Shown here: one piece after another, positions 1 to 64,000 of the stretch
How positions within the stretch are numbered: the first letter of the stretch is position 1
How the letters are laid out: every line of letters starts with the position of its first letter
Assembly (NCBI RefSeq): GCF_900176005.1
Contig: NZ_LT838272.1
Location: 1,507,587 to 1,571,586 of the forward strand
Direction of reading: 5' to 3'
Length of the DNA stretch: 64,000 bases
Source of the DNA: Thermanaeromonas toyohensis ToBE
GTDB lineage: Bacteria; Bacillota; DSM-521; Neomoorellales; Neomoorellaceae
Translations under genes and position numbers: made by a program
The notes under the pieces: model-generated
What the model saw: only the letters and a program-made list of their open reading frames with translations
Told to the model about the DNA's origin: nothing
Database searches by the model: none

Positions 1-696
1 CTGGCGTGCCGGGAATGCAACGAAGCGAAGGACGACAGGCTGCCGCAGGAGTGGCTGGAGGAGCTGAAGAAGTCGGAGCGCAGTATTGACAGGAAGCGCG
101 CGGAGAACCTTGAGAAGGTAATGGGCCAGCTGAAGGAGCCGCTTAAAGCAGCAGCTTATATGAACGCTACCAGGTATGCGCTGGTGGAAAGGCTGAAGGC
201 CTTAAACTTGCCGATTTCGACGGCGACGGCTGCCCGCACGAAGTACAACCGTGCCAGGTTCAACCTGCCGAAGACGCACTATTACGATGCGTGCTGCGTG
301 GGGGAAATACCTGGAGGGCTGGAAATAGCTACGGAATACGTGCTGCAATTCCGTGCTGTGGGGCGTGGTAGCAGGCAGATGAGCAACGTAGACGACAGCG
401 GTTTTTCAAGGGGACACCGCATGAAGAAGAAGGTTTACTTTGGGTTCATGACTGGAGACCTGGTGCTGGCCGAGATACCGGGAGGGAAGTATGCGGGAAG
501 GCATGTTGGCTTTGTGGCGGTGCGTGCGAGTGGGTATTTCGACCTGAAAAACTTTTCGGGCGACCGGGTGTGCCAGGGTATTTCATGGAAGCACTTCAGG
601 CTCCTGCAACGTTTTGACGGCTGGCGTTACGAGAAGTTTAAAGTCGCGGCGCTTTCCTCCCCATACCTGAAGGCAGGGGCCTCCAGCGCCGCCTAA
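1..696 (+). CDS. iscB: IscB-family RNA-guided nuclease, C-terminal part (gene enters from left edge)
   Basis: OMEGA-type, transposon-encoded RNA-guided DNA nuclease of the family related to Cas9. Only 231 C-terminal residues are visible; the bridge helix, RuvC-I/II and most of the HNH domain lie off the window. In order I see the end of the HNH region with CRECN (visible residues 3-7), then RuvC-III with KTHYYDACCVG, whose H93 and D96 fit the family pattern KxHxxDAxCVG, then the C-terminal target-interaction region with GSRQM, FMTGD, GKYAGRHVG and VAVRASG. The frame is unbroken to TAA at 694-696, so this end looks intact. In this family the guide RNA is encoded upstream of the gene, outside the window. 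The stop is only 20 bp from the tadE start. Whether the nuclease is active cannot be judged from this part. Confidence 0.88.
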   Translation: MACRECNEAKDDRLPQEWLEELKKSERSIDRKRAENLEKVMGQLKEPLKAAAYMNATRYALVERLKALNLPISTATAARTKYNRARFNLPKTHYYDACCVGEIPGGLEIATEYVLQFRAVGRGSRQMSNVDDSGFSRGHRMKKKVYFGFMTGDLVLAEIPGGKYAGRHVGFVAVRASGYFDLKNFSGDRVCQGISWKHFRLLQRFDGWRYEKFKVAALSSPYLKAGASSAA

Positions 697-716
697 TTGG
701 TGAAGGGGGGCTTCTT

Positions 717-1130
717 ATGTTATCCGGGAGGATCAGGAAGAAGTTTTCAGGCATGGCCCTGGTGGAGTTCGCCATGGTGGCGCCGCTGCTGATATTTCTG
801 ACTGTGGTGGTCTTTGACCTGGGGCTGGTGGTATATGACAAAGTGGCAGTTATAGCTGCTGCCCGGGAGGGCGGGCGGACGGCAGCGGTGACGGATGATG
901 CATGGAAGGGGGTGCAGGCGTGTTACAGCATGGCGTCAAGGGCGGGATTGCAAAGTGGCTCTGTCTCGTGCACCGTGTCAAAGCAGGGAGATTTTTACGT
1001 TTCCCAGGCGACGTGCAGGCATGCTATGGTAGTGCCGGGCCTTCCTATGCTCCTGGGAGGGGACAGGTGGACGGAGATAACCGTGACGGGGAAGGCCCTG
1101 TTCAGAGCAGAGACTGCCGTCTCTCCGTGA
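717..1130 (+). CDS. tadE: TadE-like pseudopilin
   Basis: Minor pilin-like protein (137 aa) of a Tad/Flp pilus system, expected in the cytoplasmic membrane and processed by a prepilin peptidase. Residues 12-33 hold the TadE signature: a Gly-containing leader, then GMALVEFAMVAPLLIF with the Glu five residues after the likely cleavage point, followed by a single hydrophobic helix. The rest is a short extracellular domain with three cysteines. ATG at 717 is preceded by the ribosome site GAAGGGGGG at 702-710. The TGA stop overlaps the GTG of the next gene, so the two are translationally coupled. Family TadE proteins are of similar length. Confidence 0.85.
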   Translation: MLSGRIRKKFSGMALVEFAMVAPLLIFLTVVVFDLGLVVYDKVAVIAAAREGGRTAAVTDDAWKGVQACYSMASRAGLQSGSVSCTVSKQGDFYVSQATCRHAMVVPGLPMLLGGDRWTEITVTGKALFRAETAVSP

Positions 1131-1867
1131 GTCTCAGGGGAATGGTGATGCTGTGGGCTGCCGCGTGGGTGATCTGCCTTATGGGTATGGCGGCGCTGGT
1201 GCTCGACCTGGGCAGGGTAATGGCGGTAAAGGAGCAACTACAGACATCCGTGGATGCGGGGAGCCTTGCCGCGTCCATGCATGGGATACGTTACGTGAAG
1301 GTGCTGGTGCCTGACAGGTGGAAGAGGGTGTGTGATATATGCTGCGGCGAGAAGGGTTGCTACTGTTGCAACTGCCAGTACTACAGGCTGAGTGACTACC
1401 TGGCGGAGGGCAGGAAGGACTATGTTTGGGACAGGAGCGGCTGGTACAGGATGGCCGGGTGTGGTTCGTGCGGGAGGTGTTGCCGGGTTTACTGCGGCAG
1501 GCCTCAAGTGGTTGAGCAGTGGGTGCAGTTCCCAGGCGACACGGTCGCGGTCGCCCGTCAGGTAGTGGAGTTAAACCTGCCAGACGACATGAAGCCTCCT
1601 GCGGGGGGTGGGGTATCCAGCGTGGCCGTGGAGGTGCATTCCGGTGTAGCCGAAAAGCAGTCGGAATACGCCACGCACAGCGATCCCCTGGCCCCTTCCG
1701 TGGTTGTAAAAGCGGCTGGTTGGATGCGGTCGCTGCTTGCCGGCGGGCTGTGGAAAGTAGACAGGTTAGAAGTGCAGTCCTGCGGCCAGTCGGGGGTTTT
1801 CTTTTTGAAGCTCGGGAGAAGCGGGCAGCAGACGGCGAATCTGAACCCCAGACCCGAACCAGGGTGA
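1127..1867 (+). CDS. Cysteine-rich TadG-like pilus assembly protein
   Basis: The 246-aa protein begins with the TadG-type N-terminal helix (RGMVMLWAAAWVICLMGMAA) followed by LDLGRVMAVKEQLQTSVDA, the usual 'LDLGR...LQ..VDAA' pattern of PF13400-like proteins. It is therefore expected to be membrane-anchored with its bulk outside. Residues about 67-125 are unusual: twelve cysteines in about 60 residues (VCDICC, CYCCNC, CGSCGRCC, VYC), between Tyr/Arg-rich stretches. No von Willebrand A domain is evident, unlike longer TadG proteins. The GTG start overlaps the tadE stop by 4 bp. The long upstream extension in the same frame lies inside tadE and was not used. The C-terminus (after about residue 220) is low in recognisable features. 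Confidence 0.7.
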   Translation: MSLRGMVMLWAAAWVICLMGMAALVLDLGRVMAVKEQLQTSVDAGSLAASMHGIRYVKVLVPDRWKRVCDICCGEKGCYCCNCQYYRLSDYLAEGRKDYVWDRSGWYRMAGCGSCGRCCRVYCGRPQVVEQWVQFPGDTVAVARQVVELNLPDDMKPPAGGGVSSVAVEVHSGVAEKQSEYATHSDPLAPSVVVKAAGWMRSLLAGGLWKVDRLEVQSCGQSGVFFLKLGRSGQQTANLNPRPEPG

Positions 1868-1936
1868 CCCTAATATTTTTGGGTCCTGGACGGGCCACCA
1901 AACGACTATTCCGTTTCGGGAAGGAGGGGTAGTTGC

Positions 1937-2632
1937 GTGTTGAGGAAGAAGAGCGGGATCAGCCAGGCGGCGGTAGCCGGTATCCCGGGTCAGCGGTCGA
2001 GCAGAGAGGCGAGTTCCTGGTTGCTGCTCGGTGCGCTGGTATGCGCCGTGCTGGCAGGGCTTCTAGTTGTGGCATTTTTGAGGGCTGCTGCGCCGTCAGT
2101 TGCAGTATTCGTGTTCAAGAAAGAGATGCTGCCTGGCGACAGGGTTACGGCGTCGGTTGTGGAGAGCAGGGTGCTCCCGGCGGTAGCCGTGCCGCGTGAT
2201 GCCGTGAAGTCGCTGAGCGAACTCGAAGGCAAGCACGTGAGGTTCCTGGTGTCTTCAGGAGACATAGTGAGGACGGCACACCTGCTCGAGAGTTCCGGCA
2301 GCTCACTTGCACTGAGATTGGCTTTCTATGGCGGGGAGGATTTCAGGGCCGTGGCCCTGCCGAGGGAGGCGTCCGCCGGGCTGGCCGTAGAACCCGGTGA
2401 CCTGGTCGATATTTACGCTTATGTCCCCGTACAGGGTGCCCCTGCGGACACGGGCCAGCTAGTGGCGTCATCGGCTGTAGTGGTGAGCGGGCCAGACCGG
2501 AACAAAGACACCGGGCAGGAGACGGGCATCACTGTGGCGGTGCCGCGTGAAGCCGCCGCCAGGATAGCGGCGATCCTCGGTATGAACGGCAGACTCCTGG
2601 TAGCCCTGGCGCCGCCCAAAATGGGAAAATAA
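1937..2632 (+). CDS. cpaB: CpaB/RcpC-like pilus assembly protein (copy 1)
   Basis: Membrane-anchored, SAF-domain protein of the Tad machine (231 aa). One transmembrane helix at about residues 28-50 is followed by an SAF-like domain with AVFVFKKEMLPGDRVTASVV and VAVPRDAVKSLSELEGKHV, then a second beta-rich domain typical of CpaB with the VEPGDLVDIYAYVP motif near residue 160. GTG at 1937 has AAGGAGGGG at 1921-1929 as ribosome site. In diderms CpaB helps the secretin; here no secretin gene is present, so a role in shaping the pilus path through the wall is inferred. A small hairpin-forming sequence lies just upstream at 1859-1889. A second copy is at 15165. Confidence 0.82.
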   Translation: MLRKKSGISQAAVAGIPGQRSSREASSWLLLGALVCAVLAGLLVVAFLRAAAPSVAVFVFKKEMLPGDRVTASVVESRVLPAVAVPRDAVKSLSELEGKHVRFLVSSGDIVRTAHLLESSGSSLALRLAFYGGEDFRAVALPREASAGLAVEPGDLVDIYAYVPVQGAPADTGQLVASSAVVVSGPDRNKDTGQETGITVAVPREAAARIAAILGMNGRLLVALAPPKMGK

Positions 2633-2701
2633 CGGTGTATCGCAAGCTTAGTTTTTGCAACAGTTGCCGGGGAATATCCTCCCTTTAAGGAGGGGAAAAA
2701 G

Positions 2702-4060
2702 ATGTATTACCGTGAAGATAGCCCTGACCTTATCAGGCTTGTGATAGCCGACTCCGATCCCCAGTGGCGGGAGCGGATGAGGAGGCTTTTTGATGGCCAT
2801 CCGGTCATAAGGGTGACTGCTGTAGCGGGTACTGGTGAGCAGTGCCTCAGGCTGGTGAGGGATACGCTGCCGGATGCCGTCCTTCTGGACTATGCGCTCG
2901 GTGATATGGACGGCCTTACAGTAGCGGAGCAGATAGCAAAACTGGCCCCCGGAACAGTGGTGATAATGTATACTGACCATCCCAGTCAGGAATTGGCCAA
3001 GCGCTCTGCCAGCCTGGTACACAAGCTGATACGGAGGCCCATAAGCCTCCAAGACGCGGCGGGTCCGGTGGAGCACGAAGTGTCCGAGGCGAGGCGGAAG
3101 TTCAGGGAGATGGAGGAGCTGCCCGTTGCGCCGGCCGGCACGGGCCCGCTCAGGGCCAGGTTTGGCAGGCAGGTCCAGGAGCGCGGACGGGACAGGGCAG
3201 TGGCCGTGCCGAGGCAGGTCGTCCTCGTGTGCAGCCCCAAGGGCGGGGTGGGGAAGACGTCCCTCACGGTCAACATGGCATGTGCCGCTTCGTCCCAGGG
3301 CATCTTCAAGCCCAGGGTGGCGGTGGTGGACCTGAACGAGTTCGGTTGCGTCACGATACAGATGAACCTTGGGCCGCCGGACCCTGAGGAGGCGCTCATA
3401 GACGGGAGAGTCCCGAGAACGATCCTGTCGTGGAGGGAGGTAGAAGGAGAGGTCACCGATGAAGACCTGGCGTACCTGATGGTGCAGCACGGGCCGTCGG
3501 GGGTATGGGTCGTCCCTTCCGTGCCGGCCCCCGAGATGCTGGAGGAGGTGACTGAGGAGCTCGTCCAAAAAGTAGTGCGGGCCCTCAGGCGGCATTTCGA
3601 CCTGGTGCTGATCGATGCGCCGCCGAGCGTTAACCTGCATCCAACCTGGCTCGGGGCCCTTGAGGCGGACAAGATACTGGTCATATGCACGCCTGACGTC
3701 CAGGTGATACCCGGCCTGCACCAGCTCAGGCGCGTGTTCGAGCACCCGCAGCTGGCGGTCTCCCAGAGGTGCTACCGCGTGGTGAACCAGTTTGACATGC
3801 CTTACGGCCTCTCCATGAAGGACCTCGATTACTACGCCCCCTGGCCGTGCATCGGGATGGTACCCGACACCCCGGAGATAAGGGAGTATATCAAACGGGG
3901 CGAGCCGTATGTTCTGGCAAAGCCCAACAGCGCTTATGCAGCAGCAGTTAGGTCAGTGGTCAACGAGTTTTTCCCGGTCTTTGCTGCGGAGACGTTGCGG
4001 GTGGAAGCCTACAGGGAAAAGGCGAAGGGAGGGTTGTTCGGCAGGCTGCTCCGGCTTTAA
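2702..4060 (+). CDS. cpaE: CpaE/TadZ: receiver plus MinD/ParA-type ATPase
   Basis: Pilus-localisation ATPase (452 aa). The N-terminal 1-120 region is a response-regulator receiver fold: acidic residues D17/D19, the phospho-acceptor-like D63 (VLLDYALGDMDG) and T91. At the place of the usual 'KP' there is R112-P113, so classical phosphorylation control is doubtful. After a linker comes a ParA/MinD domain with the deviant Walker A KGGVGKT (180-186), VAVVDLNEFG and LVLIDAPPS. In Tad systems this protein sits at the pole or assembly site and positions the pilus machine. ATG 2702 follows AAGGAGGGG, which can pair with CCTCC at 2678-2682 to form a small hairpin over the ribosome site. It lies between cpaB and tadA, the standard order. 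Confidence 0.88.
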   Translation: MYYREDSPDLIRLVIADSDPQWRERMRRLFDGHPVIRVTAVAGTGEQCLRLVRDTLPDAVLLDYALGDMDGLTVAEQIAKLAPGTVVIMYTDHPSQELAKRSASLVHKLIRRPISLQDAAGPVEHEVSEARRKFREMEELPVAPAGTGPLRARFGRQVQERGRDRAVAVPRQVVLVCSPKGGVGKTSLTVNMACAASSQGIFKPRVAVVDLNEFGCVTIQMNLGPPDPEEALIDGRVPRTILSWREVEGEVTDEDLAYLMVQHGPSGVWVVPSVPAPEMLEEVTEELVQKVVRALRRHFDLVLIDAPPSVNLHPTWLGALEADKILVICTPDVQVIPGLHQLRRVFEHPQLAVSQRCYRVVNQFDMPYGLSMKDLDYYAPWPCIGMVPDTPEIREYIKRGEPYVLAKPNSAYAAAVRSVVNEFFPVFAAETLRVEAYREKAKGGLFGRLLRL

Positions 4061-4090
4061 TGCCAGGCAACAAGGAAGGGGGTGTGACCG

Positions 4091-5452
4091 GTGAACCTTT
4101 TTCTCTCACAGCAACACAGCCTGCGGAGGAGGCTGGAGGAAGGGTGGAAGCAGGGGGGATACGGCGAGGGTTCGCCTTCTTTGAGCGACGAAGAGCTGTA
4201 CTCCCTCCTGCGCGAGCCGTGCTCCAGGATGCTCAGACAAAAGTTTACGCTGCAGGAGCTGGCTTCATGGCGTGACCCAGCCCAGGGCGAACGGATAAGG
4301 CGTGCCATGGAACTATTTGTGGAGGATTTTCTGGCATCCTACCGCGACGACCAGGGGAGGAAACCGGAAGTGACCATGGGCCAGCGGCGCCGCGTGGTGG
4401 ACAGGCTGGTCAGCGCCTGTCTCGGGTACGGGCCCCTGGAGAGATTTTTCTCCGACCCGATGGTCATGGAGGTCGTCGTCGTGAGATGGGACAACGTTTG
4501 GCTGGAGCGAGGAGGTGAAAGGATACGGTTGCCCAAGGAGGAATGCTTTGAGAGCGAGGAACACTGCCGTGCCGTACTCGAGCGGATGCTGGAGGGATCT
4601 GGCAGGCAGATTGACCTGGCGAACCCCAGGGTCGATGCCAGGCTGCCTGACGGCTCGCGGCTGAAGGCCCACATTCCCCCGGTGGCTGTCGACGGCACCA
4701 CCATAACCGTCCGGCGCTTCAGGAAAGACATCACCGGTGAAAAGCTGGTAGAGCTGGGTACGGTCTCACGGGAACTCCTGCACTGGCTGGGCGAGTGCGT
4801 GAGGGGGAGGCTCAATATTGTGGTATCCGGCGGTACGGCTTCCGGCAAGACCACCCTTTGCAACGTGCTAGCGGGCTTTATCCCCAAGCACGAGTGGCTG
4901 GTGACCATCGAGGACCCCGCGGAACTGCAGTTCGACCACCCCTGCGTCCGGCGGCTGGAGGCCAGGCCCCCGAACACGGAAGGCAAGGGGGAGGTGACCA
5001 TGCTGGCCCTCCTCATGGACGCTTTGAGGATGCACCCGGACAGGATCATCGTTGGAGAAGTGAGGGGCCCGGAAGCGTTCCTGGCGATTAACGCCATGAA
5101 CACGGGCCATGACGGCAGCCTGCTGACGTTGCACGCTAACAGCGTGAGGGACGCCCTGGCGCGGATGGTCAACATGGTCCTCATGGCGGACACGGGTCTG
5201 CCCTATGAGGCCATTGTCGAGCAGATCCGGAGCGCCCTGGATCTGGTAGTTCATGTCGAACAGGACCGCGAGTTCAGGAGGCGCATTGTGGAGGTTGCGG
5301 AGGTGCTCGGTTCCGATGCGGGCAGCCCCGGAGAGTTCCTGCTGCAGCCGCTTTGGAAGTTTGACAGGGGTAGCGGCACCTGGCAGAGGGTGGGTTCCCT
5401 GACCGAAGCGGTCAGGTCGAGGCTGGCACGCTGGGGGGTGAACGTCGAATGA
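4091..5452 (+). CDS. tadA: TadA/CpaF pilus assembly ATPase (copy 1)
   Basis: Hexameric secretion ATPase of the GspE/VirB11 superfamily (453 aa) powering Flp pilus assembly at the membrane. The N-terminal domain contains YGPLERFF and the Arg-rich RVDARLPDGSRL segment. The catalytic domain has Walker A SGGTASGKTT near residue 247, the Asp box IEDPAELQ, Walker B IIVGEVRGPEAF and the His box GHDGSLLTLHANS. Length matches the family. GTG at 4091 has AAGGAAGGGGG at 4072-4082 upstream. The stop overlaps tadB by 4 bp (ATGA), so coupled translation is likely. A paralogue is at 15901; the two are clearly diverged in sequence. Confidence 0.93.
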   Translation: MNLFLSQQHSLRRRLEEGWKQGGYGEGSPSLSDEELYSLLREPCSRMLRQKFTLQELASWRDPAQGERIRRAMELFVEDFLASYRDDQGRKPEVTMGQRRRVVDRLVSACLGYGPLERFFSDPMVMEVVVVRWDNVWLERGGERIRLPKEECFESEEHCRAVLERMLEGSGRQIDLANPRVDARLPDGSRLKAHIPPVAVDGTTITVRRFRKDITGEKLVELGTVSRELLHWLGECVRGRLNIVVSGGTASGKTTLCNVLAGFIPKHEWLVTIEDPAELQFDHPCVRRLEARPPNTEGKGEVTMLALLMDALRMHPDRIIVGEVRGPEAFLAINAMNTGHDGSLLTLHANSVRDALARMVNMVLMADTGLPYEAIVEQIRSALDLVVHVEQDREFRRRIVEVAEVLGSDAGSPGEFLLQPLWKFDRGSGTWQRVGSLTEAVRSRLARWGVNVE

Positions 5453-6351
5453 GCGTTTACCTCTTTTTGGCTTTCTGGATGTCTTTTGGCGCCGTTTTCT
5501 TCGCCGTGACGGGTGTCCACAGGAGGAAGCGGGAGCGGGACTGGAGGTCCGTGCGGGCATCCGCTGCGGCGGGCGGTAGGGAAAGCAGCAGGCGGCCGGC
5601 GGGTATGTTGGGCAGGCTGGTTTCAGAAGCCGAAGCTGCCGGCATAGAGGTCAGTACGGGACAGCTGGTGGCGGTACTCCTGGCGGGGATCCTGGCCGGG
5701 GCGGCCGTGGGGCTTGCGGCCACGGGTGCCCTGCCGTTTGCACTGTTCGGTGCGGCCGCCGGCCTGTTCGTCCCCGGGTGGTGGTTGCGCAGGAAGATAG
5801 AGGGCCGAGCCCGGGCTTTCGACGAACAGCTCGAGAAGGGGTTGTCCGCCATGGTGGCGAGCCTGCAGGCGGGTTCCGACACCATCCAGGCGGTGGAGGA
5901 AGCGGCGCGGCAGGCAGCGCCCCCGCTGAAGGAAGTCCTGGATGCCGCACTTAGCTATCTCCGGACGGGGGACACGCTGCCGGAGGCGCTGGAAAAGGCG
6001 GCGCGGAAGGTCAGGTCGCGGGACATGGAGCTGGTGACTGCAGCCATAACCGTCAACCTGCGCACGGGGGCCAGACTCGTGACGGTCCTGGAGGAGGTGG
6101 CCGAGTCCATAAGGGAGCGCAAGATATTCCGTGCCCAGGTGGCGGCCAGGTGCGCTCAGGCGAAGGCCGCGGGGAACGTGCTTGCCGCGGTGCCCTTATG
6201 CTTCCTTATAATCTTCCGGTTGATGAATCCGGAGTATATGAAGCCCCTGACTTCCACGGCAGCCGGGCAGGTAGTCCTGGCCGTGGCATTTGTTATGTTC
6301 GGCGCGGGATGGCTTATTGTGCGGAGGTTGCTCAGCATTGAGGATGTTTAG
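5449..6351 (+). CDS. tadB: TadB inner-membrane platform protein (copy 1)
   Basis: Type II secretion F-type (T2SSF) platform protein of the Tad machine, 300 aa. A hydrophobic N-terminal segment (residues 3-23), a pair of helices around 65-105, a cytoplasmic T2SSF domain with KGLSAMVASLQAGSDTIQAV and a TGARLVTVLEEVAESIRER motif, then two C-terminal membrane helices ending in RRLLSIEDV. This is the usual TadB layout and length. Its start codon overlaps the tadA stop. Normally tadC follows directly; here two surface-protein genes come between. Confidence 0.88.
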   Translation: MSVYLFLAFWMSFGAVFFAVTGVHRRKRERDWRSVRASAAAGGRESSRRPAGMLGRLVSEAEAAGIEVSTGQLVAVLLAGILAGAAVGLAATGALPFALFGAAAGLFVPGWWLRRKIEGRARAFDEQLEKGLSAMVASLQAGSDTIQAVEEAARQAAPPLKEVLDAALSYLRTGDTLPEALEKAARKVRSRDMELVTAAITVNLRTGARLVTVLEEVAESIRERKIFRAQVAARCAQAKAAGNVLAAVPLCFLIIFRLMNPEYMKPLTSTAAGQVVLAVAFVMFGAGWLIVRRLLSIEDV

Positions 6352-6493
6352 GGAAATTGGAAAAGAAGTAAAAGGAGGTGGTGCAAAACTGACAATTGAT
6401 GGAATTCAGGTTTCTAATTAGAATAGTGGTAGCAGGACAAGCGACCTGTTGCTTTTGGAGGAAAAACAATAAAATCTGAGGAGGAGTGGTGCT

Positions 6494-7504
6494 ATGGGCA
6501 AGAAATTCACGCTTCTAGGCTTTGGTGTGTTAACTATAGTGGCATTGGTAATATCAGTGCTTATTTTCCCTGCTATTCCGGCGCTGGCCGAGATGGAGTA
6601 CCGCTTTGTCGATAAGGACAGCATTGAGACCGACTTTGCCTGGGGCAAGAACGACATCATAGAGGCCATCGACTTTGAGCTGTACAAGGGCTATCCGGAC
6701 AGCACCCTACGTCTGGGCAACGACATAACCCGCGCGGAGTTCGCGGCTGTGCTGGCCCGGTGCATTGACGTGTCCGGCGACCCAGGCCCGAACTGGTACG
6801 ACTCTGCCGTGGACGGCCTGGTGAAGCTGGGCGTCATCCCCGACAAGGGCGGCGATTGGAACGCCCCGATAACGCGGCTTGAGATGGCCCAGTGGCTCGG
6901 CAGGCTGGCCAAGGTGTACAACCTGCCGGAGAAGGATTTGGGTGCGGCGTTTAGCGACACCTACGACGAAGACGCCCTCAGGGCTGCCCGCGCGGGTTTG
7001 GTGAAGGGCGTGTCCGCCGGGGTGCTCGGCGCCGATCAATACCTGAACCGGGCGCAGGCCGCGGTGCTGCTCTTCCGGGTAGCGAGGAGCGTGGACACGA
7101 ATTTGCCGACCGACGAAGAGCTGATCCAGGCCCGGAAGGAAGCCTTGGAAGATGTTAACGCCAACATTGTGGATTTCGAGACTCGTCGCAACGTGGACCT
7201 GAGCTTCTACGACAAGTTGCCCTATAAACGGGTCACCAGGACGTACTTCGAGGGCGAGCGGAAGTTCATGTACGCGAATAAGGACAACGGGAGGAAGAAT
7301 GTGCGGATTATTTTGAAAGAGGCACGGATAGCTGAAAAGCATAATTCCATTGCTTATGTAGTCAGCGATATTGAGAACGAGAAGGGCTACAAGGGTTATG
7401 TCGTTTCCCGTTTCAAGAAGATAGACGGCCGGTGGATGATGACCCAAAGCAGTTCCCCGCAAAATATGACGGAGTGGAAAATGGTCAAGAGCGTTGGTTG
7501 GTAA
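6494..7504 (+). CDS. S-layer-homology (SLH) domain protein
   Basis: Exported 336-aa protein. An N-terminal signal peptide ends near residue 32 (FPAIPALAEM). Three SLH repeats follow: about 50-95 with LYKGYPDSTLRLGNDITRAE, about 98-145 with LVKLGVIPDKGGDWNAPITR, and about 150-200 with LVKGVSAGVLGADQYLNRAQ. SLH trios bind pyruvylated secondary wall polymer, anchoring the protein to the wall. The C-terminal 120 residues form a mixed alpha/beta region resembling NTF2-like folds. The ribosome site GGAGGAGTGG precedes ATG 6494; the same AGGAGTGGTGCT leader precedes the next gene. The position between tadB and tadC suggests a wall anchor or collar for the pilus (inference). Confidence 0.85.
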   Translation: MGKKFTLLGFGVLTIVALVISVLIFPAIPALAEMEYRFVDKDSIETDFAWGKNDIIEAIDFELYKGYPDSTLRLGNDITRAEFAAVLARCIDVSGDPGPNWYDSAVDGLVKLGVIPDKGGDWNAPITRLEMAQWLGRLAKVYNLPEKDLGAAFSDTYDEDALRAARAGLVKGVSAGVLGADQYLNRAQAAVLLFRVARSVDTNLPTDEELIQARKEALEDVNANIVDFETRRNVDLSFYDKLPYKRVTRTYFEGERKFMYANKDNGRKNVRIILKEARIAEKHNSIAYVVSDIENEKGYKGYVVSRFKKIDGRWMMTQSSSPQNMTEWKMVKSVGW

Positions 7505-7537
7505 ACAAAAATAACTTTCAAAAAGGAGTGGTGCTCC

Positions 7538-9478
7538 ATGCGTAGAAAAGCCTTTTTCGGGGCTTTTCTCTTTTTGTCCTTTTTTCTGTTGCTTATGACG
7601 GTGACCCCAGCCTTGGCTTTTGAGGGAGGGGGCGGGGCAAGTCAAGGCGACCCCCGCGACAGCCGGGCACCGCGGAGCGAGGAGGGCGTCACCTGGTACG
7701 TCCGCGCGGTGCCGGTACTCCTGTACAACCCCGGCTCCCTGGAGATAACCAAAGGCCAGGGAGCATGGCCTCTGGCACTTAAGTTCAGGGACGTGGACCT
7801 GGTGTGGGGCGAGCTCTGGACCAAGCCGGGATGGGCCAGAGAAGAGACGCGCTTCGGCCTGAACCAGCTTTACATCCCCATCGACCCCGGGATGAGTCCG
7901 GCTCCTCCTTCCGGCGACAAGGAGATCCTTGTGCCAGCGGGGGGCTTGGAAGAATACCAGGAAAAACTGTCGCAGTGGGTCCACATTAGGCCGCAGGTGA
8001 GAGTCATAGAGGGCGGGACCGTCTGGGCCTCGGACGCGTCCAGCGCGTTCTACGTTTCGGTGCCGCTCCCCTCGCGTGAAGACTTCCTGGCGCAGGCCGC
8101 AGGCATGAATGAGGCGCTGGCCGAGAAGTGGAAGGTTTATTTGGCCAGCGACGACCCGAACGCTGATAACGGCCGGATCCCGTCTGCGGACGGGAGCAAC
8201 AGGAAGTACTACCGCGCCCTGGACGCCTTCAAGCGGGGTGCGACCTACTACTACCACCTGCTCCTGAACCCCGGGCCGCAGTCGGGGAACTGGGCGGTGG
8301 CCGCGGAGATAACCCCTTACTACGACGAACCCTCTCCCGACGGGAAGGGGTTCTACCGTGGCAAGGACTGGGCGCAGCATCTGGAAACCAGCCCCGGGAT
8401 GGTCCCGGGCTTTATCGGGGCTATCACGCCCTGGGCCAACCTTAAGCTGGAAGGGCCTACCGAGGTGGTGGGTGTTCCAGGCGAAGAAAAGGAGGCCCAA
8501 TTTACAGTCACGTGCGAATATAGTTATCCGTTGAACTTTAATGTAGGGACTATGCGTGAAGGCGAGCAGGCGTACACGAAAGTAAGGGAAGGGCTACAGG
8601 TGCCTGCGTGGGGGAAGGTGCCGGTCACCCTTAAGTTCAAGATAGAGGACAGGCCTTATAGGGTGCGGGTCGGTATTTTTTCGCTAGGCGTGTTTGAAGA
8701 AGATTATAAGGACAATGATGTTGATGTGGTGGTGAAGCCGGTCCCGCCGGACTTCTACGCCAGGATAGAGCCCGACCGCGCGGAAGGCGAACCTGGGGAG
8801 GAAGTGTCGTTTACGGTTACCTATGGTCTCAAACCTGAGTACCCCGTACCGTGGAAGGGGCTCCTAAGGGCATTCCACGTAGCTGGTGGTGAGCATCCTG
8901 TTGCTTTAGAACCCCTGGACGGTGCACCTGACCCGGGCGGTCCGGTGGAGTTTCAGCCAGGGCAGGAGTACCGGTACAGGGTGAGGGTGCATGTACAGGA
9001 GAGCGCGAGCGAAGTGGTAGCGAAGGTCAACCCGGTGGACACTTCTGAGGATGCGGACTGGAGCGACAACAGGGCGGTTGCCAGGGTGGAGCCGGTATAT
9101 CCCTGCACGGACATATCGGTGGAAGTATGGGCTGACGAGGTAGGGGTGGACAGCGGCGGCAGCGTGACGGTATTTGTGGTGGTCAGACGGGGCTACGACG
9201 GTCCCAGCCGTGAGGTTCCGGTTGATGTGAAGCTGACTTCCGGTGCGGGGGGCACCAAGACGTGGGTGCTGAGCCTCCCGAAAGGGGGTAAGGCGTCCCT
9301 GGAGGCCACTTATACTTTGACGGGGAACGGGACCGTGGTGTTCACCGGTGAGGCGTGGCCGCGGGGAGTGGAGGACTGCGTACCGGGGAACAACCGCGGC
9401 AGGGTCAGCGTGACGGTGGAGGAGCTCGACCTGCCGGAACCTGAGGACAGGGGGATATTTGTAAGACTGATAAGCTAG
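7538..9478 (+). CDS. Secreted protein with repeated CARDB-like beta domains, function unknown
   Basis: 646 aa, signal peptide at residues 1-28 (FFLLLMTVTPALAFEG). The N-terminal 300 residues do not match a family I recognise. From about residue 305 there are three or four tandem beta-sandwich segments with the pattern 'P..A.V.PGEE...FTVT' and 'DN.V..VV' (for example DYKDNDVDVVV, DWSDNRAVARVEP, GNNRGRVSVTVEEL), typical of CARDB/Ig-like adhesion modules. No transmembrane anchor or LPXTG is seen at the C-terminus. The ribosome site AAAGGAGTGG lies at 7521-7530. The gene is followed by a strong terminator and sits inside Tad cluster A, so a pilus-associated or surface role is likely but unproven. 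Confidence 0.7.
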   Translation: MRRKAFFGAFLFLSFFLLLMTVTPALAFEGGGGASQGDPRDSRAPRSEEGVTWYVRAVPVLLYNPGSLEITKGQGAWPLALKFRDVDLVWGELWTKPGWAREETRFGLNQLYIPIDPGMSPAPPSGDKEILVPAGGLEEYQEKLSQWVHIRPQVRVIEGGTVWASDASSAFYVSVPLPSREDFLAQAAGMNEALAEKWKVYLASDDPNADNGRIPSADGSNRKYYRALDAFKRGATYYYHLLLNPGPQSGNWAVAAEITPYYDEPSPDGKGFYRGKDWAQHLETSPGMVPGFIGAITPWANLKLEGPTEVVGVPGEEKEAQFTVTCEYSYPLNFNVGTMREGEQAYTKVREGLQVPAWGKVPVTLKFKIEDRPYRVRVGIFSLGVFEEDYKDNDVDVVVKPVPPDFYARIEPDRAEGEPGEEVSFTVTYGLKPEYPVPWKGLLRAFHVAGGEHPVALEPLDGAPDPGGPVEFQPGQEYRYRVRVHVQESASEVVAKVNPVDTSEDADWSDNRAVARVEPVYPCTDISVEVWADEVGVDSGGSVTVFVVVRRGYDGPSREVPVDVKLTSGAGGTKTWVLSLPKGGKASLEATYTLTGNGTVVFTGEAWPRGVEDCVPGNNRGRVSVTVEELDLPEPEDRGIFVRLIS

Positions 9479-9489
9479 AGGCCTGCCGG

Positions 9490-9531
9490 GCACGGGCCGC
9501 ACGGGGTTTCGGTTGTGCGGCCCGTGCTTAT
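9490..9531 (+). terminator. Factor-independent terminator after the secreted-protein gene
   Basis: A perfect 13-bp stem: GCACGGGCCGCAC (9490-9502) pairs with GTGCGGCCCGTGC (9515-9527) across a 12-nt loop, followed by a modest T-rich tail TTATCTT. It lies between the 646-aa protein gene and tadC, so it may reduce rather than stop read-through. Confidence 0.75.
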
Positions 9532-9560
9532 CTTAATTGAAAGGAGGTAGGACAACTGGG

Positions 9561-10448
9561 ATGGCTGATGCGGCTTTCTTTGCGGGGATACTGACTGCAG
9601 GTGCGGTTTTTCTCGGGGGTGCCTATCTTGACGCGCGGGTCAGGGGCAGGTTTTCTCTGGCGAAGCTGTCCGTGGAACGGTTGCAGAGTAGTGTATCGGA
9701 GAGCAGGAGTGCTGCGGTGTCCTTCCTGGCTCACACCTTTGGGCCAGCCGTGCTGGTGGTGTTCCCAGATGACGTGAGGCTCAGGACCAGGCAACGGCTT
9801 ATTCAGGCTGGAATTTACCACATGGATGCCGCCGACTTTTTGGCGCTGAAGCTGGCCGGGTTGCTGGGTATGGTTCTGTTTGTAGTGACCCTAGCGGTAG
9901 TTTCGGGCCGGTCCCCTGCGTGGAGCGTCCTGTCGTCGGGTATTGGGTACGTTTTGCCCGAGGTGTGGCTGGACGCCCGGCTCAAGCGAAGGCGTGCGGA
10001 GATAGAAAAGGCGGCCCCGGATTTTGCCGTGCTGTTGTCCGCCGTTTTGGCCGCCGGTGGCGTGGGGATAAACGAGGCGCTTAAGGAGGTCGGCGAGAGG
10101 ATAGGCGGAGAGCTGGGGTTGGAAGTGAAGCGTACGTTTATTGAAATAGCGTCCGGCAAACGCCGGGGTGAGGCCCTGGAAGCGATGGCGGAAAGGTGCG
10201 GTGTGGCGGAAATTTCAGAAGTGGTGCGGTGCATACGCTCAGCCGAGCGGTTCGGTGTCCCCATAGCTGAGGCGTTGCGGGATATGGCGGCTCAGGTGTA
10301 CCAGATGCGGAGGGCTCGGGCCGAAGAAAAGCTGGGAAGGGCGCAGGTGGCAGTGATTGTTCCCATGATGCTGTTTTTTATTCTGCCGCTGCTTTTGATG
10401 CTCTTTTTCCCGGCGATTGTCAAGTTATCCGTTGTACTACACACATAG
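9561..10448 (+). CDS. tadC: TadC inner-membrane platform protein (copy 1)
   Basis: Second T2SSF-type platform protein of the Tad machine, 295 aa from ATG 9561. An upstream in-frame TTG at 9537 overlaps the ribosome site AAGGAGG (9541-9547) and is rejected. Helix at residues 5-25, paired helices about 90-135, then the cytoplasmic T2SSF domain with PDFAVLLSAVLAAGGVGINE and GVPIAEALRDMAAQVYQMRR, and a hydrophobic C-terminus (MMLFFILPLLLMLFFPAIV). Length and order match TadC. The Flp pilin gene follows within 30 bp. Confidence 0.88.
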   Translation: MADAAFFAGILTAGAVFLGGAYLDARVRGRFSLAKLSVERLQSSVSESRSAAVSFLAHTFGPAVLVVFPDDVRLRTRQRLIQAGIYHMDAADFLALKLAGLLGMVLFVVTLAVVSGRSPAWSVLSSGIGYVLPEVWLDARLKRRRAEIEKAAPDFAVLLSAVLAAGGVGINEALKEVGERIGGELGLEVKRTFIEIASGKRRGEALEAMAERCGVAEISEVVRCIRSAERFGVPIAEALRDMAAQVYQMRRARAEEKLGRAQVAVIVPMMLFFILPLLLMLFFPAIVKLSVVLHT

Positions 10449-10475
10449 ATGGTTGCGGAAAGGAGGTGAACTCCG

Positions 10476-10640
10476 GTGCTGGGACAGGTGAGGTGGAAGG
10501 TACGGGGAATGACTATGGTTGAATACGCACTGCTCGGTGTAGGCATTGCTATTTTCGTGTTTGGAATGGTCATGGCGTTGGGAGGCAAACTAAATGAAGT
10601 GTTTCAAACGATAATAAACAAGCTCAGCCAGCTCCGTTAA
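10476..10640 (+). CDS. flp: Flp/Fap-type pilin (54 aa)
   Basis: Small major-pilin candidate: starts GTG 10476, reads MLGQVRWKVRG and then the Flp signature MTMVEYALLGVGIAI with the conserved Glu-Tyr pair, followed by one long hydrophobic helix and a short hydrophilic tail ending NKLSQLR. The prepilin peptidase would cut after Gly11, leaving Glu at mature position 5. The ribosome site AAAGGAGGTG (10460-10468) is strong, and a terminator begins about 20 bp after the stop. The length, motif and position at the end of the tadC unit support this call. The gene is below the size limit of many gene finders. Confidence 0.87.
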   Translation: MLGQVRWKVRGMTMVEYALLGVGIAIFVFGMVMALGGKLNEVFQTIINKLSQLR

Positions 10641-10660
10641 GAGGTGAGTTTACTATTGGA

Positions 10661-10693
10661 AAGCGCACCTGTTGTTCGCGGGTGCGCTTTTTT
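10661..10693 (+). terminator. Terminator after flp (end of Tad cluster A)
   Basis: Stem AAGCGCACC (10661-10669) with GGTGCGCTT (10681-10689), 11-nt loop, then a run of six T. A classical factor-independent terminator closing the tadC-flp unit. Confidence 0.9.
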
Positions 10694-11393
10694 GTTGGCC
10701 TGCTAGCCTCAGCGTAGACCAGCAGGTGCGTGTGCTTCCTAGCAGGGACTTGCCTTTTCAGGGTAATGGACGATGAGGCGAGCCCGCGCGGTAGAAAATA
10801 GCGGTTTTCCGGCGTGGCTGTTTCAGTCTCCTGTGTCTCGTCGCACGAGGAGTCATCGCACCCCGATGTCACTGGATCGGAGGGGATAATCGTTGCTCTG
10901 TTTCACTTTTGGTACCAGATTCTATCAAAAGATAGCAACCCGGCAACAAAGCAGGCCCGAAGTTCACGCTCTCCGAGAGGCCGGGTTATATCCCCACCTG
11001 TACGGCTGGCAAAACAGGTGGACCGCGGCTTCTGGAGTCCCGCCCGAAACAGTCGCACACGTGCCCCCAGGGGCATCAACCGGCAGCCCGAAGGCCACCG
11101 TCCTCCCCAGTGAACACGTGCCTTCCAAACGGCGGAGTGGTCCGAACGCCCGCCTGCAGGGCTCCCACCCGGAGAGGATTTAGGAAAGGTTGGCACCACT
11201 GCCAGCGTGCCGCTGCGCATGCACTCCCAGCAGGGCACCCGGCGGTGCTCAGGGCCCTTAAAGGCCCCTCATCGTTAAAGCCTGCCTTCGCGTGCGCCCA
11301 CCGCCAGCCAGCACACGTTCCACCAGCACTTTCTCCCGCCGGGCCTCCCCTACCTCCCACGCCCCGTGGACACCCGGGGCAGAACAAATACTG
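10694..11393 (-). other. Non-coding stretch downstream of tnpB; holds the IS607 right end and a candidate guide RNA
   Basis: About 700 bp with no convincing gene on either strand. It lies 3' of tnpB on the minus strand, the place where TnpB-associated guide (omega/reRNA) scaffolds and the element end are found in characterised IS elements. I can see short inverted repeats (CCTGCT at 10699-10704 with AGCAGG at 10721-10726; CTATC at 10922-10926 with GATAG at 10931-10935) but no diagnostic boundary. IS607 elements lack terminal inverted repeats, so the right end cannot be fixed by eye. Confidence 0.35.
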
Positions 11394-12824
11394 TTAAACT
11401 GCGTTCTTTTCGTAATAGCGGCGCAGGAGTATTTCTTTGACCTCCCTGTAAGGCGTGTACCTCGTTATCTCTTCATCGTGCAGCCTGCCCTTCACGTTTA
11501 TGGCATTGACCTGGTCCGCATCAGCTGTAAAGCCGCACTTGCGGCACTTGAAAACGTCCCCGTCCCGGTTCAGCGGGTCCACCCAGTGGCACACCGGGCA
11601 CTCCTGGCTGGCATAGGCCGCATTCACCGGACCCGGGTCCGCCACCGAGTTAACGTAGCTCTTGTATTCCAGGTGCTCTTTAGTTATGCGGCGCATCCAC
11701 AGACTGACCTTCCTGGAAAGACCTTTGCTCTTCGCCTTGCCACGCAGGTGCGACAGGTCTTCGTAGGCTATCACCTTGGGCCTGCGCACCTTAAAGAGCT
11801 CATTGAAGGCACGGTTGATCTCGTTCTCGCACCTGCGCCTGTACTTCCCGTGCTTCCTCCTCTGCTTGGCAAAGCCCAGGTTGTTCTTCCTTATGCGCCG
11901 CGCCCTTGCCGGGTCCTCTTCCAGGTACCTCCGGTAGAGCGCCCACAGCTTCTGTCGCTTCCTTCCCTTGTCCAGTATGCAGTCCGACATCTCCTGGAGG
12001 GCTACGCCGTACTCCGGCCGGTACTTCCTGCCAGCGTCGTCGGTAAACACTTCCGTTATGCCCAAGTCTATGCCCACTTCTTCCTCTCCGGGAGGGTACA
12101 CCCGCGGGTCCCGGCTTATGTGTACTTCTACCGCCCGCTCATCGGGCAAAAGCACTATCCTCAGGTTGCCATCTACCGCATGTATTCCCGCCAGCGGGAC
12201 GACCACCCGCTCCCCGGGAGTAAGGGTGGCCACGGCTATGTACTGCCGGTCTTCCGTGCTGAAGACCCGGTACATCTGCTGGTCCACCGCAAAGCTCCGC
12301 GCCTTCCTCACCCGGGGCCTCCTCCCCAAAACACGCCGGAAAACACGCCTGAGGTATTTCCGCACCCTGCTCCTCCCGGAGGCGTCCAGGTCTATGTTCT
12401 CCCCCGTCACGTCCTCCCCGGTGAAAATAGCCTGTATCCTTCTCCAGTCACGGCCCCCCTTCGGGGGCTTGTACAGCAGCCAGAAGGCATAGTGCTTCTC
12501 TTCCCCCGTGAGCCCTTCATGACGGGCGACCAGGTCCTTTACCGCCTCTATGGCGGCCTCCCACTGCCTCTCGAGTGTGTAGAGGGCGTCCTCCAGCGCA
12601 AGCTTCCACATGCGGGCCTGCAGCCCGAACGGGCTGGTAAAGCCGCGGGAAACCAGCTCATCACGGAGGGAGCGCTTGTCCCCGAGATAGTGCAGGTATT
12701 TGATATGCGCGTACTCCACCAGAAAGGCGTCCTTCTGCCGGGCATACGCCTCAGCGGTCTCCACCAGCTTCGCCCACTTACCGCTGTTCAGGGGCAGGCT
12801 CTTCTGCCTTACGGTCCGCTGCAC
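11394..12824 (-). CDS. tnpB: TnpB RNA-guided nuclease of an IS607-type element
   Basis: 476-aa TnpB, ancestor-type relative of Cas12. The N-terminal wedge/REC-like region (1-250) precedes a RuvC domain with EVGIDLGITEVF (catalytic Asp near residue 277), VIAYEDLSHLRG (catalytic Glu) and DADQVNAINVKGR (third catalytic Asp), interrupted by a zinc finger CPVC...CRKC. All three catalytic acids appear present, so the nuclease could be active. It overlaps the upstream recombinase gene by 47 bp, as is common in IS607. It is longer than the compact 400-aa type because of an N-terminal extension. The 3' flank would encode its guide RNA. Confidence 0.9.
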   Translation of the reverse strand: MQRTVRQKSLPLNSGKWAKLVETAEAYARQKDAFLVEYAHIKYLHYLGDKRSLRDELVSRGFTSPFGLQARMWKLALEDALYTLERQWEAAIEAVKDLVARHEGLTGEEKHYAFWLLYKPPKGGRDWRRIQAIFTGEDVTGENIDLDASGRSRVRKYLRRVFRRVLGRRPRVRKARSFAVDQQMYRVFSTEDRQYIAVATLTPGERVVVPLAGIHAVDGNLRIVLLPDERAVEVHISRDPRVYPPGEEEVGIDLGITEVFTDDAGRKYRPEYGVALQEMSDCILDKGRKRQKLWALYRRYLEEDPARARRIRKNNLGFAKQRRKHGKYRRRCENEINRAFNELFKVRRPKVIAYEDLSHLRGKAKSKGLSRKVSLWMRRITKEHLEYKSYVNSVADPGPVNAAYASQECPVCHWVDPLNRDGDVFKCRKCGFTADADQVNAINVKGRLHDEEITRYTPYREVKEILLRRYYEKNAV

Positions 12825-13437
12825 CAGCTATCGCCTCCCGCACCTTTTTTACCAGCTTGCGTGCCTTGTAAGTCCGCTGGCCGTAAAGCTTGGCCGCAAA
12901 GTGCTGCACAATGCTTATAAGGTCTTCTGCTAACTCCTGTGCCGGGGACGCGTCCTCCGCCCGGTTGACTACCAGTATCTCGCAGCCGAACTTGGCAAAC
13001 AGGTCTTCGAAAAACTCAAACCCAAACCGCACCAAACGGTCCTTATAGGCAACGATAACAGTCTTGACTTCTCCCCGCGTCACCATCCCGCAGAGCTTTA
13101 AAAAATTTTTGCGCCGGTAGTTGAGGGCAGAACCGACATCTGTGAGTATCTCATCGATTGGTATCCCTCTCCCGGCGGCAAATTCCTTGAGATAGTTCAG
13201 CTGGTTCTCCAGGTCGGACTTCTGCCCCGCCGAAGAAACCCTGGCGTAAAGCACAACCTTTTTGGGCTCTTCCCGCTTTTTTAAACCCAACGCGCGGTAC
13301 AGCATCTCTTCGGTGTACCGGCGCTTGCCAGTGGGCGTCCTCAGGGCCACCAGCTTGCCTTCCCGGTCCCATGCACGTAGTGTAGATACGCTTACTCCAA
13401 GTTTCTCGGCAAATTCACGGATGGTATATAGCCTCAT
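12778..13437 (-). CDS. tnpA: IS607-type serine recombinase (TnpA)
   Basis: 219-aa site-specific serine recombinase that moves the element. A MerR-like helix-turn-helix is at residues 1-50 (YTIREFAEKLGVSVSTLRAW), then the catalytic domain with VLYARVSSAGQKSDL, where the nucleophilic Ser follows 'YARVS', then DVGSALNYRRKNF and AYKDRLVRFGFEF. IS607 enzymes place the DNA-binding domain N-terminally, as here. ATG 13437 is chosen because AGGTGG lies just upstream; a GTG at 13449 would overlap that site. Its 3' end overlaps tnpB. Confidence 0.92.
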   Translation of the reverse strand: MRLYTIREFAEKLGVSVSTLRAWDREGKLVALRTPTGKRRYTEEMLYRALGLKKREEPKKVVLYARVSSAGQKSDLENQLNYLKEFAAGRGIPIDEILTDVGSALNYRRKNFLKLCGMVTRGEVKTVIVAYKDRLVRFGFEFFEDLFAKFGCEILVVNRAEDASPAQELAEDLISIVQHFAAKLYGQRTYKARKLVKKVREAIAGAADRKAEEPAPEQR

Positions 13438-13452
13438 GTGTAGCACCACCTG

Positions 13453-13486
13453 ATATCAGTGTATATCAGATAGTGCCATTTGACAA
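13453..13486 (-). promoter_or_regulatory. Candidate promoter and ATATCAG direct repeats upstream of tnpA
   Basis: On the minus strand TTGTCA (complement of 13481-13486) and TACACT (complement of 13458-13463) are separated by 17 bp, a plausible -35/-10 pair for tnpA. Two copies of ATATCAG (13453-13459 and 13463-13469) are exactly 10 bp apart, one helical turn, over the -10 region: a possible TnpA binding or element-end site. An inverted repeat GACAATA/TATTGTC (13482-13499) overlaps the -35. Confidence 0.35.
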
Positions 13487-13567
13487 TACAACTATTGTCT
13501 AATAGTTAACCCGGAAAAAACTGTTGTTACCTCCCAGGACGTAACGGATATATTCGTGGGTGCTTTA

Positions 13568-13720
13568 ATGTCGTCAGTGAAGCGCATTGTAGCGAGTGTG
13601 GTAGGATTGCTAGTTCTGCTAGCAGGCTCCATCTTGGTGTCGCGATGGTTCCAATTGGTCCTGAGCGCGCTGGTTGTTTCTGGTGCTGTATGGGTGGTCT
13701 GGATAGCTGTTCAAAAGTAG
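13568..13720 (+). CDS. Small two-helix membrane protein (50 aa)
   Basis: A short frame from ATG 13568 reads MSSVKRIVASVVGLLVLLAG and then a second hydrophobic stretch (LVLSALVVSGAVWVVWIAV), ending in a Lys. The positive-inside N-terminus and two predicted transmembrane helices look protein-like, and the frame fills the gap between the IS607 left flank and the peptidase gene. The ribosome site is weak. No family recognised. It could be the remaining head of cluster B or a chance frame. Confidence 0.4.
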   Translation: MSSVKRIVASVVGLLVLLAGSILVSRWFQLVLSALVVSGAVWVVWIAVQK

Positions 13721-13742
13721 TGAATCGGAGGGGGTATGTGGC

Positions 13743-14258
13743 GTGCAGTACGTGCTTTATGCCGCAGCCATAGTCTGCCTGGCTTGGGCCGGCTGGTCGG
13801 ACGCCAGGAGGATGGAGGTACCGGTATTACCGGTGGCAGTGCTTTTCTGTCTTGGTTTCGTAAGGGTAGCATTGTTGCGCGAATGGTATAGTCTTGCAGT
13901 ACCCCTGGTGACCGTCGTGCTGTGTGTGCCGCTTTATTTGCGCCGTGGCATGGCGGAGGGAGACTTGCTAACCATGCTGGCCCTTACGGGATGGTTTAAT
14001 GGGTCGGTGTACGCTGTGATAGTGGCGGTTAGCTTCGCTGCCGGAGCGGCATGGGGGGTTATCAGGCTGCAGCGCGCCGGGGAACTGGGCTCGTGGCTGA
14101 AGAGAGTAAGCGCAGGCGTATGGGCGGAGGTGCCGGATACAAGCGAGAATGGGTTGAAATGTCCGGCATGCGTTCCCATGGTAAGTGCGATCGCGCTGGT
14201 TGCCGGAAGCGTCATGATTGTTCGCATGCTCGGGATGGCAGTTGGCACCCAGCGTTAG
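13743..14258 (+). CDS. cpaA: CpaA/TadV-type A24 prepilin peptidase
   Basis: 171-aa polytopic membrane aspartic protease. The first catalytic Asp is in GWSDARRMEVP (Asp21) and the second in the family motif GMAEGDLLTM (Asp near 74). There are about five membrane helices and no cysteine-containing N-terminal methylase domain, as in TadV/CpaA. Expected to cleave the leaders of Flp pilins and TadE-like pseudopilins. GTG 13743 is preceded by GGAGGGGG. It stands at the head of cluster B and is followed closely by the split PilD genes, so this locus has two A24 peptidase active sites. Confidence 0.85.
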   Translation: MQYVLYAAAIVCLAWAGWSDARRMEVPVLPVAVLFCLGFVRVALLREWYSLAVPLVTVVLCVPLYLRRGMAEGDLLTMLALTGWFNGSVYAVIVAVSFAAGAAWGVIRLQRAGELGSWLKRVSAGVWAEVPDTSENGLKCPACVPMVSAIALVAGSVMIVRMLGMAVGTQR

Positions 14259-14268
14259 CGGGGTGAGG

Positions 14269-14562
14269 ATGTTGAAAGCTTTCTGGGTTGGAGTTGCATT
14301 CTTGTATGGGGCGCTCACTGGCAGCTGGCTAAACATGCTGGCGTACCGGCTAGCCCGCGGCATGTCTGTGTGGCGGCCTTCAAGATCTTTCTGTGATGGT
14401 TGTGGCAGGACAGTGGGGTTGCTGGAACTGGTGCCGATACTGGGATGGGTTGTGCTCAGGGGAAGGGCCCGCTGCTGCGGGGTGAGGATCAGCCCGGTCT
14501 ATCCTTTGAATGAGCTGGCGTGGGGGTTGCTGTTCTGTGTAATGTTAATGACACTCTGGTGA
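14269..14562 (+). CDS. Stand-alone N-terminal (methylase-type) domain of prepilin peptidase
   Basis: 97 aa equivalent to the first third of PilD/GspO: membrane helix with FLYGALTGSWLNMLAYRLAR, then the zinc-type loop CDGCGRTVGLLELVPILGW and RARCCGVRISPVYPLNELAW, ending in a helix. This is the region that carries the N-methyltransferase-associated cysteines in bifunctional prepilin peptidases. The frame stops with TGA instead of running into the peptidase domain, which is encoded separately 80 bp on. Start ATG 14269 (GTG 14263 also possible) follows the cpaA stop by 10 bp. Either a natural gene split or an old frameshift. Confidence 0.78.
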   Translation: MLKAFWVGVAFLYGALTGSWLNMLAYRLARGMSVWRPSRSFCDGCGRTVGLLELVPILGWVVLRGRARCCGVRISPVYPLNELAWGLLFCVMLMTLW

Positions 14563-14641
14563 CATTTTTCCCGAGAGGGCCCTGGCTGCGGCCACCGTAT
14601 ACCGAGAACATTGTAGCAAGATGAAGGAGGGGAAAACGGGT

Positions 14642-15178
14642 GTGGATGCTCGTTGGGCATATTTAATTGGCTGTCTCTTGCCCTCTCTGGTCGTTATCTA
14701 TACTGATGCCAGGTACTTTGAGGTCTCAGACAAAGTGGTTATGTTTATTTTGCTGTCAGGTCTCTTGTGGTCAGCGCACGCCGGGGTGCTGTCCGATGCC
14801 CTTCTGGGAGCTGGACTGGGGTTTATCTTGTTAATTGGGCCGTGCCTGATGAACCTTGCGGGCGGGGGAGACCTGAAGTATGCCGCGGCATTAGGGGTGT
14901 GGTTTGGCCCGGCTGGGCTGGTCCGCATTCTGTTTTGGGCCGCAATCCTGGGGGCTGCGTGGGGCATTTTGTTGAAGCTGCGCCGGGGCAGGTTCCGTGC
15001 GTGGCTTGTGACTTTTCTAACGGGGCTGTGGCTTAGGGTCGCCTATAACGTGAGGGGTTCAGTACTGGTGCCGGTCGTAGCGGGGACCCAGTCGAAAAAT
15101 ATACCGGCGGAAGCGGTGCCGTTTTGCGTGTTTATGGCGTTGATGGCATGGATCATCTTTTGGTGTGGGGGTGTTTAA
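14642..15178 (+). CDS. Stand-alone peptidase domain of prepilin peptidase (A24)
   Basis: 178-aa membrane protein carrying both catalytic aspartates of the A24 family: Asp in VVIYTDARYFEVSD and Asp in NLAGGGDLKYAAA. This is the part missing from the preceding gene. GTG 14642 is chosen because AAGGAGG at 14624-14630 lies upstream; an ATG at 14621 overlaps that site. The own ribosome site argues that the split is functional rather than a fresh frameshift. The 3' end overlaps cpaB2 by 14 bp. The first Asp context (YTDARYFEVSD) differs from the usual 'ID....LPD'. Confidence 0.8.
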   Translation: MDARWAYLIGCLLPSLVVIYTDARYFEVSDKVVMFILLSGLLWSAHAGVLSDALLGAGLGFILLIGPCLMNLAGGGDLKYAAALGVWFGPAGLVRILFWAAILGAAWGILLKLRRGRFRAWLVTFLTGLWLRVAYNVRGSVLVPVVAGTQSKNIPAEAVPFCVFMALMAWIIFWCGGV

Positions 15179-15956
15179 GTTGCGTTTCAGTGTGAAGTCG
15201 CCCAAATTTTATGCGTTTAGAAATCAGGTGCCTTTAATAGTTGCGATAGTTGTCGGCCTCGCTGTGGCTCTGGGCAGCGCCCGGTTTTTGCTTGGGTACG
15301 CCAAAACGCAGCACGAGACGGTCAGGGTGCCGGTGCCCGCCAGGGATATTGCGCCGTACACGGTCATTTCACCCGGTGACATCACGTGGCGGGATGTAAT
15401 AAAAGGGGCTGAAGAAGCCGGCGCCGTGCGCGATCCGAGAGAAGTTGTGGGGAGAGTGGCTTTGAGCCCCCTTTACCGCGGAGAGCAGATAAGGAAGGAA
15501 CGGTTGGCCGATCCTTCTTTCGTGACGGGACGACAAGTGGTGGCCGTTAGTATTGACGTGGCGCGCTGTGTGGGCGGGATCCTAGTGGCGGGCGACCTGG
15601 TGGATGTGTGGTGGGTGCCGGACCCGGGCCAGCCGGAGAGGTGGGTGCTGGTTGCGACCGATGCCGTAGTGCTAGACGTACGTGATAGTTCCGGCCGCAC
15701 TGTGCTGCCCCAGGGAGGGCTGGTACAGCAGGCCATTGGAGGGGTCGTGCAGTCTTCTCCATCCAACCCGCCGGCCGTGGCGGTGTTGGCAGTGCGGACT
15801 GAGGAAGTGCAGAAGGTTATTGGTGGCGCCTCGCCCAAGTCCCAGTTTGTTGTGCTTGCGAAAAAATTCATCAGCAGCAATGCGGGAGGGATAAGTGCAA
15901 ATGCAAATCTCAAGGGGAACACTGAAACAGAATCTCCGGCGGGAGCGCGCCGGTAA
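15165..15956 (+). CDS. cpaB: CpaB/RcpC-like protein (copy 2)
   Basis: 263 aa with an N-terminal membrane helix (about 20-42) and an SAF domain: VRVPVPARDIAPYTVISPGD and VVGRVALSPLYRGEQI, then the second CpaB domain VVAVSIDVARCVGGILVAGD with VDVWWVPDPGQPERW. This fits the classical CpaB better than copy 1. GTG 15165 or GTG 15171 are both possible; the gene overlaps the upstream peptidase gene. Its 3' end overlaps the tadA2 start, suggesting a tightly coupled operon. Confidence 0.88.
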   Translation: MGVFKLRFSVKSPKFYAFRNQVPLIVAIVVGLAVALGSARFLLGYAKTQHETVRVPVPARDIAPYTVISPGDITWRDVIKGAEEAGAVRDPREVVGRVALSPLYRGEQIRKERLADPSFVTGRQVVAVSIDVARCVGGILVAGDLVDVWWVPDPGQPERWVLVATDAVVLDVRDSSGRTVLPQGGLVQQAIGGVVQSSPSNPPAVAVLAVRTEEVQKVIGGASPKSQFVVLAKKFISSNAGGISANANLKGNTETESPAGARR

Positions 15957-17253
15957 GATGACCTTTGAGGAAGGTCTGCGTCTAGTGCAGAGCGAGTTCA
16001 TGGACCCGGAGGTCTTGGGGGAAGAAGAGGCGGCACGCAACAGGAGGGCAGCAGAGGACGCCATGGCGGGCGTGCCGGGCAGTCGCGAGACAGTGATCTC
16101 CCTGCTGGTTTCCTTTCTGTCGGACAGGGGGATAGAGATCAAAGAAATGGATATGCAGCTGGCGGCTTATGAAATATACCGTGAACTGTGGGGCCTCGGG
16201 CCCCTGGAGGAAATATACTGCGATCCGGAAGTGAACGAAATCCAGGTAAACGCACCCGACAGGGTTTACGTGCTCAAAAACTTGAGATTGGAGTATGTAC
16301 CCGGAGTGCGGTTCCGGGACGATGACCACGTTATGAACCTCATTGCCAGGCTGGTCATGCACGACCGGGGTGTGGCGCTCAACAGGTCTAACCCCACGGT
16401 GGAGTCTATGCGCAAGGACGGTACCAGGATAACTGCTACCTGTCCGCCGGTGTCCGAGCACGTGACCTGTACGCTGCGTAAGCACCTTCGTCGCGTTGTT
16501 TCCTTCGAGGAAATGATATCTCGGGGAGTACTGGACGAAAAAGGGCGCGACCTGCTGAGGCTGCTGGTTAAGGGTCGGGCGAACATAGCTGTCATCGGCG
16601 GCGTGGGTAGCGGAAAGACGACGCTGGTGCGCACTCTGTGCGGGGAATTCGACCGGCGCGCGAGGATAGTCGTGCTGGAGACCGACCGGGAACTCCAGCT
16701 TGCCCGTAATTACCCGGACCGGAACGTGATAGAGCTGGAGGAACATGCAGAAATAGGCCGCACTTTAAAGAGCATCTTCCGCGTGGTGCTGAGGTATTCG
16801 CCGACGGTAATAATCGTAGGGGAGTTCCGGGGAGAAGGCGAGGCATCCGAGGCCGTGCAGGCCTGCGAGCGCGGACATGATGGTTCGATCACTACCGCCC
16901 ACTTTAATTCCGCCCGCCTGTTCGTGTCGGGTACGGCGAGGATGCTGCTAAGGGAGGGGCTGAACCTGCCCAGGGATGCTGCTGAAGAGATGGTGGCTTC
17001 CGCCTTCAACGTGGTGGTGAAAATGTTCGGCGATTCCACTCGCGGGGTTATGAAACTGGAGGCGATTACCGAACTGATTCCGGGAACCCCTGTGATCTAC
17101 CGCGACCTCTTGCGGTGGGTTCCGTCCGGAAGCGACTACCTCGAGGGCAACTGGCAGCTTGTGGAGCGTCCGAGCGAAGAGCTCATATTACGCCTGAACA
17201 AGTACGGCGTAAGCCGTGAGATGCTGGAAGAGGTGTATAGGCGGTGCTCGTAA
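15901..17253 (+). CDS. tadA: TadA/CpaF pilus assembly ATPase (copy 2)
   Basis: 450-aa secretion ATPase. It shows YRELWGLGPLEEIYCDPEVN at the N-terminal domain, Walker A GGVGSGKTT near residue 240, Asp-box LETDRELQL, Walker B IIVGEFRGEGEASE and the His box ERGHDGSITTAHFNS. ATG 15901 lies 10 nt after GGGAGGG (15884-15890); GTG 15895 is an alternative. It begins inside the end of cpaB2. It is only distantly similar to copy 1, so the two clusters are probably separate Tad systems rather than a recent duplication. Confidence 0.93.
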   Translation: MQISRGTLKQNLRRERAGKMTFEEGLRLVQSEFMDPEVLGEEEAARNRRAAEDAMAGVPGSRETVISLLVSFLSDRGIEIKEMDMQLAAYEIYRELWGLGPLEEIYCDPEVNEIQVNAPDRVYVLKNLRLEYVPGVRFRDDDHVMNLIARLVMHDRGVALNRSNPTVESMRKDGTRITATCPPVSEHVTCTLRKHLRRVVSFEEMISRGVLDEKGRDLLRLLVKGRANIAVIGGVGSGKTTLVRTLCGEFDRRARIVVLETDRELQLARNYPDRNVIELEEHAEIGRTLKSIFRVVLRYSPTVIIVGEFRGEGEASEAVQACERGHDGSITTAHFNSARLFVSGTARMLLREGLNLPRDAAEEMVASAFNVVVKMFGDSTRGVMKLEAITELIPGTPVIYRDLLRWVPSGSDYLEGNWQLVERPSEELILRLNKYGVSREMLEEVYRRCS

Positions 17254-18158
17254 CGGCGGCGCTTCTTGCTTTTGTTTGCGGCCTCGCATCCGCTGCAGGT
17301 TCCTTTACGCTGCTGCTCTTCAGGCTGTCCGGGAAGGAAGCCCTGCGTGCGCGCTTGCGGAGGCTGGCCGCTACTGGTGTCGGTTTGTCGAGCGTACTTG
17401 AAAGGTGGTCCGTTCGCGCCGGTAGGGGCATGCGCGAAAGTATTTTCAGCGTATCGAACCTGCCGTATCTGATCTTGCTGGGCCTGTGTTCCGCCTGCGG
17501 CCTGTGGTTTGGAATTTTTTACCTGCGCAACCCTCTGGCCGGTATTATCCTGGCCGCGGGCGGTGTCGTCTTCCCCGAGCAGGTCCGCAGGCTGCGGAGG
17601 AGGGCAAGGAGGGAAAAAGTCATTGAACAGCTGGGGGCGGCAGTACGCGTTTTCAGTGCTGAGTATTCCGACACGCCTCATCCGGTGAAGGCCCTGGCGG
17701 CAACGGCGGCTAAATTACCCGACCCTGTGGGAGGTATCCTCCGCAGGACGGTATCCGGCCTGACTGCCGCCAGGAATTCCGAAGACGTTGACGTGGCACT
17801 GATAAACATGGGGCGGGAACTCGGTGGAGAATATGGCAAAATGTTCGCGCAGTTAGTGCGGCTGTCTTTCGAAGATGAGGCCGTGAAACCCCTCTTTAGT
17901 AGGCTCGCGGCACGGATTACGGCACAGCAGGATCTGGTGCGGAAAAACAGGCTCGAAATTTCGGTAGATAGGGCCCTGGCTCTCATCCTCAACCTTGCTG
18001 TTGTCCCGGTCTACTTTATAGTGGTGCGGACAGTGCCTGAAGCAAGCGAATTCTTTCATGCAACGGCGGCGGGTAAAGGCGTGATTGCCCTCTGTCTTTT
18101 CTCTGCTGTTGTGGGTAGTCTGCTGGATATAGTTATCGGAGGAGTGGACGATGGTTAG
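17244..18158 (+). CDS. tadB: TadB platform protein (copy 2)
   Basis: 304 aa. An N-terminal helix (2-24), central helix pair (about 70-115), a T2SSF cytoplasmic domain with EQLGAAVRVFSAEYSDTPHP, and C-terminal membrane helices. The T2SSF core is more diverged than in cluster A. GTG 17244 overlaps the tadA2 stop by 10 bp and the 3' end overlaps tadC2 by 8 bp. The paired order tadA-tadB-tadC supports the call. Confidence 0.8.
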   Translation: MLVTAALLAFVCGLASAAGSFTLLLFRLSGKEALRARLRRLAATGVGLSSVLERWSVRAGRGMRESIFSVSNLPYLILLGLCSACGLWFGIFYLRNPLAGIILAAGGVVFPEQVRRLRRRARREKVIEQLGAAVRVFSAEYSDTPHPVKALAATAAKLPDPVGGILRRTVSGLTAARNSEDVDVALINMGRELGGEYGKMFAQLVRLSFEDEAVKPLFSRLAARITAQQDLVRKNRLEISVDRALALILNLAVVPVYFIVVRTVPEASEFFHATAAGKGVIALCLFSAVVGSLLDIVIGGVDDG

Positions 18159-18954
18159 GCAGTTGCTGTTGGTCTGCTTTCTCATAGGAACATGGGTAGC
18201 CATCGGAGCAGCGGTGCTGCTCTGTGCGAGGTCTCTGGTTGTGCCCGTCCGGGTGCGGTTCCTGGATAAGCACGTTGCTGGTTTGAGAAGAAACGTTATT
18301 GGCTTTGTGAGTTCACGTCGATTTCCTGCCGTTTCAGGAAGCAACATGCCTTTTCTTATAGGCGGCGGAGTCGGGATGTGCGTCGCGGCGGTCTCGACCT
18401 GGGGGTCCCCGGCTTTCATGAGTTCCCTTGGGATAGGGGCATGTGCGGGTGCCCTCGGGGGATGGCTGGTATACAGCAACATAAGGGAGACGCGGCGGCT
18501 GCGCCTCCTCCGGGAAGTGGCCATCCTGTACGAAGCCGTGGACTTTTTTACTCTTGTAGGTTACACCATTCCCCAGGCGCTGCGGCTCGGGTCTATTGCC
18601 ACTCCTTCCTTGCGAGCCCACGTAGAGAGGTGCCTGGCCCGATATTCACGGGACAGGGTGAGAGCGCTCGAAGAGTTCGCCCGCGAAGTGAACCTGCCGG
18701 AGGCAGCACTGCTGTCCTCGGTGCTGGTGCATGCAGAAGAAGCGGGCATGTCCATGAGCCGAAGCGCCCTCCAGGAAGAAAGCCGCAGTCTGGAAGAGCT
18801 GCGGCGCAGCCTTTCGGAACTGCGCGTGGTTAGCAAGCCTATATATTTTGCTGTGTACCGGGGTCTGCCGCTGATAGCCGTAAGCAGCCTGCTTGTGGGC
18901 CCTCTGGCCTACAGGCTGGTTGTTATGTTGAAAATGTTCAGTACTCTGCAATGA
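18151..18954 (+). CDS. tadC: TadC platform protein (copy 2)
   Basis: 267 aa with helices at residues 4-26 and 65-105, a T2SSF-type domain (YEAVDFFTLVGYTIPQALRL; HAEEAGMSMSRSALQEESRS) and a final membrane helix. Starts at ATG 18151 with GGAGG upstream inside tadB2. Unlike cluster A, tadB and tadC are adjacent, with pilin genes immediately downstream. Confidence 0.82.
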   Translation: MVRQLLLVCFLIGTWVAIGAAVLLCARSLVVPVRVRFLDKHVAGLRRNVIGFVSSRRFPAVSGSNMPFLIGGGVGMCVAAVSTWGSPAFMSSLGIGACAGALGGWLVYSNIRETRRLRLLREVAILYEAVDFFTLVGYTIPQALRLGSIATPSLRAHVERCLARYSRDRVRALEEFAREVNLPEAALLSSVLVHAEEAGMSMSRSALQEESRSLEELRRSLSELRVVSKPIYFAVYRGLPLIAVSSLLVGPLAYRLVVMLKMFSTLQ

Positions 18955-18969
18955 GGAGGTGAGACAAAA

Positions 18970-19209
18970 ATGGAACTGAGATCCCAAAGAAAGGAGGTGA
19001 ACAGGGTGCGGGGCCTAGTAGCGAAGTTTGTGAGGCTTTTCCGGGACAACCGCGGCATCACCACAGCGGAGGCTCTCATCGTCGCCGCTCTTCTAGCTAT
19101 ACTGGCGCTTGCTACGTGGCAGAATTTAAAGAATTACACGAAGGCTGCAGCAGACACGATTGGAAGCAAAGTCAACAATGCCGTGGGTAGTAACAACCCA
19201 TCATGGTAA
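18970..19209 (+). CDS. Flp-like pilin with two usable start sites (79 or 67 aa)
   Basis: Pilin-like protein: leader with basic residues, then DNRG followed by ITTAEALIVAALLAILALAT, matching the class III/Flp pattern Gly-cut, Glu at +5 and one long helix, then a 30-residue hydrophilic tail. ATG 18970 has GAGGAGGTGA at 18953-18962; GTG 19006 in the same frame has an even stronger AAAGGAGGTG at 18990-18999. Either start leaves the same mature pilin after cleavage at Gly. The stop lies inside a terminator stem. A second pilin gene follows. Confidence 0.78.
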   Translation: MELRSQRKEVNRVRGLVAKFVRLFRDNRGITTAEALIVAALLAILALATWQNLKNYTKAAADTIGSKVNNAVGSNNPSW

Positions 19210-19241
19210 GGCAAGGGATATCCCCTTGCCTTACTTTATTT
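19206..19241 (+). terminator. Terminator between the two pilin genes of cluster B
   Basis: A perfect 12-bp stem, GTAAGGCAAGGG (19206-19217) with CCCTTGCCTTAC (19223-19234), 5-nt loop, then TTTATTT. The stem includes the stop codon of the first pilin gene. Likely attenuates the downstream pseudopilin genes relative to the pilin. Confidence 0.85.
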
Positions 19242-19269
19242 CTACTGAGTTTCAGGAGGTGGTTTGAAC

Positions 19270-19455
19270 ATGCTGGTTTTTTTCGCAAAGCTTTTGCACC
19301 AAAACCGCGGGATCGCCACTACGGAACTGCTGGTCCTGACGGGCGGGATAGGACTTTTGACCGTCATGGTATTAAAGGTGGTGATGCCTGCTCTGGCCGC
19401 TGCCCACGATACCGTACTGAGCAGGATAACAAACATTGCGGGTTCCGGTTACTGA
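19270..19455 (+). CDS. Second Flp-like pilin or minor pilin (61 aa)
   Basis: MLVFFAKLLHQNRG leader, then IATTELLVLTGGIGLLTVM with Glu at mature position 5 and a hydrophobic helix, then a short tail. Same design as the preceding pilin (NRGITTAEAL versus NRGIATTELL). AGGAGGTGG at 19254-19262 precedes ATG 19270. Probably processed by the locus peptidases. Confidence 0.75.
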   Translation: MLVFFAKLLHQNRGIATTELLVLTGGIGLLTVMVLKVVMPALAAAHDTVLSRITNIAGSGY

Positions 19456-19472
19456 ATGATTGCCGGGGTGGC

Positions 19473-19886
19473 GTGGTGGACTTTTTACTGGTTGCCATTG
19501 TTGTCTTTTTCATGATTTTCGCAGGGGTTGACTATTACATTGTGCTGGCCCAGCACAAAATAGCGGAACACATCATGCATTACTATTTGGAGAGGGTCAG
19601 AATAGAGGGGTATCTGACTTCCGCAGACGAAGCGGAAATGATTTCCAAATATGCGTCTGTGGGAATGACCGTAGAAGACATACAGTGTCCCCGGGAGTCG
19701 CGGGGCGACAGCAGGGTGCTACGCAACGTGCTGAACCCGGACGCCAGCAGGATAAACTTTACTGTCACCGTGAAGCCGCCCTGGAGGCCCCTGACGGTGG
19801 GACTGCTGATCGGGGCGTCTGCAGCGCCTGACACTTTCAGGATAAAGGTGGGAGGGAGCGTGCTCAGTGAGAGGACGAATCCTTAA
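19473..19886 (+). CDS. TadE-like / DUF4320-like minor pseudopilin
   Basis: 137 aa from GTG 19473: one N-terminal hydrophobic helix (VDFLLVAIVVFFMIFAGVDY) then a soluble domain with HKIAEHIMHYYLERVRIEG and a beta-rich end. The sequence just upstream in frame (LLNDCRGG) looks like the usual basic leader plus Gly cleavage site, but there is no ATG/GTG/TTG before it, only CTG 19452; so the true start, or a small frameshift in the leader, is uncertain. It overlaps the next gene by 20 bp. Confidence 0.6.
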   Translation: MVDFLLVAIVVFFMIFAGVDYYIVLAQHKIAEHIMHYYLERVRIEGYLTSADEAEMISKYASVGMTVEDIQCPRESRGDSRVLRNVLNPDASRINFTVTVKPPWRPLTVGLLIGASAAPDTFRIKVGGSVLSERTNP

Positions 19887-20511
19887 GGACAACCGGGGCT
19901 TCGCGGTGCTGATGGTGTTCCTTCTGCTAGTACCGATGCTGCTGCTGGCTATGGAGGGGATGGTCAACCTTAATACGGCGGTGACCGTTTCGGACGTGGA
20001 CCTGCAGGAAGCTGTAGCGTTTGCCGTGAAGGCGGCCGCCATGCAGGTGACGCCAGCTTCGCAGGCCAGCGGCCATCCGCGAATAAACGCGGAGCGGGCG
20101 CACGCCGCCTTCCGTGAGATTCTTGCCAAAAATTTGGGTTTCGACCCGAATACAATGGTTCCCCTGCCAGGGTTGTCCTACGCTTCGGTGCGGTATACCC
20201 TGGTCGTGTACAACGGGTACGATGATTATGTTTTCGAAAATGCCCCCGGTGCGAAGGCGTTCCGCTTTGACGGCGCTGTGGGGACTGAATATGGTTTCCC
20301 CTATTCGGGTTTCCCCGCTACCTTTACGGTTACGCCGGCTGACATCCTGTGGGGTAGCGCGGGAGGCAGGATGGTGACGCTGCCAAGTCCTGGGGCGGTG
20401 GCCGTGGTTGAAGCGGAAGCAAAGAAGATTTTGGGTGTGGGAACATTGCGGACCGTGAGGTGGGCGGCCGCGCGGATAGTCTGCGTGGAGGGAACATGCT
20501 CTGTACGGTAG
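19867..20511 (+). CDS. TadE/TadG-like pseudopilin
   Basis: 214 aa: DNRGFAVLMVFLLLVPMLLL is a pilin-type leader and helix, though Glu at +5 is absent, followed by a soluble domain of about 175 residues with no recognised family. GTG 19867 overlaps the preceding gene. Together with the preceding protein it probably forms the minor-pilin pair of cluster B, taking the place of TadE and TadF/G. Confidence 0.6.
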   Translation: MRGRILKDNRGFAVLMVFLLLVPMLLLAMEGMVNLNTAVTVSDVDLQEAVAFAVKAAAMQVTPASQASGHPRINAERAHAAFREILAKNLGFDPNTMVPLPGLSYASVRYTLVVYNGYDDYVFENAPGAKAFRFDGAVGTEYGFPYSGFPATFTVTPADILWGSAGGRMVTLPSPGAVAVVEAEAKKILGVGTLRTVRWAAARIVCVEGTCSVR

Positions 20512-20585
20512 GTTTTTGCATGTCACGTTGACAAGTAGGGCATCCGCGTTCCTGGCGCGGCTGGTATATCAGTGGGGGATGTACA

Positions 20586-21986
20586 GTGTCCGGTAGGGTA
20601 TTAGGGTCCAACAGGCTACAAGGGATAGGTGCGGTCTTGGCAGGTGCCCTGTTTGCCGGGGTTTGTCAGATGTGGACCGCTGACCCTGATGTGTTCTGGC
20701 ACCTGAAGGTAGGGGAGTGGATAGTTCGGAATCGGTCTGTGCCGGTATCAGATGTTTATTCGTGGACGGCTTACGGCCAGCCCTGGACGGCCCACGAGTG
20801 GCTGTGGGAAGCCCTCATGTATACGCTGTACTGTAAATCGGGGTTCTGGGGGCTCTGGCTTCTTGTGTTGGTTTCTGCTGTGACCTGCGGGCTTGTATTG
20901 CGGGGAGCCCTGGTAGGTCGAGTGGAAAGCCCGGCGGTAGCTTCACTGGCTGGGAGCTTTGCACCTCTTTTGCTGGTGGTGTGGCTTAAACCGTGGCCCC
21001 AGGCAGGAGTTTACATTCTCTTTTCGGTATATCTACTGCTTTCTTTCCGGGAGGCTTGGGGAAAAAAAGAAATCGTACGGGTTTTTTTTCTGGCTATAAT
21101 ATGGAGCAATGTCCACTCTTCGGCTGTTATGCTACCCTTGCTATTGTTGGCAGAAGCAGTGTGGTGGAGGTTTATTGGGGAGAGTGTAAAAGCACGAAAA
21201 TTGGTTTGGGCTTTCCTGGGGGCCAGTGCCGGGACGCTATTGAACCCTCACGGGCTGGCCTTGTGGGGGTACGCCGTTCGGGAGGGGCTGTTGTCTGGTG
21301 AGTACCGGAAACATATAGCCGAGTGGATGCCATTTTTCTTCGGTGATTATGTGCTGGCGGGGGCTTTTCTGGCCTGCGTTTTTGTGCTGTTTATCGGTGT
21401 TGCGCAGGGGAAAGCTAACACGCTGGCCTTCTGGAGGGCGGCAGGTTTCTGGGTGATGGCCCTGAGATCCAGGATATATATGCCTTATGCGGTTTTGAGC
21501 ACTATGGCCTTTGCGGGCGTTTTGGAGGTCAGGGTCCGGGAACAGCTTTTAAGAATAGTTGTCGCGCTTCTCGTGGCCTGGTCGGTTTTTGTGGTAGTTG
21601 CTAGGGGCGTTCCCAGCAGTTTAGAACAGGTGGCGGAAAAGGGACGTTTTCCCGTAGCCGCGGCGGAGTTTGTGAAGGCACGGGGATATCAGAGGATCTT
21701 TAACGATTATGCCTGGGGAGGATACCTGATTTTCAAAGAGATTCCCGTTTACATAGACGGGAGAGCTGACCTTTACAGGTACAAGCGGATTTTTAGTACT
21801 TACATGCAACTTCCGGACACTGAAGAAGTGGGACGGTGTATCGTGGAAACCGGAGCGGAAGCCGCGCTGGTGATCAGGGGCTCTTTCGTTGACCGTGTAC
21901 TGGAAGAATCGCGTTACTGGAAGAGAATATATTGGGATGAAGTCGCCGTGGTGTATGAGCCGGTACCAGCTATTCGCTCAGATTAG
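20586..21986 (+). CDS. GT-C-like multi-pass membrane protein
   Basis: 466 aa with about 10 membrane helices. Near the N-terminus it has the pattern DPDVFWHLKVGEWIVRN followed by VYSWTAYGQPWTAHEWLWE, a signature I associate with uncharacterised integral membrane proteins of the GT-C/PMT glycosyltransferase type ('DxDxxWHL..G'). A C-terminal soluble region contains IFNDYAWGGYLIFKEIPVYI and IDGRADLY. The likely role is transfer of a lipid-linked sugar on the outer face of the membrane. It begins a four-gene glycosylation group after the pilin genes. Confidence 0.6.
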   Translation: MSGRVLGSNRLQGIGAVLAGALFAGVCQMWTADPDVFWHLKVGEWIVRNRSVPVSDVYSWTAYGQPWTAHEWLWEALMYTLYCKSGFWGLWLLVLVSAVTCGLVLRGALVGRVESPAVASLAGSFAPLLLVVWLKPWPQAGVYILFSVYLLLSFREAWGKKEIVRVFFLAIIWSNVHSSAVMLPLLLLAEAVWWRFIGESVKARKLVWAFLGASAGTLLNPHGLALWGYAVREGLLSGEYRKHIAEWMPFFFGDYVLAGAFLACVFVLFIGVAQGKANTLAFWRAAGFWVMALRSRIYMPYAVLSTMAFAGVLEVRVREQLLRIVVALLVAWSVFVVVARGVPSSLEQVAEKGRFPVAAAEFVKARGYQRIFNDYAWGGYLIFKEIPVYIDGRADLYRYKRIFSTYMQLPDTEEVGRCIVETGAEAALVIRGSFVDRVLEESRYWKRIYWDEVAVVYEPVPAIRSD

Positions 21987-22068
21987 GACACTAGAAGATC
22001 TTGCTTTGGAGTCTTGCTGGTCGGCATTTTGTCCGGCCTTTTGTTTTTTATTAGGGGGGGGATTCTCA

Positions 22069-22806
22069 TTGTTGAGCATAGTGATACCAGCTTACAATGA
22101 GGAAGGCCGCCTGGCGGGCACGTTGAAAGCATTGCGGGTGTACTTTTCTGGCCAGCGGTACGAAATCGTTGTGGTAGACGATGGCTCCTATGACCGTACA
22201 GCACAGATCGCTAGAAGCTTTGGTTGCCGCGTGGTGCAGCACTCATGCAACCTGGGCAAAGGTGCAGCAGTAAAGTCCGGTGTGATGGCGTCCACCGGGG
22301 ATCCGGTACTGCTAACAGACGCGGATTTGGCAGCTCCTATTTCGGAATTTCCGAAGCTGGAGGCAGCGCTGGCAAGAGGTGCGGATATCGCTATCGGTTC
22401 CCGTGAGGCGACTGGTGCTAAGGTATGTAGGGCTTCTTTCAGGCGGAAGCTGGCGGGAAAAGTGTTTAACTTGATGGTTCGGTCGATTACTGGGCTTCCC
22501 TACCGCGATACCCAGTGCGGGTTCAAACTGTTTCGGGGGCATGTCGCAAGGGCGCTTTTTTCTCATGCAAAGTGCAGCGGATATTGTTTTGACGTGGAGG
22601 TTCTGGTACTGGCTCGTGAGATGGGGTTAAAGGTAGAGGAGGTAGGCGTGGAGTGGTACGACATGCCAGGTTCGAAGGTGAGGATGTTAAGGGATGGGTG
22701 GAGAATGTTTGTGGAAGCAGTCAAGATCCGGCGGAGTTTCGCAGGCGCCTCTTTGCTGGAAACAATTGGTACTTCCGTGCAAGGAGACACTTTTTGGCCG
22801 GGCTAA
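22069..22806 (+). CDS. GT2 glycosyltransferase, dolichyl/polyprenyl-phosphate sugar synthase type
   Basis: 245-aa GT-A fold enzyme expected to load a sugar from a nucleotide donor onto polyprenyl phosphate at the cytoplasmic face. LLSIVIPAYNEE, VVVDDGSYDRT, the catalytic DxD in LLTDADLAAP and YRDTQCGFKLFRG are all present, the last being typical of the DPG/DPM synthase family. No C-terminal membrane domain, so it is the soluble form. TTG 22069 follows a G-rich ribosome site (22054-22061); a longer reading from 21889 has no homologous sequence. Overlaps the methyltransferase by 154 bp. Confidence 0.85.
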   Translation: MLSIVIPAYNEEGRLAGTLKALRVYFSGQRYEIVVVDDGSYDRTAQIARSFGCRVVQHSCNLGKGAAVKSGVMASTGDPVLLTDADLAAPISEFPKLEAALARGADIAIGSREATGAKVCRASFRRKLAGKVFNLMVRSITGLPYRDTQCGFKLFRGHVARALFSHAKCSGYCFDVEVLVLAREMGLKVEEVGVEWYDMPGSKVRMLRDGWRMFVEAVKIRRSFAGASLLETIGTSVQGDTFWPG

Positions 22807-23405
22807 TTTCCCGTCACATGCCATCTGGTTCACAGATTTTGGACGTAGGTTGTGGAGATGGTTGGCTCGCAGAGGAATTGCCGCAGTACTGTTGGAAAGG
22901 CGTAGAGTTGGATCCGGTTTTACTGAGGAGAGCCCTAGCGAAAGGCATAGCGGTGGTGGCGGGTCGAGCTGAGGAACTGCCGTTTGCGAACGGGTCTTTC
23001 GATGGTGTGTGCCTCCTGGATGTGCTGGAACACCTGGTAGACGACCGGAAGGCAGTGGAGGAGGCCTGGAGGGTTCTGAAGTGGGGTGGGTTGCTGTTTG
23101 TTTCTGTCCCGCTTCATCCAGCACTTTGGTCGGCACACGATGAAATGTGCGGCCACTTCCGGCGCTATCGGAAGAAAGAGCTTAGGCGCATGTTGGGAGA
23201 GTGTGGTTTTCGAGTTGTTGCCGAGAAGTATTTTGTTTCGCTTCTGCAGCCTGCAGTCTGGGTGATACGGAAACTCGGTTGCAGCGGCTCGGCAAGGCTA
23301 CCCGGGATTTTGGACCGACTAGCAGAGATAGTTTTGCTGGCTGATGCGGCATTAGGGCTCCCCTTCGGTTTGACGGAGGTGATCGTTGTGAGCAAATACC
23401 CTTAA
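22653..23405 (+). CDS. Class I SAM-dependent methyltransferase
   Basis: 250 aa. Motif I ILDVGCGDGWLAEEL, acidic motif VELDP, and LPFANGSFDGVCLLDVLEHL place it in the Methyltransf_11 group; the N-terminal NNWYFRARRHFL matches enzymes that act in glycan pathways. GTG 22653 follows AGAGGAGGT (22635-22643), but that start lies deep inside the GT2 gene; GTG 22698 would shorten the overlap. Substrate unknown, perhaps a sugar or lipid in the same pathway. Confidence 0.8.
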   Translation: MVRHARFEGEDVKGWVENVCGSSQDPAEFRRRLFAGNNWYFRARRHFLAGLISRHMPSGSQILDVGCGDGWLAEELPQYCWKGVELDPVLLRRALAKGIAVVAGRAEELPFANGSFDGVCLLDVLEHLVDDRKAVEEAWRVLKWGGLLFVSVPLHPALWSAHDEMCGHFRRYRKKELRRMLGECGFRVVAEKYFVSLLQPAVWVIRKLGCSGSARLPGILDRLAEIVLLADAALGLPFGLTEVIVVSKYP

Positions 23406-23461
23406 GCCGCTGGGAGCCACTTGCTTTTTGCCTTGCTTGCTACATCATTTCTCGTCTTTTC

Positions 23462-24475
23462 GTGGTGGGAGTAGCTTATGCCATCTTCTACGCCCATGAG
23501 GAACCCCCAGCACCACCAGGGTATGCGGAAACCCAAGGCCCTCTGGACAAGGGGCTGTTAAACGTTCTGTTTTTCTACGACGCAGTGCACTACTTGAGGA
23601 TAGCTCAGGAAGGGTACTCTTTGGAGGAAACACCCTGGTTTCCTCTGTACCCGTTGCTGATCCGGCTCTCAGGGGGAACGGCGGCTTCAGCAGTCACCAT
23701 ATCAAACATCTGTTTTTTTACGGGGCTCGCTGCCATTTACAGGCTGGGGCGAAGAAGGGCCGTGTTGCTGGCTTGCGTTTCTCCCATCGGGATCGTCTTT
23801 TCGGCAGCCTACGCGGAATCGCTGTTTTTCTGCCTGGCCGCCTGGTTTCTCTTGTTTCTTAGAGAGAAAAAGTGGTTTTCAGCGGGATTTGTGGCGGGAT
23901 TGGGGGCGCTGAGCAGGCCGCCTGGCTGGGCGCTGGTCGGAGCACTGTGCTTGAGCGCTCTGCACAGGAGGGGTCGTGCGGAGCTTGGTGCGGCAGCGTT
24001 GGCTTTGGGGCTAGCTGCTTTGTACCCGTTTTACCAGTTTATTGTTTTCGGGAATCCATTTATGAATTCGGTCGTGAGCGAAGCCATTTTTTCGCGCCGT
24101 CTGATGTTCCCCTTATGGGGTACTTTACACGATGTGACCCGGCTCCTGTCGGGGGCGTTCGATCCCGGGATGGCTACAGTTGTATGTCTCAATTTGCTGG
24201 GTTGGTTGTGGTTAGGGGCCGGAATGGTGGTGCCAGACGTTGCGGTTCCTGGCGCTCTATACGTCATTTTTGTGCTCTCCTTCCCTATCACGAAACCTGG
24301 CTACATGCACGCGACCCACGCACTGCTCCGATATGCTTGTGTTTGGCCTGGTGCGTACTTGGGGTTGGCAAGGGCTTGCCGTACTGCTGCCTGGGTTGTC
24401 TCGGCAGTCGCGGGTTCGGCCGCGGTGGCTTTGTTTGTTTCGCTCCTCGTGGCGTATAAGTGCTTTGTTTTTTAA
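23462..24475 (+). CDS. PIG-V-like mannosyltransferase-type membrane protein (start uncertain)
   Basis: 337 aa with about eight helices. FFYDAVHYLRIAQEGYS, WFPLYPLLIRL and SPIGIVFSAAYAESLFF fit the PIG-V/GT-C family, which uses polyprenyl-phosphate mannose as donor. This agrees with the neighbouring polyprenyl-phosphate sugar synthase. The homologous first helix (WEPLAFCLACYIISRLF) is encoded just upstream in frame, but no ATG, GTG or TTG precedes it, so the annotated GTG probably truncates the protein or a frameshift lies near 23400. Confidence 0.65.
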   Translation: MVGVAYAIFYAHEEPPAPPGYAETQGPLDKGLLNVLFFYDAVHYLRIAQEGYSLEETPWFPLYPLLIRLSGGTAASAVTISNICFFTGLAAIYRLGRRRAVLLACVSPIGIVFSAAYAESLFFCLAAWFLLFLREKKWFSAGFVAGLGALSRPPGWALVGALCLSALHRRGRAELGAAALALGLAALYPFYQFIVFGNPFMNSVVSEAIFSRRLMFPLWGTLHDVTRLLSGAFDPGMATVVCLNLLGWLWLGAGMVVPDVAVPGALYVIFVLSFPITKPGYMHATHALLRYACVWPGAYLGLARACRTAAWVVSAVAGSAAVALFVSLLVAYKCFVF

Positions 24476-24528
24476 CCACAAGCTGCGGACCCTGAGGCGG
24501 CTTGCGGTGTTGAAAGGAGTGTTGCCGC

Positions 24529-25320
24529 GTGTGGACGGGGTTATTTCGCATCAGTTGCAATAACAGCAGGGCCAATGTAACAGGTCGAGTTTCATCAATT
24601 GTCGTCGTAGGCACCATACTTGTTGTCATTGTCCTCATGGTACCCGGGGTTACTTTCCGTTTGAAGGCGGGTGGCGCGTCTGTCACGGCCGAGGCTTATC
24701 TTCGCGCCGTGGCCGAGGGTGAGGTTGCTGTTGCCCGACAGATGTCTTTAGGCAGAGTTGCAGAGTTTGCTTCTAGGCTGGAGGACAAAGACTTAGCAGC
24801 TAAGGTAGAGGAAGTGAAGGCTGAAGTTGTGGCTTTGTCTGATGCCTGGGCCAGGGTAGAGGCAGTGGTAGAACTTACCTTGAAGGATGGCACTGCAGAC
24901 GTAGGATGGTATGAGTTGGGACTGTTGAAGGAAGGCGGGGTGTGGAAGGTTTATTCTTTTAGGGAGATAGGTCCGCGAATAGAAGGGAGTTGGGTTGGCA
25001 ATCAAAAGAAAGAGGACTTGTATGAGGTGGAGGCAATATTCAAGGGTTACATGGATGACCTCGCCATGGGGCGTTATAAAGAGGCGGCCCGTTGGCTGGC
25101 AGGGCCGGCTTTGAGGGAGCACCTGAAGGCAGAGCCGGTGCTGGGCAGAGGGAAAATCGTAGACCGGGTAGAGGAGGTGAGTTTCAGGGTTATCGGCCGC
25201 AGGGGAAAGCTTATGGTCGTGGAAGCCCGTTACCGTGTGGGAGGCAGGGACGTCCGGGTAGCGGTTACCGCGTACCGTACGGTAGTCGGGTGGAGGATGG
25301 TTGAAATAGCTAAAGTGTGA
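24529..25320 (+). CDS. Membrane-anchored protein with two NTF2-like domains, function unknown
   Basis: 263 aa, one N-terminal membrane helix (about 24-43) then two similar alpha/beta domains: EAYLRAVAEGEVAVARQMS... with WYELGLLKEGGVWKVYSF, and EAIFKGYMDDLAMGRYKEAA... ending MVEIAKV. This resembles DUF4878/NTF2-like lipoprotein domains. GTG 24529 has AAAGGAG at 24513-24519. A decayed paralogue lies at 31030-31716 with high similarity in the first domain. No function is known; it may be a surface or stress-related accessory factor. Confidence 0.6.
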   Translation: MWTGLFRISCNNSRANVTGRVSSIVVVGTILVVIVLMVPGVTFRLKAGGASVTAEAYLRAVAEGEVAVARQMSLGRVAEFASRLEDKDLAAKVEEVKAEVVALSDAWARVEAVVELTLKDGTADVGWYELGLLKEGGVWKVYSFREIGPRIEGSWVGNQKKEDLYEVEAIFKGYMDDLAMGRYKEAARWLAGPALREHLKAEPVLGRGKIVDRVEEVSFRVIGRRGKLMVVEARYRVGGRDVRVAVTAYRTVVGWRMVEIAKV

Positions 25321-25720
25321 AAAAGTGGAAAAAGCATGAAAAAATTATGCAAAAAGGAGTGGCTTTCATGTATGCTCTGCACAGATCTAAAACTTTGAAC
25401 GCAACTGTTGCTTTTTGCTGGTATTTTTCTGGGTTGCAAGTTAGCGCCGATCGTTTCCAGAGTAGTGGCGCTGTAGCTGATGATATGAAGGCAATAATAA
25501 CGCCTTTGTAGCTGTCCTATGTCACTGAACAGATTACCTAGCTGAAGGCTGGCTACACTGGCACTATCACTGAGATGACCGTTCAATAATGGCAAGGTGC
25601 TTAAGTAGTATAGGGAGTTGGGGTAGTTAACTTTGCAGGAGGACCGTGGTGACGCAGGGGGTACTGTGGGCAACACGGCCCTTTGTTTCTTGGGTTATTT
25701 TTGGGAAAGGAGTGAATTAT
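25321..25720 (+). pseudogene. Remnant reading frame with several in-frame stops
   Basis: 400 bp between genes. An ATG at 25368 with a strong AAAAGGAGTGG ribosome site opens a 47-codon frame (MYALHRSKTLNATVAFCW...) that stops at TAG 25509; beyond it the same frame continues to look protein-like (LSYVTEQIT, LKAGYTGTITEMTV) but is broken by further TAG and TAA codons. Best read as the 5' remnant of a decayed exported-protein gene. No other feature seen. Confidence 0.4.
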
Positions 25721-28009
25721 ATGCATGGGTTGTCCAGAAAGGTCACGAAGGTGAGCATTGCGGTATTGCTCGCGCTCTTTATGGTGCTCAACTGTTTTTC
25801 TATTGTTAGCTTGCAAATGGCCTATGCTTCGGTAGTTCAGCCGATGATATCGGCTGGAACCTACCATTCTCTCGCACTAAAGTCTGACGGCACCGTTTGG
25901 GCGTGGGGGCAAAATTCCTATGGCCAGCTAGGAGACGGCACGACAACCAACCGTTATACGCCAGTTCAGGTTCAGGGCCTTTCTGACGTTGTGGCTGTAG
26001 CGGCTGGTGGTGGTCATTCTCTTGCCTTGAAATCTGATGGCACGGTGTGGGCGTGGGGGGCAAATAATTATGGCCAGTTGGGCGACGGCACAACGGCCAA
26101 CCGTTATACGCCGGTGCAGGTTCAGGGCCTTTCTGGCGTGGTGGCTATAGCGGCTGCTCTTGGTAGTCATTCTCTTGCTTTAAAATCTGACGGCACCGTA
26201 TGGGCATGGGGATACAATTACTATGGCCAACTAGGAGATGGCACGACAACCAACCGTTATACGCCGGTTCAGGTTCAGGGGCTTTCTAACGTTGTAGCTA
26301 TAGCGGCTGGGGGTTCTTATTCTCTTGCTTTAAAATCTGATGGCACGGTATGCGCATGGGGATACAATGGCCAGGGCCAGCTAGGCGATGGCACGACGAC
26401 CAACCGTTATACGCCGGTTCAGGTCCAGAACCAGAACCTTCAATCCAGCGTGGTGGCTATTGCGACGCATGGCAATCATTCTCTTGCTTTGAAATCTGAC
26501 GGCACCGTATGGGCGTGGGGAGCAAACGCCTATGGTCAGCTAGGAGACGGTACGACGACCAACCGTCTTACGCCGGTTCAGGTCTGGAACCTCTCCGGCG
26601 TAGTGGCTATAGCGGGTGGCGGCAATCATTCTCTTGCTTTGAAATCCGACGGTACCGTGTGGGCGTGGGGATATAACGGCGCTGGGCAACTCGGCGATGG
26701 CACGACGATCAGTCGTTACACGCCGGTTCAGGTTCAGGGCCTTTCTGGTGTGGTGGCTGTAGCGGGTGGCAGCAACCATTCTCTTGCTTTAAAATCCGAC
26801 GGTACCGTGTGGGCGTGGGGGCAAAATGGCTATGGCCAGCTGGGTGACGGAACTACAACGAATAGGACTACTCCGGTACAGGTGTTGAATTTAAATCTTG
26901 GACCCTGGATAACGAGTATCACGGTAACGCCTTCTCCGGTGAACCTCCCGAAGGGCAGGACGCAACAACTCACAGTGGTGGCGAACTATTCAGATGGTTC
27001 GAGCCAGGACGTTACAAGTTCGGCCACTTATAGCTCCATGAACCCCTCGGTAGCGAGCGTGTCTTCTTCCGGTCTGGTCACGGCGGTGAACACAGGAAGC
27101 ACCGCTATCACGGTAAGCTACGGGAGTTTGTCAACCCAAGTACCCGTTACGGTGACCGCAGCGGTGGTAGACAGCCTTACGATAACCCCGTCTTCTGTGA
27201 CTCTCCCGAAGGGCGGAACGCAGCAGTTGACGGTAACGGCGAACTACTCGGACGGTTCTAGCCAGGATGTGACCGGTTCGGCGTCTTACAGCTCCAGCAA
27301 CCCATCGGTAGCAACGGTATCTTCTTCCGGGCTGATATCAGCGGTTGAGGTCGGCAGTGCTGCTATCACAGTTAGTTACGGTGGGAAGACGAGCGAAGTA
27401 CCTGTGCAGGTCACAGCTGCCCAGGGTGGTCCGCTGATTAGCGAAATTAACGTTCTCGGCGGGGTCGCTTATGAGGTGAACGGCAGAGAGGTATGGTACG
27501 TGAATAGTGACATAGTCTCCATTGAGATTTCTTTTGTTCTGAGCGGAACTTATCACCTGCGATATGACCCGGGCAATGGTTCATGGCTGGGTTGGTACAC
27601 CCGCAACGGATCCGGAGTTGTGGAAACTGTGGTTCTGGCCAAGGGGATAGGCGCTAACCTGGTGAGGATAGAGGCCGAAAAGGACGGTAATACCGACTAC
27701 AGGGAGTTAATCATAGTGGTGGACCAGGTATCCCCAAGTATCCTTAAGCTGCGGGGGTTCAGAGGGGCTACGGCTACTAGTGATCCGAGTGGTACTGCTA
27801 TTTTGGAAATCAATGTTACCGACAACCTGCCCGGTCAGCTTTATTACCAGTACCAGATAAACGGAGGCATTCCCTCTTCTTGGTTCTCGTTAACTGGTGG
27901 AACCATAAGTATTCCTGGTCTCAGTCCTGGAGCAAATAGTATAACAGTGAATGTAAAAGACCAAGTGGGCAACGTGTCTTCGGCTACCATAACGATATTT
28001 CGCATTTAG
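25721..28009 (+). CDS. Secreted RCC1-repeat / Big_2 protein with shared C-terminal domain
   Basis: 762 aa. A signal peptide (residues 5-35, ...LNCFSIVSLQMAYA) is followed by seven RCC1-type blades of about 50 residues, each with HSLALKSDGTVWAWG and YGQLGDGTT, forming a seven-bladed beta-propeller. Next come two Big_2 Ig-like domains (LPKGGTQQLTVTANYSDGS), a linker, and a C-terminal Ig-like domain ending TITIFRI shared with three neighbours. ATG 25721 has AAAGGAG at 25706-25712; an upstream in-frame start at 25646 is rejected. No LPXTG or SLH. Probable surface or pilus-associated adhesin (inference). Confidence 0.85.
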   Translation: MHGLSRKVTKVSIAVLLALFMVLNCFSIVSLQMAYASVVQPMISAGTYHSLALKSDGTVWAWGQNSYGQLGDGTTTNRYTPVQVQGLSDVVAVAAGGGHSLALKSDGTVWAWGANNYGQLGDGTTANRYTPVQVQGLSGVVAIAAALGSHSLALKSDGTVWAWGYNYYGQLGDGTTTNRYTPVQVQGLSNVVAIAAGGSYSLALKSDGTVCAWGYNGQGQLGDGTTTNRYTPVQVQNQNLQSSVVAIATHGNHSLALKSDGTVWAWGANAYGQLGDGTTTNRLTPVQVWNLSGVVAIAGGGNHSLALKSDGTVWAWGYNGAGQLGDGTTISRYTPVQVQGLSGVVAVAGGSNHSLALKSDGTVWAWGQNGYGQLGDGTTTNRTTPVQVLNLNLGPWITSITVTPSPVNLPKGRTQQLTVVANYSDGSSQDVTSSATYSSMNPSVASVSSSGLVTAVNTGSTAITVSYGSLSTQVPVTVTAAVVDSLTITPSSVTLPKGGTQQLTVTANYSDGSSQDVTGSASYSSSNPSVATVSSSGLISAVEVGSAAITVSYGGKTSEVPVQVTAAQGGPLISEINVLGGVAYEVNGREVWYVNSDIVSIEISFVLSGTYHLRYDPGNGSWLGWYTRNGSGVVETVVLAKGIGANLVRIEAEKDGNTDYRELIIVVDQVSPSILKLRGFRGATATSDPSGTAILEINVTDNLPGQLYYQYQINGGIPSSWFSLTGGTISIPGLSPGANSITVNVKDQVGNVSSATITIFRI
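25866..26885 (+). repeat. Seven tandem 150-bp repeats encoding RCC1 blades
   Basis: The motif around 'tctgacggcacc' recurs at about 25883, 26033, 26186, 26336, 26495, 26645 and 26795, a spacing of 150, 153, 150, 159, 150 and 150 bp, always a multiple of three. DNA identity between units is high, so the repeat number could change by recombination without breaking the frame. Confidence 0.9.
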
Positions 28010-28131
28010 TTTTGCCTCAGATCTGCGACGGTTTTTCAGGTTGGAGGGGTTGCGTTAAGGTGTAAGAGATATTTTTTGGTGCCAGGTTTATCGTTTGGGA
28101 ATTAATTGTTTTTGTATGGAGGTGATAAAAG

Positions 28132-30672
28132 ATGACCAAAAGTGGTATGCGTACGCTTTTTCTTGTAACGTGTTTGATTTTATCTTTTGTAACGGCATGG
28201 GGGTTGGAGCCTAAAACGGCAGTTGCGGCAACATCCGTTACGTATAGTTCGCCAGTTGCGGATCAAGTATGGGATACTTCTCCCTACTTTCCTCCGAATC
28301 CCAACGCTGAACCTTTGTGGGTGTGTGCTTACCATTATGCTTCGACTTTTCGATATGTTAGGTCAGGAATAAAGTGGAATACCTACCCGTTCAATACTGC
28401 TGATACATCGTGGTATGAAGTGCAATCGATTAAGGTTCGTCTCTATTCCACCAAAGCGTATGCATCAGACCCGTCACATATAAGTTTTAGCGTGAGCAGT
28501 ATTAGCACTGATTGGTCGGAAAGCTCGGCACAGCAGTTACCCTCCACTGGTGCTTCAACTCCGGTTCCTTTGCCAACTCAAGCTAATACGTATTATGAAT
28601 GGTCAATAGCTGACTCGTGGGATCAAACTAATCGCAAGAACGCGGTCAAATACGGGGTACTGTTATTTGCAGGTGTTAAGTATTACAGCGGTGTCTTGCA
28701 GGGCAGCGACACTGCGGAATATTCTTTTCCTTCTAGAACGAACGCTAATTCAGCTTATCATCCAAAGCTTACCTTTACCTTTACCATCGTCAAAGCCCCT
28801 TTTGTGGCGGGTGCTTCCGCGACGCAGAACTCCATTACCCTGAATATCAACCGCAATGGCATTCCCAGCGGTGTTAACATCCATGTCTACCGAAACGGAA
28901 ATTTGGTGGGAACAATAAGCGATGCCAGCAGTGTTTTTACCGACACCGGTCTTCAGCCAGGTACATCTTACACTTATACACTGCGGGCCGAGTATTTGGG
29001 AGAATGGGGACCTGTGTCTCCTGCTTTCTCCTACCGTACCGTTCCCCCTACTCCTTCTGCGCCTAGTGCTTCTACAAGCATTATTCGCTGGTCACAGACG
29101 GTTGGCCGCGGTCGCGTGGTTCTAACCTGGCCTGCTGTCAACGGTGCCACAGGGTACAAGGTCTGGGTGTTTGACGGCAACACCTATCGGGGTTTTGATG
29201 TGGGTAACACAACTACTTGGGATTCTTCGGCAGCAAAGATTTACCCTGATCCCAACTGGCTTGGCGTACAGCCGGATAACAGCATCAGCTCTGATCCGTT
29301 CAACCATCAGGGAGCAGGCTTCGACCTCCAGGATGATCCGAACCTTTTGTACCGCAAGACAGTGGGCACAGCTTACGATAATGCTCATAATTATTGGTTC
29401 AGGGTTTCCGCCTATAACGAGTCCGGCGAAGCACCCATGAGTGGTGCTTGTACGGTGGCTCTTCCTCTGGCCACTGACCAGGAGCCCCCATCCGTTTCCG
29501 TGAGCGCTACATCCAAGCAGGGGTTCAAGAAGACATATACTCCCGACATCTATGTGGCGGTAAGCGCCTCAGACTCTTTGTCGAAACTCAGGAGCATAGA
29601 GCTTTCTAATGACGGTGTGAGTTATACCAGACTCTATGAAGTGCCGCTCAATCCAGACGGGAGCACTTCTGTTGGTAATTATTCCGGTATCTTTGAGTGG
29701 ACTGTCCTGCCGGGGGCTGAAACGAAGATTATCTACGTGCGGGTTGTGGACGCCGTGGGCAACAGTACGGTTGCCACTGACGCCGTTGTTTTAGCTGAAG
29801 ATGTGCTGCCTCCCAGTGTTCAGCTAAAGATTAATGGCGGAGCTGAGTTTACCACACAGCCCTTGGTTACCCTTACCCTTTCTGCTTACGATAATACTTC
29901 ACCAGTTTCCCAGCTGAAGATGCGGTTTAGTAATGATGGTAATTTGTGGTCACCTTGGCAACCGTTCCAGGAAAGTATGCTGTGGGACATAGCGAACGGC
30001 CTCTACGGAGGTAGTGGCTCCGCTGGAATAAAGAAAGTGTACGCTCAGGTTGTGGACCAGGCAGAAAATGTGGCCTTGGTTGTAGCACAAATTGGATATA
30101 ATCCGAACCCGCCGAATGGTAGCGTTACTATTATGAATGCTCGTCCCGGGATCTGGGAGGGCGAGCTTGCATTTTTTATCACAACGGACAAGCCCTCAAT
30201 TGCTCTAAACATTCCCGGTGCTGTCCAAATGCGTTTCGATTTAGGAACCGGAACCTACTCTGACTGGGAAAGCTACGCTATCCAAAAGACAGTCCTTCTG
30301 CCCAAGTACCAGGGCGCAGTTAGACTTCGTGTTCAGACAAAAGATGCTTATGGAGTCATTTCGAAGGCTTCAGACCTCCTGGTAGTGGTAGATTCAGTGG
30401 CGCCCACTATCCAGCGCTTGCGCGGTTTGAACGGGGCCACGGCGACGACTTCTTCCAGCATAACGCTAGAGATAAGCGCGACGGATAACCTGCCCGGGCA
30501 GCTTCAGTACCAGTATCAGGTGAATGGTGGTAGCTGGTCTTCTTGGGCTAACCTTTCGGGAAACACAATAAATGTTTCTGGCCTTACCAGTGGGGCCAAT
30601 AGGATAGCTGTAAATGTAAAAGATCTGGCGGGCAATGTATCTTCAGCTACTGTGACGATATTCCGTATATAG
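28132..30672 (+). CDS. Secreted mosaic protein: carbohydrate-type N-terminus, FN3 and Ig-like modules, shared C-terminal domain
   Basis: 846 aa. Signal peptide to about residue 33. The N-terminal 200 residues (YYEWSIADSWDQ, GVLLFAGVKYYSG) resemble DNRLRE/CBM-type beta-sandwiches of wall-linked proteins. Then FN3-like modules (GLQPGTSYTYTLRAEY; GRVVLTWPAVNGATGYKVWV), three Ig-like modules with the phrases 'VYAQVVDQAENVALVVAQIGY' split by linkers, and a final domain of about 90 residues ending TVTIFRI. From the FN3 module onward it is paralogous to the gene at 31723. Base composition is lower in GC than the flanks. No wall-sorting signal seen; function unknown, adhesin-like. Confidence 0.78.
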   Translation: MTKSGMRTLFLVTCLILSFVTAWGLEPKTAVAATSVTYSSPVADQVWDTSPYFPPNPNAEPLWVCAYHYASTFRYVRSGIKWNTYPFNTADTSWYEVQSIKVRLYSTKAYASDPSHISFSVSSISTDWSESSAQQLPSTGASTPVPLPTQANTYYEWSIADSWDQTNRKNAVKYGVLLFAGVKYYSGVLQGSDTAEYSFPSRTNANSAYHPKLTFTFTIVKAPFVAGASATQNSITLNINRNGIPSGVNIHVYRNGNLVGTISDASSVFTDTGLQPGTSYTYTLRAEYLGEWGPVSPAFSYRTVPPTPSAPSASTSIIRWSQTVGRGRVVLTWPAVNGATGYKVWVFDGNTYRGFDVGNTTTWDSSAAKIYPDPNWLGVQPDNSISSDPFNHQGAGFDLQDDPNLLYRKTVGTAYDNAHNYWFRVSAYNESGEAPMSGACTVALPLATDQEPPSVSVSATSKQGFKKTYTPDIYVAVSASDSLSKLRSIELSNDGVSYTRLYEVPLNPDGSTSVGNYSGIFEWTVLPGAETKIIYVRVVDAVGNSTVATDAVVLAEDVLPPSVQLKINGGAEFTTQPLVTLTLSAYDNTSPVSQLKMRFSNDGNLWSPWQPFQESMLWDIANGLYGGSGSAGIKKVYAQVVDQAENVALVVAQIGYNPNPPNGSVTIMNARPGIWEGELAFFITTDKPSIALNIPGAVQMRFDLGTGTYSDWESYAIQKTVLLPKYQGAVRLRVQTKDAYGVISKASDLLVVVDSVAPTIQRLRGLNGATATTSSSITLEISATDNLPGQLQYQYQVNGGSWSSWANLSGNTINVSGLTSGANRIAVNVKDLAGNVSSATVTIFRI

Positions 30673-30676
30673 CTTT

Positions 30677-30704
30677 ACCCCGGCACTGCCGGGGTTTTTC
30701 TTTT
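30677..30704 (+). terminator. Terminator after the 846-aa protein gene
   Basis: Stem ACCCCGGC / GCCGGGGT around a 3-nt loop, followed by TTTTCTTTT. The same terminator plus leader is repeated identically at 35638. Confidence 0.85.
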
Positions 30705-30720
30705 GGTTGGAGGGGGTGTT
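30677..30720 (+). repeat. 44-bp terminator-leader unit, copy 1 (copy 2 at 35638-35681)
   Basis: The 44 bp covering the hairpin terminator and the GGAGGGGG ribosome site of the next gene are identical to 35638-35681. Similarity continues about 100 bp into both downstream signal-peptide regions. Confidence 0.9.
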
Positions 30721-31716
30721 GTTGACGGCACGGAAAATACTTCTCGTTTTGGCCCTAGCGGGGCTTTACTTTTTCTTGCGGGAAGGACCGGCGGTTGCGG
30801 CCACCTGGGGCTACGGCATAACTGTTTCCAACACTCCTGGCACTATTGGCAGTTCTGCCACGCATTTGAAACAAATTGGGATTGGGGCTACTTGTATGCC
30901 TATGTAAACGGCAATTGGCAACAGGTGGCCTGGAATAGCGGGTCGTGGGACTATTAGGTAGATCTCCCTGCTAACACTAGCCAGATTAAGATCAAGCTGA
31001 CTACCAACTTCAGCTACTTATCGATCCCTACTTACGTTGCGGAAAGCTATCTCCGGGCTTTGGCGGGTGAGGATGTTGCGGCTGCCAGGGAGGTGTCCGT
31101 AGGCGGTGCCGCGGACGTTGCTTCTAGGCTGGAGGTCAAGGACCTGGCGGCCCAGGTTGTGGATATGAAGGTGGAGGTCGGAGCCTATTTCAGCAGTTGG
31201 GCGAGAGTTCTTGCTACCGTTGAGCTGACCTTGAAAGACGGCAGTCTGGATGTAGGCTGGTACGAGCTGGAGCTGGTGAAAGATGGCGGAGCATGGAAGG
31301 TGTACGGCCTGGGAGAAGCTCCTCCCGCGGTGAAGAGAAACATGGGCGTACTGTTCGAATGGGCACGTTGGTTGCCTCTACTTGGTAATAGTACAGAAGA
31401 GAGGGTACTTCAGGAGGCCGGAGCAGTATTCAGGGGTTACCTGGACGACGTGGCCGCGGGGCGGTATAAGGAAGCGGCACGGTAGCTGGCGGGGCCGGCT
31501 CTGAGGGAGCACTTATCAGCTGAAAGTGTCCTAGGGAAGGGCAGGCTGTTGGAACCTGTTAATGAGTTATCTATGAAGCTGTTGGGGAGAGACGGTAACC
31601 TGTTTGATTTTCTGTGCAGTTACTGGACTGAAGGAAAGAGCAACTCTGTGGTTGCAAGTTATTACAGAACAGCTAAAGGTTTTAGACTAGTCCAGATTAC
31701 GAACGTTAGGGGGTAA
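30707..31716 (+). pseudogene. Decayed composite gene: signal peptide plus paralogue of the 24529 gene
   Basis: Starts like the gene at 35682 (TTG 30722, TARKILLVLALAGLYFF, then AVAATWGYGI) but the frame shifts within 200 bp. From about 30860 a second frame (GYLYAYVNGNWQQVAW) runs to TAG 30955. From about 31030 the frame is clearly a paralogue of the 24529 product (AESYLRALAGEDVAAAREVS; LTLKDGSLDVGWYELELVKD) and is broken at 31483-31485 by TAG where the paralogue has a Trp (ARWLAGPALREHL), after which homology goes on to TAA 31716. At least one frameshift and two nonsense codons: not functional as one protein. Confidence 0.8.
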
Positions 31717-31722
31717 GCCGAA

Positions 31723-34650
31723 ATGCAGGTGTTGAGTAAAAAGTTTTATCTTTGGCGGACACTTTTGGGGGTCAAGGCGGGTATGGTACGGAGGATATGT
31801 TTCGGATTATTATGGGCATTCCTGGCTTTGGCTCTATTGTTCAGTGCAAGACCAGCATACGCGGGTACTTGGGTACAGAGCCCCGTCGTTTTATCTGGTG
31901 GTGTGGCGGACGCCAGCGGCAGGCTGTGGGTCTCCGGCGGGTCAGTGCTCAAGTACTGGGACGGGAGTGCCTGGCAGAGCACTCCTACGTGGCCCGGAGG
32001 AACGAGCTATACTATTCAGGCTATTACCATAGGGAAAGACGGCAAGGTATGGGCAGGCGGAACCGGAGGGTATACTGCCTACTGGACGGGCAGTTCTTGG
32101 GTCAACACGGGCAGGATCTACGAATATCCGGTATACAGGACCATCAACGCAATGACTACAGCTCCCGACGGCACGATCTGGATGGCCGCGGACTATTTCC
32201 TGTATTACTGGAACGGGTCGAACTGGGTAAAGTGCGGCCAGCACCCCAATAGCAAGACAATCTCTCTCCTTCAGGCAGGGCCGGACGGCAAGATATGGAT
32301 CTCTGGCTCCGGGGTTGGTCTCTGGTACTACAGCGGCGGTTGGGTAAGCACCGGATTGGGGGATGTCAGCCAGATACTTGTGCATCCTGACGGCACGGTC
32401 TACTTTATACCTGTATATGGTAATACTAGCGCTCCAAATCCGGTGTACTACTACCGCGGTGGCTCCTTTTACTCTTTTAACGTCCCTTATGGGGCAGATT
32501 ACGAAAGCAGTATGCTGTATTTGACCGCAGTTGTGGCCCCGGATGGGAAGCTGTGGTTCGATCAACGATATACGAGTACTTCTAGTATTGTCGTATGGAA
32601 CGGGACCACTACAGTAACCCTACCCAAGCCTTCAGGTCGCGGTGGTGAAGCATCTAAAGTCCTTTTCGTTTACAACCGTAAGGTTTACTTCTACCGGAGC
32701 TACTATGGATACGTTTCCCCGCCTGATGACTGCTACTATTATGATGATAGTTCCCCGCTGTACCTCATACCTTCTCCGAACGGGACTACAGGCCAGTTAG
32801 TTGTTAAACCTGCGGCTTTTGGTGCCCAGGGCTTGCTCACCAACCTCTATTACTCTTACGATGGCTCCACCTGGCAGGATCTAGGTGTTCTTCAGGGCAA
32901 TACTGCCGTGCTGACGCCTCCTCCGGGCAAAACGGCGGTATACTTTAAGGCCCTGCTCAGGTATCCCTTGCCTGGTCTCAGCTTTACTTCGGAGTACAGC
33001 AACGTGTATACAGTCCCCCTCGTGACCAGTGTGAGCGTGAGCAGTACCTCCGGAATCGTTCAGTGGGACCAGAGCCGTGGCCGGTCATATATCCGGCTGA
33101 CCTGGCCTGCGGTGCCCAATGCGACCGGATATAAGCTGCACGTATTTGACGGGTATGCCTACCGGACTAAAGACTTGGGAAACGTTACTTCCTGGGATAG
33201 CAGGACGGCTAAGATATTCCCTTATCCGTCGGAGTTGCCCGAGAATAACTCGGTATCTACGGATCTCTTCCGCTGGGATGGTTCAGGCCTCGATTTTGAA
33301 GACACTCCCGTCAGGCTTTACAGGAGTACTGTGGGAACCGGTTATGATAGCAGCAATACCTACTACTTCAGGGTAACAGCCTATAACCAGTGGATGGAGA
33401 GCGACTTTAATGCTTCTTCTTCCTGGTGCTTTACGGCTTTACCCAGTGCGACCGATACTCAGGCTCCTTCGGGTTCTGTGGCTGTTTTGTCTTCGGAAGG
33501 TTTAAAGAAAACTTATGACCAGAATGTTAAAGTAACTGTCAACGTTTCTGACGGACAATCGGGTATTTATCAGATTTTCTTCTCTAACGATAATGTGAGC
33601 TGGACTTCCGTTTATACGGCCACCAAAAACGCTGATAACGGCACATCCGTAGCAAGCTACACTAATACCTTTTCCTGGCAGGTCACTCCTGGAGCGGGGA
33701 CGAAAACAGTTTATGCTAAAGTGGTAGACGCTGTAGGAAATGCCAAGGTTCTATCTGACTCCATTGCCCTGGCCGAGGATATGCTTCCGCCCAGCGTCAC
33801 GTTGCAAATAAACGGCGGTGCTGAATCCACTACTTCGCCCAACGTTACCCTAACCCTAAATGTTCAGGACAACGCTTCCACCACTTCCCAAATGCAGATG
33901 CGCTTTAGCAACGATGGCAACCTGTGGTCGCCGTGGGAGCCTTTCGCCCAAACTAAGACCTGGGATCTGACTGCTTCTGCCTATGGTGGCAATACCAGTC
34001 CGGGCGTAAAGAAAGTCTACGCCCAGGTGTGCGATCAGGCCCAGAACGTGGCCCTGGCGGTTGCGGAGATAGGCTATAACCCGAACCCGCCGGTGGGCAC
34101 TGTTACCATAGTAGGCGGTTCTTCCGGTACTTGGAACGGCAAGGCTGCTTTGTTTACTGCCAGTGATGCGCCGACGCTAAACCTCAATTTCCCTGGAGCT
34201 ACTTATGTGCGGTTTGATCCCGGCACAGGCATATGGGGTGATTGGGAGCCTTATGCCTCTCAGAAGACGGTCTACCTGGTCAAGTCTTCCGGTGTTACCA
34301 GGCTCCGGGTGCAGGTGAAGGATGCCTACGGGGTTGCGTCAGCGCCGCAGGAGTTCCTGGTGGTAGTGGATCCAACGCCGCCGGTTATCCAGTACCTGCG
34401 CGGCCTGAACGGAGCTACGGCGACGACTTCTTCCAGCATAACGTTAGAGATAAGCGCGACGGATAACCTACCCGGCCAGCTCCAGTACCAGTATCAGATT
34501 AATGGAGGGAACTGGAGTTCGTGGGGAACTTTATCTGGCGATATGATAAACGTCTCCGGTCTTGTGAGTGGGGCAAACAAGATAACAGTAAGTGTTAAGG
34601 ATCAGGCAGGAAATATATCTTGTTCGAGTGTAACCATATTCCGGCTCTAA
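31723..34650 (+). CDS. Secreted propeller / FN3 / Ig mosaic protein with shared C-terminal domain
   Basis: 975 aa. A long n-region, then signal peptide RRICFGLLWAFLALALLFSA cut near PAYAG. Residues about 50-340 are a repeat-type beta-propeller with 'G.I....DGKVW.GG', 'DGTIWM', 'DGKIWISG', 'DGTVYF', 'DGKLWF' at regular spacing. Then FN3-like (LTWPAVPNATGYKLHVF), Ig-like modules nearly parallel to the 28132 product and the common last domain ending SVTIFRL. The last 270 bp of the two genes are nearly identical. ATG 31723 follows AGGGGGTAAG. Likely a surface adhesin (inference). Confidence 0.78.
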   Translation: MQVLSKKFYLWRTLLGVKAGMVRRICFGLLWAFLALALLFSARPAYAGTWVQSPVVLSGGVADASGRLWVSGGSVLKYWDGSAWQSTPTWPGGTSYTIQAITIGKDGKVWAGGTGGYTAYWTGSSWVNTGRIYEYPVYRTINAMTTAPDGTIWMAADYFLYYWNGSNWVKCGQHPNSKTISLLQAGPDGKIWISGSGVGLWYYSGGWVSTGLGDVSQILVHPDGTVYFIPVYGNTSAPNPVYYYRGGSFYSFNVPYGADYESSMLYLTAVVAPDGKLWFDQRYTSTSSIVVWNGTTTVTLPKPSGRGGEASKVLFVYNRKVYFYRSYYGYVSPPDDCYYYDDSSPLYLIPSPNGTTGQLVVKPAAFGAQGLLTNLYYSYDGSTWQDLGVLQGNTAVLTPPPGKTAVYFKALLRYPLPGLSFTSEYSNVYTVPLVTSVSVSSTSGIVQWDQSRGRSYIRLTWPAVPNATGYKLHVFDGYAYRTKDLGNVTSWDSRTAKIFPYPSELPENNSVSTDLFRWDGSGLDFEDTPVRLYRSTVGTGYDSSNTYYFRVTAYNQWMESDFNASSSWCFTALPSATDTQAPSGSVAVLSSEGLKKTYDQNVKVTVNVSDGQSGIYQIFFSNDNVSWTSVYTATKNADNGTSVASYTNTFSWQVTPGAGTKTVYAKVVDAVGNAKVLSDSIALAEDMLPPSVTLQINGGAESTTSPNVTLTLNVQDNASTTSQMQMRFSNDGNLWSPWEPFAQTKTWDLTASAYGGNTSPGVKKVYAQVCDQAQNVALAVAEIGYNPNPPVGTVTIVGGSSGTWNGKAALFTASDAPTLNLNFPGATYVRFDPGTGIWGDWEPYASQKTVYLVKSSGVTRLRVQVKDAYGVASAPQEFLVVVDPTPPVIQYLRGLNGATATTSSSITLEISATDNLPGQLQYQYQINGGNWSSWGTLSGDMINVSGLVSGANKITVSVKDQAGNISCSSVTIFRL

Positions 34651-34694
34651 CTTCTACTTACAAAAATATTACAGGGTGGGAGGGCCATGACAAA

Positions 34695-35624
34695 ATGTTT
34701 GTGACGCTCCTTAACATAAGAGGTAAGGCTAAAAGGGTATTGTTGAAGTTTTTATGTATTTTTGTTTTGGGGGGCATAACTTGGTTATCCTCGCAAGCTG
34801 TTGCTTCAGCTTATGCAGTTGGTGAAATACAGGTTCAGACTTCCACCGTAGATTTGTATCCGTACTCTTATCCCTCGGTAACACTATCTCAGCCAACTGC
34901 ACTTCATAAAGGCTACTACATTTACGCGCGGGGAGTTCAGTGGAATGGTTCCTATTTCTATACAGATGTGCTTAAGAATGGTCAGTGGGTTACTTATAAT
35001 TTCGGTGATGTAAATTTGTATTTTGGTCCCGGAGATAACGTTACCGCAGTCAGGTTCAGAATTAACGGTTCAAGTGGGTATTGCAGGATAGAATACAACA
35101 TTCAATGGGGTATGTTTACCTACGATTATTACGAGTCCTCTACTATGGCAGCAAATGTGCTCTCTACAAAGACGAGCGCAGATAATGCTTATAGTGCCGC
35201 CAGTACGGCTGCTACCTATGCCCTAAACGCCTATGACGCTGCTAATGCCGCTAAAGCTTCCGCGGACCAGGCCGCGGCTAACACCACTTATAACGGCCAG
35301 TCCGCCGCCTACTGGGCCTACCTGGCAGCCCAGGGTGGAGTAGACACCACTCCGCCGATGATCCAGAAAGTAGGAGGCCAGAACGGGGCTACTTGCACTA
35401 CCACCGGAACTTTCTATGTGGTTGTACAAGCCACTGATAATAGAACTGGACAGCTCCAAGCCCGTGTCCAGGTGGACGGTGGCGCCTGGACTGGCTGGTA
35501 CAATATCCCCCAGAGCGCTATTCCTGTGACCCTTTCCACAATAGGGGCGCATACGATTACCGTAGAGGTGAAGGATGTAGCCGGAAATACGTCCCAAGCT
35601 ACGATGACTGCTTTCCGTGTCTAA
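34695..35624 (+). CDS. Secreted protein with Ala-rich coiled coil and shared C-terminal domain
   Basis: 309 aa. A signal-type hydrophobic segment (FLCIFVLGGITWLSS) ends near SAYAVG. Residues about 40-145 form a beta-rich domain (VDLYPYSYPSVTL, YYIYARGVQWNG). Residues about 150-215 are a long Ala-rich heptad pattern (STKTSADNAYSAASTAATYA, AANAAKASADQAAAN), a likely coiled-coil stalk. The last 90 residues are a divergent copy of the shared C-terminal domain, ending ATMTAFRV. ATG 34695 lies 10 nt after GGGAGGG. The modest size and stalk suggest a fibre- or trimer-type surface protein (inference). Confidence 0.75.
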   Translation: MFVTLLNIRGKAKRVLLKFLCIFVLGGITWLSSQAVASAYAVGEIQVQTSTVDLYPYSYPSVTLSQPTALHKGYYIYARGVQWNGSYFYTDVLKNGQWVTYNFGDVNLYFGPGDNVTAVRFRINGSSGYCRIEYNIQWGMFTYDYYESSTMAANVLSTKTSADNAYSAASTAATYALNAYDAANAAKASADQAAANTTYNGQSAAYWAYLAAQGGVDTTPPMIQKVGGQNGATCTTTGTFYVVVQATDNRTGQLQARVQVDGGAWTGWYNIPQSAIPVTLSTIGAHTITVEVKDVAGNTSQATMTAFRV

Positions 35625-35637
35625 TCACCCAGCTATT

Positions 35638-35665
35638 ACCCCGGCACTGCCGGGGTTTTTCTTTT
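35638..35665 (+). terminator. Terminator after the coiled-coil protein gene
   Basis: Same ACCCCGGC/GCCGGGGT hairpin and T-tail as at 30677, part of the 44-bp duplicated unit (35638-35681). Confidence 0.85.
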
Positions 35666-35681
35666 GGTTGGAGGGGGTGTT
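35638..35681 (+). repeat. 44-bp terminator-leader unit, copy 2
   Basis: Identical to 30677-30720. It supplies the terminator of one secreted-protein gene and the ribosome site of the next. Confidence 0.9.
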
Positions 35682-37871
35682 ATGACGGCACAGAAAATAT
35701 TTCTTGTTCTGGCCCTAGCCGGACTTCACTTTTTCTTCCGGGCAGGACCGGCGCTTGCAGCCACCTGGCAATATGGGATAACCGACGCGGACACTCCCAC
35801 CACTATTGATAGAGCGGCCACTACAGCGGTTGTGGACACCACCCTGCACGAGATCCGGCTTCCGAAGTATAACGCCCATGCGGCCTCCTTCTGGCCTGAC
35901 GGCGGGCCGGACTATGTGGTAATGGCTCCGAATAAGGTGCTCCACTTTTCCTTCGACGGCACGTGGATGGTGGAGAACCCCATAGTGAGCATCACCCTGC
36001 CGTCGAACCCGCTGGCCGTGGCTGCCGGATGGCAGTACCCCGACGTGGTGGTAGCCCTGCCCGATAAGCTCTACCACTACTCCTTCACGGGCACGGGCAT
36101 GGTGGAAAACCCGGCCCTTTCGGTGGCAGGCCTGGCCGGGGCAGCAGCCGTGGGTGTACGTGAAGGAGAAGTGGCGGGCCTAGTGGGGAAGTCAATCAAA
36201 GACTTCATGTTTGACGGTACGGGCATGGTAGAAGTACCCTACCTGGAGCCTTCTGGCCTGACCAATCCCATTGATTTTGCCTTGATGGCCGGAAGCTATG
36301 ATGTGGCTGTCCTGGACGGAAACCAGGTGAGGTACTATAACTTTACCGGCTCCGTGCTAGTCGAAAATCCTGCTTTAGCTATAACCGGGCTTTCTTCTCC
36401 CGTAGCTATAGCTGCGGCAGGGGAAAAAGATTTGGTAGTGGTGGACGGAAAGCAGGTAAAGCACTTTTCTTTTGACGGCTCTGCTTTCCGGTACAACGCT
36501 GCTCTTTCAGTGACTTCGGGGCTCAATAACCCCGTCTGCGTGGCCGTAAGGCCGGGAACTTTCGACCGCATCATTATCGACGGCGACCAAGTGAAGTATT
36601 ACTCGTGGGATGGCACCCAATTGGTGTATAATCCCAATATGTCCGTTACTGTAACCGGCCTCTCTAATCTTGGAAGCTACGCCCCTTCGGCGGTGGCGGT
36701 GTCACAGGCGAAAGACCCGGGCAACAACGTTGATTACGTCCGGGTGCGGGCTTATGTTAGCGTGCCCGATAAGACTTCAATAACCTTTTCGCTGACCGCC
36801 GACGGCAGTAATTGGGTGAAGGTCTGGCGGGTGAGGGGCACGCCTTCCGGTCCGGTAGCTGAAGTTACCTCCGATAACGGCGCCACCTGGACGGCCATAG
36901 GCGATAGTCAGGCCGTCAGCCCGGCTTCCGCCGATACCAGGCTGTGGGCGAAACTCCCCGCAGGCCGGGCCGTAAAGTGGAGGGCTGACCTGGCCACTTC
37001 CGACACGGGCGCTACTCCCAAGATAGTGGCCGTGGGTGGAGTAGCGGTGGTTTGGGACACGAATGCGAAGCCCAACCCGCCGGTGATCGACATTCAGGAA
37101 ACATGCTACACCACAACGACGCCCACTCTGGCCTGGACCTTTAGTGACCCTGACCCCGGCGATGTTCAAAGCGCATACCAGCTCCAGATTGTCCGGGCTT
37201 CTGACTTCCAGCCGGTGCTGGATACGGGGAAGGTCACGAGCGATAGCGCTGAGTACAGGGTTCCTAGTAGTGGTGTGCCTCATGTGCCTGGCCCGCTGTG
37301 GGATTCCGGCGACTATCGCTTTAAGGTGAGGGTGAAGGTGTGGGATCAGGCGGGAGTGGAGTCGGACTGGTCTGCCTGGGCCGATTTCTGCGTCATCGCC
37401 TTTGAACGGCCTAGAGTGGCGGGAATAGCTAGTCCGCCTCCGGGGCAGGTAGCTCCGGATCCAACTAACCCTTCAACGCATATCCTCATAACTCCGGGAA
37501 TGACCGCGGCCCAGCTCCCGAAAGTAAAAGCGGGAGCTAAGGTGACCCTGCTGGTGGATAGTGTGGGGCCGCTGGATACGGTTACAGCGGTTTTCCCTTA
37601 CGGGGCAGGACACCAGGCCACGATAGGGTCTGGGCCTGCGGCTGTTACGGTCAACGGCACCAATAAGACCTGGCAGGTGGAGTTCTGGACTGACCCCAGT
37701 TTAGAGGTTACGCCTGAGGGTACTGTGGTAGAAATGCGGCTTTCCGGTACGGGTCCAGAAGGGAGTGCAGCCCTGAATGCTCCCGACTACGCAGACGGCG
37801 TGGTGGTGACCATAGGAACTGTTTATAATGATTGGTTTGTAGTGTTGCAGGGAAGAGACACTGGCATCTAG
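35682..37871 (+). CDS. Secreted propeller-like protein, function unknown
   Basis: 729 aa with signal peptide (IFLVLALAGLHFFF to ALAATW). Residues about 60-340 contain repeats of 'FDGTGMVENPAL' and 'V..GNQVKYYSFDGS' type, each about 45 residues (YSFTGTGMVENPALS, YNFTGSVLVENPALA, FSFDGSAFRYNAALS), probably a beta-propeller. After it come Ig/FN3-like modules (TTPTLAWTFSDPDPGDVQSA) and a C-terminal domain not shared with the four neighbours. ATG 35682 follows GGAGGGGG. It ends the secreted-protein block; the flagellar operon begins about 125 bp later. Confidence 0.75.
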   Translation: MTAQKIFLVLALAGLHFFFRAGPALAATWQYGITDADTPTTIDRAATTAVVDTTLHEIRLPKYNAHAASFWPDGGPDYVVMAPNKVLHFSFDGTWMVENPIVSITLPSNPLAVAAGWQYPDVVVALPDKLYHYSFTGTGMVENPALSVAGLAGAAAVGVREGEVAGLVGKSIKDFMFDGTGMVEVPYLEPSGLTNPIDFALMAGSYDVAVLDGNQVRYYNFTGSVLVENPALAITGLSSPVAIAAAGEKDLVVVDGKQVKHFSFDGSAFRYNAALSVTSGLNNPVCVAVRPGTFDRIIIDGDQVKYYSWDGTQLVYNPNMSVTVTGLSNLGSYAPSAVAVSQAKDPGNNVDYVRVRAYVSVPDKTSITFSLTADGSNWVKVWRVRGTPSGPVAEVTSDNGATWTAIGDSQAVSPASADTRLWAKLPAGRAVKWRADLATSDTGATPKIVAVGGVAVVWDTNAKPNPPVIDIQETCYTTTTPTLAWTFSDPDPGDVQSAYQLQIVRASDFQPVLDTGKVTSDSAEYRVPSSGVPHVPGPLWDSGDYRFKVRVKVWDQAGVESDWSAWADFCVIAFERPRVAGIASPPPGQVAPDPTNPSTHILITPGMTAAQLPKVKAGAKVTLLVDSVGPLDTVTAVFPYGAGHQATIGSGPAAVTVNGTNKTWQVEFWTDPSLEVTPEGTVVEMRLSGTGPEGSAALNAPDYADGVVVTIGTVYNDWFVVLQGRDTGI

Positions 37872-37997
37872 TGAGGCTGGTGGGACACAACGGATTTAAC
37901 TGAGGAACTGCGGTTTGGGAAGGCAGGTTTCGTACAGCATAGGTCGATGCCGGGTTTTTAGTTTCTTAAGAAATTTCAATGTTCTGTGGTGGTCGCC

Positions 37998-38447
37998 ATG
38001 CGTATCCAAAAAGGAACAAGTTTAGAGTTCGGGCATGCTTGCGCGGTGTGCGGTCGCCCCACGTTGGGGGAGCTGTGTCCGGCGTGCTGGGCGGAAGACG
38101 AACGTGCTTTCAGAAAAGTGAAGGGTTACCTCAAGGAGCGGCCGATGGCTACAGTCGCAGAAGTCAGCACCGCGACAGGAGTGGAGGAGAGACGCATCGC
38201 CCGCTGGGTGGCCAAAGGGTGGCTGCAGCTGTGCTGCTTCTGCGCCGTGTGCGGCCGGCCGCTCAAAAAGGGTGAAGTGTGCCCGGAGTGCACGGCGGGG
38301 CTTGCCCCAGAAATAAAAAAGCCAGCGACGGAGTTTTCCAGGGAACACGCCCCGGTCCGCGTAATGGGGGTGGTGCGGAACGTAGAGGGCGGCATGGGCC
38401 GGCTGAAGTCGGCGCTCAACCTGGCCGAGAAAAAGTCGCAGAAGTAA
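37998..38447 (+). CDS. yvyF: YvyF-type flagellar operon protein (TIGR03826-like)
   Basis: 149 aa with two zinc-ribbon-like cysteine clusters, CAVCGRPTLGELCPAC near residue 15 and CAVCGRPLKKGEVCPEC near residue 90, between which lies a helix-turn-helix-like segment (TVAEVSTATGVEERRIARWV). This layout is that of the conserved flagellar-operon protein of Firmicutes (YvyF). In B. subtilis it sits next to flgM and is linked to control of late flagellar genes. Start ATG 37998; an earlier in-frame GTG at 37986 is possible. Confidence 0.8.
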   Translation: MRIQKGTSLEFGHACAVCGRPTLGELCPACWAEDERAFRKVKGYLKERPMATVAEVSTATGVEERRIARWVAKGWLQLCCFCAVCGRPLKKGEVCPECTAGLAPEIKKPATEFSREHAPVRVMGVVRNVEGGMGRLKSALNLAEKKSQK

Positions 38448-38466
38448 GGGAAGGGGGGTGCTGGTA

Positions 38467-38835
38467 GTGGACGTTTTGAAAGTGTTAGAGACGCGTTTAG
38501 ACCTGGCGGCGGCCCGGCAGGCGTGCGCGGCAGCAAATCTCGCCAATGCTGAAACGCCGGGGTACCGGCGCTTTGAAGCTGTATTGCGTGAAGCGGAAGG
38601 CCGCTTGCCGCTGGCGTGCACACATCCGGCTCACTTGCCCGGGAAGGGCGGAGGAGAAACCGTAGCCGTCATCAGGGACATGCGTGGCCCGTGGCGGGTA
38701 GATGGCAATAACGTGGACGTGGATGCGGAACTGGCCGGGGTTGTGCGCAACCAGGTTCTGTACTCCGCTTTGACGCGTGCCGTTTCGCAGCGGCTTGCCC
38801 TAGCCCGGCTGGCTGCAACAGAAGGGAGGAGGTAA
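38467..38835 (+). CDS. flgB: Flagellar basal-body rod protein FlgB
   Basis: 122-aa proximal-rod subunit of the flagellar axial family. The N-terminus carries QACAAANLANAETPGYRRFE, the rod-protein motif 'NIANANTPGYK', and the C-terminus has the usual helix (VLYSALTRAVSQRLALARLA). Exported through the flagellar type III apparatus. GTG 38467 has AAGGGGGG at 38451-38458. FlgB-FlgC-FliE in a row is the standard start of the rod genes. Confidence 0.9.
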   Translation: MDVLKVLETRLDLAAARQACAAANLANAETPGYRRFEAVLREAEGRLPLACTHPAHLPGKGGGETVAVIRDMRGPWRVDGNNVDVDAELAGVVRNQVLYSALTRAVSQRLALARLAATEGRR

Positions 38836-38838
38836 GAG

Positions 38839-39228
38839 ATGCTTCTGCAGTCGTTCAACATCAGCACTTCGGCGCTGACGGCCGAGCGCCTAAGGATGGA
38901 TATCGTGGCCGAGAATTTGGCCAACGCTGAGACGACGCGGACGCCCGAAGGGGGGCCTTATAGGCGGAAAGTCCCAGTGTTTGTTCCCCTTACGGACGGG
39001 GGTGTTGGGGTTGCGGCAGTGGTGGAAGACCCTTCGCCGCCGCGCCTTAAATTTGATCCCGGGCACCCCGATGCTGGGCCGGACGGCTACGTTCGGATGC
39101 CCAACATAGACGTGGCCAGGGAGATGGTCGACCTGGCCGCAGCCTCGCGGGCGTACGAAGCTTCCGTGGCTGTCCTGACGGTGACGCGAGCCATGGCGCT
39201 GCGGGCACTGGACATTTCGTCGCGTTAG
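38839..39228 (+). CDS. flgC: Flagellar basal-body rod protein FlgC
   Basis: 129 aa, ALTAERLRMDIVAENLANAE at the N-terminus and MPNIDVAREMVDLAAASRAY near the C-terminus, both FlgC signatures. Separated from flgB by 3 bp; GGAGGAGG lies before ATG 38839. Proximal rod subunit. Confidence 0.95.
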   Translation: MLLQSFNISTSALTAERLRMDIVAENLANAETTRTPEGGPYRRKVPVFVPLTDGGVGVAAVVEDPSPPRLKFDPGHPDAGPDGYVRMPNIDVAREMVDLAAASRAYEASVAVLTVTRAMALRALDISSR

Positions 39229-39274
39229 ACGCTTATCCGTTTCATAATGCTGGGTAAGTGAGGAGGCGGTCTAA

Positions 39275-39544
39275 ATGCTTGACGGAGTAACGCCGGTGGG
39301 CGGAATACAAGAAACTGCCTCCCGGGCACAGGTGAAGCAGCCTCTGGCGAAGTTCCTGAACGTGCTGGAAGAACTCTTGGGGGAAGCAGAACGTAAGGCT
39401 ACGGCGTTTGCCCGGGGTGAGCCGGTCGATATTCACAGCCTGATGATTGCTTCTGAGAAGGCCCTGATAGGTCTGACGCTGGCCCTTCAGATTCGCAACC
39501 GCGCGCTGGAGGCGTACCAGGAGATCATCCACATGCAGGTCTGA
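39275..39544 (+). CDS. fliE: Flagellar hook-basal body complex protein FliE
   Basis: 89-aa helical adaptor between MS ring and rod. Typical C-terminus with DIHSLMIASEKALIGLTLAL and QIRNRALEAYQEIIHMQV. GAGGAGGCG lies before ATG 39275. Normal length for the family. Confidence 0.92.
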   Translation: MLDGVTPVGGIQETASRAQVKQPLAKFLNVLEELLGEAERKATAFARGEPVDIHSLMIASEKALIGLTLALQIRNRALEAYQEIIHMQV

Positions 39545-39560
39545 AAGGTGGTGGTAGCCG

Positions 39561-41003
39561 TTGCCGTTGAAGGAGAAAGTTCAGGAGCTGCTCGGCCGCC
39601 TGCGGCAGCTGGCCTCCTACCTTTCGGGACCGCGGCGGTGGTGGGTTTATGCAGTGGGGGCCGCGGTTTTTGGCCTGGTGCTGTGGGCGGCGTGGCACGC
39701 TGCTACCCCAGCATATGTAACGCTCTACTCAGGAGACTATTCTGCGGTGGCCGAGGTAACAAAGGCGCTGGAATCGAAGAAGATACCCTACAAGCTGGAT
39801 GAAGGGGGAACCCGGGTGCTTGTACCTGCCGATCAGGTGGCCAGAGCGCGCGTGGAGACACTGGGGCGGGGCATTCCGCGGCAGGGCAGCGGGGGTTACG
39901 AAATTCTGGAGAAGGTGCCTTTCGGCCTGACGGAATCGGACAGGGCTGTACGCCACCGGCAGGTGCTGGAAGGTGAGCTGGAGAAAACGATCAAGGCGCT
40001 GGGGTCGGTGGAAAGCGCCCGGGTCCACCTGGGACTGCCCAAGGAAAGCCCCTTTGTTAGGGAGAAAGTCGCCCCCACAGCTTCCGTAGTTGTGACGCCG
40101 AAGCCGGGTGCCGAGATCGGGCCTGGTGATGCGCGGGCCATTGCCAACATAGTGGCAGCGGCGGTTCCAGCCCTGACCCCCGAGAAGGTGGTTGTGACTG
40201 ATGACCGGGGGAGGCTCCTCCGATGGGACGGCTCTTCTGAGAGCGGGGAGCTGGCTCGGGACCTGGAGCGGGCGGCTTTAAACGTGCTGACTGCCGCATA
40301 CGGGCCGGGAGTGGCGGTGTCAGTGAGGGTGGAGCTGGACCCCACTACGGAAACGGTAACAGAGGAGCAGGCGGGCGCACCGCTGACCAGGAGCCGGCAG
40401 AACGTATCAGAAAGCTGGCAGGGTAGTGGTCAGCCCCCCGGGGGTGCTCCCGGTACGGGTTCTAACGTACCGGGATATTTTTATTCTCCGCCCGGTGGGA
40501 CCGGCCAGTGGCAGAAGCAGGAGACCACAGAAAACTATGAATTCCCGGTGACCCGGCGCCAGGTTACACGGCCTGCGGGCGCGGTCAAAAAGATTACGGT
40601 GGCGGCAGTGGTTCCGCGGGAGCTCGACCCGGAAGAAGAAATCCGCGCTGCCCGCCTGCTCGCGGCAGCCGTCGGGACGGATATTGCCAATGTAAGCGTT
40701 TCGGGGATTCCCCATCGCGAAGCAGAGAGCGTGCCGCCCCGGCGCATCTTTGAGGGAAAGGAGGGCTGGCTCGTGGCGGCTGCTGTTGCCGCGCTGGCAG
40801 TGTTGATCCTTGTGGTAACGATTGTGCTGTTGCGGCGACGGTCAAAGCCCGCTGTTCCCGAAACTGTTCCTGTTCCTGAGCCCTTACCTGAAACGGTGAT
40901 GCCACGTCCCAGGAGTCTTGTCGAGGAGCTGTCCGACATGGTACAGCGTGATCCCGTGGCGGCGGCCAACGCATTGCGTGCCTGGCTGGGAGAGAGCAGT
41001 TAG
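39561..41003 (+). CDS. fliF: Flagellar MS-ring protein FliF
   Basis: 480-aa MS-ring protein with an N-terminal membrane helix (about 25-50), ring-building motifs (LYSGDYSAVAEVTKALESKK, PFGLTESDRAVRHRQVLEGE, SVESARVHLGLPKESPF), a variable periplasmic-type region rich in Gly/Pro (about 285-330), a second helix near residue 410 and a cytoplasmic tail that binds FliG. Slightly shorter than the usual 520-560 residues, mostly through a short C-terminal tail. TTG 39561 follows AAGGTGGTGG. Confidence 0.93.
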   Translation: MPLKEKVQELLGRLRQLASYLSGPRRWWVYAVGAAVFGLVLWAAWHAATPAYVTLYSGDYSAVAEVTKALESKKIPYKLDEGGTRVLVPADQVARARVETLGRGIPRQGSGGYEILEKVPFGLTESDRAVRHRQVLEGELEKTIKALGSVESARVHLGLPKESPFVREKVAPTASVVVTPKPGAEIGPGDARAIANIVAAAVPALTPEKVVVTDDRGRLLRWDGSSESGELARDLERAALNVLTAAYGPGVAVSVRVELDPTTETVTEEQAGAPLTRSRQNVSESWQGSGQPPGGAPGTGSNVPGYFYSPPGGTGQWQKQETTENYEFPVTRRQVTRPAGAVKKITVAAVVPRELDPEEEIRAARLLAAAVGTDIANVSVSGIPHREAESVPPRRIFEGKEGWLVAAAVAALAVLILVVTIVLLRRRSKPAVPETVPVPEPLPETVMPRPRSLVEELSDMVQRDPVAAANALRAWLGESS

Positions 41004-41058
41004 GTCGGTTCCTGTTTCTGCGCTGTAGCCGCCGCTTAAATTTAGTTGGAGGCGAAAG

Positions 41059-42057
41059 GTGGTGTTGGGCTTGACTGGTCCAGAAAAAGCGGCCGTGGTT
41101 GTGACCGCTTTACCGCAGGACGTGGCGGTGCTCATCATGAGAAACCTGACTGAGCAGGAGCTGGAGACTTTGACCCTGGCGGTGGCGTCGCTGAAGCCGG
41201 TTTCTCCCGAAACTACCCGCGCGGTCCTTGAGGAGTTCCGGGAGCTCTGTGCGGCTTCCTTGGCGGTCGCGCAGGGTGGGCTCGACCGGGCGCGGGCACT
41301 CCTGGAGGGGGCTCTGGGCCGCGAGCGTGCCGCGGCGGTGGTAAAGAGGCTGGCGGCGGGGCTTGTGGTGCCGCCGCTGGACACGGCCCGGCGTGCGGAC
41401 CCGGCCTGGCTGGCGGCGTTTCTGGGGGGAGAGCGTGCGCAGATAGCGGCGGCCGTGCTGGCCTACCTGCCGCCCGAACAGGCGGCTCGCGTGTTGGAGG
41501 GGCTACCGGAGGAGAAAAGGCCGGAGGTTATTTACCGAATGGCAACCCTCCGACGGTTGAACGCTCCGATTTTGGCGGCTCTCGAGAGATACCTGGAGAG
41601 GCAGGTGTTTCTGCCCGGGGGTGAGCAGGTCTCCGGTAGTCCCGAGGCTGCGGCCCGGGTGTTGGGCAGAACCGGGCAGTCGCTTCAGGAGGATGTGCTC
41701 CGGTGGATAAACGAGCGGGACCCCGGGATGGCAGAGGAGATCCGGAGGAACATGTTCGTTTTCGAAGACCTGCTGGCGGTGAGCGACCGCGACTTGCAGC
41801 GGGTACTGCGGCACGTCGATATTTACCGCGATCTGCCTCTTGCTTTGAAGGGTGCTCCGGCGAGCATGCGGGAGAAATTCCTGCGCTGTCTCTCTTCTGA
41901 CGCAGCGGCAGTCGTGCGTGACGCCATGGAGGCGGGCCCCGTTCCGAAGCAGCAGGTGGAGGAGGCCCGGAGGCGCATCATAGAAGCGGCGCGGAAGCTG
42001 GAGGCCGAAGGGAAAATAACTCTGGCGCGGCGGGGAGAAGAGGGATATGTGGCGTAG
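41059..42057 (+). CDS. fliG: Flagellar motor switch protein FliG
   Basis: 332-aa rotor protein that binds FliF and FliM/FliN and transmits stator torque. EKAAVVVTALPQDVAVLIMR at the N-terminus, middle-domain EHPQ-like region with PPEQAARVLEGLPEEKRPE, and C-terminal torque helix (FVFEDLLAVSDRDLQRVLRH, LALKGAPASMREKFLRCLSS). Length is normal. GTG 41059. Overlaps fliH by 11 bp. Confidence 0.94.
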   Translation: MVLGLTGPEKAAVVVTALPQDVAVLIMRNLTEQELETLTLAVASLKPVSPETTRAVLEEFRELCAASLAVAQGGLDRARALLEGALGRERAAAVVKRLAAGLVVPPLDTARRADPAWLAAFLGGERAQIAAAVLAYLPPEQAARVLEGLPEEKRPEVIYRMATLRRLNAPILAALERYLERQVFLPGGEQVSGSPEAAARVLGRTGQSLQEDVLRWINERDPGMAEEIRRNMFVFEDLLAVSDRDLQRVLRHVDIYRDLPLALKGAPASMREKFLRCLSSDAAAVVRDAMEAGPVPKQQVEEARRRIIEAARKLEAEGKITLARRGEEGYVA

Positions 42058-42766
42058 GATAGTTCCTCCCGCTCGGGTTGTCCGGTCGCTACCTACCGCT
42101 TCAGAGGAGGAGAGGCCCGTTGCTCCTGTCCAGGAGCAGGAAATGGCACAAGAGCCTGTGCCTGAGGTAGCGGTTTTTGATCAAGTGCCGGTTTTGGGCG
42201 AGGATTTAGGGCAGCCTGACCAAGAGGATGTTCAGGAAGGGACGACGCTGGAAAAGGCTGTTAGCGCAGAAGCGCGGCATATACTGGTGCAGGCCAGCCA
42301 GGTGCTCGCCCGCGCGGAGGAGGTTCTGAAGGAAGCTGAGGAGGTCCTCCAGCGGGCCAATGAAGTTGCCATGGAAGTGCGGGAGGCGGCCGAACGCACT
42401 GTATCTGGTATAGGGGATTTCATTATCGAAGCAGTCCGGGTTGCGGCCCTCCGGGAGGTAGACCCGGAGACGACACTGGCCGCCGTCCGTGCCGCCGTGG
42501 CCCAGGCAGTGGAGCAGGGCATGGCGGGAGCGGAGGCTAGAGTCATCGTGGCCGCAGAAGCCGTCGAAGAGGTGCGGCGTTCACTGGAAGAAACGGGGCG
42601 TCTGTTGAAGGTAGAGGCCAGCGACCTGCTGGACGAGGGGGACTGCGTGGTTGATTGGTACGAGGCGGTGGTTGACGGACGGACATCTGTGCGGTTGGAA
42701 AAGGCCCTGAAACAATTGGAGGAGAAGCTGAGTGGTCGTTCGGTTGAAGAAGAGGCGGGCCCATAA
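42047..42766 (+). CDS. fliH: Flagellar assembly protein FliH
   Basis: 239-aa stator-like regulator of the FliI export ATPase. Long Glu/Ala-rich helical region (about 65-125, VLARAEEVLKEAEEVLQRAN) and a C-terminal domain with the end DWYEAVVDGRTSVRLEKALK. Weakly conserved as usual; the call rests on the helical composition plus position between fliG and fliI. Overlaps the fliG end. Confidence 0.8.
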   Translation: MWRRIVPPARVVRSLPTASEEERPVAPVQEQEMAQEPVPEVAVFDQVPVLGEDLGQPDQEDVQEGTTLEKAVSAEARHILVQASQVLARAEEVLKEAEEVLQRANEVAMEVREAAERTVSGIGDFIIEAVRVAALREVDPETTLAAVRAAVAQAVEQGMAGAEARVIVAAEAVEEVRRSLEETGRLLKVEASDLLDEGDCVVDWYEAVVDGRTSVRLEKALKQLEEKLSGRSVEEEAGP

Positions 42767-42815
42767 TGATGTTGCCCGTGGGAGGTGAAGGAGGCGAAGG
42801 AGGTGTTCGAACCAG

Positions 42816-44093
42816 GTGAAGGAGATGGTATTGCCAGTTTACGGTAAGGTAACGGAAGTATCGGCTCATGCGATGCGTGCGGTGGGCCCTGCAGGTGCTC
42901 TGGGAGGCATCTGCCGGGTGTGCCCTCCCTTGCGAACAGAAGAGGGGCTGATAGCAGAAGTGACCGCGTTGTCCGAGAAAGAGGCAGTACTGGTGCCGCT
43001 CGAGCGCGCGGCCGGGGCCATGCCCGGGTGGTGGGTGGTCCCTGTCCACGATGGAGGTGTGCCCGTGGGAGACGGCTTAGTCGGTAGGGTGATCGACGGG
43101 CTCGGGAGACCGGTGGATGGTGGGCCCCCACTGTCGCGAAGTGAGCGCCGCATGGTGGACGGCAGTCCGGTGCCGCCGCTGGCGCGGCCTCCTATCCGCG
43201 ACATTTTCGTCACGGGGGTCAGGGTTATCGATGCGGTGCTGACGTGCGGGCGGGGCCAGAGGGTCGGGATTTTCGCCGGGAGCGGCGTCGGTAAATCTAC
43301 ACTCCTGGGGATGATTGTAAGGAATTCTGCGGCTGACAGGTGTGTGGTAACGCTGGTAGGCGAGAGGGGACGGGAGATCCGCGACTTTGTTGAAAAGGTT
43401 CTTGGATCCGAAGGCATGGCGAGGAGTGTGGTGATTGCCGCGGCGGCAGACGTGCCTGCTCCTCTCAGGATACGGTGTGCGAAGGCTTCGGCTGCTATCG
43501 CAGAATTCTGGCGCGACTGTGGTTTTCATGTGTTGTGGATTATCGATTCCGTTACGCGGCTGGCCCACGCATTGCGTGAAGTGGGGCTTGCGGCCGGAGA
43601 ACCTCCGGCAGCCCGGGGCTACCCACCTACAGCTTTTTCTTTTCTTTCTTCGCTTGTTGAGCGTGCGTCTCCTTCCGAGAAGGGGTCCATCACCTTGTTC
43701 TGCACGGTCTTGGTAGAGGGTGACGATATGGCTGAGCCCGTCAGCGATGTTATGCGCAGCGTGCTAGACGGGCATATCGTGCTATCGCGCGACCTGGCAG
43801 CCCGCGGCCACTATCCAGCGGTGGACGTCCTGCAGAGCGTGTCGCGCCTGATGCCCGAGATAGTTGATCCCGAACACCTTGCAGCGGCCCGAAAGGCGCG
43901 GGAGCTGCTGGCAAACTATGCTGCGGTTCAGGATCTCGTACTGGTGGGGGCCTACGCAGCCGGGAGCAACCCGCAGCACGACGAAGCATTGCGGCTGGCG
44001 GGGCCCTTGATGGACTTCTTACGGCAGGATGTGAGCGAAAAAGCTGATTTTGCGGGTTCGAGGTCGGGGCTGATGGAGGTGGTTGGGTTATGA
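42816..44093 (+). CDS. fliI: Flagellum-specific export ATPase FliI
   Basis: 425 aa, F1-beta-like ATPase of the flagellar type III export apparatus. Walker A GSGVGKST near residue 155, VTLVGERGREIRDF, Walker B LWIIDSVTRLAHALREVGLA, GEPPAARGYPPTAF and VLVEGDDMAEPVSD with DGHIVLSRDLA. All key motifs are present. GTG 42816 with GGAGGT upstream near 42800; overlaps fliJ by 4 bp. Confidence 0.95.
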   Translation: MKEMVLPVYGKVTEVSAHAMRAVGPAGALGGICRVCPPLRTEEGLIAEVTALSEKEAVLVPLERAAGAMPGWWVVPVHDGGVPVGDGLVGRVIDGLGRPVDGGPPLSRSERRMVDGSPVPPLARPPIRDIFVTGVRVIDAVLTCGRGQRVGIFAGSGVGKSTLLGMIVRNSAADRCVVTLVGERGREIRDFVEKVLGSEGMARSVVIAAAADVPAPLRIRCAKASAAIAEFWRDCGFHVLWIIDSVTRLAHALREVGLAAGEPPAARGYPPTAFSFLSSLVERASPSEKGSITLFCTVLVEGDDMAEPVSDVMRSVLDGHIVLSRDLAARGHYPAVDVLQSVSRLMPEIVDPEHLAAARKARELLANYAAVQDLVLVGAYAAGSNPQHDEALRLAGPLMDFLRQDVSEKADFAGSRSGLMEVVGL

Positions 44094-44479
44094 GGTACAG
44101 GAGGCTGGCGAGGGTGTGGGGCGTTCTGGAAAGGGCTGCGGTGTCCCGGGCGTGCAGGGCTGCCGCTGATGCAACGCGCGCTGAAAAAGGTGTTGAAGAG
44201 TTGCGGACGGCGTGTGCATCTCTGCCTTGGGAGGCCCGGCCTTATGTGGGGGTGTGCACGCGGGCGGTGCTGGTACGGGCGGAGGAGGCGGCCCAAATGC
44301 GGCGTGCTGCGGAGGTGCTGACGAATGCGGCGGCAGCAACGCGGCGTCTGGCAAAGGGCATCGAATTGCTGGCGGAAAAAGAGGCGAGGGCGTTGCTGCG
44401 GGCAATATCGAAAAAGGAGGGGGAAGAGCTTGTCGACCTTGTGTGTAGCCGTTCCGGCTTTGGAAACTGTGGAAGTTGA
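44090..44479 (+). CDS. fliJ: Flagellar export protein FliJ
   Basis: 129 aa, almost entirely helical with heptad-like Ala/Glu/Arg spacing, as expected for the coiled-coil FliJ stalk of the export ATPase. Sequence similarity is low, so the call rests on position between fliI and fliK, overlap with fliI and coiled-coil character. Confidence 0.75.
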   Translation: MRYRRLARVWGVLERAAVSRACRAAADATRAEKGVEELRTACASLPWEARPYVGVCTRAVLVRAEEAAQMRRAAEVLTNAAAATRRLAKGIELLAEKEARALLRAISKKEGEELVDLVCSRSGFGNCGS

Positions 44480-45740
44480 GGCGTCGGAGGCTGTTTCGGG
44501 GGACGATTGCGGTTGCAAAGGAGTTTCTAATATCGTGCGCGAAGAGGTGTTCGGGAGCATTTTGGCAGCCTTGCTAGCGGTATGTGCTGACGTGCAGGAA
44601 CCGGGTTTTACCACTGGTCAATTGGCCAAGCGGGCGGGGGATGAAGCCCATTGCGGAGTTGCTGAAACCCAGATACCCGCATGTTCCGTCCGGTCTGATA
44701 CAACCTTATTGTACCTTGCGCCTTCTGCACAGGCCGAGGTTTCTGGGAGCGCCCCGGGGGCCGAACCTGGACAGGGGTTCCGCGTGACCCAGCATGGTGC
44801 CAGTATTCTTCAAGCAAAGAAAACCGCATCGTGCTTCCCAAACCGATGGGATGAGCCGCAGCAGAAAGTTGACCAAGCGGAAAAGGCAGCTGGTACCGGA
44901 GAAGCTGATGAAAAAGGCAGCACCGGGACGGCGGTTTGTGGGACCGCTTGTGAGGAATCAGCCGGGCGTGAGCCTTCAGGTCTTGTGGCCAGCAGTTTTG
45001 AAAAGACGTTCGGAGGGGGGCGGACTCCGGTTGGGCAATACGATTTCAGCGGAAGGGGACAGCGGTCAGGGGTCGTTGGGACAAAGACTACCGATTGGAA
45101 CGGGGTAGATTTCGGAAGCAGGACGGATTCCCAGGAACGACATGTTACTACGGGGGAGAAAGTAGGGTACGCGTTACCGGAAGAAGTAACTGGTGAGGGT
45201 GTACTATTTGGGCAAGCGGCAGAGCAGATAACTGGAGCGGAAACGCAGGTAACCGAAGCGCGAACGATGGATGTTTTGCCCCGAAGAGTGTTGGAGGTGC
45301 CGGAGGATGATGGCGCGTTCGTCCAAAGGAGCGAGCGTGTAGCGGAGAACTTCTGGGAAGGGGGTGAGAGTGGGCTGTATGTTCGCTTTCCCGCCGGGGA
45401 TAAGGTTTCCCGGGCAGAACGCGCAGTTCCAGTGGCTGGAGGTGTTTTTCCCGGGGGGCCGGAAGATGCCCGTGCGGTGAGGCTGGTGGTGCGGACGGAA
45501 CTACCGGGAGGAAGCGATATCTTGCTAACGGCGTCCGCCAGAGGCGGGAACCTCGTCCTGACGGCGGTGGCCGGGAGCACCGTGGCAGCTATGACTGCCA
45601 GGGAGGCCCTAGCGGCCGCGGCGGCAGCTGTGTGGCAGGAATGGCGAAAAGTGGAGACTGTTGTACTGGAGCCGCGGGAGGCTTCAGATCCCGACAGCAG
45701 CGAGCGAACGTTCGATTCTTCGGGTGGTATATATTGCTGA
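44430..45740 (+). CDS. fliK: Flagellar hook-length control protein FliK
   Basis: 436 aa. Low-complexity N-terminal and middle parts (Gly, Glu, Thr-rich) and a C-terminal beta domain with VRLVVRTELPGGSDILLTAS and GNLVLTAVAGSTVAAMTARE, the FliK_C-like switch region that changes export specificity. TTG 44430 follows AAAGGAGGGGG at 44413-44423 and gives MSTLCVAVPALE; a much longer upstream reading in frame lies inside fliJ and was rejected. Confidence 0.8.
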   Translation: MSTLCVAVPALETVEVEASEAVSGDDCGCKGVSNIVREEVFGSILAALLAVCADVQEPGFTTGQLAKRAGDEAHCGVAETQIPACSVRSDTTLLYLAPSAQAEVSGSAPGAEPGQGFRVTQHGASILQAKKTASCFPNRWDEPQQKVDQAEKAAGTGEADEKGSTGTAVCGTACEESAGREPSGLVASSFEKTFGGGRTPVGQYDFSGRGQRSGVVGTKTTDWNGVDFGSRTDSQERHVTTGEKVGYALPEEVTGEGVLFGQAAEQITGAETQVTEARTMDVLPRRVLEVPEDDGAFVQRSERVAENFWEGGESGLYVRFPAGDKVSRAERAVPVAGGVFPGGPEDARAVRLVVRTELPGGSDILLTASARGGNLVLTAVAGSTVAAMTAREALAAAAAAVWQEWRKVETVVLEPREASDPDSSERTFDSSGGIYC

Positions 45741-45799
45741 CTATCCAAAGCAAAAAACAAACAAAACCCGGAAAAGAAATAAAACTAGAGGAGGTGCTG

Positions 45800-46099
45800 G
45801 TGCCGTTCCGGTATTCCGGGAAATGGCCGGTAAACCGGTCGGCAGGTTTTATGGCGGACATTATGCTGAACAATGTTTTGGCAACATCTTCTGGCGGAGT
45901 GGAAACAACGGCAAACAATGTTCTCGGTAAGGATGCTTTTTTAAAAATTCTCATTGAAGAGTTACGCCAACAAAACCCATTTCGCCCGGTTGATACGAAG
46001 GACTTCGTGGCGCAACTGGCACAATTGCGCCAGCTCGAAGTTTTGGAGGAAGTGCGTGACATACTGACACAATTTTTGGCAAAAGGGAGGTCGGTTTAA
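45800..46099 (+). CDS. flgD: Flagellar hook-cap protein FlgD (short form)
   Basis: 99 aa from GTG 45800, with AGAGGAGGTG at 45787-45796. The core NVLGKDAFLKILIEELRQQN plus PVDTKDFVAQLAQLRQLEVL is the FlgD N-terminal signature. The C-terminal Ig-like and tudor-like domains of enteric FlgD are absent, as in some short Firmicute forms, and this one is very short. Directly abuts flgE. Confidence 0.88.
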   Translation: MPFRYSGKWPVNRSAGFMADIMLNNVLATSSGGVETTANNVLGKDAFLKILIEELRQQNPFRPVDTKDFVAQLAQLRQLEVLEEVRDILTQFLAKGRSV

Positions 46100-47662
46100 T
46101 TGCTGAGAAGTCTCTTTTCAGGAGTGCTCGGATTGCGGGCCCATCAAACGGAACTCGACGTGGTGGGCGACAACATAGCAAACGTAAACACTCCCGGCTA
46201 CAAAGCCTCGCGGGCTGTTTTTGAGGAAATGCTGTCCCAGGTCCTCCGCCCGGGAAGCGCGCCCGGTGGCGGCATAGGGGGCGAGTTGCCGTTCCAGGTC
46301 GGTCTTGGCGTGGGGGTAGCGGGCACAGCGAGCGACCCCACCCAGGGAGGGCTGATGGTGACGAACAATCCCACGGACCTCGCACTGGACGGTGATGGCT
46401 TCTTCGTCCTCCGCGACGGGGACAAGCTTGTGTTCACGCGCGCCGGTGCGTTCCGGTGGGACGCCGAAGGCAACCTGGTAGACCCTGCTGGACGGAGGGT
46501 GCTGGGGTGGGCGGTCGGTGAGGACGGGACGGTGGCCGATCCTACGCAGTCCGCACTGCGGCCGATTTCTTCTAAAGAACTGCTTTCCATTCCGGCAGTT
46601 CAGACCACCAGGGCGGAGCTCGCACGGAACCTTACCGGTACCGATAATGGTACTTTTGTTCCGCTGGAGAACACCACGCTTGAGGTCGTTTTGCCATCCG
46701 GCCGGACGGTTCCGGTTTCGCTGGCGCTGAAGCCGACGGCAGACTTCAACTGCTGGCAGTGGTCGGCCGCCGCGGGTTCGGATGCCGCTATCGTGCCGCC
46801 TTCAGGTTACATCTGGTTTGGCCCGGACGGCACAATCGAAAAAGTGACCGACCTGGCCAACAATCCCATTACCGACGTGGCAGTAAACTTTGGTGGGGAA
46901 ACCGGCAGGTTCACGATTTCGGGATCCAGGTCGGCGCTGCAGTTTATAAGTGGCGCAGAAACTGTGACATTTCAGTATCAGAGCTGTACCTACACTGTAG
47001 AGTTTGGCGCCTACGGTCCCAAAGGCGAGCTTTACACTGTGGATGTGGTCTTTGAGAAAACCGACAACAACGTTTGGAAGTGGGCGGCGCGGGTATATGA
47101 CCCGTTCGGGAATATTGTGCCGTGCTCGTCGGGCGGCGAAGTGCGGTTCAATACTTCCGGCAGGGTGGCTGGAATAAATGGCGACACGGTGGCGTTTACG
47201 ACGGCTGACGGTGCGAACGTGGAGATCGGGTTGGACTTTTCCCAGCTTACGCAGTACGCGGGTGCAAGCACGGCAGCAGCCGTGGAAGTTAACGGCAACG
47301 CTCCGGGCGACCTGGTATCGGTTAGCATAGATGGCCGGGGTACAGTCGTCGGCTCTTATTCCAACGGGCTGACGCGGCCGCTGGCGAGGTTGGCGCTTGC
47401 TCGGTTCCGCAACCCAGCCGGCCTGTTGCGGGTCGGGGACAGCTGCTATGCGGAGGGACCCGCTTCTGGATCGGCCGTTCTGTGCGAGCCCAGGTCGGGC
47501 GGCGCCGGCCGGGTCGTGGCCGGAGCGCTGGAGATGTCCAACGTGGATTTGGCCAAGGAGTTTACGAGGCTGATTGTAGCGCAGCGTGGGTTCCTAGCCA
47601 ACGCACGCGTTATTACGGCCAGTGATGAAGTGTTGCAGGAACTGGCTAACATGAAGAGATAG
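46100..47662 (+). CDS. flgE: Flagellar hook protein FlgE
   Basis: 520-aa hook subunit. N-terminus LRSLFSGVLGLRAHQTELDV and GDNIANVNTPGYKASRAVFE, internal DLALDGDGFFVLRDG with FTRAGAFRWDAEGNLVDPAG, C-terminus GALEMSNVDLAKEFTRLIVA and ANARVITASDEVLQELANMK. The middle hypervariable region is about 200 residues longer than in FlgG. TTG 46100 begins one base after the flgD stop. Confidence 0.93.
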   Translation: MLRSLFSGVLGLRAHQTELDVVGDNIANVNTPGYKASRAVFEEMLSQVLRPGSAPGGGIGGELPFQVGLGVGVAGTASDPTQGGLMVTNNPTDLALDGDGFFVLRDGDKLVFTRAGAFRWDAEGNLVDPAGRRVLGWAVGEDGTVADPTQSALRPISSKELLSIPAVQTTRAELARNLTGTDNGTFVPLENTTLEVVLPSGRTVPVSLALKPTADFNCWQWSAAAGSDAAIVPPSGYIWFGPDGTIEKVTDLANNPITDVAVNFGGETGRFTISGSRSALQFISGAETVTFQYQSCTYTVEFGAYGPKGELYTVDVVFEKTDNNVWKWAARVYDPFGNIVPCSSGGEVRFNTSGRVAGINGDTVAFTTADGANVEIGLDFSQLTQYAGASTAAAVEVNGNAPGDLVSVSIDGRGTVVGSYSNGLTRPLARLALARFRNPAGLLRVGDSCYAEGPASGSAVLCEPRSGGAGRVVAGALEMSNVDLAKEFTRLIVAQRGFLANARVITASDEVLQELANMKR

Positions 47663-47673
47663 CTGGTCGGTCA

Positions 47674-47702
47674 GGGGCGTCCCTAACGTAGCGGGTCGCC
47701 CC
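47674..47702 (+). other. Intercistronic hairpin between flgE and motA
   Basis: GGGGCGTCCC (47674-47683) pairs with GGGTCGCCCC (47693-47702) with one mismatch and a 9-nt loop. No T-run follows, so it is not a terminator; it may stabilise or process the transcript between the hook and stator genes. Confidence 0.4.
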
Positions 47703-47751
47703 GGCCTCATCAAGAAAGGGCGTAACGACAAAGGAAGGAGTTGGTGTTCCG

Positions 47752-48534
47752 TTGGACCGCTCGACTGTTATCGGTTTCCTGGTGGGTATCGCCGCTGTGG
47801 TGTACGGGATCAAGATTGAGGGGTCACTCAGGCTTTTTTGGCATCTCCCCGCCGCCCTTATCGTCTTTGGCGGTACTTTCGCGGCGGTGCTCGTTTCCTA
47901 CCGGGTGTCGGACATCCTGCAGGTAGGAGCGATACTGCGCCAGGCTTTTGTGGAACGGCGGGAGCCCCTGCCGCAGGTGGTGGAGACGATGGTGGCCCTT
48001 GCGGACAAGGCCCGGAGGAATGGTTTCCTTTCTCTGGAAGAAGACGCGGCGCGGGCGCGGGATCCTTTTCTTGCGCGCGGGCTAAGGCTTCTGGTTAACG
48101 GCCACGATGCGAACTACATCCGCGACGTGCTGGCCGCGGAAATTCTGTATTCCCGCGACCGTCACCGGATAGGCCAGGGGATTTTCGAGCTGGCGGGCGC
48201 GCTTGCACCAGCCTTCGGGCTGTGCGGTACTCTGATAGGCATGATCCAGATGCTGTCCCGTCTCCACAACCCGCAGGAGGTGGGACCGGCTTTCGCGACC
48301 GCGATGGTGTGTACGTTTTACGGCGTGGTGTCCGCAAACCTCCTGTTTCTGCCGATAGCTGGCAAGCTGCGGCTCAGGTCGCAGGAGGAGACGGTGGCCA
48401 AGGAGCTGATGCTGGAGGGCATCCTCGCCATGGCCTCGGAAGAGCACCCTGTACTGGTTCAGCAGAAGCTGACCGCGGCCTTACGGGAAAAAGAGGGGGT
48501 TGTCCGCCGTGAAGCGGTGGCGGGACGGTGGTAA
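47752..48534 (+). CDS. motA: Flagellar stator protein MotA
   Basis: 260 aa with four membrane helices. GALAPAFGLCGTLIGMIQML and VSANLLFLPIAGKL hold the two conserved prolines of the ion channel; the cytoplasmic loop has the charged stretch that meets FliG (VVETMVALADKARRNGFLSL). TTG 47752 with AAGGAAGG upstream. Typical length and partner of the next gene. Confidence 0.93.
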   Translation: MDRSTVIGFLVGIAAVVYGIKIEGSLRLFWHLPAALIVFGGTFAAVLVSYRVSDILQVGAILRQAFVERREPLPQVVETMVALADKARRNGFLSLEEDAARARDPFLARGLRLLVNGHDANYIRDVLAAEILYSRDRHRIGQGIFELAGALAPAFGLCGTLIGMIQMLSRLHNPQEVGPAFATAMVCTFYGVVSANLLFLPIAGKLRLRSQEETVAKELMLEGILAMASEEHPVLVQQKLTAALREKEGVVRREAVAGRW

Positions 48535-49225
48535 GGAGGAAGGTCTGGACTTTATCCGGCCTTCGCCGCACTGGCTGGTGACCTATGCGGACATGATAAC
48601 CCTACTGCTGTGCGCGTTCGCCCTTTTTTTCGCGATGAGCACCTTTTCCGAGACACGGTTTTATGCCGCACGGGAATCGGTGGCCCGCACGTTCGGGATG
48701 GAGGTCGCCCCGCGCGCGGTGGAGAATCCCGTGCCGCAGGTTCAGTGGGACCTGCCACAGCTGGAGTCCGTGGAAGAGTCGTTGCGGCAGTACCTTGAGG
48801 AGCATGGCATACCGGCGGACATGGTGAGGCAGGAGCGCGGTCTTGTGGTGCGCTTCAGCGAGGTCGCGCTTTTCGACCGCGGAAGCGCGGACCTGCGGCC
48901 GGAGGGCAGGCGCTCCCTTTCGGCGCTGGCGGACTTTCTGGTGGGAGTACCAAACCACGTCAGAGTAGAAGGGCACACGTGCGATCTGCCGATCCATAAC
49001 GCCCGGTACCAGTCGAACTGGGAGCTGTCGACGGCCAGGGCGACGGCCGCGCTGCACGTTCTTGAAGAAAAAATTCCCCAGTGGCGTTTATCAGCCGCGG
49101 GTTACGGCGAGTTTAGGCCTGTGGCACCGAATGACAGCGAAGCCAACCGCGCGAGGAACCGCCGCGTGGACGTGGTGATACTCCGGCTTTCTCTTACGGG
49201 CGCGGAGCCGGAAACGCGGCAATGA
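48509..49225 (+). CDS. motB: Flagellar stator protein MotB
   Basis: 238 aa. A single membrane helix with the ion-binding Asp28 in WLVTYADMITLLLCAFALFF, a linker, and a C-terminal OmpA-like peptidoglycan-binding domain (LFDRGSADLRPEGRRSLSAL, NWELSTARATAALHVL, NRARNRRVDVVI). Overlaps motA by 26 bp. Proton or sodium use cannot be told safely from the helix alone. Confidence 0.93.
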   Translation: MKRWRDGGKEEGLDFIRPSPHWLVTYADMITLLLCAFALFFAMSTFSETRFYAARESVARTFGMEVAPRAVENPVPQVQWDLPQLESVEESLRQYLEEHGIPADMVRQERGLVVRFSEVALFDRGSADLRPEGRRSLSALADFLVGVPNHVRVEGHTCDLPIHNARYQSNWELSTARATAALHVLEEKIPQWRLSAAGYGEFRPVAPNDSEANRARNRRVDVVILRLSLTGAEPETRQ

Positions 49226-49298
49226 ACCGCAGGTGACGCAAGCCTATTAAGAGGTATAGCGGTCCGACTTTTACGGGAAGGAGGTGCCGGCATATTTT

Positions 49299-49320
49299 CC
49301 CTCCCAGTAAGTTGGGAGGG
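49299..49320 (+). promoter_or_regulatory. Hairpin covering the ribosome site of the fliY-like gene
   Basis: CCCTCCCA (49299-49306) pairs perfectly with TGGGAGGG (49313-49320) around a 6-nt loop. GGGAGGG is the only plausible ribosome site for ATG 49331 (10-nt spacing), so the hairpin would hide it. A second good ribosome-site sequence, AAGGAGGTG at 49278-49286, lies upstream without a gene. Confidence 0.5.
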
Positions 49321-49330
49321 TCAGTTTATT

Positions 49331-50416
49331 ATGAAGCAGTTGCTGCCTTTGGTCAGGGAATTCGGGAAGAAGGAATTGCCCTCCTGGCTGGCGCCGCGGC
49401 TGGCACGAGTGCTGAGCAGCCGCTTGGGGTTTTTGCTGGGGCGGGTGGTGGAAGCTGTGCCGGCTGACGGAACGGTGCTGGGGCCAGGTACCTTCGTGGC
49501 AGCGCGTGGTATGGCAGACGGGTTCTCAGCGTGGATCGCCCTTACTCCCCTAGGGTTCGTGCATGCGGTAGCTGACACTCTTCTGGGAGGTGAGCCGCTG
49601 GTCCCGGATGACAGTTCCCCGGTGACAGAAGGGGAGGCGACCGTTCTGAGGGAGTTCTTCCAGGCTGCGGTCGAAGCTGCCGCTGAGGCGGTCGGTGTGG
49701 GAAACCCCGCTGAGGTGGACGTAGTGGAAGCGGTTTTCCGCGTGCCCGAAGGGGAGTACGGGACAGTAGACGTGGCCCTTGATGTGTTTGGGTTCCCGCG
49801 GGGCATTCTGCGTGTTGTCTTTCTTGCGCCGCTGAGGGAGGGCGGCGCCCAGACGCGGCCGGTGCTGGACGCAGTGCCCCTTACGGTAACAGTGACGGTT
49901 GAGAGCGTACCGGTCACAGCAGGTGAAGTGGCTTCCCTTGCTCCTGTATATTTGGTTTTGCTGGATACGGCGGATCCTTTAGCGGTGAAGATTAGTGTTG
50001 AGGGAACGCCGGTGTTTGCAGGGAGGTTGGGGCGCCGGGGCTACAGCTTTGTGGTCAAAATAGAAGGCCTGTTGGAAGGAGGGTTAGCTGTGCAGGAAGG
50101 AAATTTTGTGCCGCTGGAAGTTCCCGAGGTTCTCGGGGATGAGGCCCCGACCGGTGAGCCCCTGGGAATGGGGCGTCTCCACCGGGTCCCGCTGCAGCTG
50201 ACAGTGGAGGTTGGACGTGTGGTGAAAACGCTTGCCGAAGTGGCCGAGCTGAGGCCGGGGGACATTATCCACCTCAATAAGCCTTCCAGTGCTCCGGTAG
50301 ACCTTTTGGTGAACGGTGTTGTTGTGGCCCGGGGTGTCGTTGTGGACGCTGGCGGCCGCTATGCCGTGCAGGTGACCGAGATATTCCGGGGCGCTCAGGA
50401 AAGGACGGCACAGTAG
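49331..50416 (+). CDS. fliY: FliY/FliN-type flagellar motor switch protein with two SpoA domains
   Basis: 361 aa. The N-terminal 1-170 region resembles the CheC-like middle domain of FliM/FliY (TEGEATVLREFFQAAVEAAA). Residues about 170-250 look like a first SpoA domain and residues about 280-355 are a clear FliN/SpoA domain (VPLQLTVEVGRVVKTLAEVA, ELRPGDIIHLNKPSSAPVDL). It is therefore a fused switch-complex component forming the C-ring. No separate fliM is present in this window. ATG 49331 follows the hairpin described separately. Confidence 0.78.
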   Translation: MKQLLPLVREFGKKELPSWLAPRLARVLSSRLGFLLGRVVEAVPADGTVLGPGTFVAARGMADGFSAWIALTPLGFVHAVADTLLGGEPLVPDDSSPVTEGEATVLREFFQAAVEAAAEAVGVGNPAEVDVVEAVFRVPEGEYGTVDVALDVFGFPRGILRVVFLAPLREGGAQTRPVLDAVPLTVTVTVESVPVTAGEVASLAPVYLVLLDTADPLAVKISVEGTPVFAGRLGRRGYSFVVKIEGLLEGGLAVQEGNFVPLEVPEVLGDEAPTGEPLGMGRLHRVPLQLTVEVGRVVKTLAEVAELRPGDIIHLNKPSSAPVDLLVNGVVVARGVVVDAGGRYAVQVTEIFRGAQERTAQ

Positions 50417-50454
50417 CTGCGCGGGATTTCCCGTACAGAGGGTGGTAGCGAGAA

Positions 50455-50736
50455 ATGCTGGCGGGAATTAAGCTTTTTGTTATTTCGGTGGCTCTTCTGG
50501 CCGCGGTGTGGTTCTTGGGACGCAAGCTGGCACCGGGGGCCCGCTGCGGCCCCTTACGGGTACTAGGGTGGGCACGAGTTGATAGCGCGCTGATCGTGCT
50601 GATAGAAGCGACCGGGAGCCGGTTCCTTGTTGTTGCTTCACGTAATGCCGTGGCGGTAGAGAAGCTTTGTGAAGGAACGAAGGAGGGATTAGAAGAGTGC
50701 TCAAAGGATTCTACACCAGCGCTTGCGGGCTCATGA
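50455..50736 (+). CDS. fliO: FliO/FliZ-like flagellar biosynthesis protein
   Basis: 93 aa: one N-terminal membrane helix (5-22) and a small cytoplasmic beta domain (LRVLGWARVDSALIVLIEAT, FLVVASRNAVAVEKL), the FliO pattern. It helps assemble the FliP/Q/R export gate. Located after the switch gene as usual, but fliP itself is about 13 kb further on, at 63716. Overlaps the flgF-like gene by 40 bp. Confidence 0.75.
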   Translation: MLAGIKLFVISVALLAAVWFLGRKLAPGARCGPLRVLGWARVDSALIVLIEATGSRFLVVASRNAVAVEKLCEGTKEGLEECSKDSTPALAGS

Positions 50737-51419
50737 CCGGCTTACGCCGGCTGGATGTGGTTGCCGACAACGCCGCGAACCTTAACACGCCGGGGTTTTT
50801 GAGGCGGCGGTACGCGATACAGGCAGGGTTCGGGCGTGCGCTCGAAGCAGTTGCCGGCGGGTACAGTGCTCCGGTCGGTACTGCGCGCCCGGTTGTAGTG
50901 GTGACAGATGTCCCTTGCGCGGCCGGACCGGGAGAACTGAAGCACACCGGCCGGCCGCTGGATGTGGCCGCAGAAGACGGCCTGTTTTTTGCTGTAATGC
51001 AGGGAGGAAATGTGTTCTACACTCGGAACGGGCATTTCCAGGTGCTGCCGAACGGCGTACTGGCGGACGCAGCGGGCAGGCCGGTGCTGGGGACGGACGG
51101 CAACCCGGTGGTGGTGGGGAGAGAGGACTTCCTCGTTTTGCCAGACGGTACCGTGACCGCCCCGGATGGCGTAACTTTGGGCCAGCTGGGGCTCTGGCGG
51201 GTCGAAAACCCGGTTCCGGCCGGCGGCGGGCTCTATCAGGGGCTGGCCGTAACCGCTACGGGTAGGGTACGCCAGGGATGGCTGTGCGGGCCGAACACTT
51301 CGCTGGCTCAGGAGAGTGTCGAGCTGGTGGCGGTCCAGAGAGCGTTCGAATCTGCGCAGCGTGTCTTGGTGGCGGAAGACCAGGCGCTGGGGTCGCTGAT
51401 CTCAGCGGTCAGGGCTTAA
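50697..51419 (+). CDS. flgF: Flagellar basal-body rod protein FlgF-like
   Basis: 240 aa, axial family: GFYTSACGLMTGLRRLDVVA, DNAANLNTPGFLRRR, LDVAAEDGLFFAVMQGGN, YTRNGHFQVLPNGVLADAAG and the C-terminal ESVELVAVQRAFESAQRVL. The order before flgG and the shorter length suggest FlgF. GTG 50697 lies inside the end of fliO. Confidence 0.85.
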   Translation: MLKGFYTSACGLMTGLRRLDVVADNAANLNTPGFLRRRYAIQAGFGRALEAVAGGYSAPVGTARPVVVVTDVPCAAGPGELKHTGRPLDVAAEDGLFFAVMQGGNVFYTRNGHFQVLPNGVLADAAGRPVLGTDGNPVVVGREDFLVLPDGTVTAPDGVTLGQLGLWRVENPVPAGGGLYQGLAVTATGRVRQGWLCGPNTSLAQESVELVAVQRAFESAQRVLVAEDQALGSLISAVRA

Positions 51420-51468
51420 ATGTTTCTGTCTGTAGAAACTGGAGAACAACAAGGAGGGTGGAAACAGC

Positions 51469-52227
51469 ATGCGTGCGATGTGGACGGCCGCGGCCGGCAT
51501 GTCTACGCAGCAGGCCGCGGTGGACGTGACGGCCAACAACGTAGCAAACGCCAACACGCCCGGGTTCAAGCGGGCTGTAGCGGCAGTTATTGAGCTGGCC
51601 CGCGAGGAAGCGCGGCCGGCGACCTCCGAGTTTCCGGCGCTAGAGGTAGGGACGGGTTCGGGAGCCCTTGCTACTCTGTCCGTGGTAACCCAGGGACCGC
51701 TGGTGGAGACGGGGGTACCGACGCATCTGGCGCTCGAAGGGGACGGCTTCTTTGTGCTGGAAGGACCGCAGGGCCCTGTGTACACAAGGGCGGGGCAGTT
51801 TCGTATCAGCCCCGACGGGTATTTGGTCTCAATGCATGGGTGGCGCGTGCGGGGTGCCGGGGCCATTCCGCGTGAAGCCGTCGGATTGGCGGTCGGGCGC
51901 GACGGCCGGGTGCTGGCGGTGATGCCGGACGGCACCCAGCGGGAAGTGGGGCGGATCGTTCTGGCCCGCTTCAGGGCGCCGTCAGCGCTCGCGTCAGCAG
52001 GCGACGGCTGCTACCGTGAATCCCCGGCTTCCGGTCCGCCGGAGGAGGTCCGCCCAGGCGAGCGCGGCGCGGGTGTGGTGTTGCAGGGGTTCCTTGAGAG
52101 GTCGAACGTGGACCTGGCCCAGGAGATGGTTTCCCTCATCGCCGCGCAGCGGGTCTACGAGGTGTGCGCCAAAGTCATCCAGGTGGGTGACGAAATGCTG
52201 GCCACGGCAAACAGCATCAAGCGCTAA
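51469..52227 (+). CDS. flgG: Flagellar distal rod protein FlgG
   Basis: 252 aa. MWTAAAGMSTQQAAVDVTAN, NVANANTPGFKRA, LALEGDGFFVLEGPQGPVYT and the C-terminal LERSNVDLAQEMVSLIAAQR with VGDEMLATANSIKR. AAGGAGGGTGG precedes ATG 51469. Standard length. The previous gene is a paralogue. Confidence 0.92.
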   Translation: MRAMWTAAAGMSTQQAAVDVTANNVANANTPGFKRAVAAVIELAREEARPATSEFPALEVGTGSGALATLSVVTQGPLVETGVPTHLALEGDGFFVLEGPQGPVYTRAGQFRISPDGYLVSMHGWRVRGAGAIPREAVGLAVGRDGRVLAVMPDGTQREVGRIVLARFRAPSALASAGDGCYRESPASGPPEEVRPGERGAGVVLQGFLERSNVDLAQEMVSLIAAQRVYEVCAKVIQVGDEMLATANSIKR

Positions 52228-52250
52228 ACACTTTTTAGGGGGTGATCGGA

Positions 52251-52919
52251 ATGGCGCAACTAGATATCTCCCTGGCAGCAAAGGTGGCCTCCGCGTGCGC
52301 GCAGGCCCGGACGGCACAGGCGGTTTCCAGTACTCTTAGGGAAACGGGGACCACAGGCAGCTTTTGGGTTATTCTGGCAGAGACGCTGTCGCGAAAGGAC
52401 ACCAGCGGTTCCGGCACAGTGAACGGAAGCGACCCGGTCATGGGCGGGCGGCCGGAGTGCGGTCAGGGCCGGTGTCCGCCGGGCCTGCGCCCGATATTCG
52501 AGGCCGCCGCCCGCGAGACAGGCCTGCCTGTCGCGCTTCTCGAGGCTGTCGCTGAGGCGGAATCGGGTTTCAACCCCAGGGCGGTTTCTCCGGCGGGCGC
52601 GGCAGGATTAATGCAGCTGATGCCGTCGACGGCGCGGGCACTCGGCGTGACAGACGTGTTTGACCCCTGGCAGAACGTTCTGGCCGGGGCGCGGTACCTG
52701 CGCGGCCTCCTGGACCGCTTCGGGAGCCTTGAACTGGCCCTGGCAGCGTACAATGCGGGGCCCGGCGCGGTGGAAAAGTGGGGCGGCGTGCCCCGTTACC
52801 GGGAAACGCGGTCTTATGTGTCTAAAATTTTGGCGTCGCTGGGCCGGGATCCTGGGGGTGCGCCGCCTTGTTCGGCGGTGCCAGCAACGAAGAACGCGGT
52901 ATGGGTCTGGTCTCGCTGA
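52251..52919 (+). CDS. Lytic transglycosylase (SLT domain)
   Basis: 222 aa. The C-terminal half is a soluble-lytic-transglycosylase domain: EAVAEAESGFNPRAVSPAGA with the catalytic Glu in 'AEAESGFN', GLMQLMPSTARALGV, FDPWQNVLAGARYLRGLLDR and LALAAYNAGPGAVEKWGG. It cuts peptidoglycan with a 1,6-anhydro product, presumably to let the rod pass the wall (a FlgJ-like role). The N-terminal 75 residues are disordered. No signal peptide, as for proteins exported by the flagellar apparatus. ATG 52251 after GGGGGTGA. Confidence 0.88.
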   Translation: MAQLDISLAAKVASACAQARTAQAVSSTLRETGTTGSFWVILAETLSRKDTSGSGTVNGSDPVMGGRPECGQGRCPPGLRPIFEAAARETGLPVALLEAVAEAESGFNPRAVSPAGAAGLMQLMPSTARALGVTDVFDPWQNVLAGARYLRGLLDRFGSLELALAAYNAGPGAVEKWGGVPRYRETRSYVSKILASLGRDPGGAPPCSAVPATKNAVWVWSR

Positions 52920-53314
52920 AAGGAGGCAGGCTGAGCGGTGCCGCGTTCCTGGGGGTGAGGCCGCTGGCCTGCCTCCTAGCGGCTCTGGTGGAGGCGGGTT
53001 GCTGCCAGGAATTTACCAAGTGCTTTTCCGAGGTTCTTACGCATACGGAAAGGGTTGATTGCAGGCTGTACCGTGCGTCAGCTAAAGAGCTGGCTGCCCT
53101 GGCGCGGCGGGCTATTTCGCAGCTTAACCCGGTCTTAAAGCCGCACACGGCGCTCGCCAAGGAGATACTGCTGTGGTTTCTGCGGCACAGAGGGGAGGTG
53201 GTGCTGGGCTGGCGCTTTCGCGTTAGCGAAGCGTCCCGGGATGTGGCAGTATTGGTGGTGCGTAACGGAAAGGGCGATATATCTGACGCTTTGGGAGAGG
53301 GAGTAAAGGTGTGA
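52901..53314 (+). CDS. Unknown protein in the flagellar operon
   Basis: About 137 aa, not recognised. It overlaps the transglycosylase end and precedes flgK, the place where flgN (hook-filament junction chaperone) or flgM usually stand. I see Cys-rich LVEAGCCQEFTKCF, a helical middle (ASAKELAALARRAISQL) and a beta end (VVLGWRFRVSEASRDVAVLV). Start unsure: ATG 52901 has a weak ribosome site, while AAAGGAGG at 52919-52926 is followed in frame only by CTG 52931 and GTG 52955. Could be a diverged flagellar chaperone. Confidence 0.5.
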   Translation: MGLVSLKGGRLSGAAFLGVRPLACLLAALVEAGCCQEFTKCFSEVLTHTERVDCRLYRASAKELAALARRAISQLNPVLKPHTALAKEILLWFLRHRGEVVLGWRFRVSEASRDVAVLVVRNGKGDISDALGEGVKV

Positions 53315-53400
53315 CGGGAATCCTGTGGTAATGGACTGCCCGCCATAGCAAGGCCCAAAGGCAACATTAGTTAACATTACTTGGAAGGAGGTAGGATGTT

Positions 53401-54762
53401 TTGAGTAACTTGTTTGCGGCTATGGAAGCGGCTTCGCGGGCCATAGGGGCCCACCGGGCGGCACTCGAGGCGCGGGGACAGAACGCTGCTAACGCTACGA
53501 CTCCTGGCTACGCCCGGGAGCGGGTACAGCTCCGCAGTGCGGCACTTTTGACCCCGGCCGGAGGGCTGCCGGTACTTGTGGGTGTCGAGGCCACCGGCGT
53601 GGAAAGGATGACTGACTCCTTTGTTGATGCTGAGTCGCGGCGTGCCTTAGGTGCCCACGCGCGCTGGCAGGAGGCGCTGCGTGTTTATGAGGAGTTCGAA
53701 AGCGGTATGGGCGGGCCGGGTGACCCGAACCTGGAAGAAGCCTGCGACGCACTGTGGGCGTCCCTGCAGGACCTGGTTATGCAGCCTGAAAATCGTGCGG
53801 TACGTGCGGTGGTTATACAGCGGGCCGAGGCTTTCTGCGATGCGGTGCGACGGACTGCGTCGTTCGCGAAGGATATGCGGCATTCTCTTGATGGCCGCGT
53901 CAACGCCCTGGTGGAACGGGTTAACGGGTTGGCGGAACAGATTGCGAAGATTAATGGGGAGATCCTACAGGCGCGTGCGGCGGGGCGGGAAACCCCTTCT
54001 CTGCTTGACGAACGCGACCGGCTGCTGGACGAACTGGCGGAGCTCGTCGGTGCTAGCGTTCTAGAACGGCCGGACGGCACGGTTGTGGTAACTGCCGGCA
54101 ATGGAGTGCTGGTCAGCGGGCCGGTGGCGAACCGAATGAGATACCAGGGCGGGCGTTTGCTTTGGGAGCGCACTGGCGCGGAAGTCCGCCTGGAAGAGGG
54201 TACCGTGGCCGGGGTCTTCGAAGGCGCGGCCGCAGTAGAATCCTTCCTGGCACAGCTCGACGCGGCGGTGCGGGGGCTGAGGGAGGCGGTCAATGCGGTA
54301 CACCGGAATGGTTTCGGTCTGGACGGGTCCACAGGCCTGGATTTCTTTGCTGGAGGTGCACTCGATCTGGAGTTAAATCCGCTGTTGAGGGAAAGGCCGG
54401 AGCGGATCGCAACAGCGTCTTCGCCCGCCGGGATACCCGGCGATCCTTCCAATGCGCTCGCGCTGGCACGTGCCGTGGACAGCGCACCGGTTCTTGGGGA
54501 TCTCCCCTTCCGGGAGGCCGTCCGCGCTCTGACGGTCGGGGTGGGTACAGCGGCGGCAGGGGCCCGTGATGCGGAGAAGCTTGCGGCCGCTGTACGGGAT
54601 TCCGTGTTGCGGCAGCGCGACCAGATCCGGGGTGTGTCCCTGGACGAGGAGACGGTGGGCATGGTGCAGCACCAGCGCGCTATAGAAGCAGCCGCCCGGT
54701 ACGTGACCGCCGTCGACCAGGCCATAGAGGCGCTGTTTGAAATGGGTGCCGTTGGCCGCTAA
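53401..54762 (+). CDS. flgK: Flagellar hook-associated protein 1, FlgK
   Basis: 453 aa, first hook-filament junction protein. N-terminus AIGAHRAALEARGQNAANAT and TPGYARERVQL; middle with FVDAESRRALGAHARWQEAL, VNGLAEQIAKINGEI and SLLDERDRLLDELAELV; C-terminus GVSLDEETVGMVQHQRAIEA with ARYVTAVDQAIEALFEM. Complete axial signatures. TTG 53401 with AAGGAGGTAG upstream. Confidence 0.93.
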   Translation: MSNLFAAMEAASRAIGAHRAALEARGQNAANATTPGYARERVQLRSAALLTPAGGLPVLVGVEATGVERMTDSFVDAESRRALGAHARWQEALRVYEEFESGMGGPGDPNLEEACDALWASLQDLVMQPENRAVRAVVIQRAEAFCDAVRRTASFAKDMRHSLDGRVNALVERVNGLAEQIAKINGEILQARAAGRETPSLLDERDRLLDELAELVGASVLERPDGTVVVTAGNGVLVSGPVANRMRYQGGRLLWERTGAEVRLEEGTVAGVFEGAAAVESFLAQLDAAVRGLREAVNAVHRNGFGLDGSTGLDFFAGGALDLELNPLLRERPERIATASSPAGIPGDPSNALALARAVDSAPVLGDLPFREAVRALTVGVGTAAAGARDAEKLAAAVRDSVLRQRDQIRGVSLDEETVGMVQHQRAIEAAARYVTAVDQAIEALFEMGAVGR

Positions 54763-54799
54763 ATGGTTCGATAAAGCGTTTCGGGAGGTGCGTTGAGAG

Positions 54800-55666
54800 G
54801 TGCGTGTAACAGAAAGTGTCATTGTGGGGACCGTGCTGCGCAACATCCAGCGCAGTTTTGAAACCAGGGAAGAACTGCAGCGGCGCCTGGCGACCGGGAA
54901 AAAGGTCGCCCTGGCGTCCGACGGGCCGGCCGACGCGGCGGAAGCTTTCCGCCTGCGGTCGGCGGTGAGGCGGGAGGAGCAGTACAGCCGCAATGCGGCT
55001 ATGCTCCGGGAGTGGCTCGACGCGCAGGACGCCGCCCTTTCCCAGGCCTGCGATGTGCTGCAGAGGGCGCGGGACCTCGCCGTTCAGGGGGCGAGCGACA
55101 CAAACGATTACGCCTCGCGGAGGTTCCTGGCGCTCGAAGTGGCCCAGCTGTTCGGACACCTGCTCCAAATAGCCAACAGCAGGTTCGGGGGGCAGTTCCT
55201 GTTCGGGGGCAGCCGGACCGAAGAGGCCCCGTTCCTGCCGGACGGTACCTATGTAGGGAATGCTGACCGGCTGGAACGGGAGGTGGGCTTCAACCTTACG
55301 GTTCCCGCAGGTCTCGATGGCGGGGCTGTCTTCGGTCCGGCCTTTGCTGCCCTGGTGTCGCTGCGGGCCGCGCTGGAGAGCGGTTCCGGTAGCGATATTT
55401 CGGACCGCATCGGCGACATCGACGCGGCCCTTGACAACATCCTGGCGGTGCGGGCCGAAGTGGGGGCACGGCGCAACAGGGTGGACGACGCCGGCCGGCT
55501 GGCGGACGAGAAGGTGTACACGGCACAGCGGCTGCTTGCCGAAGTGGAAGACGCGGACCTGCCCCTCACGGCTGTACAGCTGTCCGCGGCCGAGGCCGGT
55601 TACCAGTTTGCCCTGAAGGCGGGAGCGTACCTCGTGCGATCTTCCCTCCTGGATTTCTTACGGTAA
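54800..55666 (+). CDS. flgL: Flagellar hook-associated protein 3, FlgL
   Basis: 288 aa. N-terminal flagellin-like helix (RSFETREELQRRLATGKKVA with LASDGPADAAEAFRLRSAV), NSRFGGQFLFGGSRTEEAPF typical of FlgL, and C-terminal helix (AEVEDADLPLTAVQLSAAEA). Second junction protein. GTG 54800 after GGGAGGTGCG. No flagellin gene is seen in the window. Confidence 0.92.
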   Translation: MRVTESVIVGTVLRNIQRSFETREELQRRLATGKKVALASDGPADAAEAFRLRSAVRREEQYSRNAAMLREWLDAQDAALSQACDVLQRARDLAVQGASDTNDYASRRFLALEVAQLFGHLLQIANSRFGGQFLFGGSRTEEAPFLPDGTYVGNADRLEREVGFNLTVPAGLDGGAVFGPAFAALVSLRAALESGSGSDISDRIGDIDAALDNILAVRAEVGARRNRVDDAGRLADEKVYTAQRLLAEVEDADLPLTAVQLSAAEAGYQFALKAGAYLVRSSLLDFLR

Positions 55667-55680
55667 AAGGGAGTGATTTC

Positions 55681-57597
55681 GTGGCGACCGTAAGTCTCTG
55701 CATGATCGTGAAGGACGAGGCGGAGAACCTGCCGCGATGTCTGGAGAGCGCCCGTGGGGCTGTGGACGAAGTAGTGGTGGTAGACACCGGATCGTCGGAC
55801 GGAACGCCGGAGGTGGCGGCGGCGTTCGGTGCGCGGGTGCTTCACGTATCCTGGACGGACGACTTTTCCGCCGCGCGGAATGTGTCCCTTGACGCAGCAC
55901 GGGGGGACTGGGTGCTCTGGCTGGACGCGGACGAGGAGCTGGTGGACCCCGGTGCTGTGCGGGAATCAGTGGAACGCGCCGGGGAAGTCTCCGGTTTCCT
56001 GCTGACCGTGGTGAACTTCATCGGCACCGACACGCCTGGTCCGGATGCCGTAGCAAACCCGTCCCTGCGGCTGTTCCGGAACAGGCCGGAACACCGGTTT
56101 TCGGGGGCCATTCACGAACAGATAGCGGCGGCGGTAGCTGCTACCGGCCCGCTGGGTTGGTGTCCAGCTAGAATCAACCACTATGGTTACTTGCTTCGGT
56201 CCGTGTTAAAGAAGGCCAAGGTGGAGCGCAACCTGGGGATACTAGAACGGATGGCAAGAGAAAACCCGCGTGACTCCTTTACGCGGTTCAACCTGGGGGT
56301 CGAATATACGCGGCTCTGCAGGTGGGAAGATGCGCTGCGGGAGTTCCAGGCGGCGTTTCCCTCTTTACCGGCGGGATTGGAAACAGCTTACGCCCCGGTG
56401 CTGCTGAAAAACATCGTCCTCTGCCTCCGGGAGCTAGGGAGGTACGACGAAGCGATGGCCGTGCTTCGCGACGCTGAGGCGGCGTACCCGGATTACACCG
56501 ACCTGACTTATGCCCGGGGTGCAGTATTACTGGCCGCAGGTTGCTGGTCGGAAGCGGTGCGGGCGTTCCGCGAGTGCCTCCGGAGGGGTGAATCGGGGCA
56601 AAGGCACATTACGGAGCTAGGGGTCGGTGGATACAAGGCGCTGACTGGCTTGGGCTTCGCGCTCTGGCGCATGGGCGACCGCCAGGGGGCCGCCGTTTCC
56701 CTGGCGGAGGCTCTCCGGCAGGAGCCCCGCTGTGCGGAGGCCGCATGCGCGCTGGCAAATGTGCTTTTGGACGGCGGTATGGCGCCGCGGAACGTTGCCG
56801 CAACAGTGGCACCCCTAGCGAAAGGCGCGGCGGTGCGGGCCCTGGCGGGTCTTTTTCTGGAGCGGCGCTGTCCCGAGGAGGCCCTGGCGGTCGCTGGTGG
56901 GGACAGGGTGGTGCGCGCACGCTCCTTCTGGCAAAAAGGTGATGTTGCGGTAGCGCTGAATGAGCTCGAGGGGGTCGGCACTCCAGAAGCAGCCTGGTTG
57001 CGCGGTGTGTTTTTGGCTGCGAAAGGCGATTCTGCAGGGGCGGTTGCCGAATTCGAAAGGCTACGGGAATTGCTGCCGGAACATGCTGAGGCAGGCCTCG
57101 CCTTTGTGGGTCGCGGAGGGAAACCTTCTCCCGTGGCCCTCGGCGATCTCGCTTTGCTCTTGGCTGAAGGGGGGTGGCGCGAAGGGGCCGTAAGGGCAGC
57201 GGAGCTTTGCAGCGACCCCGTCGCAGCGGGGGATGTGCTGCGGCGGGCCGGATTGCGTGAGGAAGCTGCACAGCGGTACACAGGTGCGTGGCTGGCGGGA
57301 GCGGAGCTCCACGCAGAAGCATTGGACTTTCTGGTGGCGGTGGCTAAAGAGCATGGCATGGTAGAGGAAGCGGTGTTGCTGGCGGAGGCCGCATGGCAGA
57401 AAGCTCCGACCCCGGCGCGATGCGTCAGGCTGGCAACCAGCCTGGCGGCCGCGGGGAGGCCGGGCGATGCACTTGAGGTCCTGCGGGAAGGGGGGAGGAT
57501 GTTTCCTTACGCTGAAACTATGGAGCTCGCATACCGGGCGATAGAAATAGCCCGGAATATATCGCAAGTTTCAGAAGAAAGCGGAAAAAGGGGGTAA
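55681..57597 (+). CDS. GT2 glycosyltransferase with TPR region
   Basis: 638 aa. Residues 1-95 hold a GT-A domain: SLCMIVKDEAENLPRCLESA, VVVDTGSSDGT, DFSAARNVSLDAARGDWVLW and the DxD motif in WLDADEEL. Residues about 175-620 are tetratricopeptide-like helical repeats (FTRFNLGVEYTRLCRWEDAL; ALRQEPRCAEAACALANVLL). This GT2-TPR architecture is common next to flagellar genes of clostridia, where it is linked to flagellin glycosylation. It sits between flgL and fliD, and the dTDP-rhamnose genes lie nearby, so transfer of a deoxyhexose to flagellin is a reasonable inference. Confidence 0.82.
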   Translation: MATVSLCMIVKDEAENLPRCLESARGAVDEVVVVDTGSSDGTPEVAAAFGARVLHVSWTDDFSAARNVSLDAARGDWVLWLDADEELVDPGAVRESVERAGEVSGFLLTVVNFIGTDTPGPDAVANPSLRLFRNRPEHRFSGAIHEQIAAAVAATGPLGWCPARINHYGYLLRSVLKKAKVERNLGILERMARENPRDSFTRFNLGVEYTRLCRWEDALREFQAAFPSLPAGLETAYAPVLLKNIVLCLRELGRYDEAMAVLRDAEAAYPDYTDLTYARGAVLLAAGCWSEAVRAFRECLRRGESGQRHITELGVGGYKALTGLGFALWRMGDRQGAAVSLAEALRQEPRCAEAACALANVLLDGGMAPRNVAATVAPLAKGAAVRALAGLFLERRCPEEALAVAGGDRVVRARSFWQKGDVAVALNELEGVGTPEAAWLRGVFLAAKGDSAGAVAEFERLRELLPEHAEAGLAFVGRGGKPSPVALGDLALLLAEGGWREGAVRAAELCSDPVAAGDVLRRAGLREEAAQRYTGAWLAGAELHAEALDFLVAVAKEHGMVEEAVLLAEAAWQKAPTPARCVRLATSLAAAGRPGDALEVLREGGRMFPYAETMELAYRAIEIARNISQVSEESGKRG

Positions 57598-57599
57598 CA

Positions 57600-59345
57600 G
57601 TGGTGGCTTATATTGCGCCGTTTCAGTTTACAGGGTTGGCCTCTGGGTTCGACTGGAAGGCGGTAGTCGACCGCCTGATGGAGATCGAGCGGCGTCCCGT
57701 AGATTTGCTGAGGATGAGGCAAAAAGCTTTTGAGGACAAGCTCTTTGCCTGGCAGAGTATAGCTAGCGTGCTAGGCGACCTGAAAGCAAAACTGGAAGAG
57801 CTCGGAGTCCCTGACGCGTTCTACCGGTTAGCGGCTGTTTCTTCTGATCCTGCTGTGCTGTCCGCGTCTGCCGGGTCGGGTGCCACCGCTGGGGTCCATA
57901 CCGTCGAGGTAAGGGCCCTGGCGCTGAACCAGACAGTTGCGTCGGATTCGCAGCCCGATGGTTCTCTGGGGCTTTCGGGTACCTTCGAAGTCAATGGCCG
58001 GCAGGTAGAAGTAACATCAGCCGACACGCTGGCGGACATAGCGGACAAAATCAACCGTGCCAATGCGGGTGTAGTCGCCTGGGTTGTGGACGGCCGCCTG
58101 GTGGTCAGGAGCCTCACACCGGGCACAGCGGGTGCTCTGAGCATGCGCGACGTGTCGGGGACCGTACTCCAGACCTTAGGAGTGCTCGGTTCGGGCAACC
58201 TGGCTTTCAGGGCTTCGTACCTGAAGAGTGTGGCGCCGGACCCTTTGTATCCGGACGGAGGCGGAGAGTTTACTGATGGCCTGGAAGGCACGGACATTAC
58301 GGACGGCCTGAGTTTCGGATATTCGGGAACCGACCTGGGGGTGCCCGGTGGCGGTCCGGCTACTGTAGAGGTTACCGTTGACCTTGGCCAGGTGGCGAAC
58401 CTGACTGGGGTAAAGTTGGTCTCGGGAGGGGGTCCGAACTCGAGTTACTGTGCTGATTCTCTGGAGGTACTGACAAGCACAGATGGAGTTAATTTTGTGT
58501 CGCAGGGGAGCGTTTCGGGAGCGAACGCACGCCAGCTAACTTTGGCTTTTACGACCCAAGCGCGGTACGTGAAGTTCCGGATCACCAAGAACTTTGCCCC
58601 GGCAGATCAGCCTGGCGACTGGTTGTTCTTGGACGAGGGTTACGTCTACGGTACGGGATTTAAAAACCTCCTGCAGCCCGCCCAGGACGCTTCCGTGGTG
58701 GTGGACGGGATAGATGTGAAGCGGGGTTCTAATGTGATCAGCGATGCGGTTCCGGGCGTTACTCTGTCTCTGAAAGGGACTGGCTCAGCTACGGTGACGG
58801 TCCAACCTGACGTGCAGGCCGTAGCGGGAGAAATAGAAGCGGTGATCAAGGCTTATAACGCAGTTCTTGATAGGTTGGGGACGGTACTGGCGAAGGGGGC
58901 CGTGCTTCAGGGGGACACCTCAGCGGTAGGTATACAGGTAGCCCTGCGGAGGCTGGTCTCAGGGTACGCCGATAAACTGAGGGAGCTGGGCATTGCTTCT
59001 GCGCTGGATGGCAAGCTATCCGTTGACGCAGGAAAGCTGGCCGATGCGTTGCAGCGTGATCCTGCTGCCGTCCGCGCCGTGTTTTTCAACAGCGAGCGTA
59101 CGGGCCTGGGCGACAGGCTTTTGGCCATGCTTGGTGGATGGATTGGCATAACAGGCAGCATCCAGTCTACTGAAAGCAGCCTCAACAGGACGATAAGTTC
59201 CATCCGTGAGCAAATTGAAACCCTTGAGCGGCGGTTGGAGGTTCGGCGTCAGGTTTTGACGGCACGGTTCCTTGAGATGGAGCGTGCGCTTACTTTGTTA
59301 CAGTCCCAGGTCGCTGACCTGAGCCGCCTGGCGGTACAGCAGTAA
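57600..59345 (+). CDS. fliD: Flagellar cap protein FliD with inserted F5/8-type-C-like domain
   Basis: 581 aa filament cap. N-terminal FliD signature (FTGLASGFDWKAVVDRLMEI, AWQSIASVLGDLKAKLEELG) and C-terminal coiled region (GSIQSTESSLNRTISSIREQ; RRLEVRRQVLTARFLEMERA). Residues about 225-350 form a separate module: VEVTVDLGQVANLTGVKLVS, SLEVLTSTDGVNFVSQGSV and ARYVKFRITKNFAP..DWLFLDEGYVY, which reads as a discoidin/F5-8 type C carbohydrate-binding fold. A cap-surface domain of this kind could bind a glycan or host/mineral surface (inference). GTG 57600. Confidence 0.88.
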   Translation: MVAYIAPFQFTGLASGFDWKAVVDRLMEIERRPVDLLRMRQKAFEDKLFAWQSIASVLGDLKAKLEELGVPDAFYRLAAVSSDPAVLSASAGSGATAGVHTVEVRALALNQTVASDSQPDGSLGLSGTFEVNGRQVEVTSADTLADIADKINRANAGVVAWVVDGRLVVRSLTPGTAGALSMRDVSGTVLQTLGVLGSGNLAFRASYLKSVAPDPLYPDGGGEFTDGLEGTDITDGLSFGYSGTDLGVPGGGPATVEVTVDLGQVANLTGVKLVSGGGPNSSYCADSLEVLTSTDGVNFVSQGSVSGANARQLTLAFTTQARYVKFRITKNFAPADQPGDWLFLDEGYVYGTGFKNLLQPAQDASVVVDGIDVKRGSNVISDAVPGVTLSLKGTGSATVTVQPDVQAVAGEIEAVIKAYNAVLDRLGTVLAKGAVLQGDTSAVGIQVALRRLVSGYADKLRELGIASALDGKLSVDAGKLADALQRDPAAVRAVFFNSERTGLGDRLLAMLGGWIGITGSIQSTESSLNRTISSIREQIETLERRLEVRRQVLTARFLEMERALTLLQSQVADLSRLAVQQ

Positions 59346-59387
59346 ACACAGAATAGTGTTATTTTAGTTCTGCGGGAGGGAGCCATT

Positions 59388-59807
59388 TTGGAGCAGCAAG
59401 TTTTCGACTACCTGGAGAACAAGATACAGACTGCTTCACCGGGCAAGCTGCTGCTTATAGCGTACGAAGGAGCATTGCGGTTGCTTGGGCAGGCCGAACG
59501 GGCGTTGCGGGAGGGCAATTACCCCGCGGCAGTCCGTTCTTCGGTGCGAGTCCAGCAGCTCATGGCCGAATTAACCAAAGCACTTGACCCGACGGTAGCC
59601 CCAGACCTGGTGGAAAATCTAGAAAAGCTTTACGACTGGGTTTCCCGGGAAACCGCGGACGCCGTCAGTAAGCAACAGCCAGAGAGACTGGAAGGACCGA
59701 AGAAGGTAGTGGAGGAGCTGTATTCGGCGTGGCGGGAAGCGGTGCTGAAGGCAGAATCGTGCAGCTCAGCCGGCTCATCAAAGAGGCCGTCGAGCGTGGC
59801 GAGATAA
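59388..59807 (+). CDS. fliS: Flagellin chaperone FliS
   Basis: 139 aa helical secretion chaperone. VFDYLENKIQTASPGKLLLI, AYEGALRLLGQAERALREGN and a helix with LVENLEKLYDWVSRETADAV match FliS. TTG 59388 after GGGAGGGAG. It binds the flagellin C-terminus until export. Its 3' end overlaps the next short gene. Confidence 0.92.
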   Translation: MEQQVFDYLENKIQTASPGKLLLIAYEGALRLLGQAERALREGNYPAAVRSSVRVQQLMAELTKALDPTVAPDLVENLEKLYDWVSRETADAVSKQQPERLEGPKKVVEELYSAWREAVLKAESCSSAGSSKRPSSVAR

Positions 59808-60046
59808 GACAAGCGATAGAGCTTCTTGAGGAGCGCCGTCGTGAGATAGCGGCGCTACCTCCCGATCCTTCGGAGGCGGCCGCGGCAGTGGCGGTGGACC
59901 GGGAGACCGAACGGGTGCTCCGGCAGGCTCTGGAGGAAGTGTGCCGGGAGCTTGTGCACTCGCGGGAAGTGCTGGAAAAGGTAGAGGTACTGCTGGGGAC
60001 GCTCTCCGTTTCCGAAGGGAGGGGAGACGTTGGTTATTTTTGCTGA
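59759..60046 (+). CDS. Short helical protein after fliS, FliT-like position
   Basis: About 95 aa from GTG 59759 (GTG 59729 also open). All-helical: LSRLIKEAVERGEIRQAIEL, LEERRREIAAL, EVCRELVHSREVLEKVEVLL. The size, helicity and place right after fliS match FliT-type chaperones of FliD, which are too divergent to prove by eye. Ends just before rmlA. Confidence 0.5.
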   Translation: MQLSRLIKEAVERGEIRQAIELLEERRREIAALPPDPSEAAAAVAVDRETERVLRQALEEVCRELVHSREVLEKVEVLLGTLSVSEGRGDVGYFC

Positions 60047-60076
60047 GGTTTGCAGAAGTTAGAGGAGGTGCAGGGT

Positions 60077-61144
60077 GTGAAGGGGCTTATTCTGGCCGGT
60101 GGCAGGGGCACGCGGTTGCGGCCGTTGTCGTATACGACGGCGAAGCAGCTGATACCCGTGGCCAACCGGCCTATCCTCTTTTACGTGATGGACGCTATTG
60201 TGAACGCCGGCATTACGGAAATCGGTGTGGTCGTCTCTCCCGAGACCGGTGACGCTGTGCGGCGCGCACTGGCCGACGGTGCTCCCTGGGGGGCAAAGCT
60301 GACTTTCATCCAGCAGGATTATCCGGGAGGTCTCGCGCATGCCGTCCGCGTGGCCCGCACTTTCCTGGGAGACGAGCCTTTTCTCATGTACCTGGGGGAC
60401 AACCTCATTCAGGGCGGTGTGCGGGAGCTGGTTGAGGCGGGGCGGTCAGGACCCCAGGATGCCCTGATACTGCTTAAAGAAGTTAGTGATCCCCGGGCGT
60501 TCGGTGTGGCTGTTTTAGACGAAGAGGGGCGCGTGGTGCGATTGGTGGAAAAGCCGGAAGAGCCCCCGAGCAGGCTAGCGCTGGTAGGCGTTTATGTCTT
60601 CACGTCGGCCGTTCACCGGGCTATAGAGCGGATCCGGCCGTCGTGGCGGGGCGAGCTGGAAATAACAGACGCCATCCAGGAGCTCATTTACATGGGTTGC
60701 CGGGTAGAGGCCCGCCTTCTGGACGGCTGGTGGTTGGACACCGGGAAAAAGGACGACCTGCTGGAGGCCAACAGGGTGGTTCTGGACGAGTACGCGCGTA
60801 CGCGCGTAGAAGGAACCGTGGACGGGTCCAGCCGGATTATCGGACGGGTAGAAATCGGTCCCGGAAGCCAGGTAATTAACAGCGTTATCCGGGGGCCGGT
60901 GATTGTCGGGACCCAGGTGACGGTCTTGGACTCCTTTGTTGGGCCCTATACGGCCATAGGTGACCGTGCCGTGCTGAAAGGCGTGAGCATTGAGCATTCA
61001 GTAGTGCTGGACGGGTGTCATCTTGAACGAGTGGAGCACATCGAGGACAGCGTGCTGGGCTGTAACGCGCGGGTCTTGGGCGGTGTTTCCAGCCGGCGGG
61101 CCCTGAGGCTGTTTTTGGGAGATGACAGTGAGGTGATTTTATAA
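60077..61144 (+). CDS. rmlA: Glucose-1-phosphate thymidylyltransferase, long RmlA-like form
   Basis: 355-aa nucleotidyltransferase making dTDP-glucose, the first step to dTDP-L-rhamnose. [20 protein letters not shown] with [18 protein letters not shown] is the substrate loop; the metal-binding Asp is in [11 protein letters not shown] and [20 protein letters not shown] lies further on. The C-terminus is a left-handed beta-helix ([20 protein letters not shown]). GTG 60077 has AGAGGAGGTG at 60061-60070. The long form is typical of StrD/RmlA3-type enzymes. Confidence 0.9.
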
Positions 61145-61147
61145 GTA

Positions 61148-61630
61148 ATGAGTAATGAATTTGTGCATGGCGAAATAGATGGTGTCGTGGTAAAAAGTCT
61201 GACCAAGCACGTAGACGAACGTGGCTGGCTCTGCGAGCTCTTCCGGCAAGACGAACTCCCCCGGGAGGTTCACCCCGTGATGAGCTACGTTTCTCTCACG
61301 TTGCCGGGGGTAGTGCGCGGCCCGCATGCTCACCAGCAGCAGTGGGACTACTTCTGTTTCGTAGGGCCTTCCAACTTTAAAGTGTACCTGTGGGACAACC
61401 GGCCTGGGTCTGCCACCTTCGGCCGCATGATGGTGCTTTACGCCGGTGAAGACGCTCCGAAGGCGGTGGTCGTGCCGCCGGGCGTGGTGCACGCTTACAA
61501 GAACGTGGGCTGGCGGCCGGGGCTGGTCTTCAACGCCCCGAACCGGCTTTACGCCGGGTGGGGCCGGAGCGAACCGGTAGACGAAATCCGCTGGGAGGAA
61601 GACCCGGACAGCGTTTTCAGGGTGGATTGA
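61148..61630 (+). CDS. rmlC: RmlC-like sugar epimerase (short cupin form)
   Basis: 160-aa cupin. VVRGPHAHQQQWDYFCFVGP and PKAVVVPPGVVHAYKNVG mark the RmlC-type fold; SATFGRMMVLYAG lies between. Expected to epimerise C3/C5 of dTDP-4-keto-6-deoxyglucose. Shorter than classical RmlC (about 180 aa), so it belongs to the short RmlC-like group and exact activity is less certain. Lies 3 bp after rmlA. Confidence 0.8.
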   Translation: MSNEFVHGEIDGVVVKSLTKHVDERGWLCELFRQDELPREVHPVMSYVSLTLPGVVRGPHAHQQQWDYFCFVGPSNFKVYLWDNRPGSATFGRMMVLYAGEDAPKAVVVPPGVVHAYKNVGWRPGLVFNAPNRLYAGWGRSEPVDEIRWEEDPDSVFRVD

Positions 61631-61632
61631 CT

Positions 61633-62484
61633 GTGCGGTACCTCATCTTGGGTGCTGGGGGACAGCTCGGCCGTGCCTTCCGGCAATTTTTAGAACAACA
61701 GGGGTACGAAGTAGTCGCTTGCGGGCGCGCTGAGGTGGACGTGAGTTCTCCGGGGGCGTTGCGGAGGGTGTTTTCTGCCACCCGGCCCGACGTGGTGATC
61801 AACTGCGCTGCGTACAACCACGTGGACCTTGCCGAGCGGGAGTGGGAGCAGGCGCTTTCGGTTAACGGCACCGCCGTGAAAAACCTCGCGTTGCTGACCC
61901 GGGAACACGGTGCTGTGCTGGTGCACTACAGCACGGACTACGTCTTCGACGGCGAGAAGGGGGCCCCGTACATGATTTCCGACCTTCCGCGGCCCCTTTC
62001 GCGGTACGGTAAAAGCAAGCTCATAGGTGAAGAGTTCTTACGAGCCCTGGGGGACCGGTACTACCTTATCCGCACCAGCTGGGTTTTCGGCCCGGGGAAA
62101 GAAAACTTTATTACCAAGGTTCTGGCATGGGCGGGGCAAAGGGAAGAACTGCGCATTGTGACCGACCAGGTGTCCTGCCCTACTTACACCCGGGACCTGG
62201 TGGAAGGCACGCTGAGGTTGTTGGCCACCGGGCGCTACGGTGTGTACCACTTGACCAACACCGGCTACTGCAGCCGTTACGAGTGGGCCCGGTACATCCT
62301 TGAGAGGGTCGGCTGGCGGGGCAGGCTCGTGCCCGCAAGGAGCGCAGACTTCGGGCTCCCCGCACCGCGCCCGCACTTTTCGGCGCTCGACAACTCGCCC
62401 CTGCCGGAATTGCTGAACTGGGAAATGCCGCCGTGGCAGGACGCAACCAGGAGGTTCCTGGCGGAATTGGGGTTTGCGGAGTAG
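61633..62484 (+). CDS. rmlD: dTDP-4-dehydrorhamnose reductase RmlD
   Basis: 283-aa SDR. Nucleotide motif YLILGAGGQLGRAFRQFLEQ, PDVVINCAAYNHVDLAERE, VHYSTDYVFDGEKGAPYM, the catalytic YGKSK in RYGKSKLIGEEFLRAL, and TSWVFGPGKENFI. Makes dTDP-L-rhamnose in the last step. GTG 61633 immediately follows rmlC. Ends in a strong terminator whose stem includes the stop codon. Confidence 0.92.
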   Translation: MRYLILGAGGQLGRAFRQFLEQQGYEVVACGRAEVDVSSPGALRRVFSATRPDVVINCAAYNHVDLAEREWEQALSVNGTAVKNLALLTREHGAVLVHYSTDYVFDGEKGAPYMISDLPRPLSRYGKSKLIGEEFLRALGDRYYLIRTSWVFGPGKENFITKVLAWAGQREELRIVTDQVSCPTYTRDLVEGTLRLLATGRYGVYHLTNTGYCSRYEWARYILERVGWRGRLVPARSADFGLPAPRPHFSALDNSPLPELLNWEMPPWQDATRRFLAELGFAE

Positions 62485-62522
62485 CGGGGCCCCACCCTTG
62501 AAAGGTGTGGGGCCCCGCTCTC
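62483..62522 (+). terminator. Terminator after rmlD
   Basis: 13-bp perfect stem AGCGGGGCCCCAC (62483-62495) with GTGGGGCCCCGCT (62507-62519), short loop, then CTCTCTTAT. It lies inside the rml-fli run, before rmlB. Confidence 0.8.
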
Positions 62523-62672
62523 TTATGTGGGGGTGGCCGCTGGGTCCGTCCGCTGTGGCGAAGTGGCCTCAGCGGCGCGCTCTTTGCGGTTTGGTGCGTT
62601 CGTTCTCGAGTTGCGGGTGCATCTCGGGTTTTCCGACGGCATGGAAGACATTTTCGGAGAAAGGAGGGAGCG

Positions 62673-63722
62673 GTGTCCTACCCTCGGCATCCAAAAGCAT
62701 GGGCAGGGGCACCGCGCGGGCTAGTGAAACTGCTTGTTACCGGTGGTGCAGGCTTCATTGGGAGTACGTTTGTCCGCATGGCCGTTGCGCGCGGTTACGG
62801 GGTGGTCGTGCTGGATAAGCTGACGTATGCCGGGGACACGGAGCGGCTTCAGGGCACCGGTGTTCCTTTCTATAGGGGTGACGTGAAAAACCGGGAACTC
62901 GTCGAGGCTGTTCTGGAGCACGAGAGGGTGGATGCCATTGTCCACTTCGCCGCGGAGACGCACGTGGACCGCAGTATACTGGACGCGTTCCCTTTTGTCG
63001 AGACCAATGTGGGGGGCACGCAGGTGCTGCTCGATGCGGCCCGCACGAGGGGAATAGGGAAGTTCGTTTACGTGTCTACCGATGAAGTTTACGGGGAACT
63101 AGGGCGGGACGGAATGTTCACGGAAGAAAGCCCCATGCGGCCCAATTCCCCTTACGCAGCCTCCAAGGCGGCCGCTGATATGCTGGCCCTGGCGTATCAC
63201 CGCACATACGGCGTGCCCGTTTGCGTGGTGAGGCCGTGCAACAATTACGGTCCGTGGCAGTACCCGGAGAAGCTCATTCCGGTGGTGATTTACAAGGCGC
63301 TGGCGGGGCAGCCGGTCCCCGTGTACGGCAAAGGGGAAAACGTGAGGGAGTGGCTGTACGTGGAGGACTGCTGTACGGGGATTCTGGCGGTGCTCGAGAA
63401 GGGGCGGCCAGGTACGGCGTACAATCTGGGCAGTGGGGAGGAAAGGACCAACCTGGAGGTAGTGCGGAGTATCTTGGGGTTATTAGGTAAAGACAGCGGG
63501 TTGATAAAGTTTGTAAAGGACCGTCCGGGGCACGATTTCCGCTACCGGGTGGACTTCTCGCGCGCGGTACGCGAGCTGGGTTTCAGACCGCGGGTGGCTT
63601 TTCCGTGCGGCCTGGAACTCACCGTGCGTTGGTATCTGGAGAACCGGAAGTGGCTTTTTGAAAAGGCGCGCCAGCTCGAAGCCCTGTGGAGTAGCGTGTA
63701 CCGGGAGGGTGCCGCGTGCTGA
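62673..63722 (+). CDS. rmlB: dTDP-glucose 4,6-dehydratase RmlB
   Basis: 349-aa SDR. KLLVTGGAGFIGSTFVRMAV, YVSTDEVYGELG with the Thr-Asp-Glu of the active site, the catalytic YAASKAAAD and NNYGPWQYPEKLIPVV. It catalyses the 4,6-dehydration of dTDP-glucose. GTG 62673 has AAAGGAGGGAG (62660-62670) upstream and gives a 17-residue extension before the usual 'MKLLVTG' start (GTG 62724); both are possible. Separated from rmlD by a terminator, overlaps fliP by 7 bp, so it is tied to the flagellar export genes. Confidence 0.92.
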   Translation: MSYPRHPKAWAGAPRGLVKLLVTGGAGFIGSTFVRMAVARGYGVVVLDKLTYAGDTERLQGTGVPFYRGDVKNRELVEAVLEHERVDAIVHFAAETHVDRSILDAFPFVETNVGGTQVLLDAARTRGIGKFVYVSTDEVYGELGRDGMFTEESPMRPNSPYAASKAAADMLALAYHRTYGVPVCVVRPCNNYGPWQYPEKLIPVVIYKALAGQPVPVYGKGENVREWLYVEDCCTGILAVLEKGRPGTAYNLGSGEERTNLEVVRSILGLLGKDSGLIKFVKDRPGHDFRYRVDFSRAVRELGFRPRVAFPCGLELTVRWYLENRKWLFEKARQLEALWSSVYREGAAC

Positions 63723-64000
63723 GGCGGAAAAGAACATGGGTCCTTATGGCGGTTGCCGCGGCCGCAGCAGTGGCCTTTGCGGCGCCGGCGATGGCGGCCG
63801 AAAGCCTCAGGATACCAGACGACCTGGCATCCCCGCGCGGATTTTTGTACGTGACCGGTGTGCTGACGGCGCTGGCGATGGTCCCGCTGATCCTGGTGTC
63901 GCTAAGCTCCTTTACGCGGATAGTGGTGGTGCTGTCCTTTTTGCGGAACGCCGTCGCGACCCCGCAGATACCGCCCAACCCGGTAATCATCGCGCTGGCC
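63716..64000 (+). CDS. fliP: Flagellar export gate protein FliP (N-terminal part, runs off the right edge)
   Basis: 95 residues visible. Signal-like hydrophobic start (WVLMAVAAAAAVAFAAPAMA), then LTALAMVPLILVSLSSFTRI and VVVLSFLRNAVATPQIPPNP, the FliP signature 'SFTRI.VVLSFLRNALGTQQ.PPN'. Part of the export gate with FliQ and FliR. GTG 63716 overlaps the rmlB stop. Confidence 0.92.
   Translation, partial: MLRRKRTWVLMAVAAAAAVAFAAPAMAAESLRIPDDLASPRGFLYVTGVLTALAMVPLILVSLSSFTRIVVVLSFLRNAVATPQIPPNPVIIALA

Follow-up and report, generated by a model that had tools for sequence, protein, structure and literature searches.

In cellulosomes, the anchoring scaffoldin combines an SLH unit with a cohesin, and its partner carries a dockerin. 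In the Tad pilus machine of Caulobacter, CpaD is described as an outer-membrane lipoprotein located at the secretin and predicted to be OmpA-like and peptidoglycan-binding, and CpaI as a bridging protein with a beta-sandwich domain (PMC13170226). The monoderms Bifidobacterium breve and Micrococcus luteus possess a Tad machine with a minimal gene set and no secretin, for which the relevant sections of a review name no wall anchor; the same sections treat the proposal that PilO acts at the wall in type IVa pili as wholly speculative and ask what holds the Tad assembly complex together (PMC6916266). The extracellular proteins of Caldicellulosiruptor bescii reported to be abundant on xylan and xylose include Athe_2463 and the product of a neighbouring gene in its operon (PMC5865380), and the NCBI entry for the Athe_2463 domain (NF047340) states no function. 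A literature search over titles and the openings of abstracts, with most subscription papers and all bioRxiv preprints outside its scope, returned no description of the two-gene module considered here.

The window that we analyzed is a stretch of 64,000 nucleotides, positions 1507587-1571586 of the single-contig, 3.33-Mb genome of Thermanaeromonas toyohensis. Its first Tad locus lies on the plus strand, as do the features of the pair described below, and begins with tadE (717-1130), within a block (717..5452) that also encodes TadG-like, CpaB, TadZ, and TadA proteins (Pfam, NCBIfam, and our own models); tadB (5449..6351; Pfam T2SSF, 2e-14) follows, and further downstream are tadC (9537..10448; Pfam T2SSF, 5e-16) and, 3' of it, a 54-amino-acid frame (10476..10637) that we take, by motif alone, to be a Flp-type pilin. 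TadA, TadB, TadC, TadE, CpaB, and a Flp pilin (the last by motif only) are thus all present, as defines a Tad (Flp) locus, although CpaB scores 57.5 bits, below the NCBI cut-off of 71. The original prediction placed an SLH protein and a 646-amino-acid protein between tadB and tadC, and both frames are indeed found there: SLHp (6494..7504; 336 amino acids, from the open reading frame list), a predicted secreted wall anchor, and BIG (7538..9478; from the same list and from homologues), a large secreted protein. Further on, at 15165-18951, is another Tad locus, which encodes CpaB, TadA, and two platform proteins. By sequence reading, TnpB-like and IS607-type genes lie at 11394-13449, and an IscB-like gene lies upstream. 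Rfam, at gathering scores, had no match in the window, and PADLOC gave none either.

That tadB and tadC are normally adjacent, as originally supposed, holds within the family of the window genome: in a hand count, fewer than 600 bp separate them at 18 of the 20 loci that have both, the exceptions being the window locus (3.2 kb) and that of genome G132. This rules out the tadB-tadC interval as a general insertion point. In two relatives (G261 and G098), the SLHp-BIG pair lies 3' of tadC and 5' of tadE, and in a genome of another family (G147), a protein with a Cu_amine_oxidN1 domain and then an interrupted protein with a PQQ-propeller match, whose end resembles BIG by eye, are encoded between tadC and tadE. 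Because relatives carry the pair elsewhere in the Tad locus, between tadC and tadE, the interposition seen in the window is a local rearrangement, and the pair belongs to the Tad locus. Among the genomes compared, G162 is of the same genus as the window genome and G212 of the same family.

The original prediction also pointed to a leader shared by the two genes. Both carry it: exact copies of the 12-mer AGGAGTGGTGCT stand in the ribosome-binding region of SLHp (6482..6493) and 5' of BIG (7524..7535) and nowhere else in the window, and allowing one mismatch adds a single site (0.36 expected at no more than one mismatch). Relatives keep just a stretch resembling a ribosome-binding site, and AGGAGTGGTGCT, being missing from them, was rejected as a conserved signal. 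A weak sigma-70-like promoter match 5' of the pair (6396..6424; 9 of 12 positions; 3 such sites in the region versus 1.2 expected) and a weak 17-bp terminator-like hairpin 3' of BIG (9488..9529; 6 such sites versus 4.9 expected) do not clearly exceed chance.

SLHp consists of an SLH unit of three repeats (residues 34-197; 6593..7084), delimited with our own HMM, which had SLHp in its training set, and a proposed docking domain, AcC (residues 198-336; 7085..7501; own HMM). Pfam SLH matches two stretches (43.5 bits; cut-off, 20.8), and the third repeat is visible by eye. A genome-wide SLH search (E ≤ 0.001) did not return SLHp, so that the genome holds stronger SLH repeats than those of SLHp; the SLHp family profile, when searched against the sequences of solved structures, matches the S-layer proteins SbsB and Sap (SLH-type matches only). 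The genome encodes CsaB, the wall-polymer pyruvyl transferase that produces the SLH ligand (TIGR03609, 307.8 bits; cut-off, 213.1), and the wall anchoring proposed originally is plausible given this enzyme and the repeats. Both SLHp and BIG start with what reads as a Sec-type signal peptide. Homologues of SLHp adjoin homologues of BIG in 6 of 18 family genomes, the window genome included; the homologue search itself gave 7 of 18, of which one (G306) is a partial match (E = 1e-13) and was not counted.

BIG begins with NtC, the proposed N-terminal docking domain (residues 23-297; 7604..8428), recognized by our own HMM and rich in invariant columns in the family alignment, continues with two tandem Ig-like domains of putative CARDB type (residues 298-526; 8429..9115), which were recognized from an AlphaFold2 model and its PDB matches, and ends with CtY (9104..9475; own HMM), the C-terminal type found at the canonical Tad loci of the family. 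No Pfam family matches the window protein at E ≤ 1, CARDB included; a relative (L033) reaches 30.8 bits for CARDB (cut-off, 22.7) in its CtY region. The AlphaFold2 model, built from three rows, has a mean pLDDT of 48 and is usable from about residue 300 to 521 alone, where 10-residue block means over residues 301-520 range from 67 to 93 except for 44 (381-390) and 56 (501-510). In fold searches it matched tandem Ig-like domains only, with no function indicated, and a sequence search with BIG found no solved structure. The corresponding model of SLHp, also from three sequences, failed (mean pLDDT, 48). No docking surface was seen in the models of either protein, in which the docking regions are poorly modelled. 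Searches of SLHp and BIG gave no match to OmpA or CpaD models (Pfam, NCBIfam).

Homologues of BIG were gathered without Tad genes as bait. With BIG alone as the query, 21 of 299 genomes of the phylum had matches, many of them to the Ig-like part only, and profiles of two divergent BIG types found 33 and 25 of 398 genomes; the DNA surrounding the matches, at most 20 kb per stretch, was then annotated with domain models trained on 17 BIG and 18 anchor sequences. For 41 of the 46 frames that have an N-terminal domain (two of these frames being pieces of one broken gene, in L036), an SLH or Cu_amine_oxidN1 gene with the same orientation lies upstream at a distance of no more than about 0.5 kb. Five frames have no counted anchor. 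L157, at a contig end, shows nothing of its anchor but the docking domain, and the anchor of L043 exists but was called in an overlapping frame. The remaining three are L174, one BIG gene of two in L163, and, in L158, which has two BIG genes in tandem, the second of them. The family of the window genome has SLH as its wall part, and so, outside it, do L159, L175, and L199; elsewhere the wall part is mostly Cu_amine_oxidN1, a putative wall-binding domain. BIG directly adjoins tadE in L033, L034, and L151 and the gene of the pilin-like protein PilL (see below) in L038, L041, and L159. Two origins outside the chromosome were considered and rejected: pattern scans of viral contigs gave no relative, nor did a tblastn search of plasmids with BIG.

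Three types (A, B, and C) can be distinguished both for the anchor C-terminal domain and for the BIG N-terminal domain. The N-terminal types have no detectable relation to one another; among the anchor domains, AcA and AcB are distantly related (hhalign, 90%; cross-scores of up to 25 bits), and AcC shows no such relation, with zero cross-matches to either in leave-one-out tests, in which every training sequence, 17 N-terminal and 18 anchor, fell in its own type. The Athe_2463 domain NF047340, present in 28 of 398 genomes, covers the type-A N-terminal domain and exceeds 36 bits in the type-A relatives L039, L040, L041, L042, L049, and L155. The module thus resembles the Athe_2463 proteins in its type-A N terminus and in the SLH-like or Cu_amine_oxidN1 gene that precedes it at most inspected loci; the difference is that BIG of the window is of type C and has no detectable relation to them (no NF047340 match at E ≤ 1 in BIG or in its genome). 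In one further family (f85), an SLH-like gene is visible by eye upstream at the eight loci inspected among 11 with an Athe_2463 domain; a scan of three of them with Pfam SLH gave a match below the cut-off in L189 and none in L193 or L196.

The types of anchor and BIG agree in all 15 typed pairs outside model training (11 A, 4 B), for which the odds are 1 in 1365, or 1 in 495 when counted by 12 family units; concordance over all pairs is 33 of 33, of which 18 are training rows and were not counted. Some of the independent pairs come from the same genera as training loci (L148, L149). Nine further pairs lack a significant anchor docking domain and were left out of the count; the seven of these that were scored stayed at or below 15 bits for every type. 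The wall part is exchanged across types: SLH is joined to type A in L175, to type B in L159, and also to type C, and Cu_amine_oxidN1 to both A and B. Two genomes of one genus (G252 and G276) are 94% identical in the anchor wall part, 97% in the BIG C-terminal domain, 94% in PilL, and 98% in TadA, whereas a block that runs from the anchor C terminus through the BIG N terminus and takes in much of the following domain has been replaced: the N-terminal domains are 23% identical, no better than shuffled sequences, and the domain that follows is 49% identical. Such a replacement would be the pattern expected of matched partners, with adjacency in the DNA easing their joint transfer. Type matching may in part be co-inheritance, since the two domains adjoin and one recombination event moves both. 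In a mirror-tree comparison of 16 type-A pairs, docking and wall domains could not be told apart (0.32 versus 0.29).

At its other end, BIG varies with the kind of pilus machine. PilL, a pilin-like protein usually encoded beside a divergent TadA-type ATPase, accompanies the C-terminal domain CtX at 11 of 13 loci and is found at 0 of 23 non-CtX loci (Fisher, 1.3e-7, loci taken as independent; frames of less than 300 amino acids and second frames of a locus dropped), the two CtX loci without PilL (L045 and L150) each having less than 3 kb downstream of BIG. TadE or TadG neighbours are present at 0 of 13 CtX loci and 7 of 23 others. Within the window's family, the type-C N terminus is joined to CtY at canonical Tad loci (the window, G261, and G098) and to CtX at a divergent machine (G301), whose ATPase scores best with the NCBI TadA-family model yet well below its cut-off, or beside PilL (G162). 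CtY also occurs in two copies of the family with no Tad gene in view (L035, at a contig end, and L037); the CtY match of L052 is by construction, the end of that protein having been included in the model. PilL was considered as a relative of TadE and rejected, as the resemblance of the two profiles is limited to a short membrane-like segment (15%).

Linkage to pilus genes was measured in 18 of 33 genomes, those in which some locus has at least 7 kb on both sides. A PF00437 ATPase gene is found no more than 12 kb away at 12 of 22 loci, against 0.69 expected from genome coverage (P = 2e-13), and no more than 20 kb away at 14 (1.07 expected); in contrast, none of the 12 SLH-bearing frames listed by the genome-wide search is within 20 kb of such a gene. 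At one of the near loci (L039), the adjoining ATPase scores like PilB. The other 8 loci either have their nearest PF00437 gene over 20 kb away or sit on a contig that lacks one: L029 and L155 have PilL adjacent, the contigs of L162 and L152 are short, and L037 (the second copy of the pair in G098), L042, L043, and L165 are plain negatives. These proportions differ from what the original prediction had named as the outcome that would count against it, a pair found mostly away from Tad loci. Among the 11 Athe_2463 loci of family f85, the 20-kb stretch holds a TadA-type gene in three (L193, L196, and L197), TadZ is the sole Tad-type match of the stretch in L203, and the other seven (L189, L190, L191, L192, L194, L195, and L198) have none. 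Searches at E ≤ 0.001 detected no secretin in 20 genomes examined (6 of 14 controls positive) and no Omp85 in the same 20 (7 of 14 controls positive). The original proposal of a Tad wall part in cells without a secretin, a putative collar or stalk base, is accordingly supported in part, by the ATPase linkage and by the absence of secretin and Omp85 from these 20 genomes, whereas the interval of tadB and tadC is not where the pair generally lies. The SLHp-BIG genomes examined lack a secretin, as do B. breve and M. luteus, and they differ in that the minimal gene set described for the latter two includes no named wall anchor (PMC6916266).

We give about even weight to the reading that SLHp and BIG together make up a two-part accessory complex, docked at the wall, that serves Tad-type pili in bacteria lacking an outer membrane. 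The SLH unit of SLHp would hold pyruvylated wall polymer, so that SLHp stays in the wall, and its C-terminal domain would hold the N-terminal domain of BIG, a physical docking that the matching of domain types suggests. BIG would reach outward through its Ig-like domains, and its C-terminal domain would meet the side of the pilus, a contact to which the correlation between C-terminal domain and pilus type points; the most likely partner is a minor pilin, TadE or TadG here and PilL in the divergent systems. We infer that the complex braces or guides the filament at the wall.

A serious rival, somewhat less probable in our estimation, is that BIG is a wall-tethered adhesin or substrate binder that is made together with the pilus, as part of one attachment program, and does not touch it; the anchor would display BIG, and the outer domain of BIG would bind a surface, a polymer, or a cell. 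The modular outer part of the BIG proteins (Ig-like domains, a PQQ-propeller match in L052, and frames of up to 2557 amino acids) suits such a role, as does the existence of pairs with no pilus ATPase gene nearby, and Athe_2463/2464 of C. bescii, being extracellular and plentiful on these two substrates, xylan and xylose (PMC5865380), would agree with adhesion or binding as the function. An independent adhesin, however, has no need of a C-terminal domain that tracks the type of pilus machine, nor would it account for a single family in which one N-terminal type bears different C-terminal domains beside different machines.

The same correlation between the C-terminal domain and a minor-pilin-like neighbour, together with the loci in which BIG stands next to TadE or PilL, would also suit a pilus-tip adhesin seated on TadE/TadG or PilL, with the anchor as a depot for unassembled BIG or a brake on the retracted pilus; a tip protein has no use for the wall-type partner that is kept in 41 of 46 cases, and we consider this reading improbable. 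Highly improbable, in our view, is an unrelated S-layer-type cargo pair that mobile elements brought into the Tad locus and that has no pilus function: the TnpB-like/IS607-type and IscB-like genes of the window, its rearranged gene order, and the IS200/IS605-type genes read near the second copy in G098 are what such an origin would leave, but the pair recurs near pilus ATPase genes across families far beyond chance.

Taken as a wall-docked accessory complex of the pilus, the pair has partial parallels in the systems described at the outset. With cellulosomes it shares an SLH wall part, a domain that would hold a partner, and exchangeable modules, and it differs in that neither SLHp nor BIG has a cohesin or dockerin match (Pfam, E ≤ 1). 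With CpaD and CpaI it would share the combination of an envelope anchor and a bridging protein in a Tad machine, bracing or guiding the filament having been proposed for CpaD and CpaI around the Caulobacter secretin (PMC13170226); SLHp differs in having SLH repeats and no OmpA-like match, and the 20 genomes examined have no secretin. A bolder extension, which we regard as doubtful, would make the pair what monoderms have in place of the secretin module: across many Bacillota, Tad-type pili would leave the cell through a modular collar or gate that is fixed in the wall and whose interchangeable parts (for wall binding, for docking, and facing the pilus) are matched by type.

To the question of how monoderm walls hold and pass pili, the pair brings predicted contact regions, and the matched and mismatched domain types provide a built-in test of specificity. 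The uncharacterized Athe_2463 domain of NCBI gains a hypothesis of function. By means of pairs such as SLHp and BIG, one-membrane cells may keep a pilus, or the adhesin of a pilus, attached to the wall.

A second paralogue of SLHp, the proposed wall anchor with SLH repeats, is present elsewhere in the window genome (G000:C1:1598507-1599415; L070 8507-9577), where its C-terminal domain has diverged and no gene for BIG, the large secreted partner, adjoins it. The whole anchor-BIG pair is duplicated in tandem beside a Tad locus of G203 (L040 7401-14294), with one gene separating the two pairs. BIG genes with the CtX type of C-terminal domain adjoin the pilin-like family PilL (L041 3818-4348 and homologues) in 11 loci; no Pfam match was found for three PilL members, and no NCBIfam match for one.

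The first ORF of the window is the 3' part of a putative IscB-like frame of 548 aa (L178 1636-3279, ending at window position 693), in which an HNH-like motif was read by eye and directly downstream of which lies tadE. Between the two Tad loci, at window positions 11394-13449, are genes that read as TnpB-like and IS607-type recombinase-like, and these may have caused the altered gene order at the Tad locus. Several large secreted proteins carrying repeats follow the second Tad locus (window 25646-37871); in the first of them, RCC1-like stretches and Ig-like ones were recognized by eye.

A VKOR/thioredoxin-like fusion, assigned by eye, occurs at the Tad loci of L178 (490-1455), L033 (6606-7556), and L052 (12109-12990), and is possibly a dedicated disulfide system serving pilus parts. 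TadG-like proteins at these loci are very rich in cysteine.

The CpaB adjoining a divergent Tad-type locus in G276 (L041 13719-15000) is unusually similar to that of the window's second Tad locus (phmmer, 5e-99). G276 belongs to a different family from the window genome, and the closeness of the two sequences may reflect horizontal transfer across families.

Follow-up and report, generated by a model that had tools for sequence, protein, structure and literature searches.

The locus examined here raises the question of whether a flagellar cap protein (FliD) of Thermanaeromonas toyohensis ToBE carries a genuine F5/8 type C (F5/8C) domain between otherwise normal FliD ends, and whether such a domain might make the tip of the flagellum adhesive, as an initial annotation had proposed. 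The window (the whole stretch of DNA that was analysed, 64,000 nucleotides) contains one of the two flagellar systems of this genome, at positions 39561-59807 (Table 1). The other, primary set lies at C1:978-997k, with FliG at C1:996383 and the flagellin, glycosyltransferase, FliD and FliS genes near C1:978-985k; a second flagellin gene is located 5.3 kb beyond the end of the window. The flagellar system of the window is divergent; searches of 17 other family genomes did not recover it, and we regard it as the extra one because the other family genomes with FliG have a single FliG gene. A FliG search of the phylum sample for the source of this second system returned none that was close (Table 1). 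Upstream of the flagellar locus, the window also holds two type II/IV secretion or Tad-like gene sets, at 2702-6351 (ParA-like, T2SSE and T2SSF) and at 15895-17253 (T2SSE). The region 25646-28009 encodes a protein of 787 aa that has RCC1 repeats and Big_2 domains; more large secreted-looking proteins follow up to position 37871.

Table 1. Features of the second flagellar locus and of the fliD2 insert, in window coordinates.
Feature	Position	Strand	Remarks
fliF of second flagellar system	39561..41003	+	PF01514, PF08345
fliG of second flagellar system	41059..42057	+	nearest relatives ~42-44% identical (398 phylum genomes)
flgE, hook protein of second system	46100..47662	+	FlgE_D2 and others
motA of second system	47752..48534	+	PF01618
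flgK	53401..54762	+	FlgK_D1
flgL, flagellin-like N-terminus	54800..55666	+	PF00669; position directly after flgK
GT2-TPR glycosyltransferase, directly upstream of fliD2	55681..57597	+	PF00535 plus TPR
fliD2, flagellar cap protein with inserted F5/8C module	57600..59345	+	581 aa; GTG start
insert between head domains D3 and D2	58203..58670	+	residues ~202-357; holds F5/8C (CBM32/discoidin-like) module
N-terminal motif YPDGGGEFTDGLEGTDITDG	58248..58307	+	residues 217-236; read from sequence; departs from Pfam model
core of F5/8C match	58356..58589	+	residues 253-330; PF00754
fliS, gene next after fliD2	59388..59807	+	PF02561, 90.6 bits

Judged by its sequence, the product of fliD2 is a FliD-type cap protein with an intact scaffold, and its assembly at the flagellum tip is predicted. 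Four Pfam families matched it above their curated cutoffs, in the order FliD_N (residues 15-111, 73.8 bits against a cutoff of 24.8), Flagellin_IN (residues 134-171), F5_F8_type_C and FliD_C (residues 361-568, 136.1 bits against 25.4), in agreement with the annotated normal ends. The AlphaFold (AF2) model of the whole protein was confident for the D0/D1 helices and for the D2 strands that flank the insert on either side, with pLDDT mostly above 85 in these parts, and was of low confidence at approximately residues 184-359, a region without homologous rows; the fold models of FliD2 and of its module were built on few alignment rows. The best fold matches of the FliD2 model in the PDB were FliD caps (of Salmonella, E. 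coli and Campylobacter), with E values down to 6e-22. No close relatives of the whole FliD2 protein were found among the genome contigs of the collection searched. The primary FliD (L019, 462 aa) is ordinary and has no F5/8C module; the initial annotation had missed both this paralog and the membership of FliD2 in a second flagellar system. At C1:2121.8k (L035:6478-7761) in G000, outside both flagellar loci, we also observed a FliD-like gene that stands alone, codes for about 427 aa and has a partial FliD_C match; such a gene is also present in G001 and G012 (a 331-aa ORF in the latter).

Relative to the insert-free paralog, the insert of FliD2 is about 155 residues long. When FliD2 was aligned with related FliDs, that of the primary locus among them, the flanks matched on both sides and the insert stood alone, and the D3-to-D2 spacer measured 188 residues in FliD2 versus a median of 37 among 71 FliDs. 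The Pfam matches and the alignment together place the module after Flagellin_IN and before the return to D2, which corresponds to the Head2-to-Head1 junction of P. aeruginosa FliD (PMC5072837), and this insertion site supports the proposed location of the domain on the outer head of the cap. A module of 120 residues had been annotated at 58290-58655 (FliD2 residues 231-352); an extra segment does lie there, although its boundaries (Table 1) make it slightly longer. The three motifs that had been quoted share one open FliD frame, with DLG at residue 261 and ARYVK at residue 321. The GC content and GC3 of the insert are the same as those of the rest of the gene, and the module is free of frameshifts and stop codons. 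We considered recent transfer of the module alone, which this match in composition between insert and flanks does not support.

The domain search called for in the initial annotation placed F5_F8_type_C (PF00754) over its curated cutoff, with 34.5 bits versus 28.2 and an E value of 2.5e-8 in the full protein, and with 38 bits when the insert was scanned alone; the match spans only positions 31/32-114 of the 127 in the profile. By hhalign, the module matched an F5/8C profile that we had constructed independently, from twelve further domains of this family, at 95.1% (E 3e-8, 31% identity, residues 257-333), while the insert-free FliD paralog, used as a control, scored 0.1% against the same profile. 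The structure prediction also requested there gave a mixed outcome: a single-sequence model of the isolated module was all-beta and its top PDB neighbours in Foldseek were mostly of the CBM32/discoidin/C2 type, but the model was weak (pLDDT 54, pTM 0.58) and these neighbours had E values of 0.009-0.1, with none below 0.001. They comprised a chitosan-binding module, a GH84 CBM32, lectinolysin, galactose oxidase, a NedA-type sialidase, factor VIII C2 and DDR2. The profile, profile-profile and structural-neighbour evidence supports the assignment of the FliD2 insert as an F5/8C domain of the CBM32/discoidin-like kind.

We weighed against this assignment the alternative that the insert represents a diverged D2/D3 or D4-like domain of the ordinary FliD type, the outcome that the initial annotation had named as speaking against its own reading. 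Extra D4/D5 domains with D2/D3-like folds are known from H. pylori (PMC8306008), and the structure model of the module is of low confidence. However, FliD2 has Flagellin_IN/D3 and the two halves of D2 as well as the module, which is thus an additional domain, and two independent profile methods identified F5/8C where the paralog control gave nothing, so that we consider an ordinary head domain highly improbable.

The N-terminal third of the module, the region of the YPDGGGEFTDGLEGTDITDG motif, fits the Pfam model poorly, and the DGN..TRW stretch that is usual there is absent. The TRW position is invariant or nearly so in the compared F5/8C set and is unmatched in the FliD2 module. Here the region reads YPDGGGEFTDG...GYSG, without the Trp of ASxxAVDGNxxTRW and with a DG whose equivalence is putative; the ASxxAVDGNxxTRW stretch is typical of most F5/8C members and stands outside the curated Pfam cutoff. 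From its sequence, the YPDGGGEFTDGLEGTDITDG motif is probably still part of the F5/8C module.

Fusions of this kind are rare. In this genome, F5/8C matched above the cutoff once, in fliD2, and the 12 other family genomes that the phylum sample lists gave no such match. A sub-threshold hit of 15 bits, at window 33550-33675 within a protein of 975 aa, is probably due to chance. Across the phylum sample, F5/8C matches occurred in 91 of 398 genomes; we sought FliD in 80 of the 90 remaining positive genomes and scanned every FliD of at least approximately 560 aa there. No F5_F8_type_C match was present in 68 of the 71 FliDs scanned, which leaves at least three fusions in the sample, a lower bound because ten large F5/8C-rich genomes were left out. 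Besides FliD2, the F5/8C-bearing FliDs are those of Firmicutes bacterium UBA3943 (L111) and Clostridia bacterium DTU022 (L112), both Bacillota MAGs, and each, like FliD2, has one inserted F5/8C domain over the cutoff. Their modules lie inside FliD_C, in the D1 helical region (profile position ~165-190), whereas that of FliD2 lies between D3 and D2, and they align poorly with the FliD2 module (18-24% identity). Because the sites differ and the modules share so little identity, the fusion arose independently at least twice. The nearest stand-alone relatives of the FliD2 module were weak, with E values of approximately 1e-5 among phylum genomes and 1e-4 among plasmids.

Other FliDs carry different inserts. 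Among the FliDs compared, no significant F5/8C domain was found elsewhere at the D3-D2 site; the FliD of G276 (L082:1039-2724) has an insert of about 110 aa in this same spacer, and its alignment with F5/8C is co-linear and not significant (1.4%, E 0.037). In four FliDs from the family (L012, L015, L017 and L018), an insert at a third site, ahead of D3, measures about 160 aa and has no Pfam match; we considered this pre-D3 insert as a hidden F5/8C domain, which the alignment (1.3%) does not support. In the FliD of G037 (L007:142-2190), residues 509-589 match DUF2460 (conserved hypothetical) over the Pfam cutoff, inserted in FliD_C.

F5/8C domains also serve as lipid or protein binders, or as spacers. 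The insert might be a neutral or antigenic spacer in a tolerant FliD head, with no selected binding function, and the diversity of inserts in related FliDs at three sites (the ~160 aa before D3, the long D3-D2 inserts and those of the D1 region) is consistent with this, as is the replaceability of D2/D3 in Pseudomonas (PMC8533109). We nonetheless judge a spacer unlikely, since FliDs of other Bacillota independently gained a member of a ligand-binding family at a different site, and since the module has kept its reading frame, with the same GC3 as its gene.

A further alternative takes the F5/8C module as real and assigns it a role within the flagellum, in which it would recognise the glycans of its own flagellin or pack against neighbouring cap subunits and stabilise the cap, instead of attaching to foreign surfaces. 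In each of the two flagellar loci, fliD is immediately preceded by a GT2-TPR gene (that of the primary locus, read from the L034 sequence, is similar to the one in the window), and the filament may be glycosylated because this gene adjoins fliD in both. The head domains of P. aeruginosa FliD, moreover, touch neighbouring subunits (PMC5072837). This role appears improbable to us, as the primary FliD stands beside a similar glycosyltransferase and yet has no module, the Pseudomonas heads are dispensable for capping (PMC8533109), and the glycosylation of the filament is itself presumed.

We lean, with some reserve, towards a second-system FliD that would display an F5/8C module on its outer head, for which ligand binding and adhesion of the tip are predicted. 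The divergent N-terminal third of the module, its low-confidence fold model, the lipid-binding, protein-binding or spacer roles of other F5/8C domains and the lack of a significant second case at this FliD site count against it. A whole F5/8C beta-sandwich domain, of the CBM32/discoidin kind, would have been inserted where the chain returns from D3 to D2. The FliD2 cap would form as usual, through the D0/D1 helices and the D2/D3 plate, and the module would be present in five or six copies, carried by the outer head of this distal cap. The most likely function of these copies would be ligand binding; the target would probably be a polysaccharide or glycan of surfaces, of neighbouring cells or of particles, and multivalent adhesion of the flagellum tip could result. 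In Pseudomonas, D2/D3 of FliD are both dispensable for filament growth and replaceable (PMC8533109), and an inserted binding domain in the head should therefore be tolerable. An adhesive tip is plausible, because caps are adhesins in some bacteria and the heads are dispensable in Pseudomonas, and it is the best-supported hypothesis of our analysis.

If this is true, flagellar stickiness could be tested simply, as the suspected adhesive part would be one detachable domain of the cap, and the FliD paralog without the module in the same genome would provide a natural control. That F5/8C domains entered FliD independently at a second site suggests repeated acquisition of binding modules by caps. 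A broader proposal goes further, with FliD as a recurrent platform for swapped-in binding domains and the second flagellum as a tethering or sensing organ that acts through lectin-type cap modules while the primary flagellum swims; this we regard as doubtful.

FliD2 shares with known FliD caps (HAP2; Salmonella 9gnz, E. coli 5h5v and P. aeruginosa 5fhy) the D0/D1 helices, the head of D2 and D3, the fliS-adjacent gene, and FliD_N and FliD_C matches over the cutoff, and differs from them by an F5/8C domain added between D3 and D2. Among the F5/8C, CBM32 and discoidin domains of PF00754, its module, as modelled, has fold neighbours such as 4zy9 (chitosan-binding), 4gwi (lectinolysin) and 2v5d (C. 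perfringens CBM32), with which the strands VDLG, S.DG.N and ARYVKFRI are common; unlike in those domains, its N-terminal third departs from the model and its host protein is a flagellar cap rather than an enzyme or a classical adhesin. Extra globular domains on the cap are also found in C. jejuni (D4) and H. pylori (D4/D5). The C. jejuni domain is inserted in the D1 bundle (PMC7316729), whereas the FliD2 insert lies outside this bundle and the UBA3943 and DTU022 modules use the D1 region; the H. pylori domains have D2/D3-like folds and a proposed link to infection (PMC8306008). Neither is described as F5/8C in these papers (PMC7316729, PMC8306008), and the literature searched, in which coverage of subscription papers was partial, held no relevant report of a FliD with a discoidin-type domain, although domain databases may list one. 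Adhesion to mucin has been reported for P. aeruginosa FliD, which is ordinary and has no binding domain added to it (PMC8306008), in contrast to FliD2 with its putative one. Extra domains on the FliD head and adhesion mediated by the cap are thus already known, and the F5/8C domain in FliD is a new variation on them.
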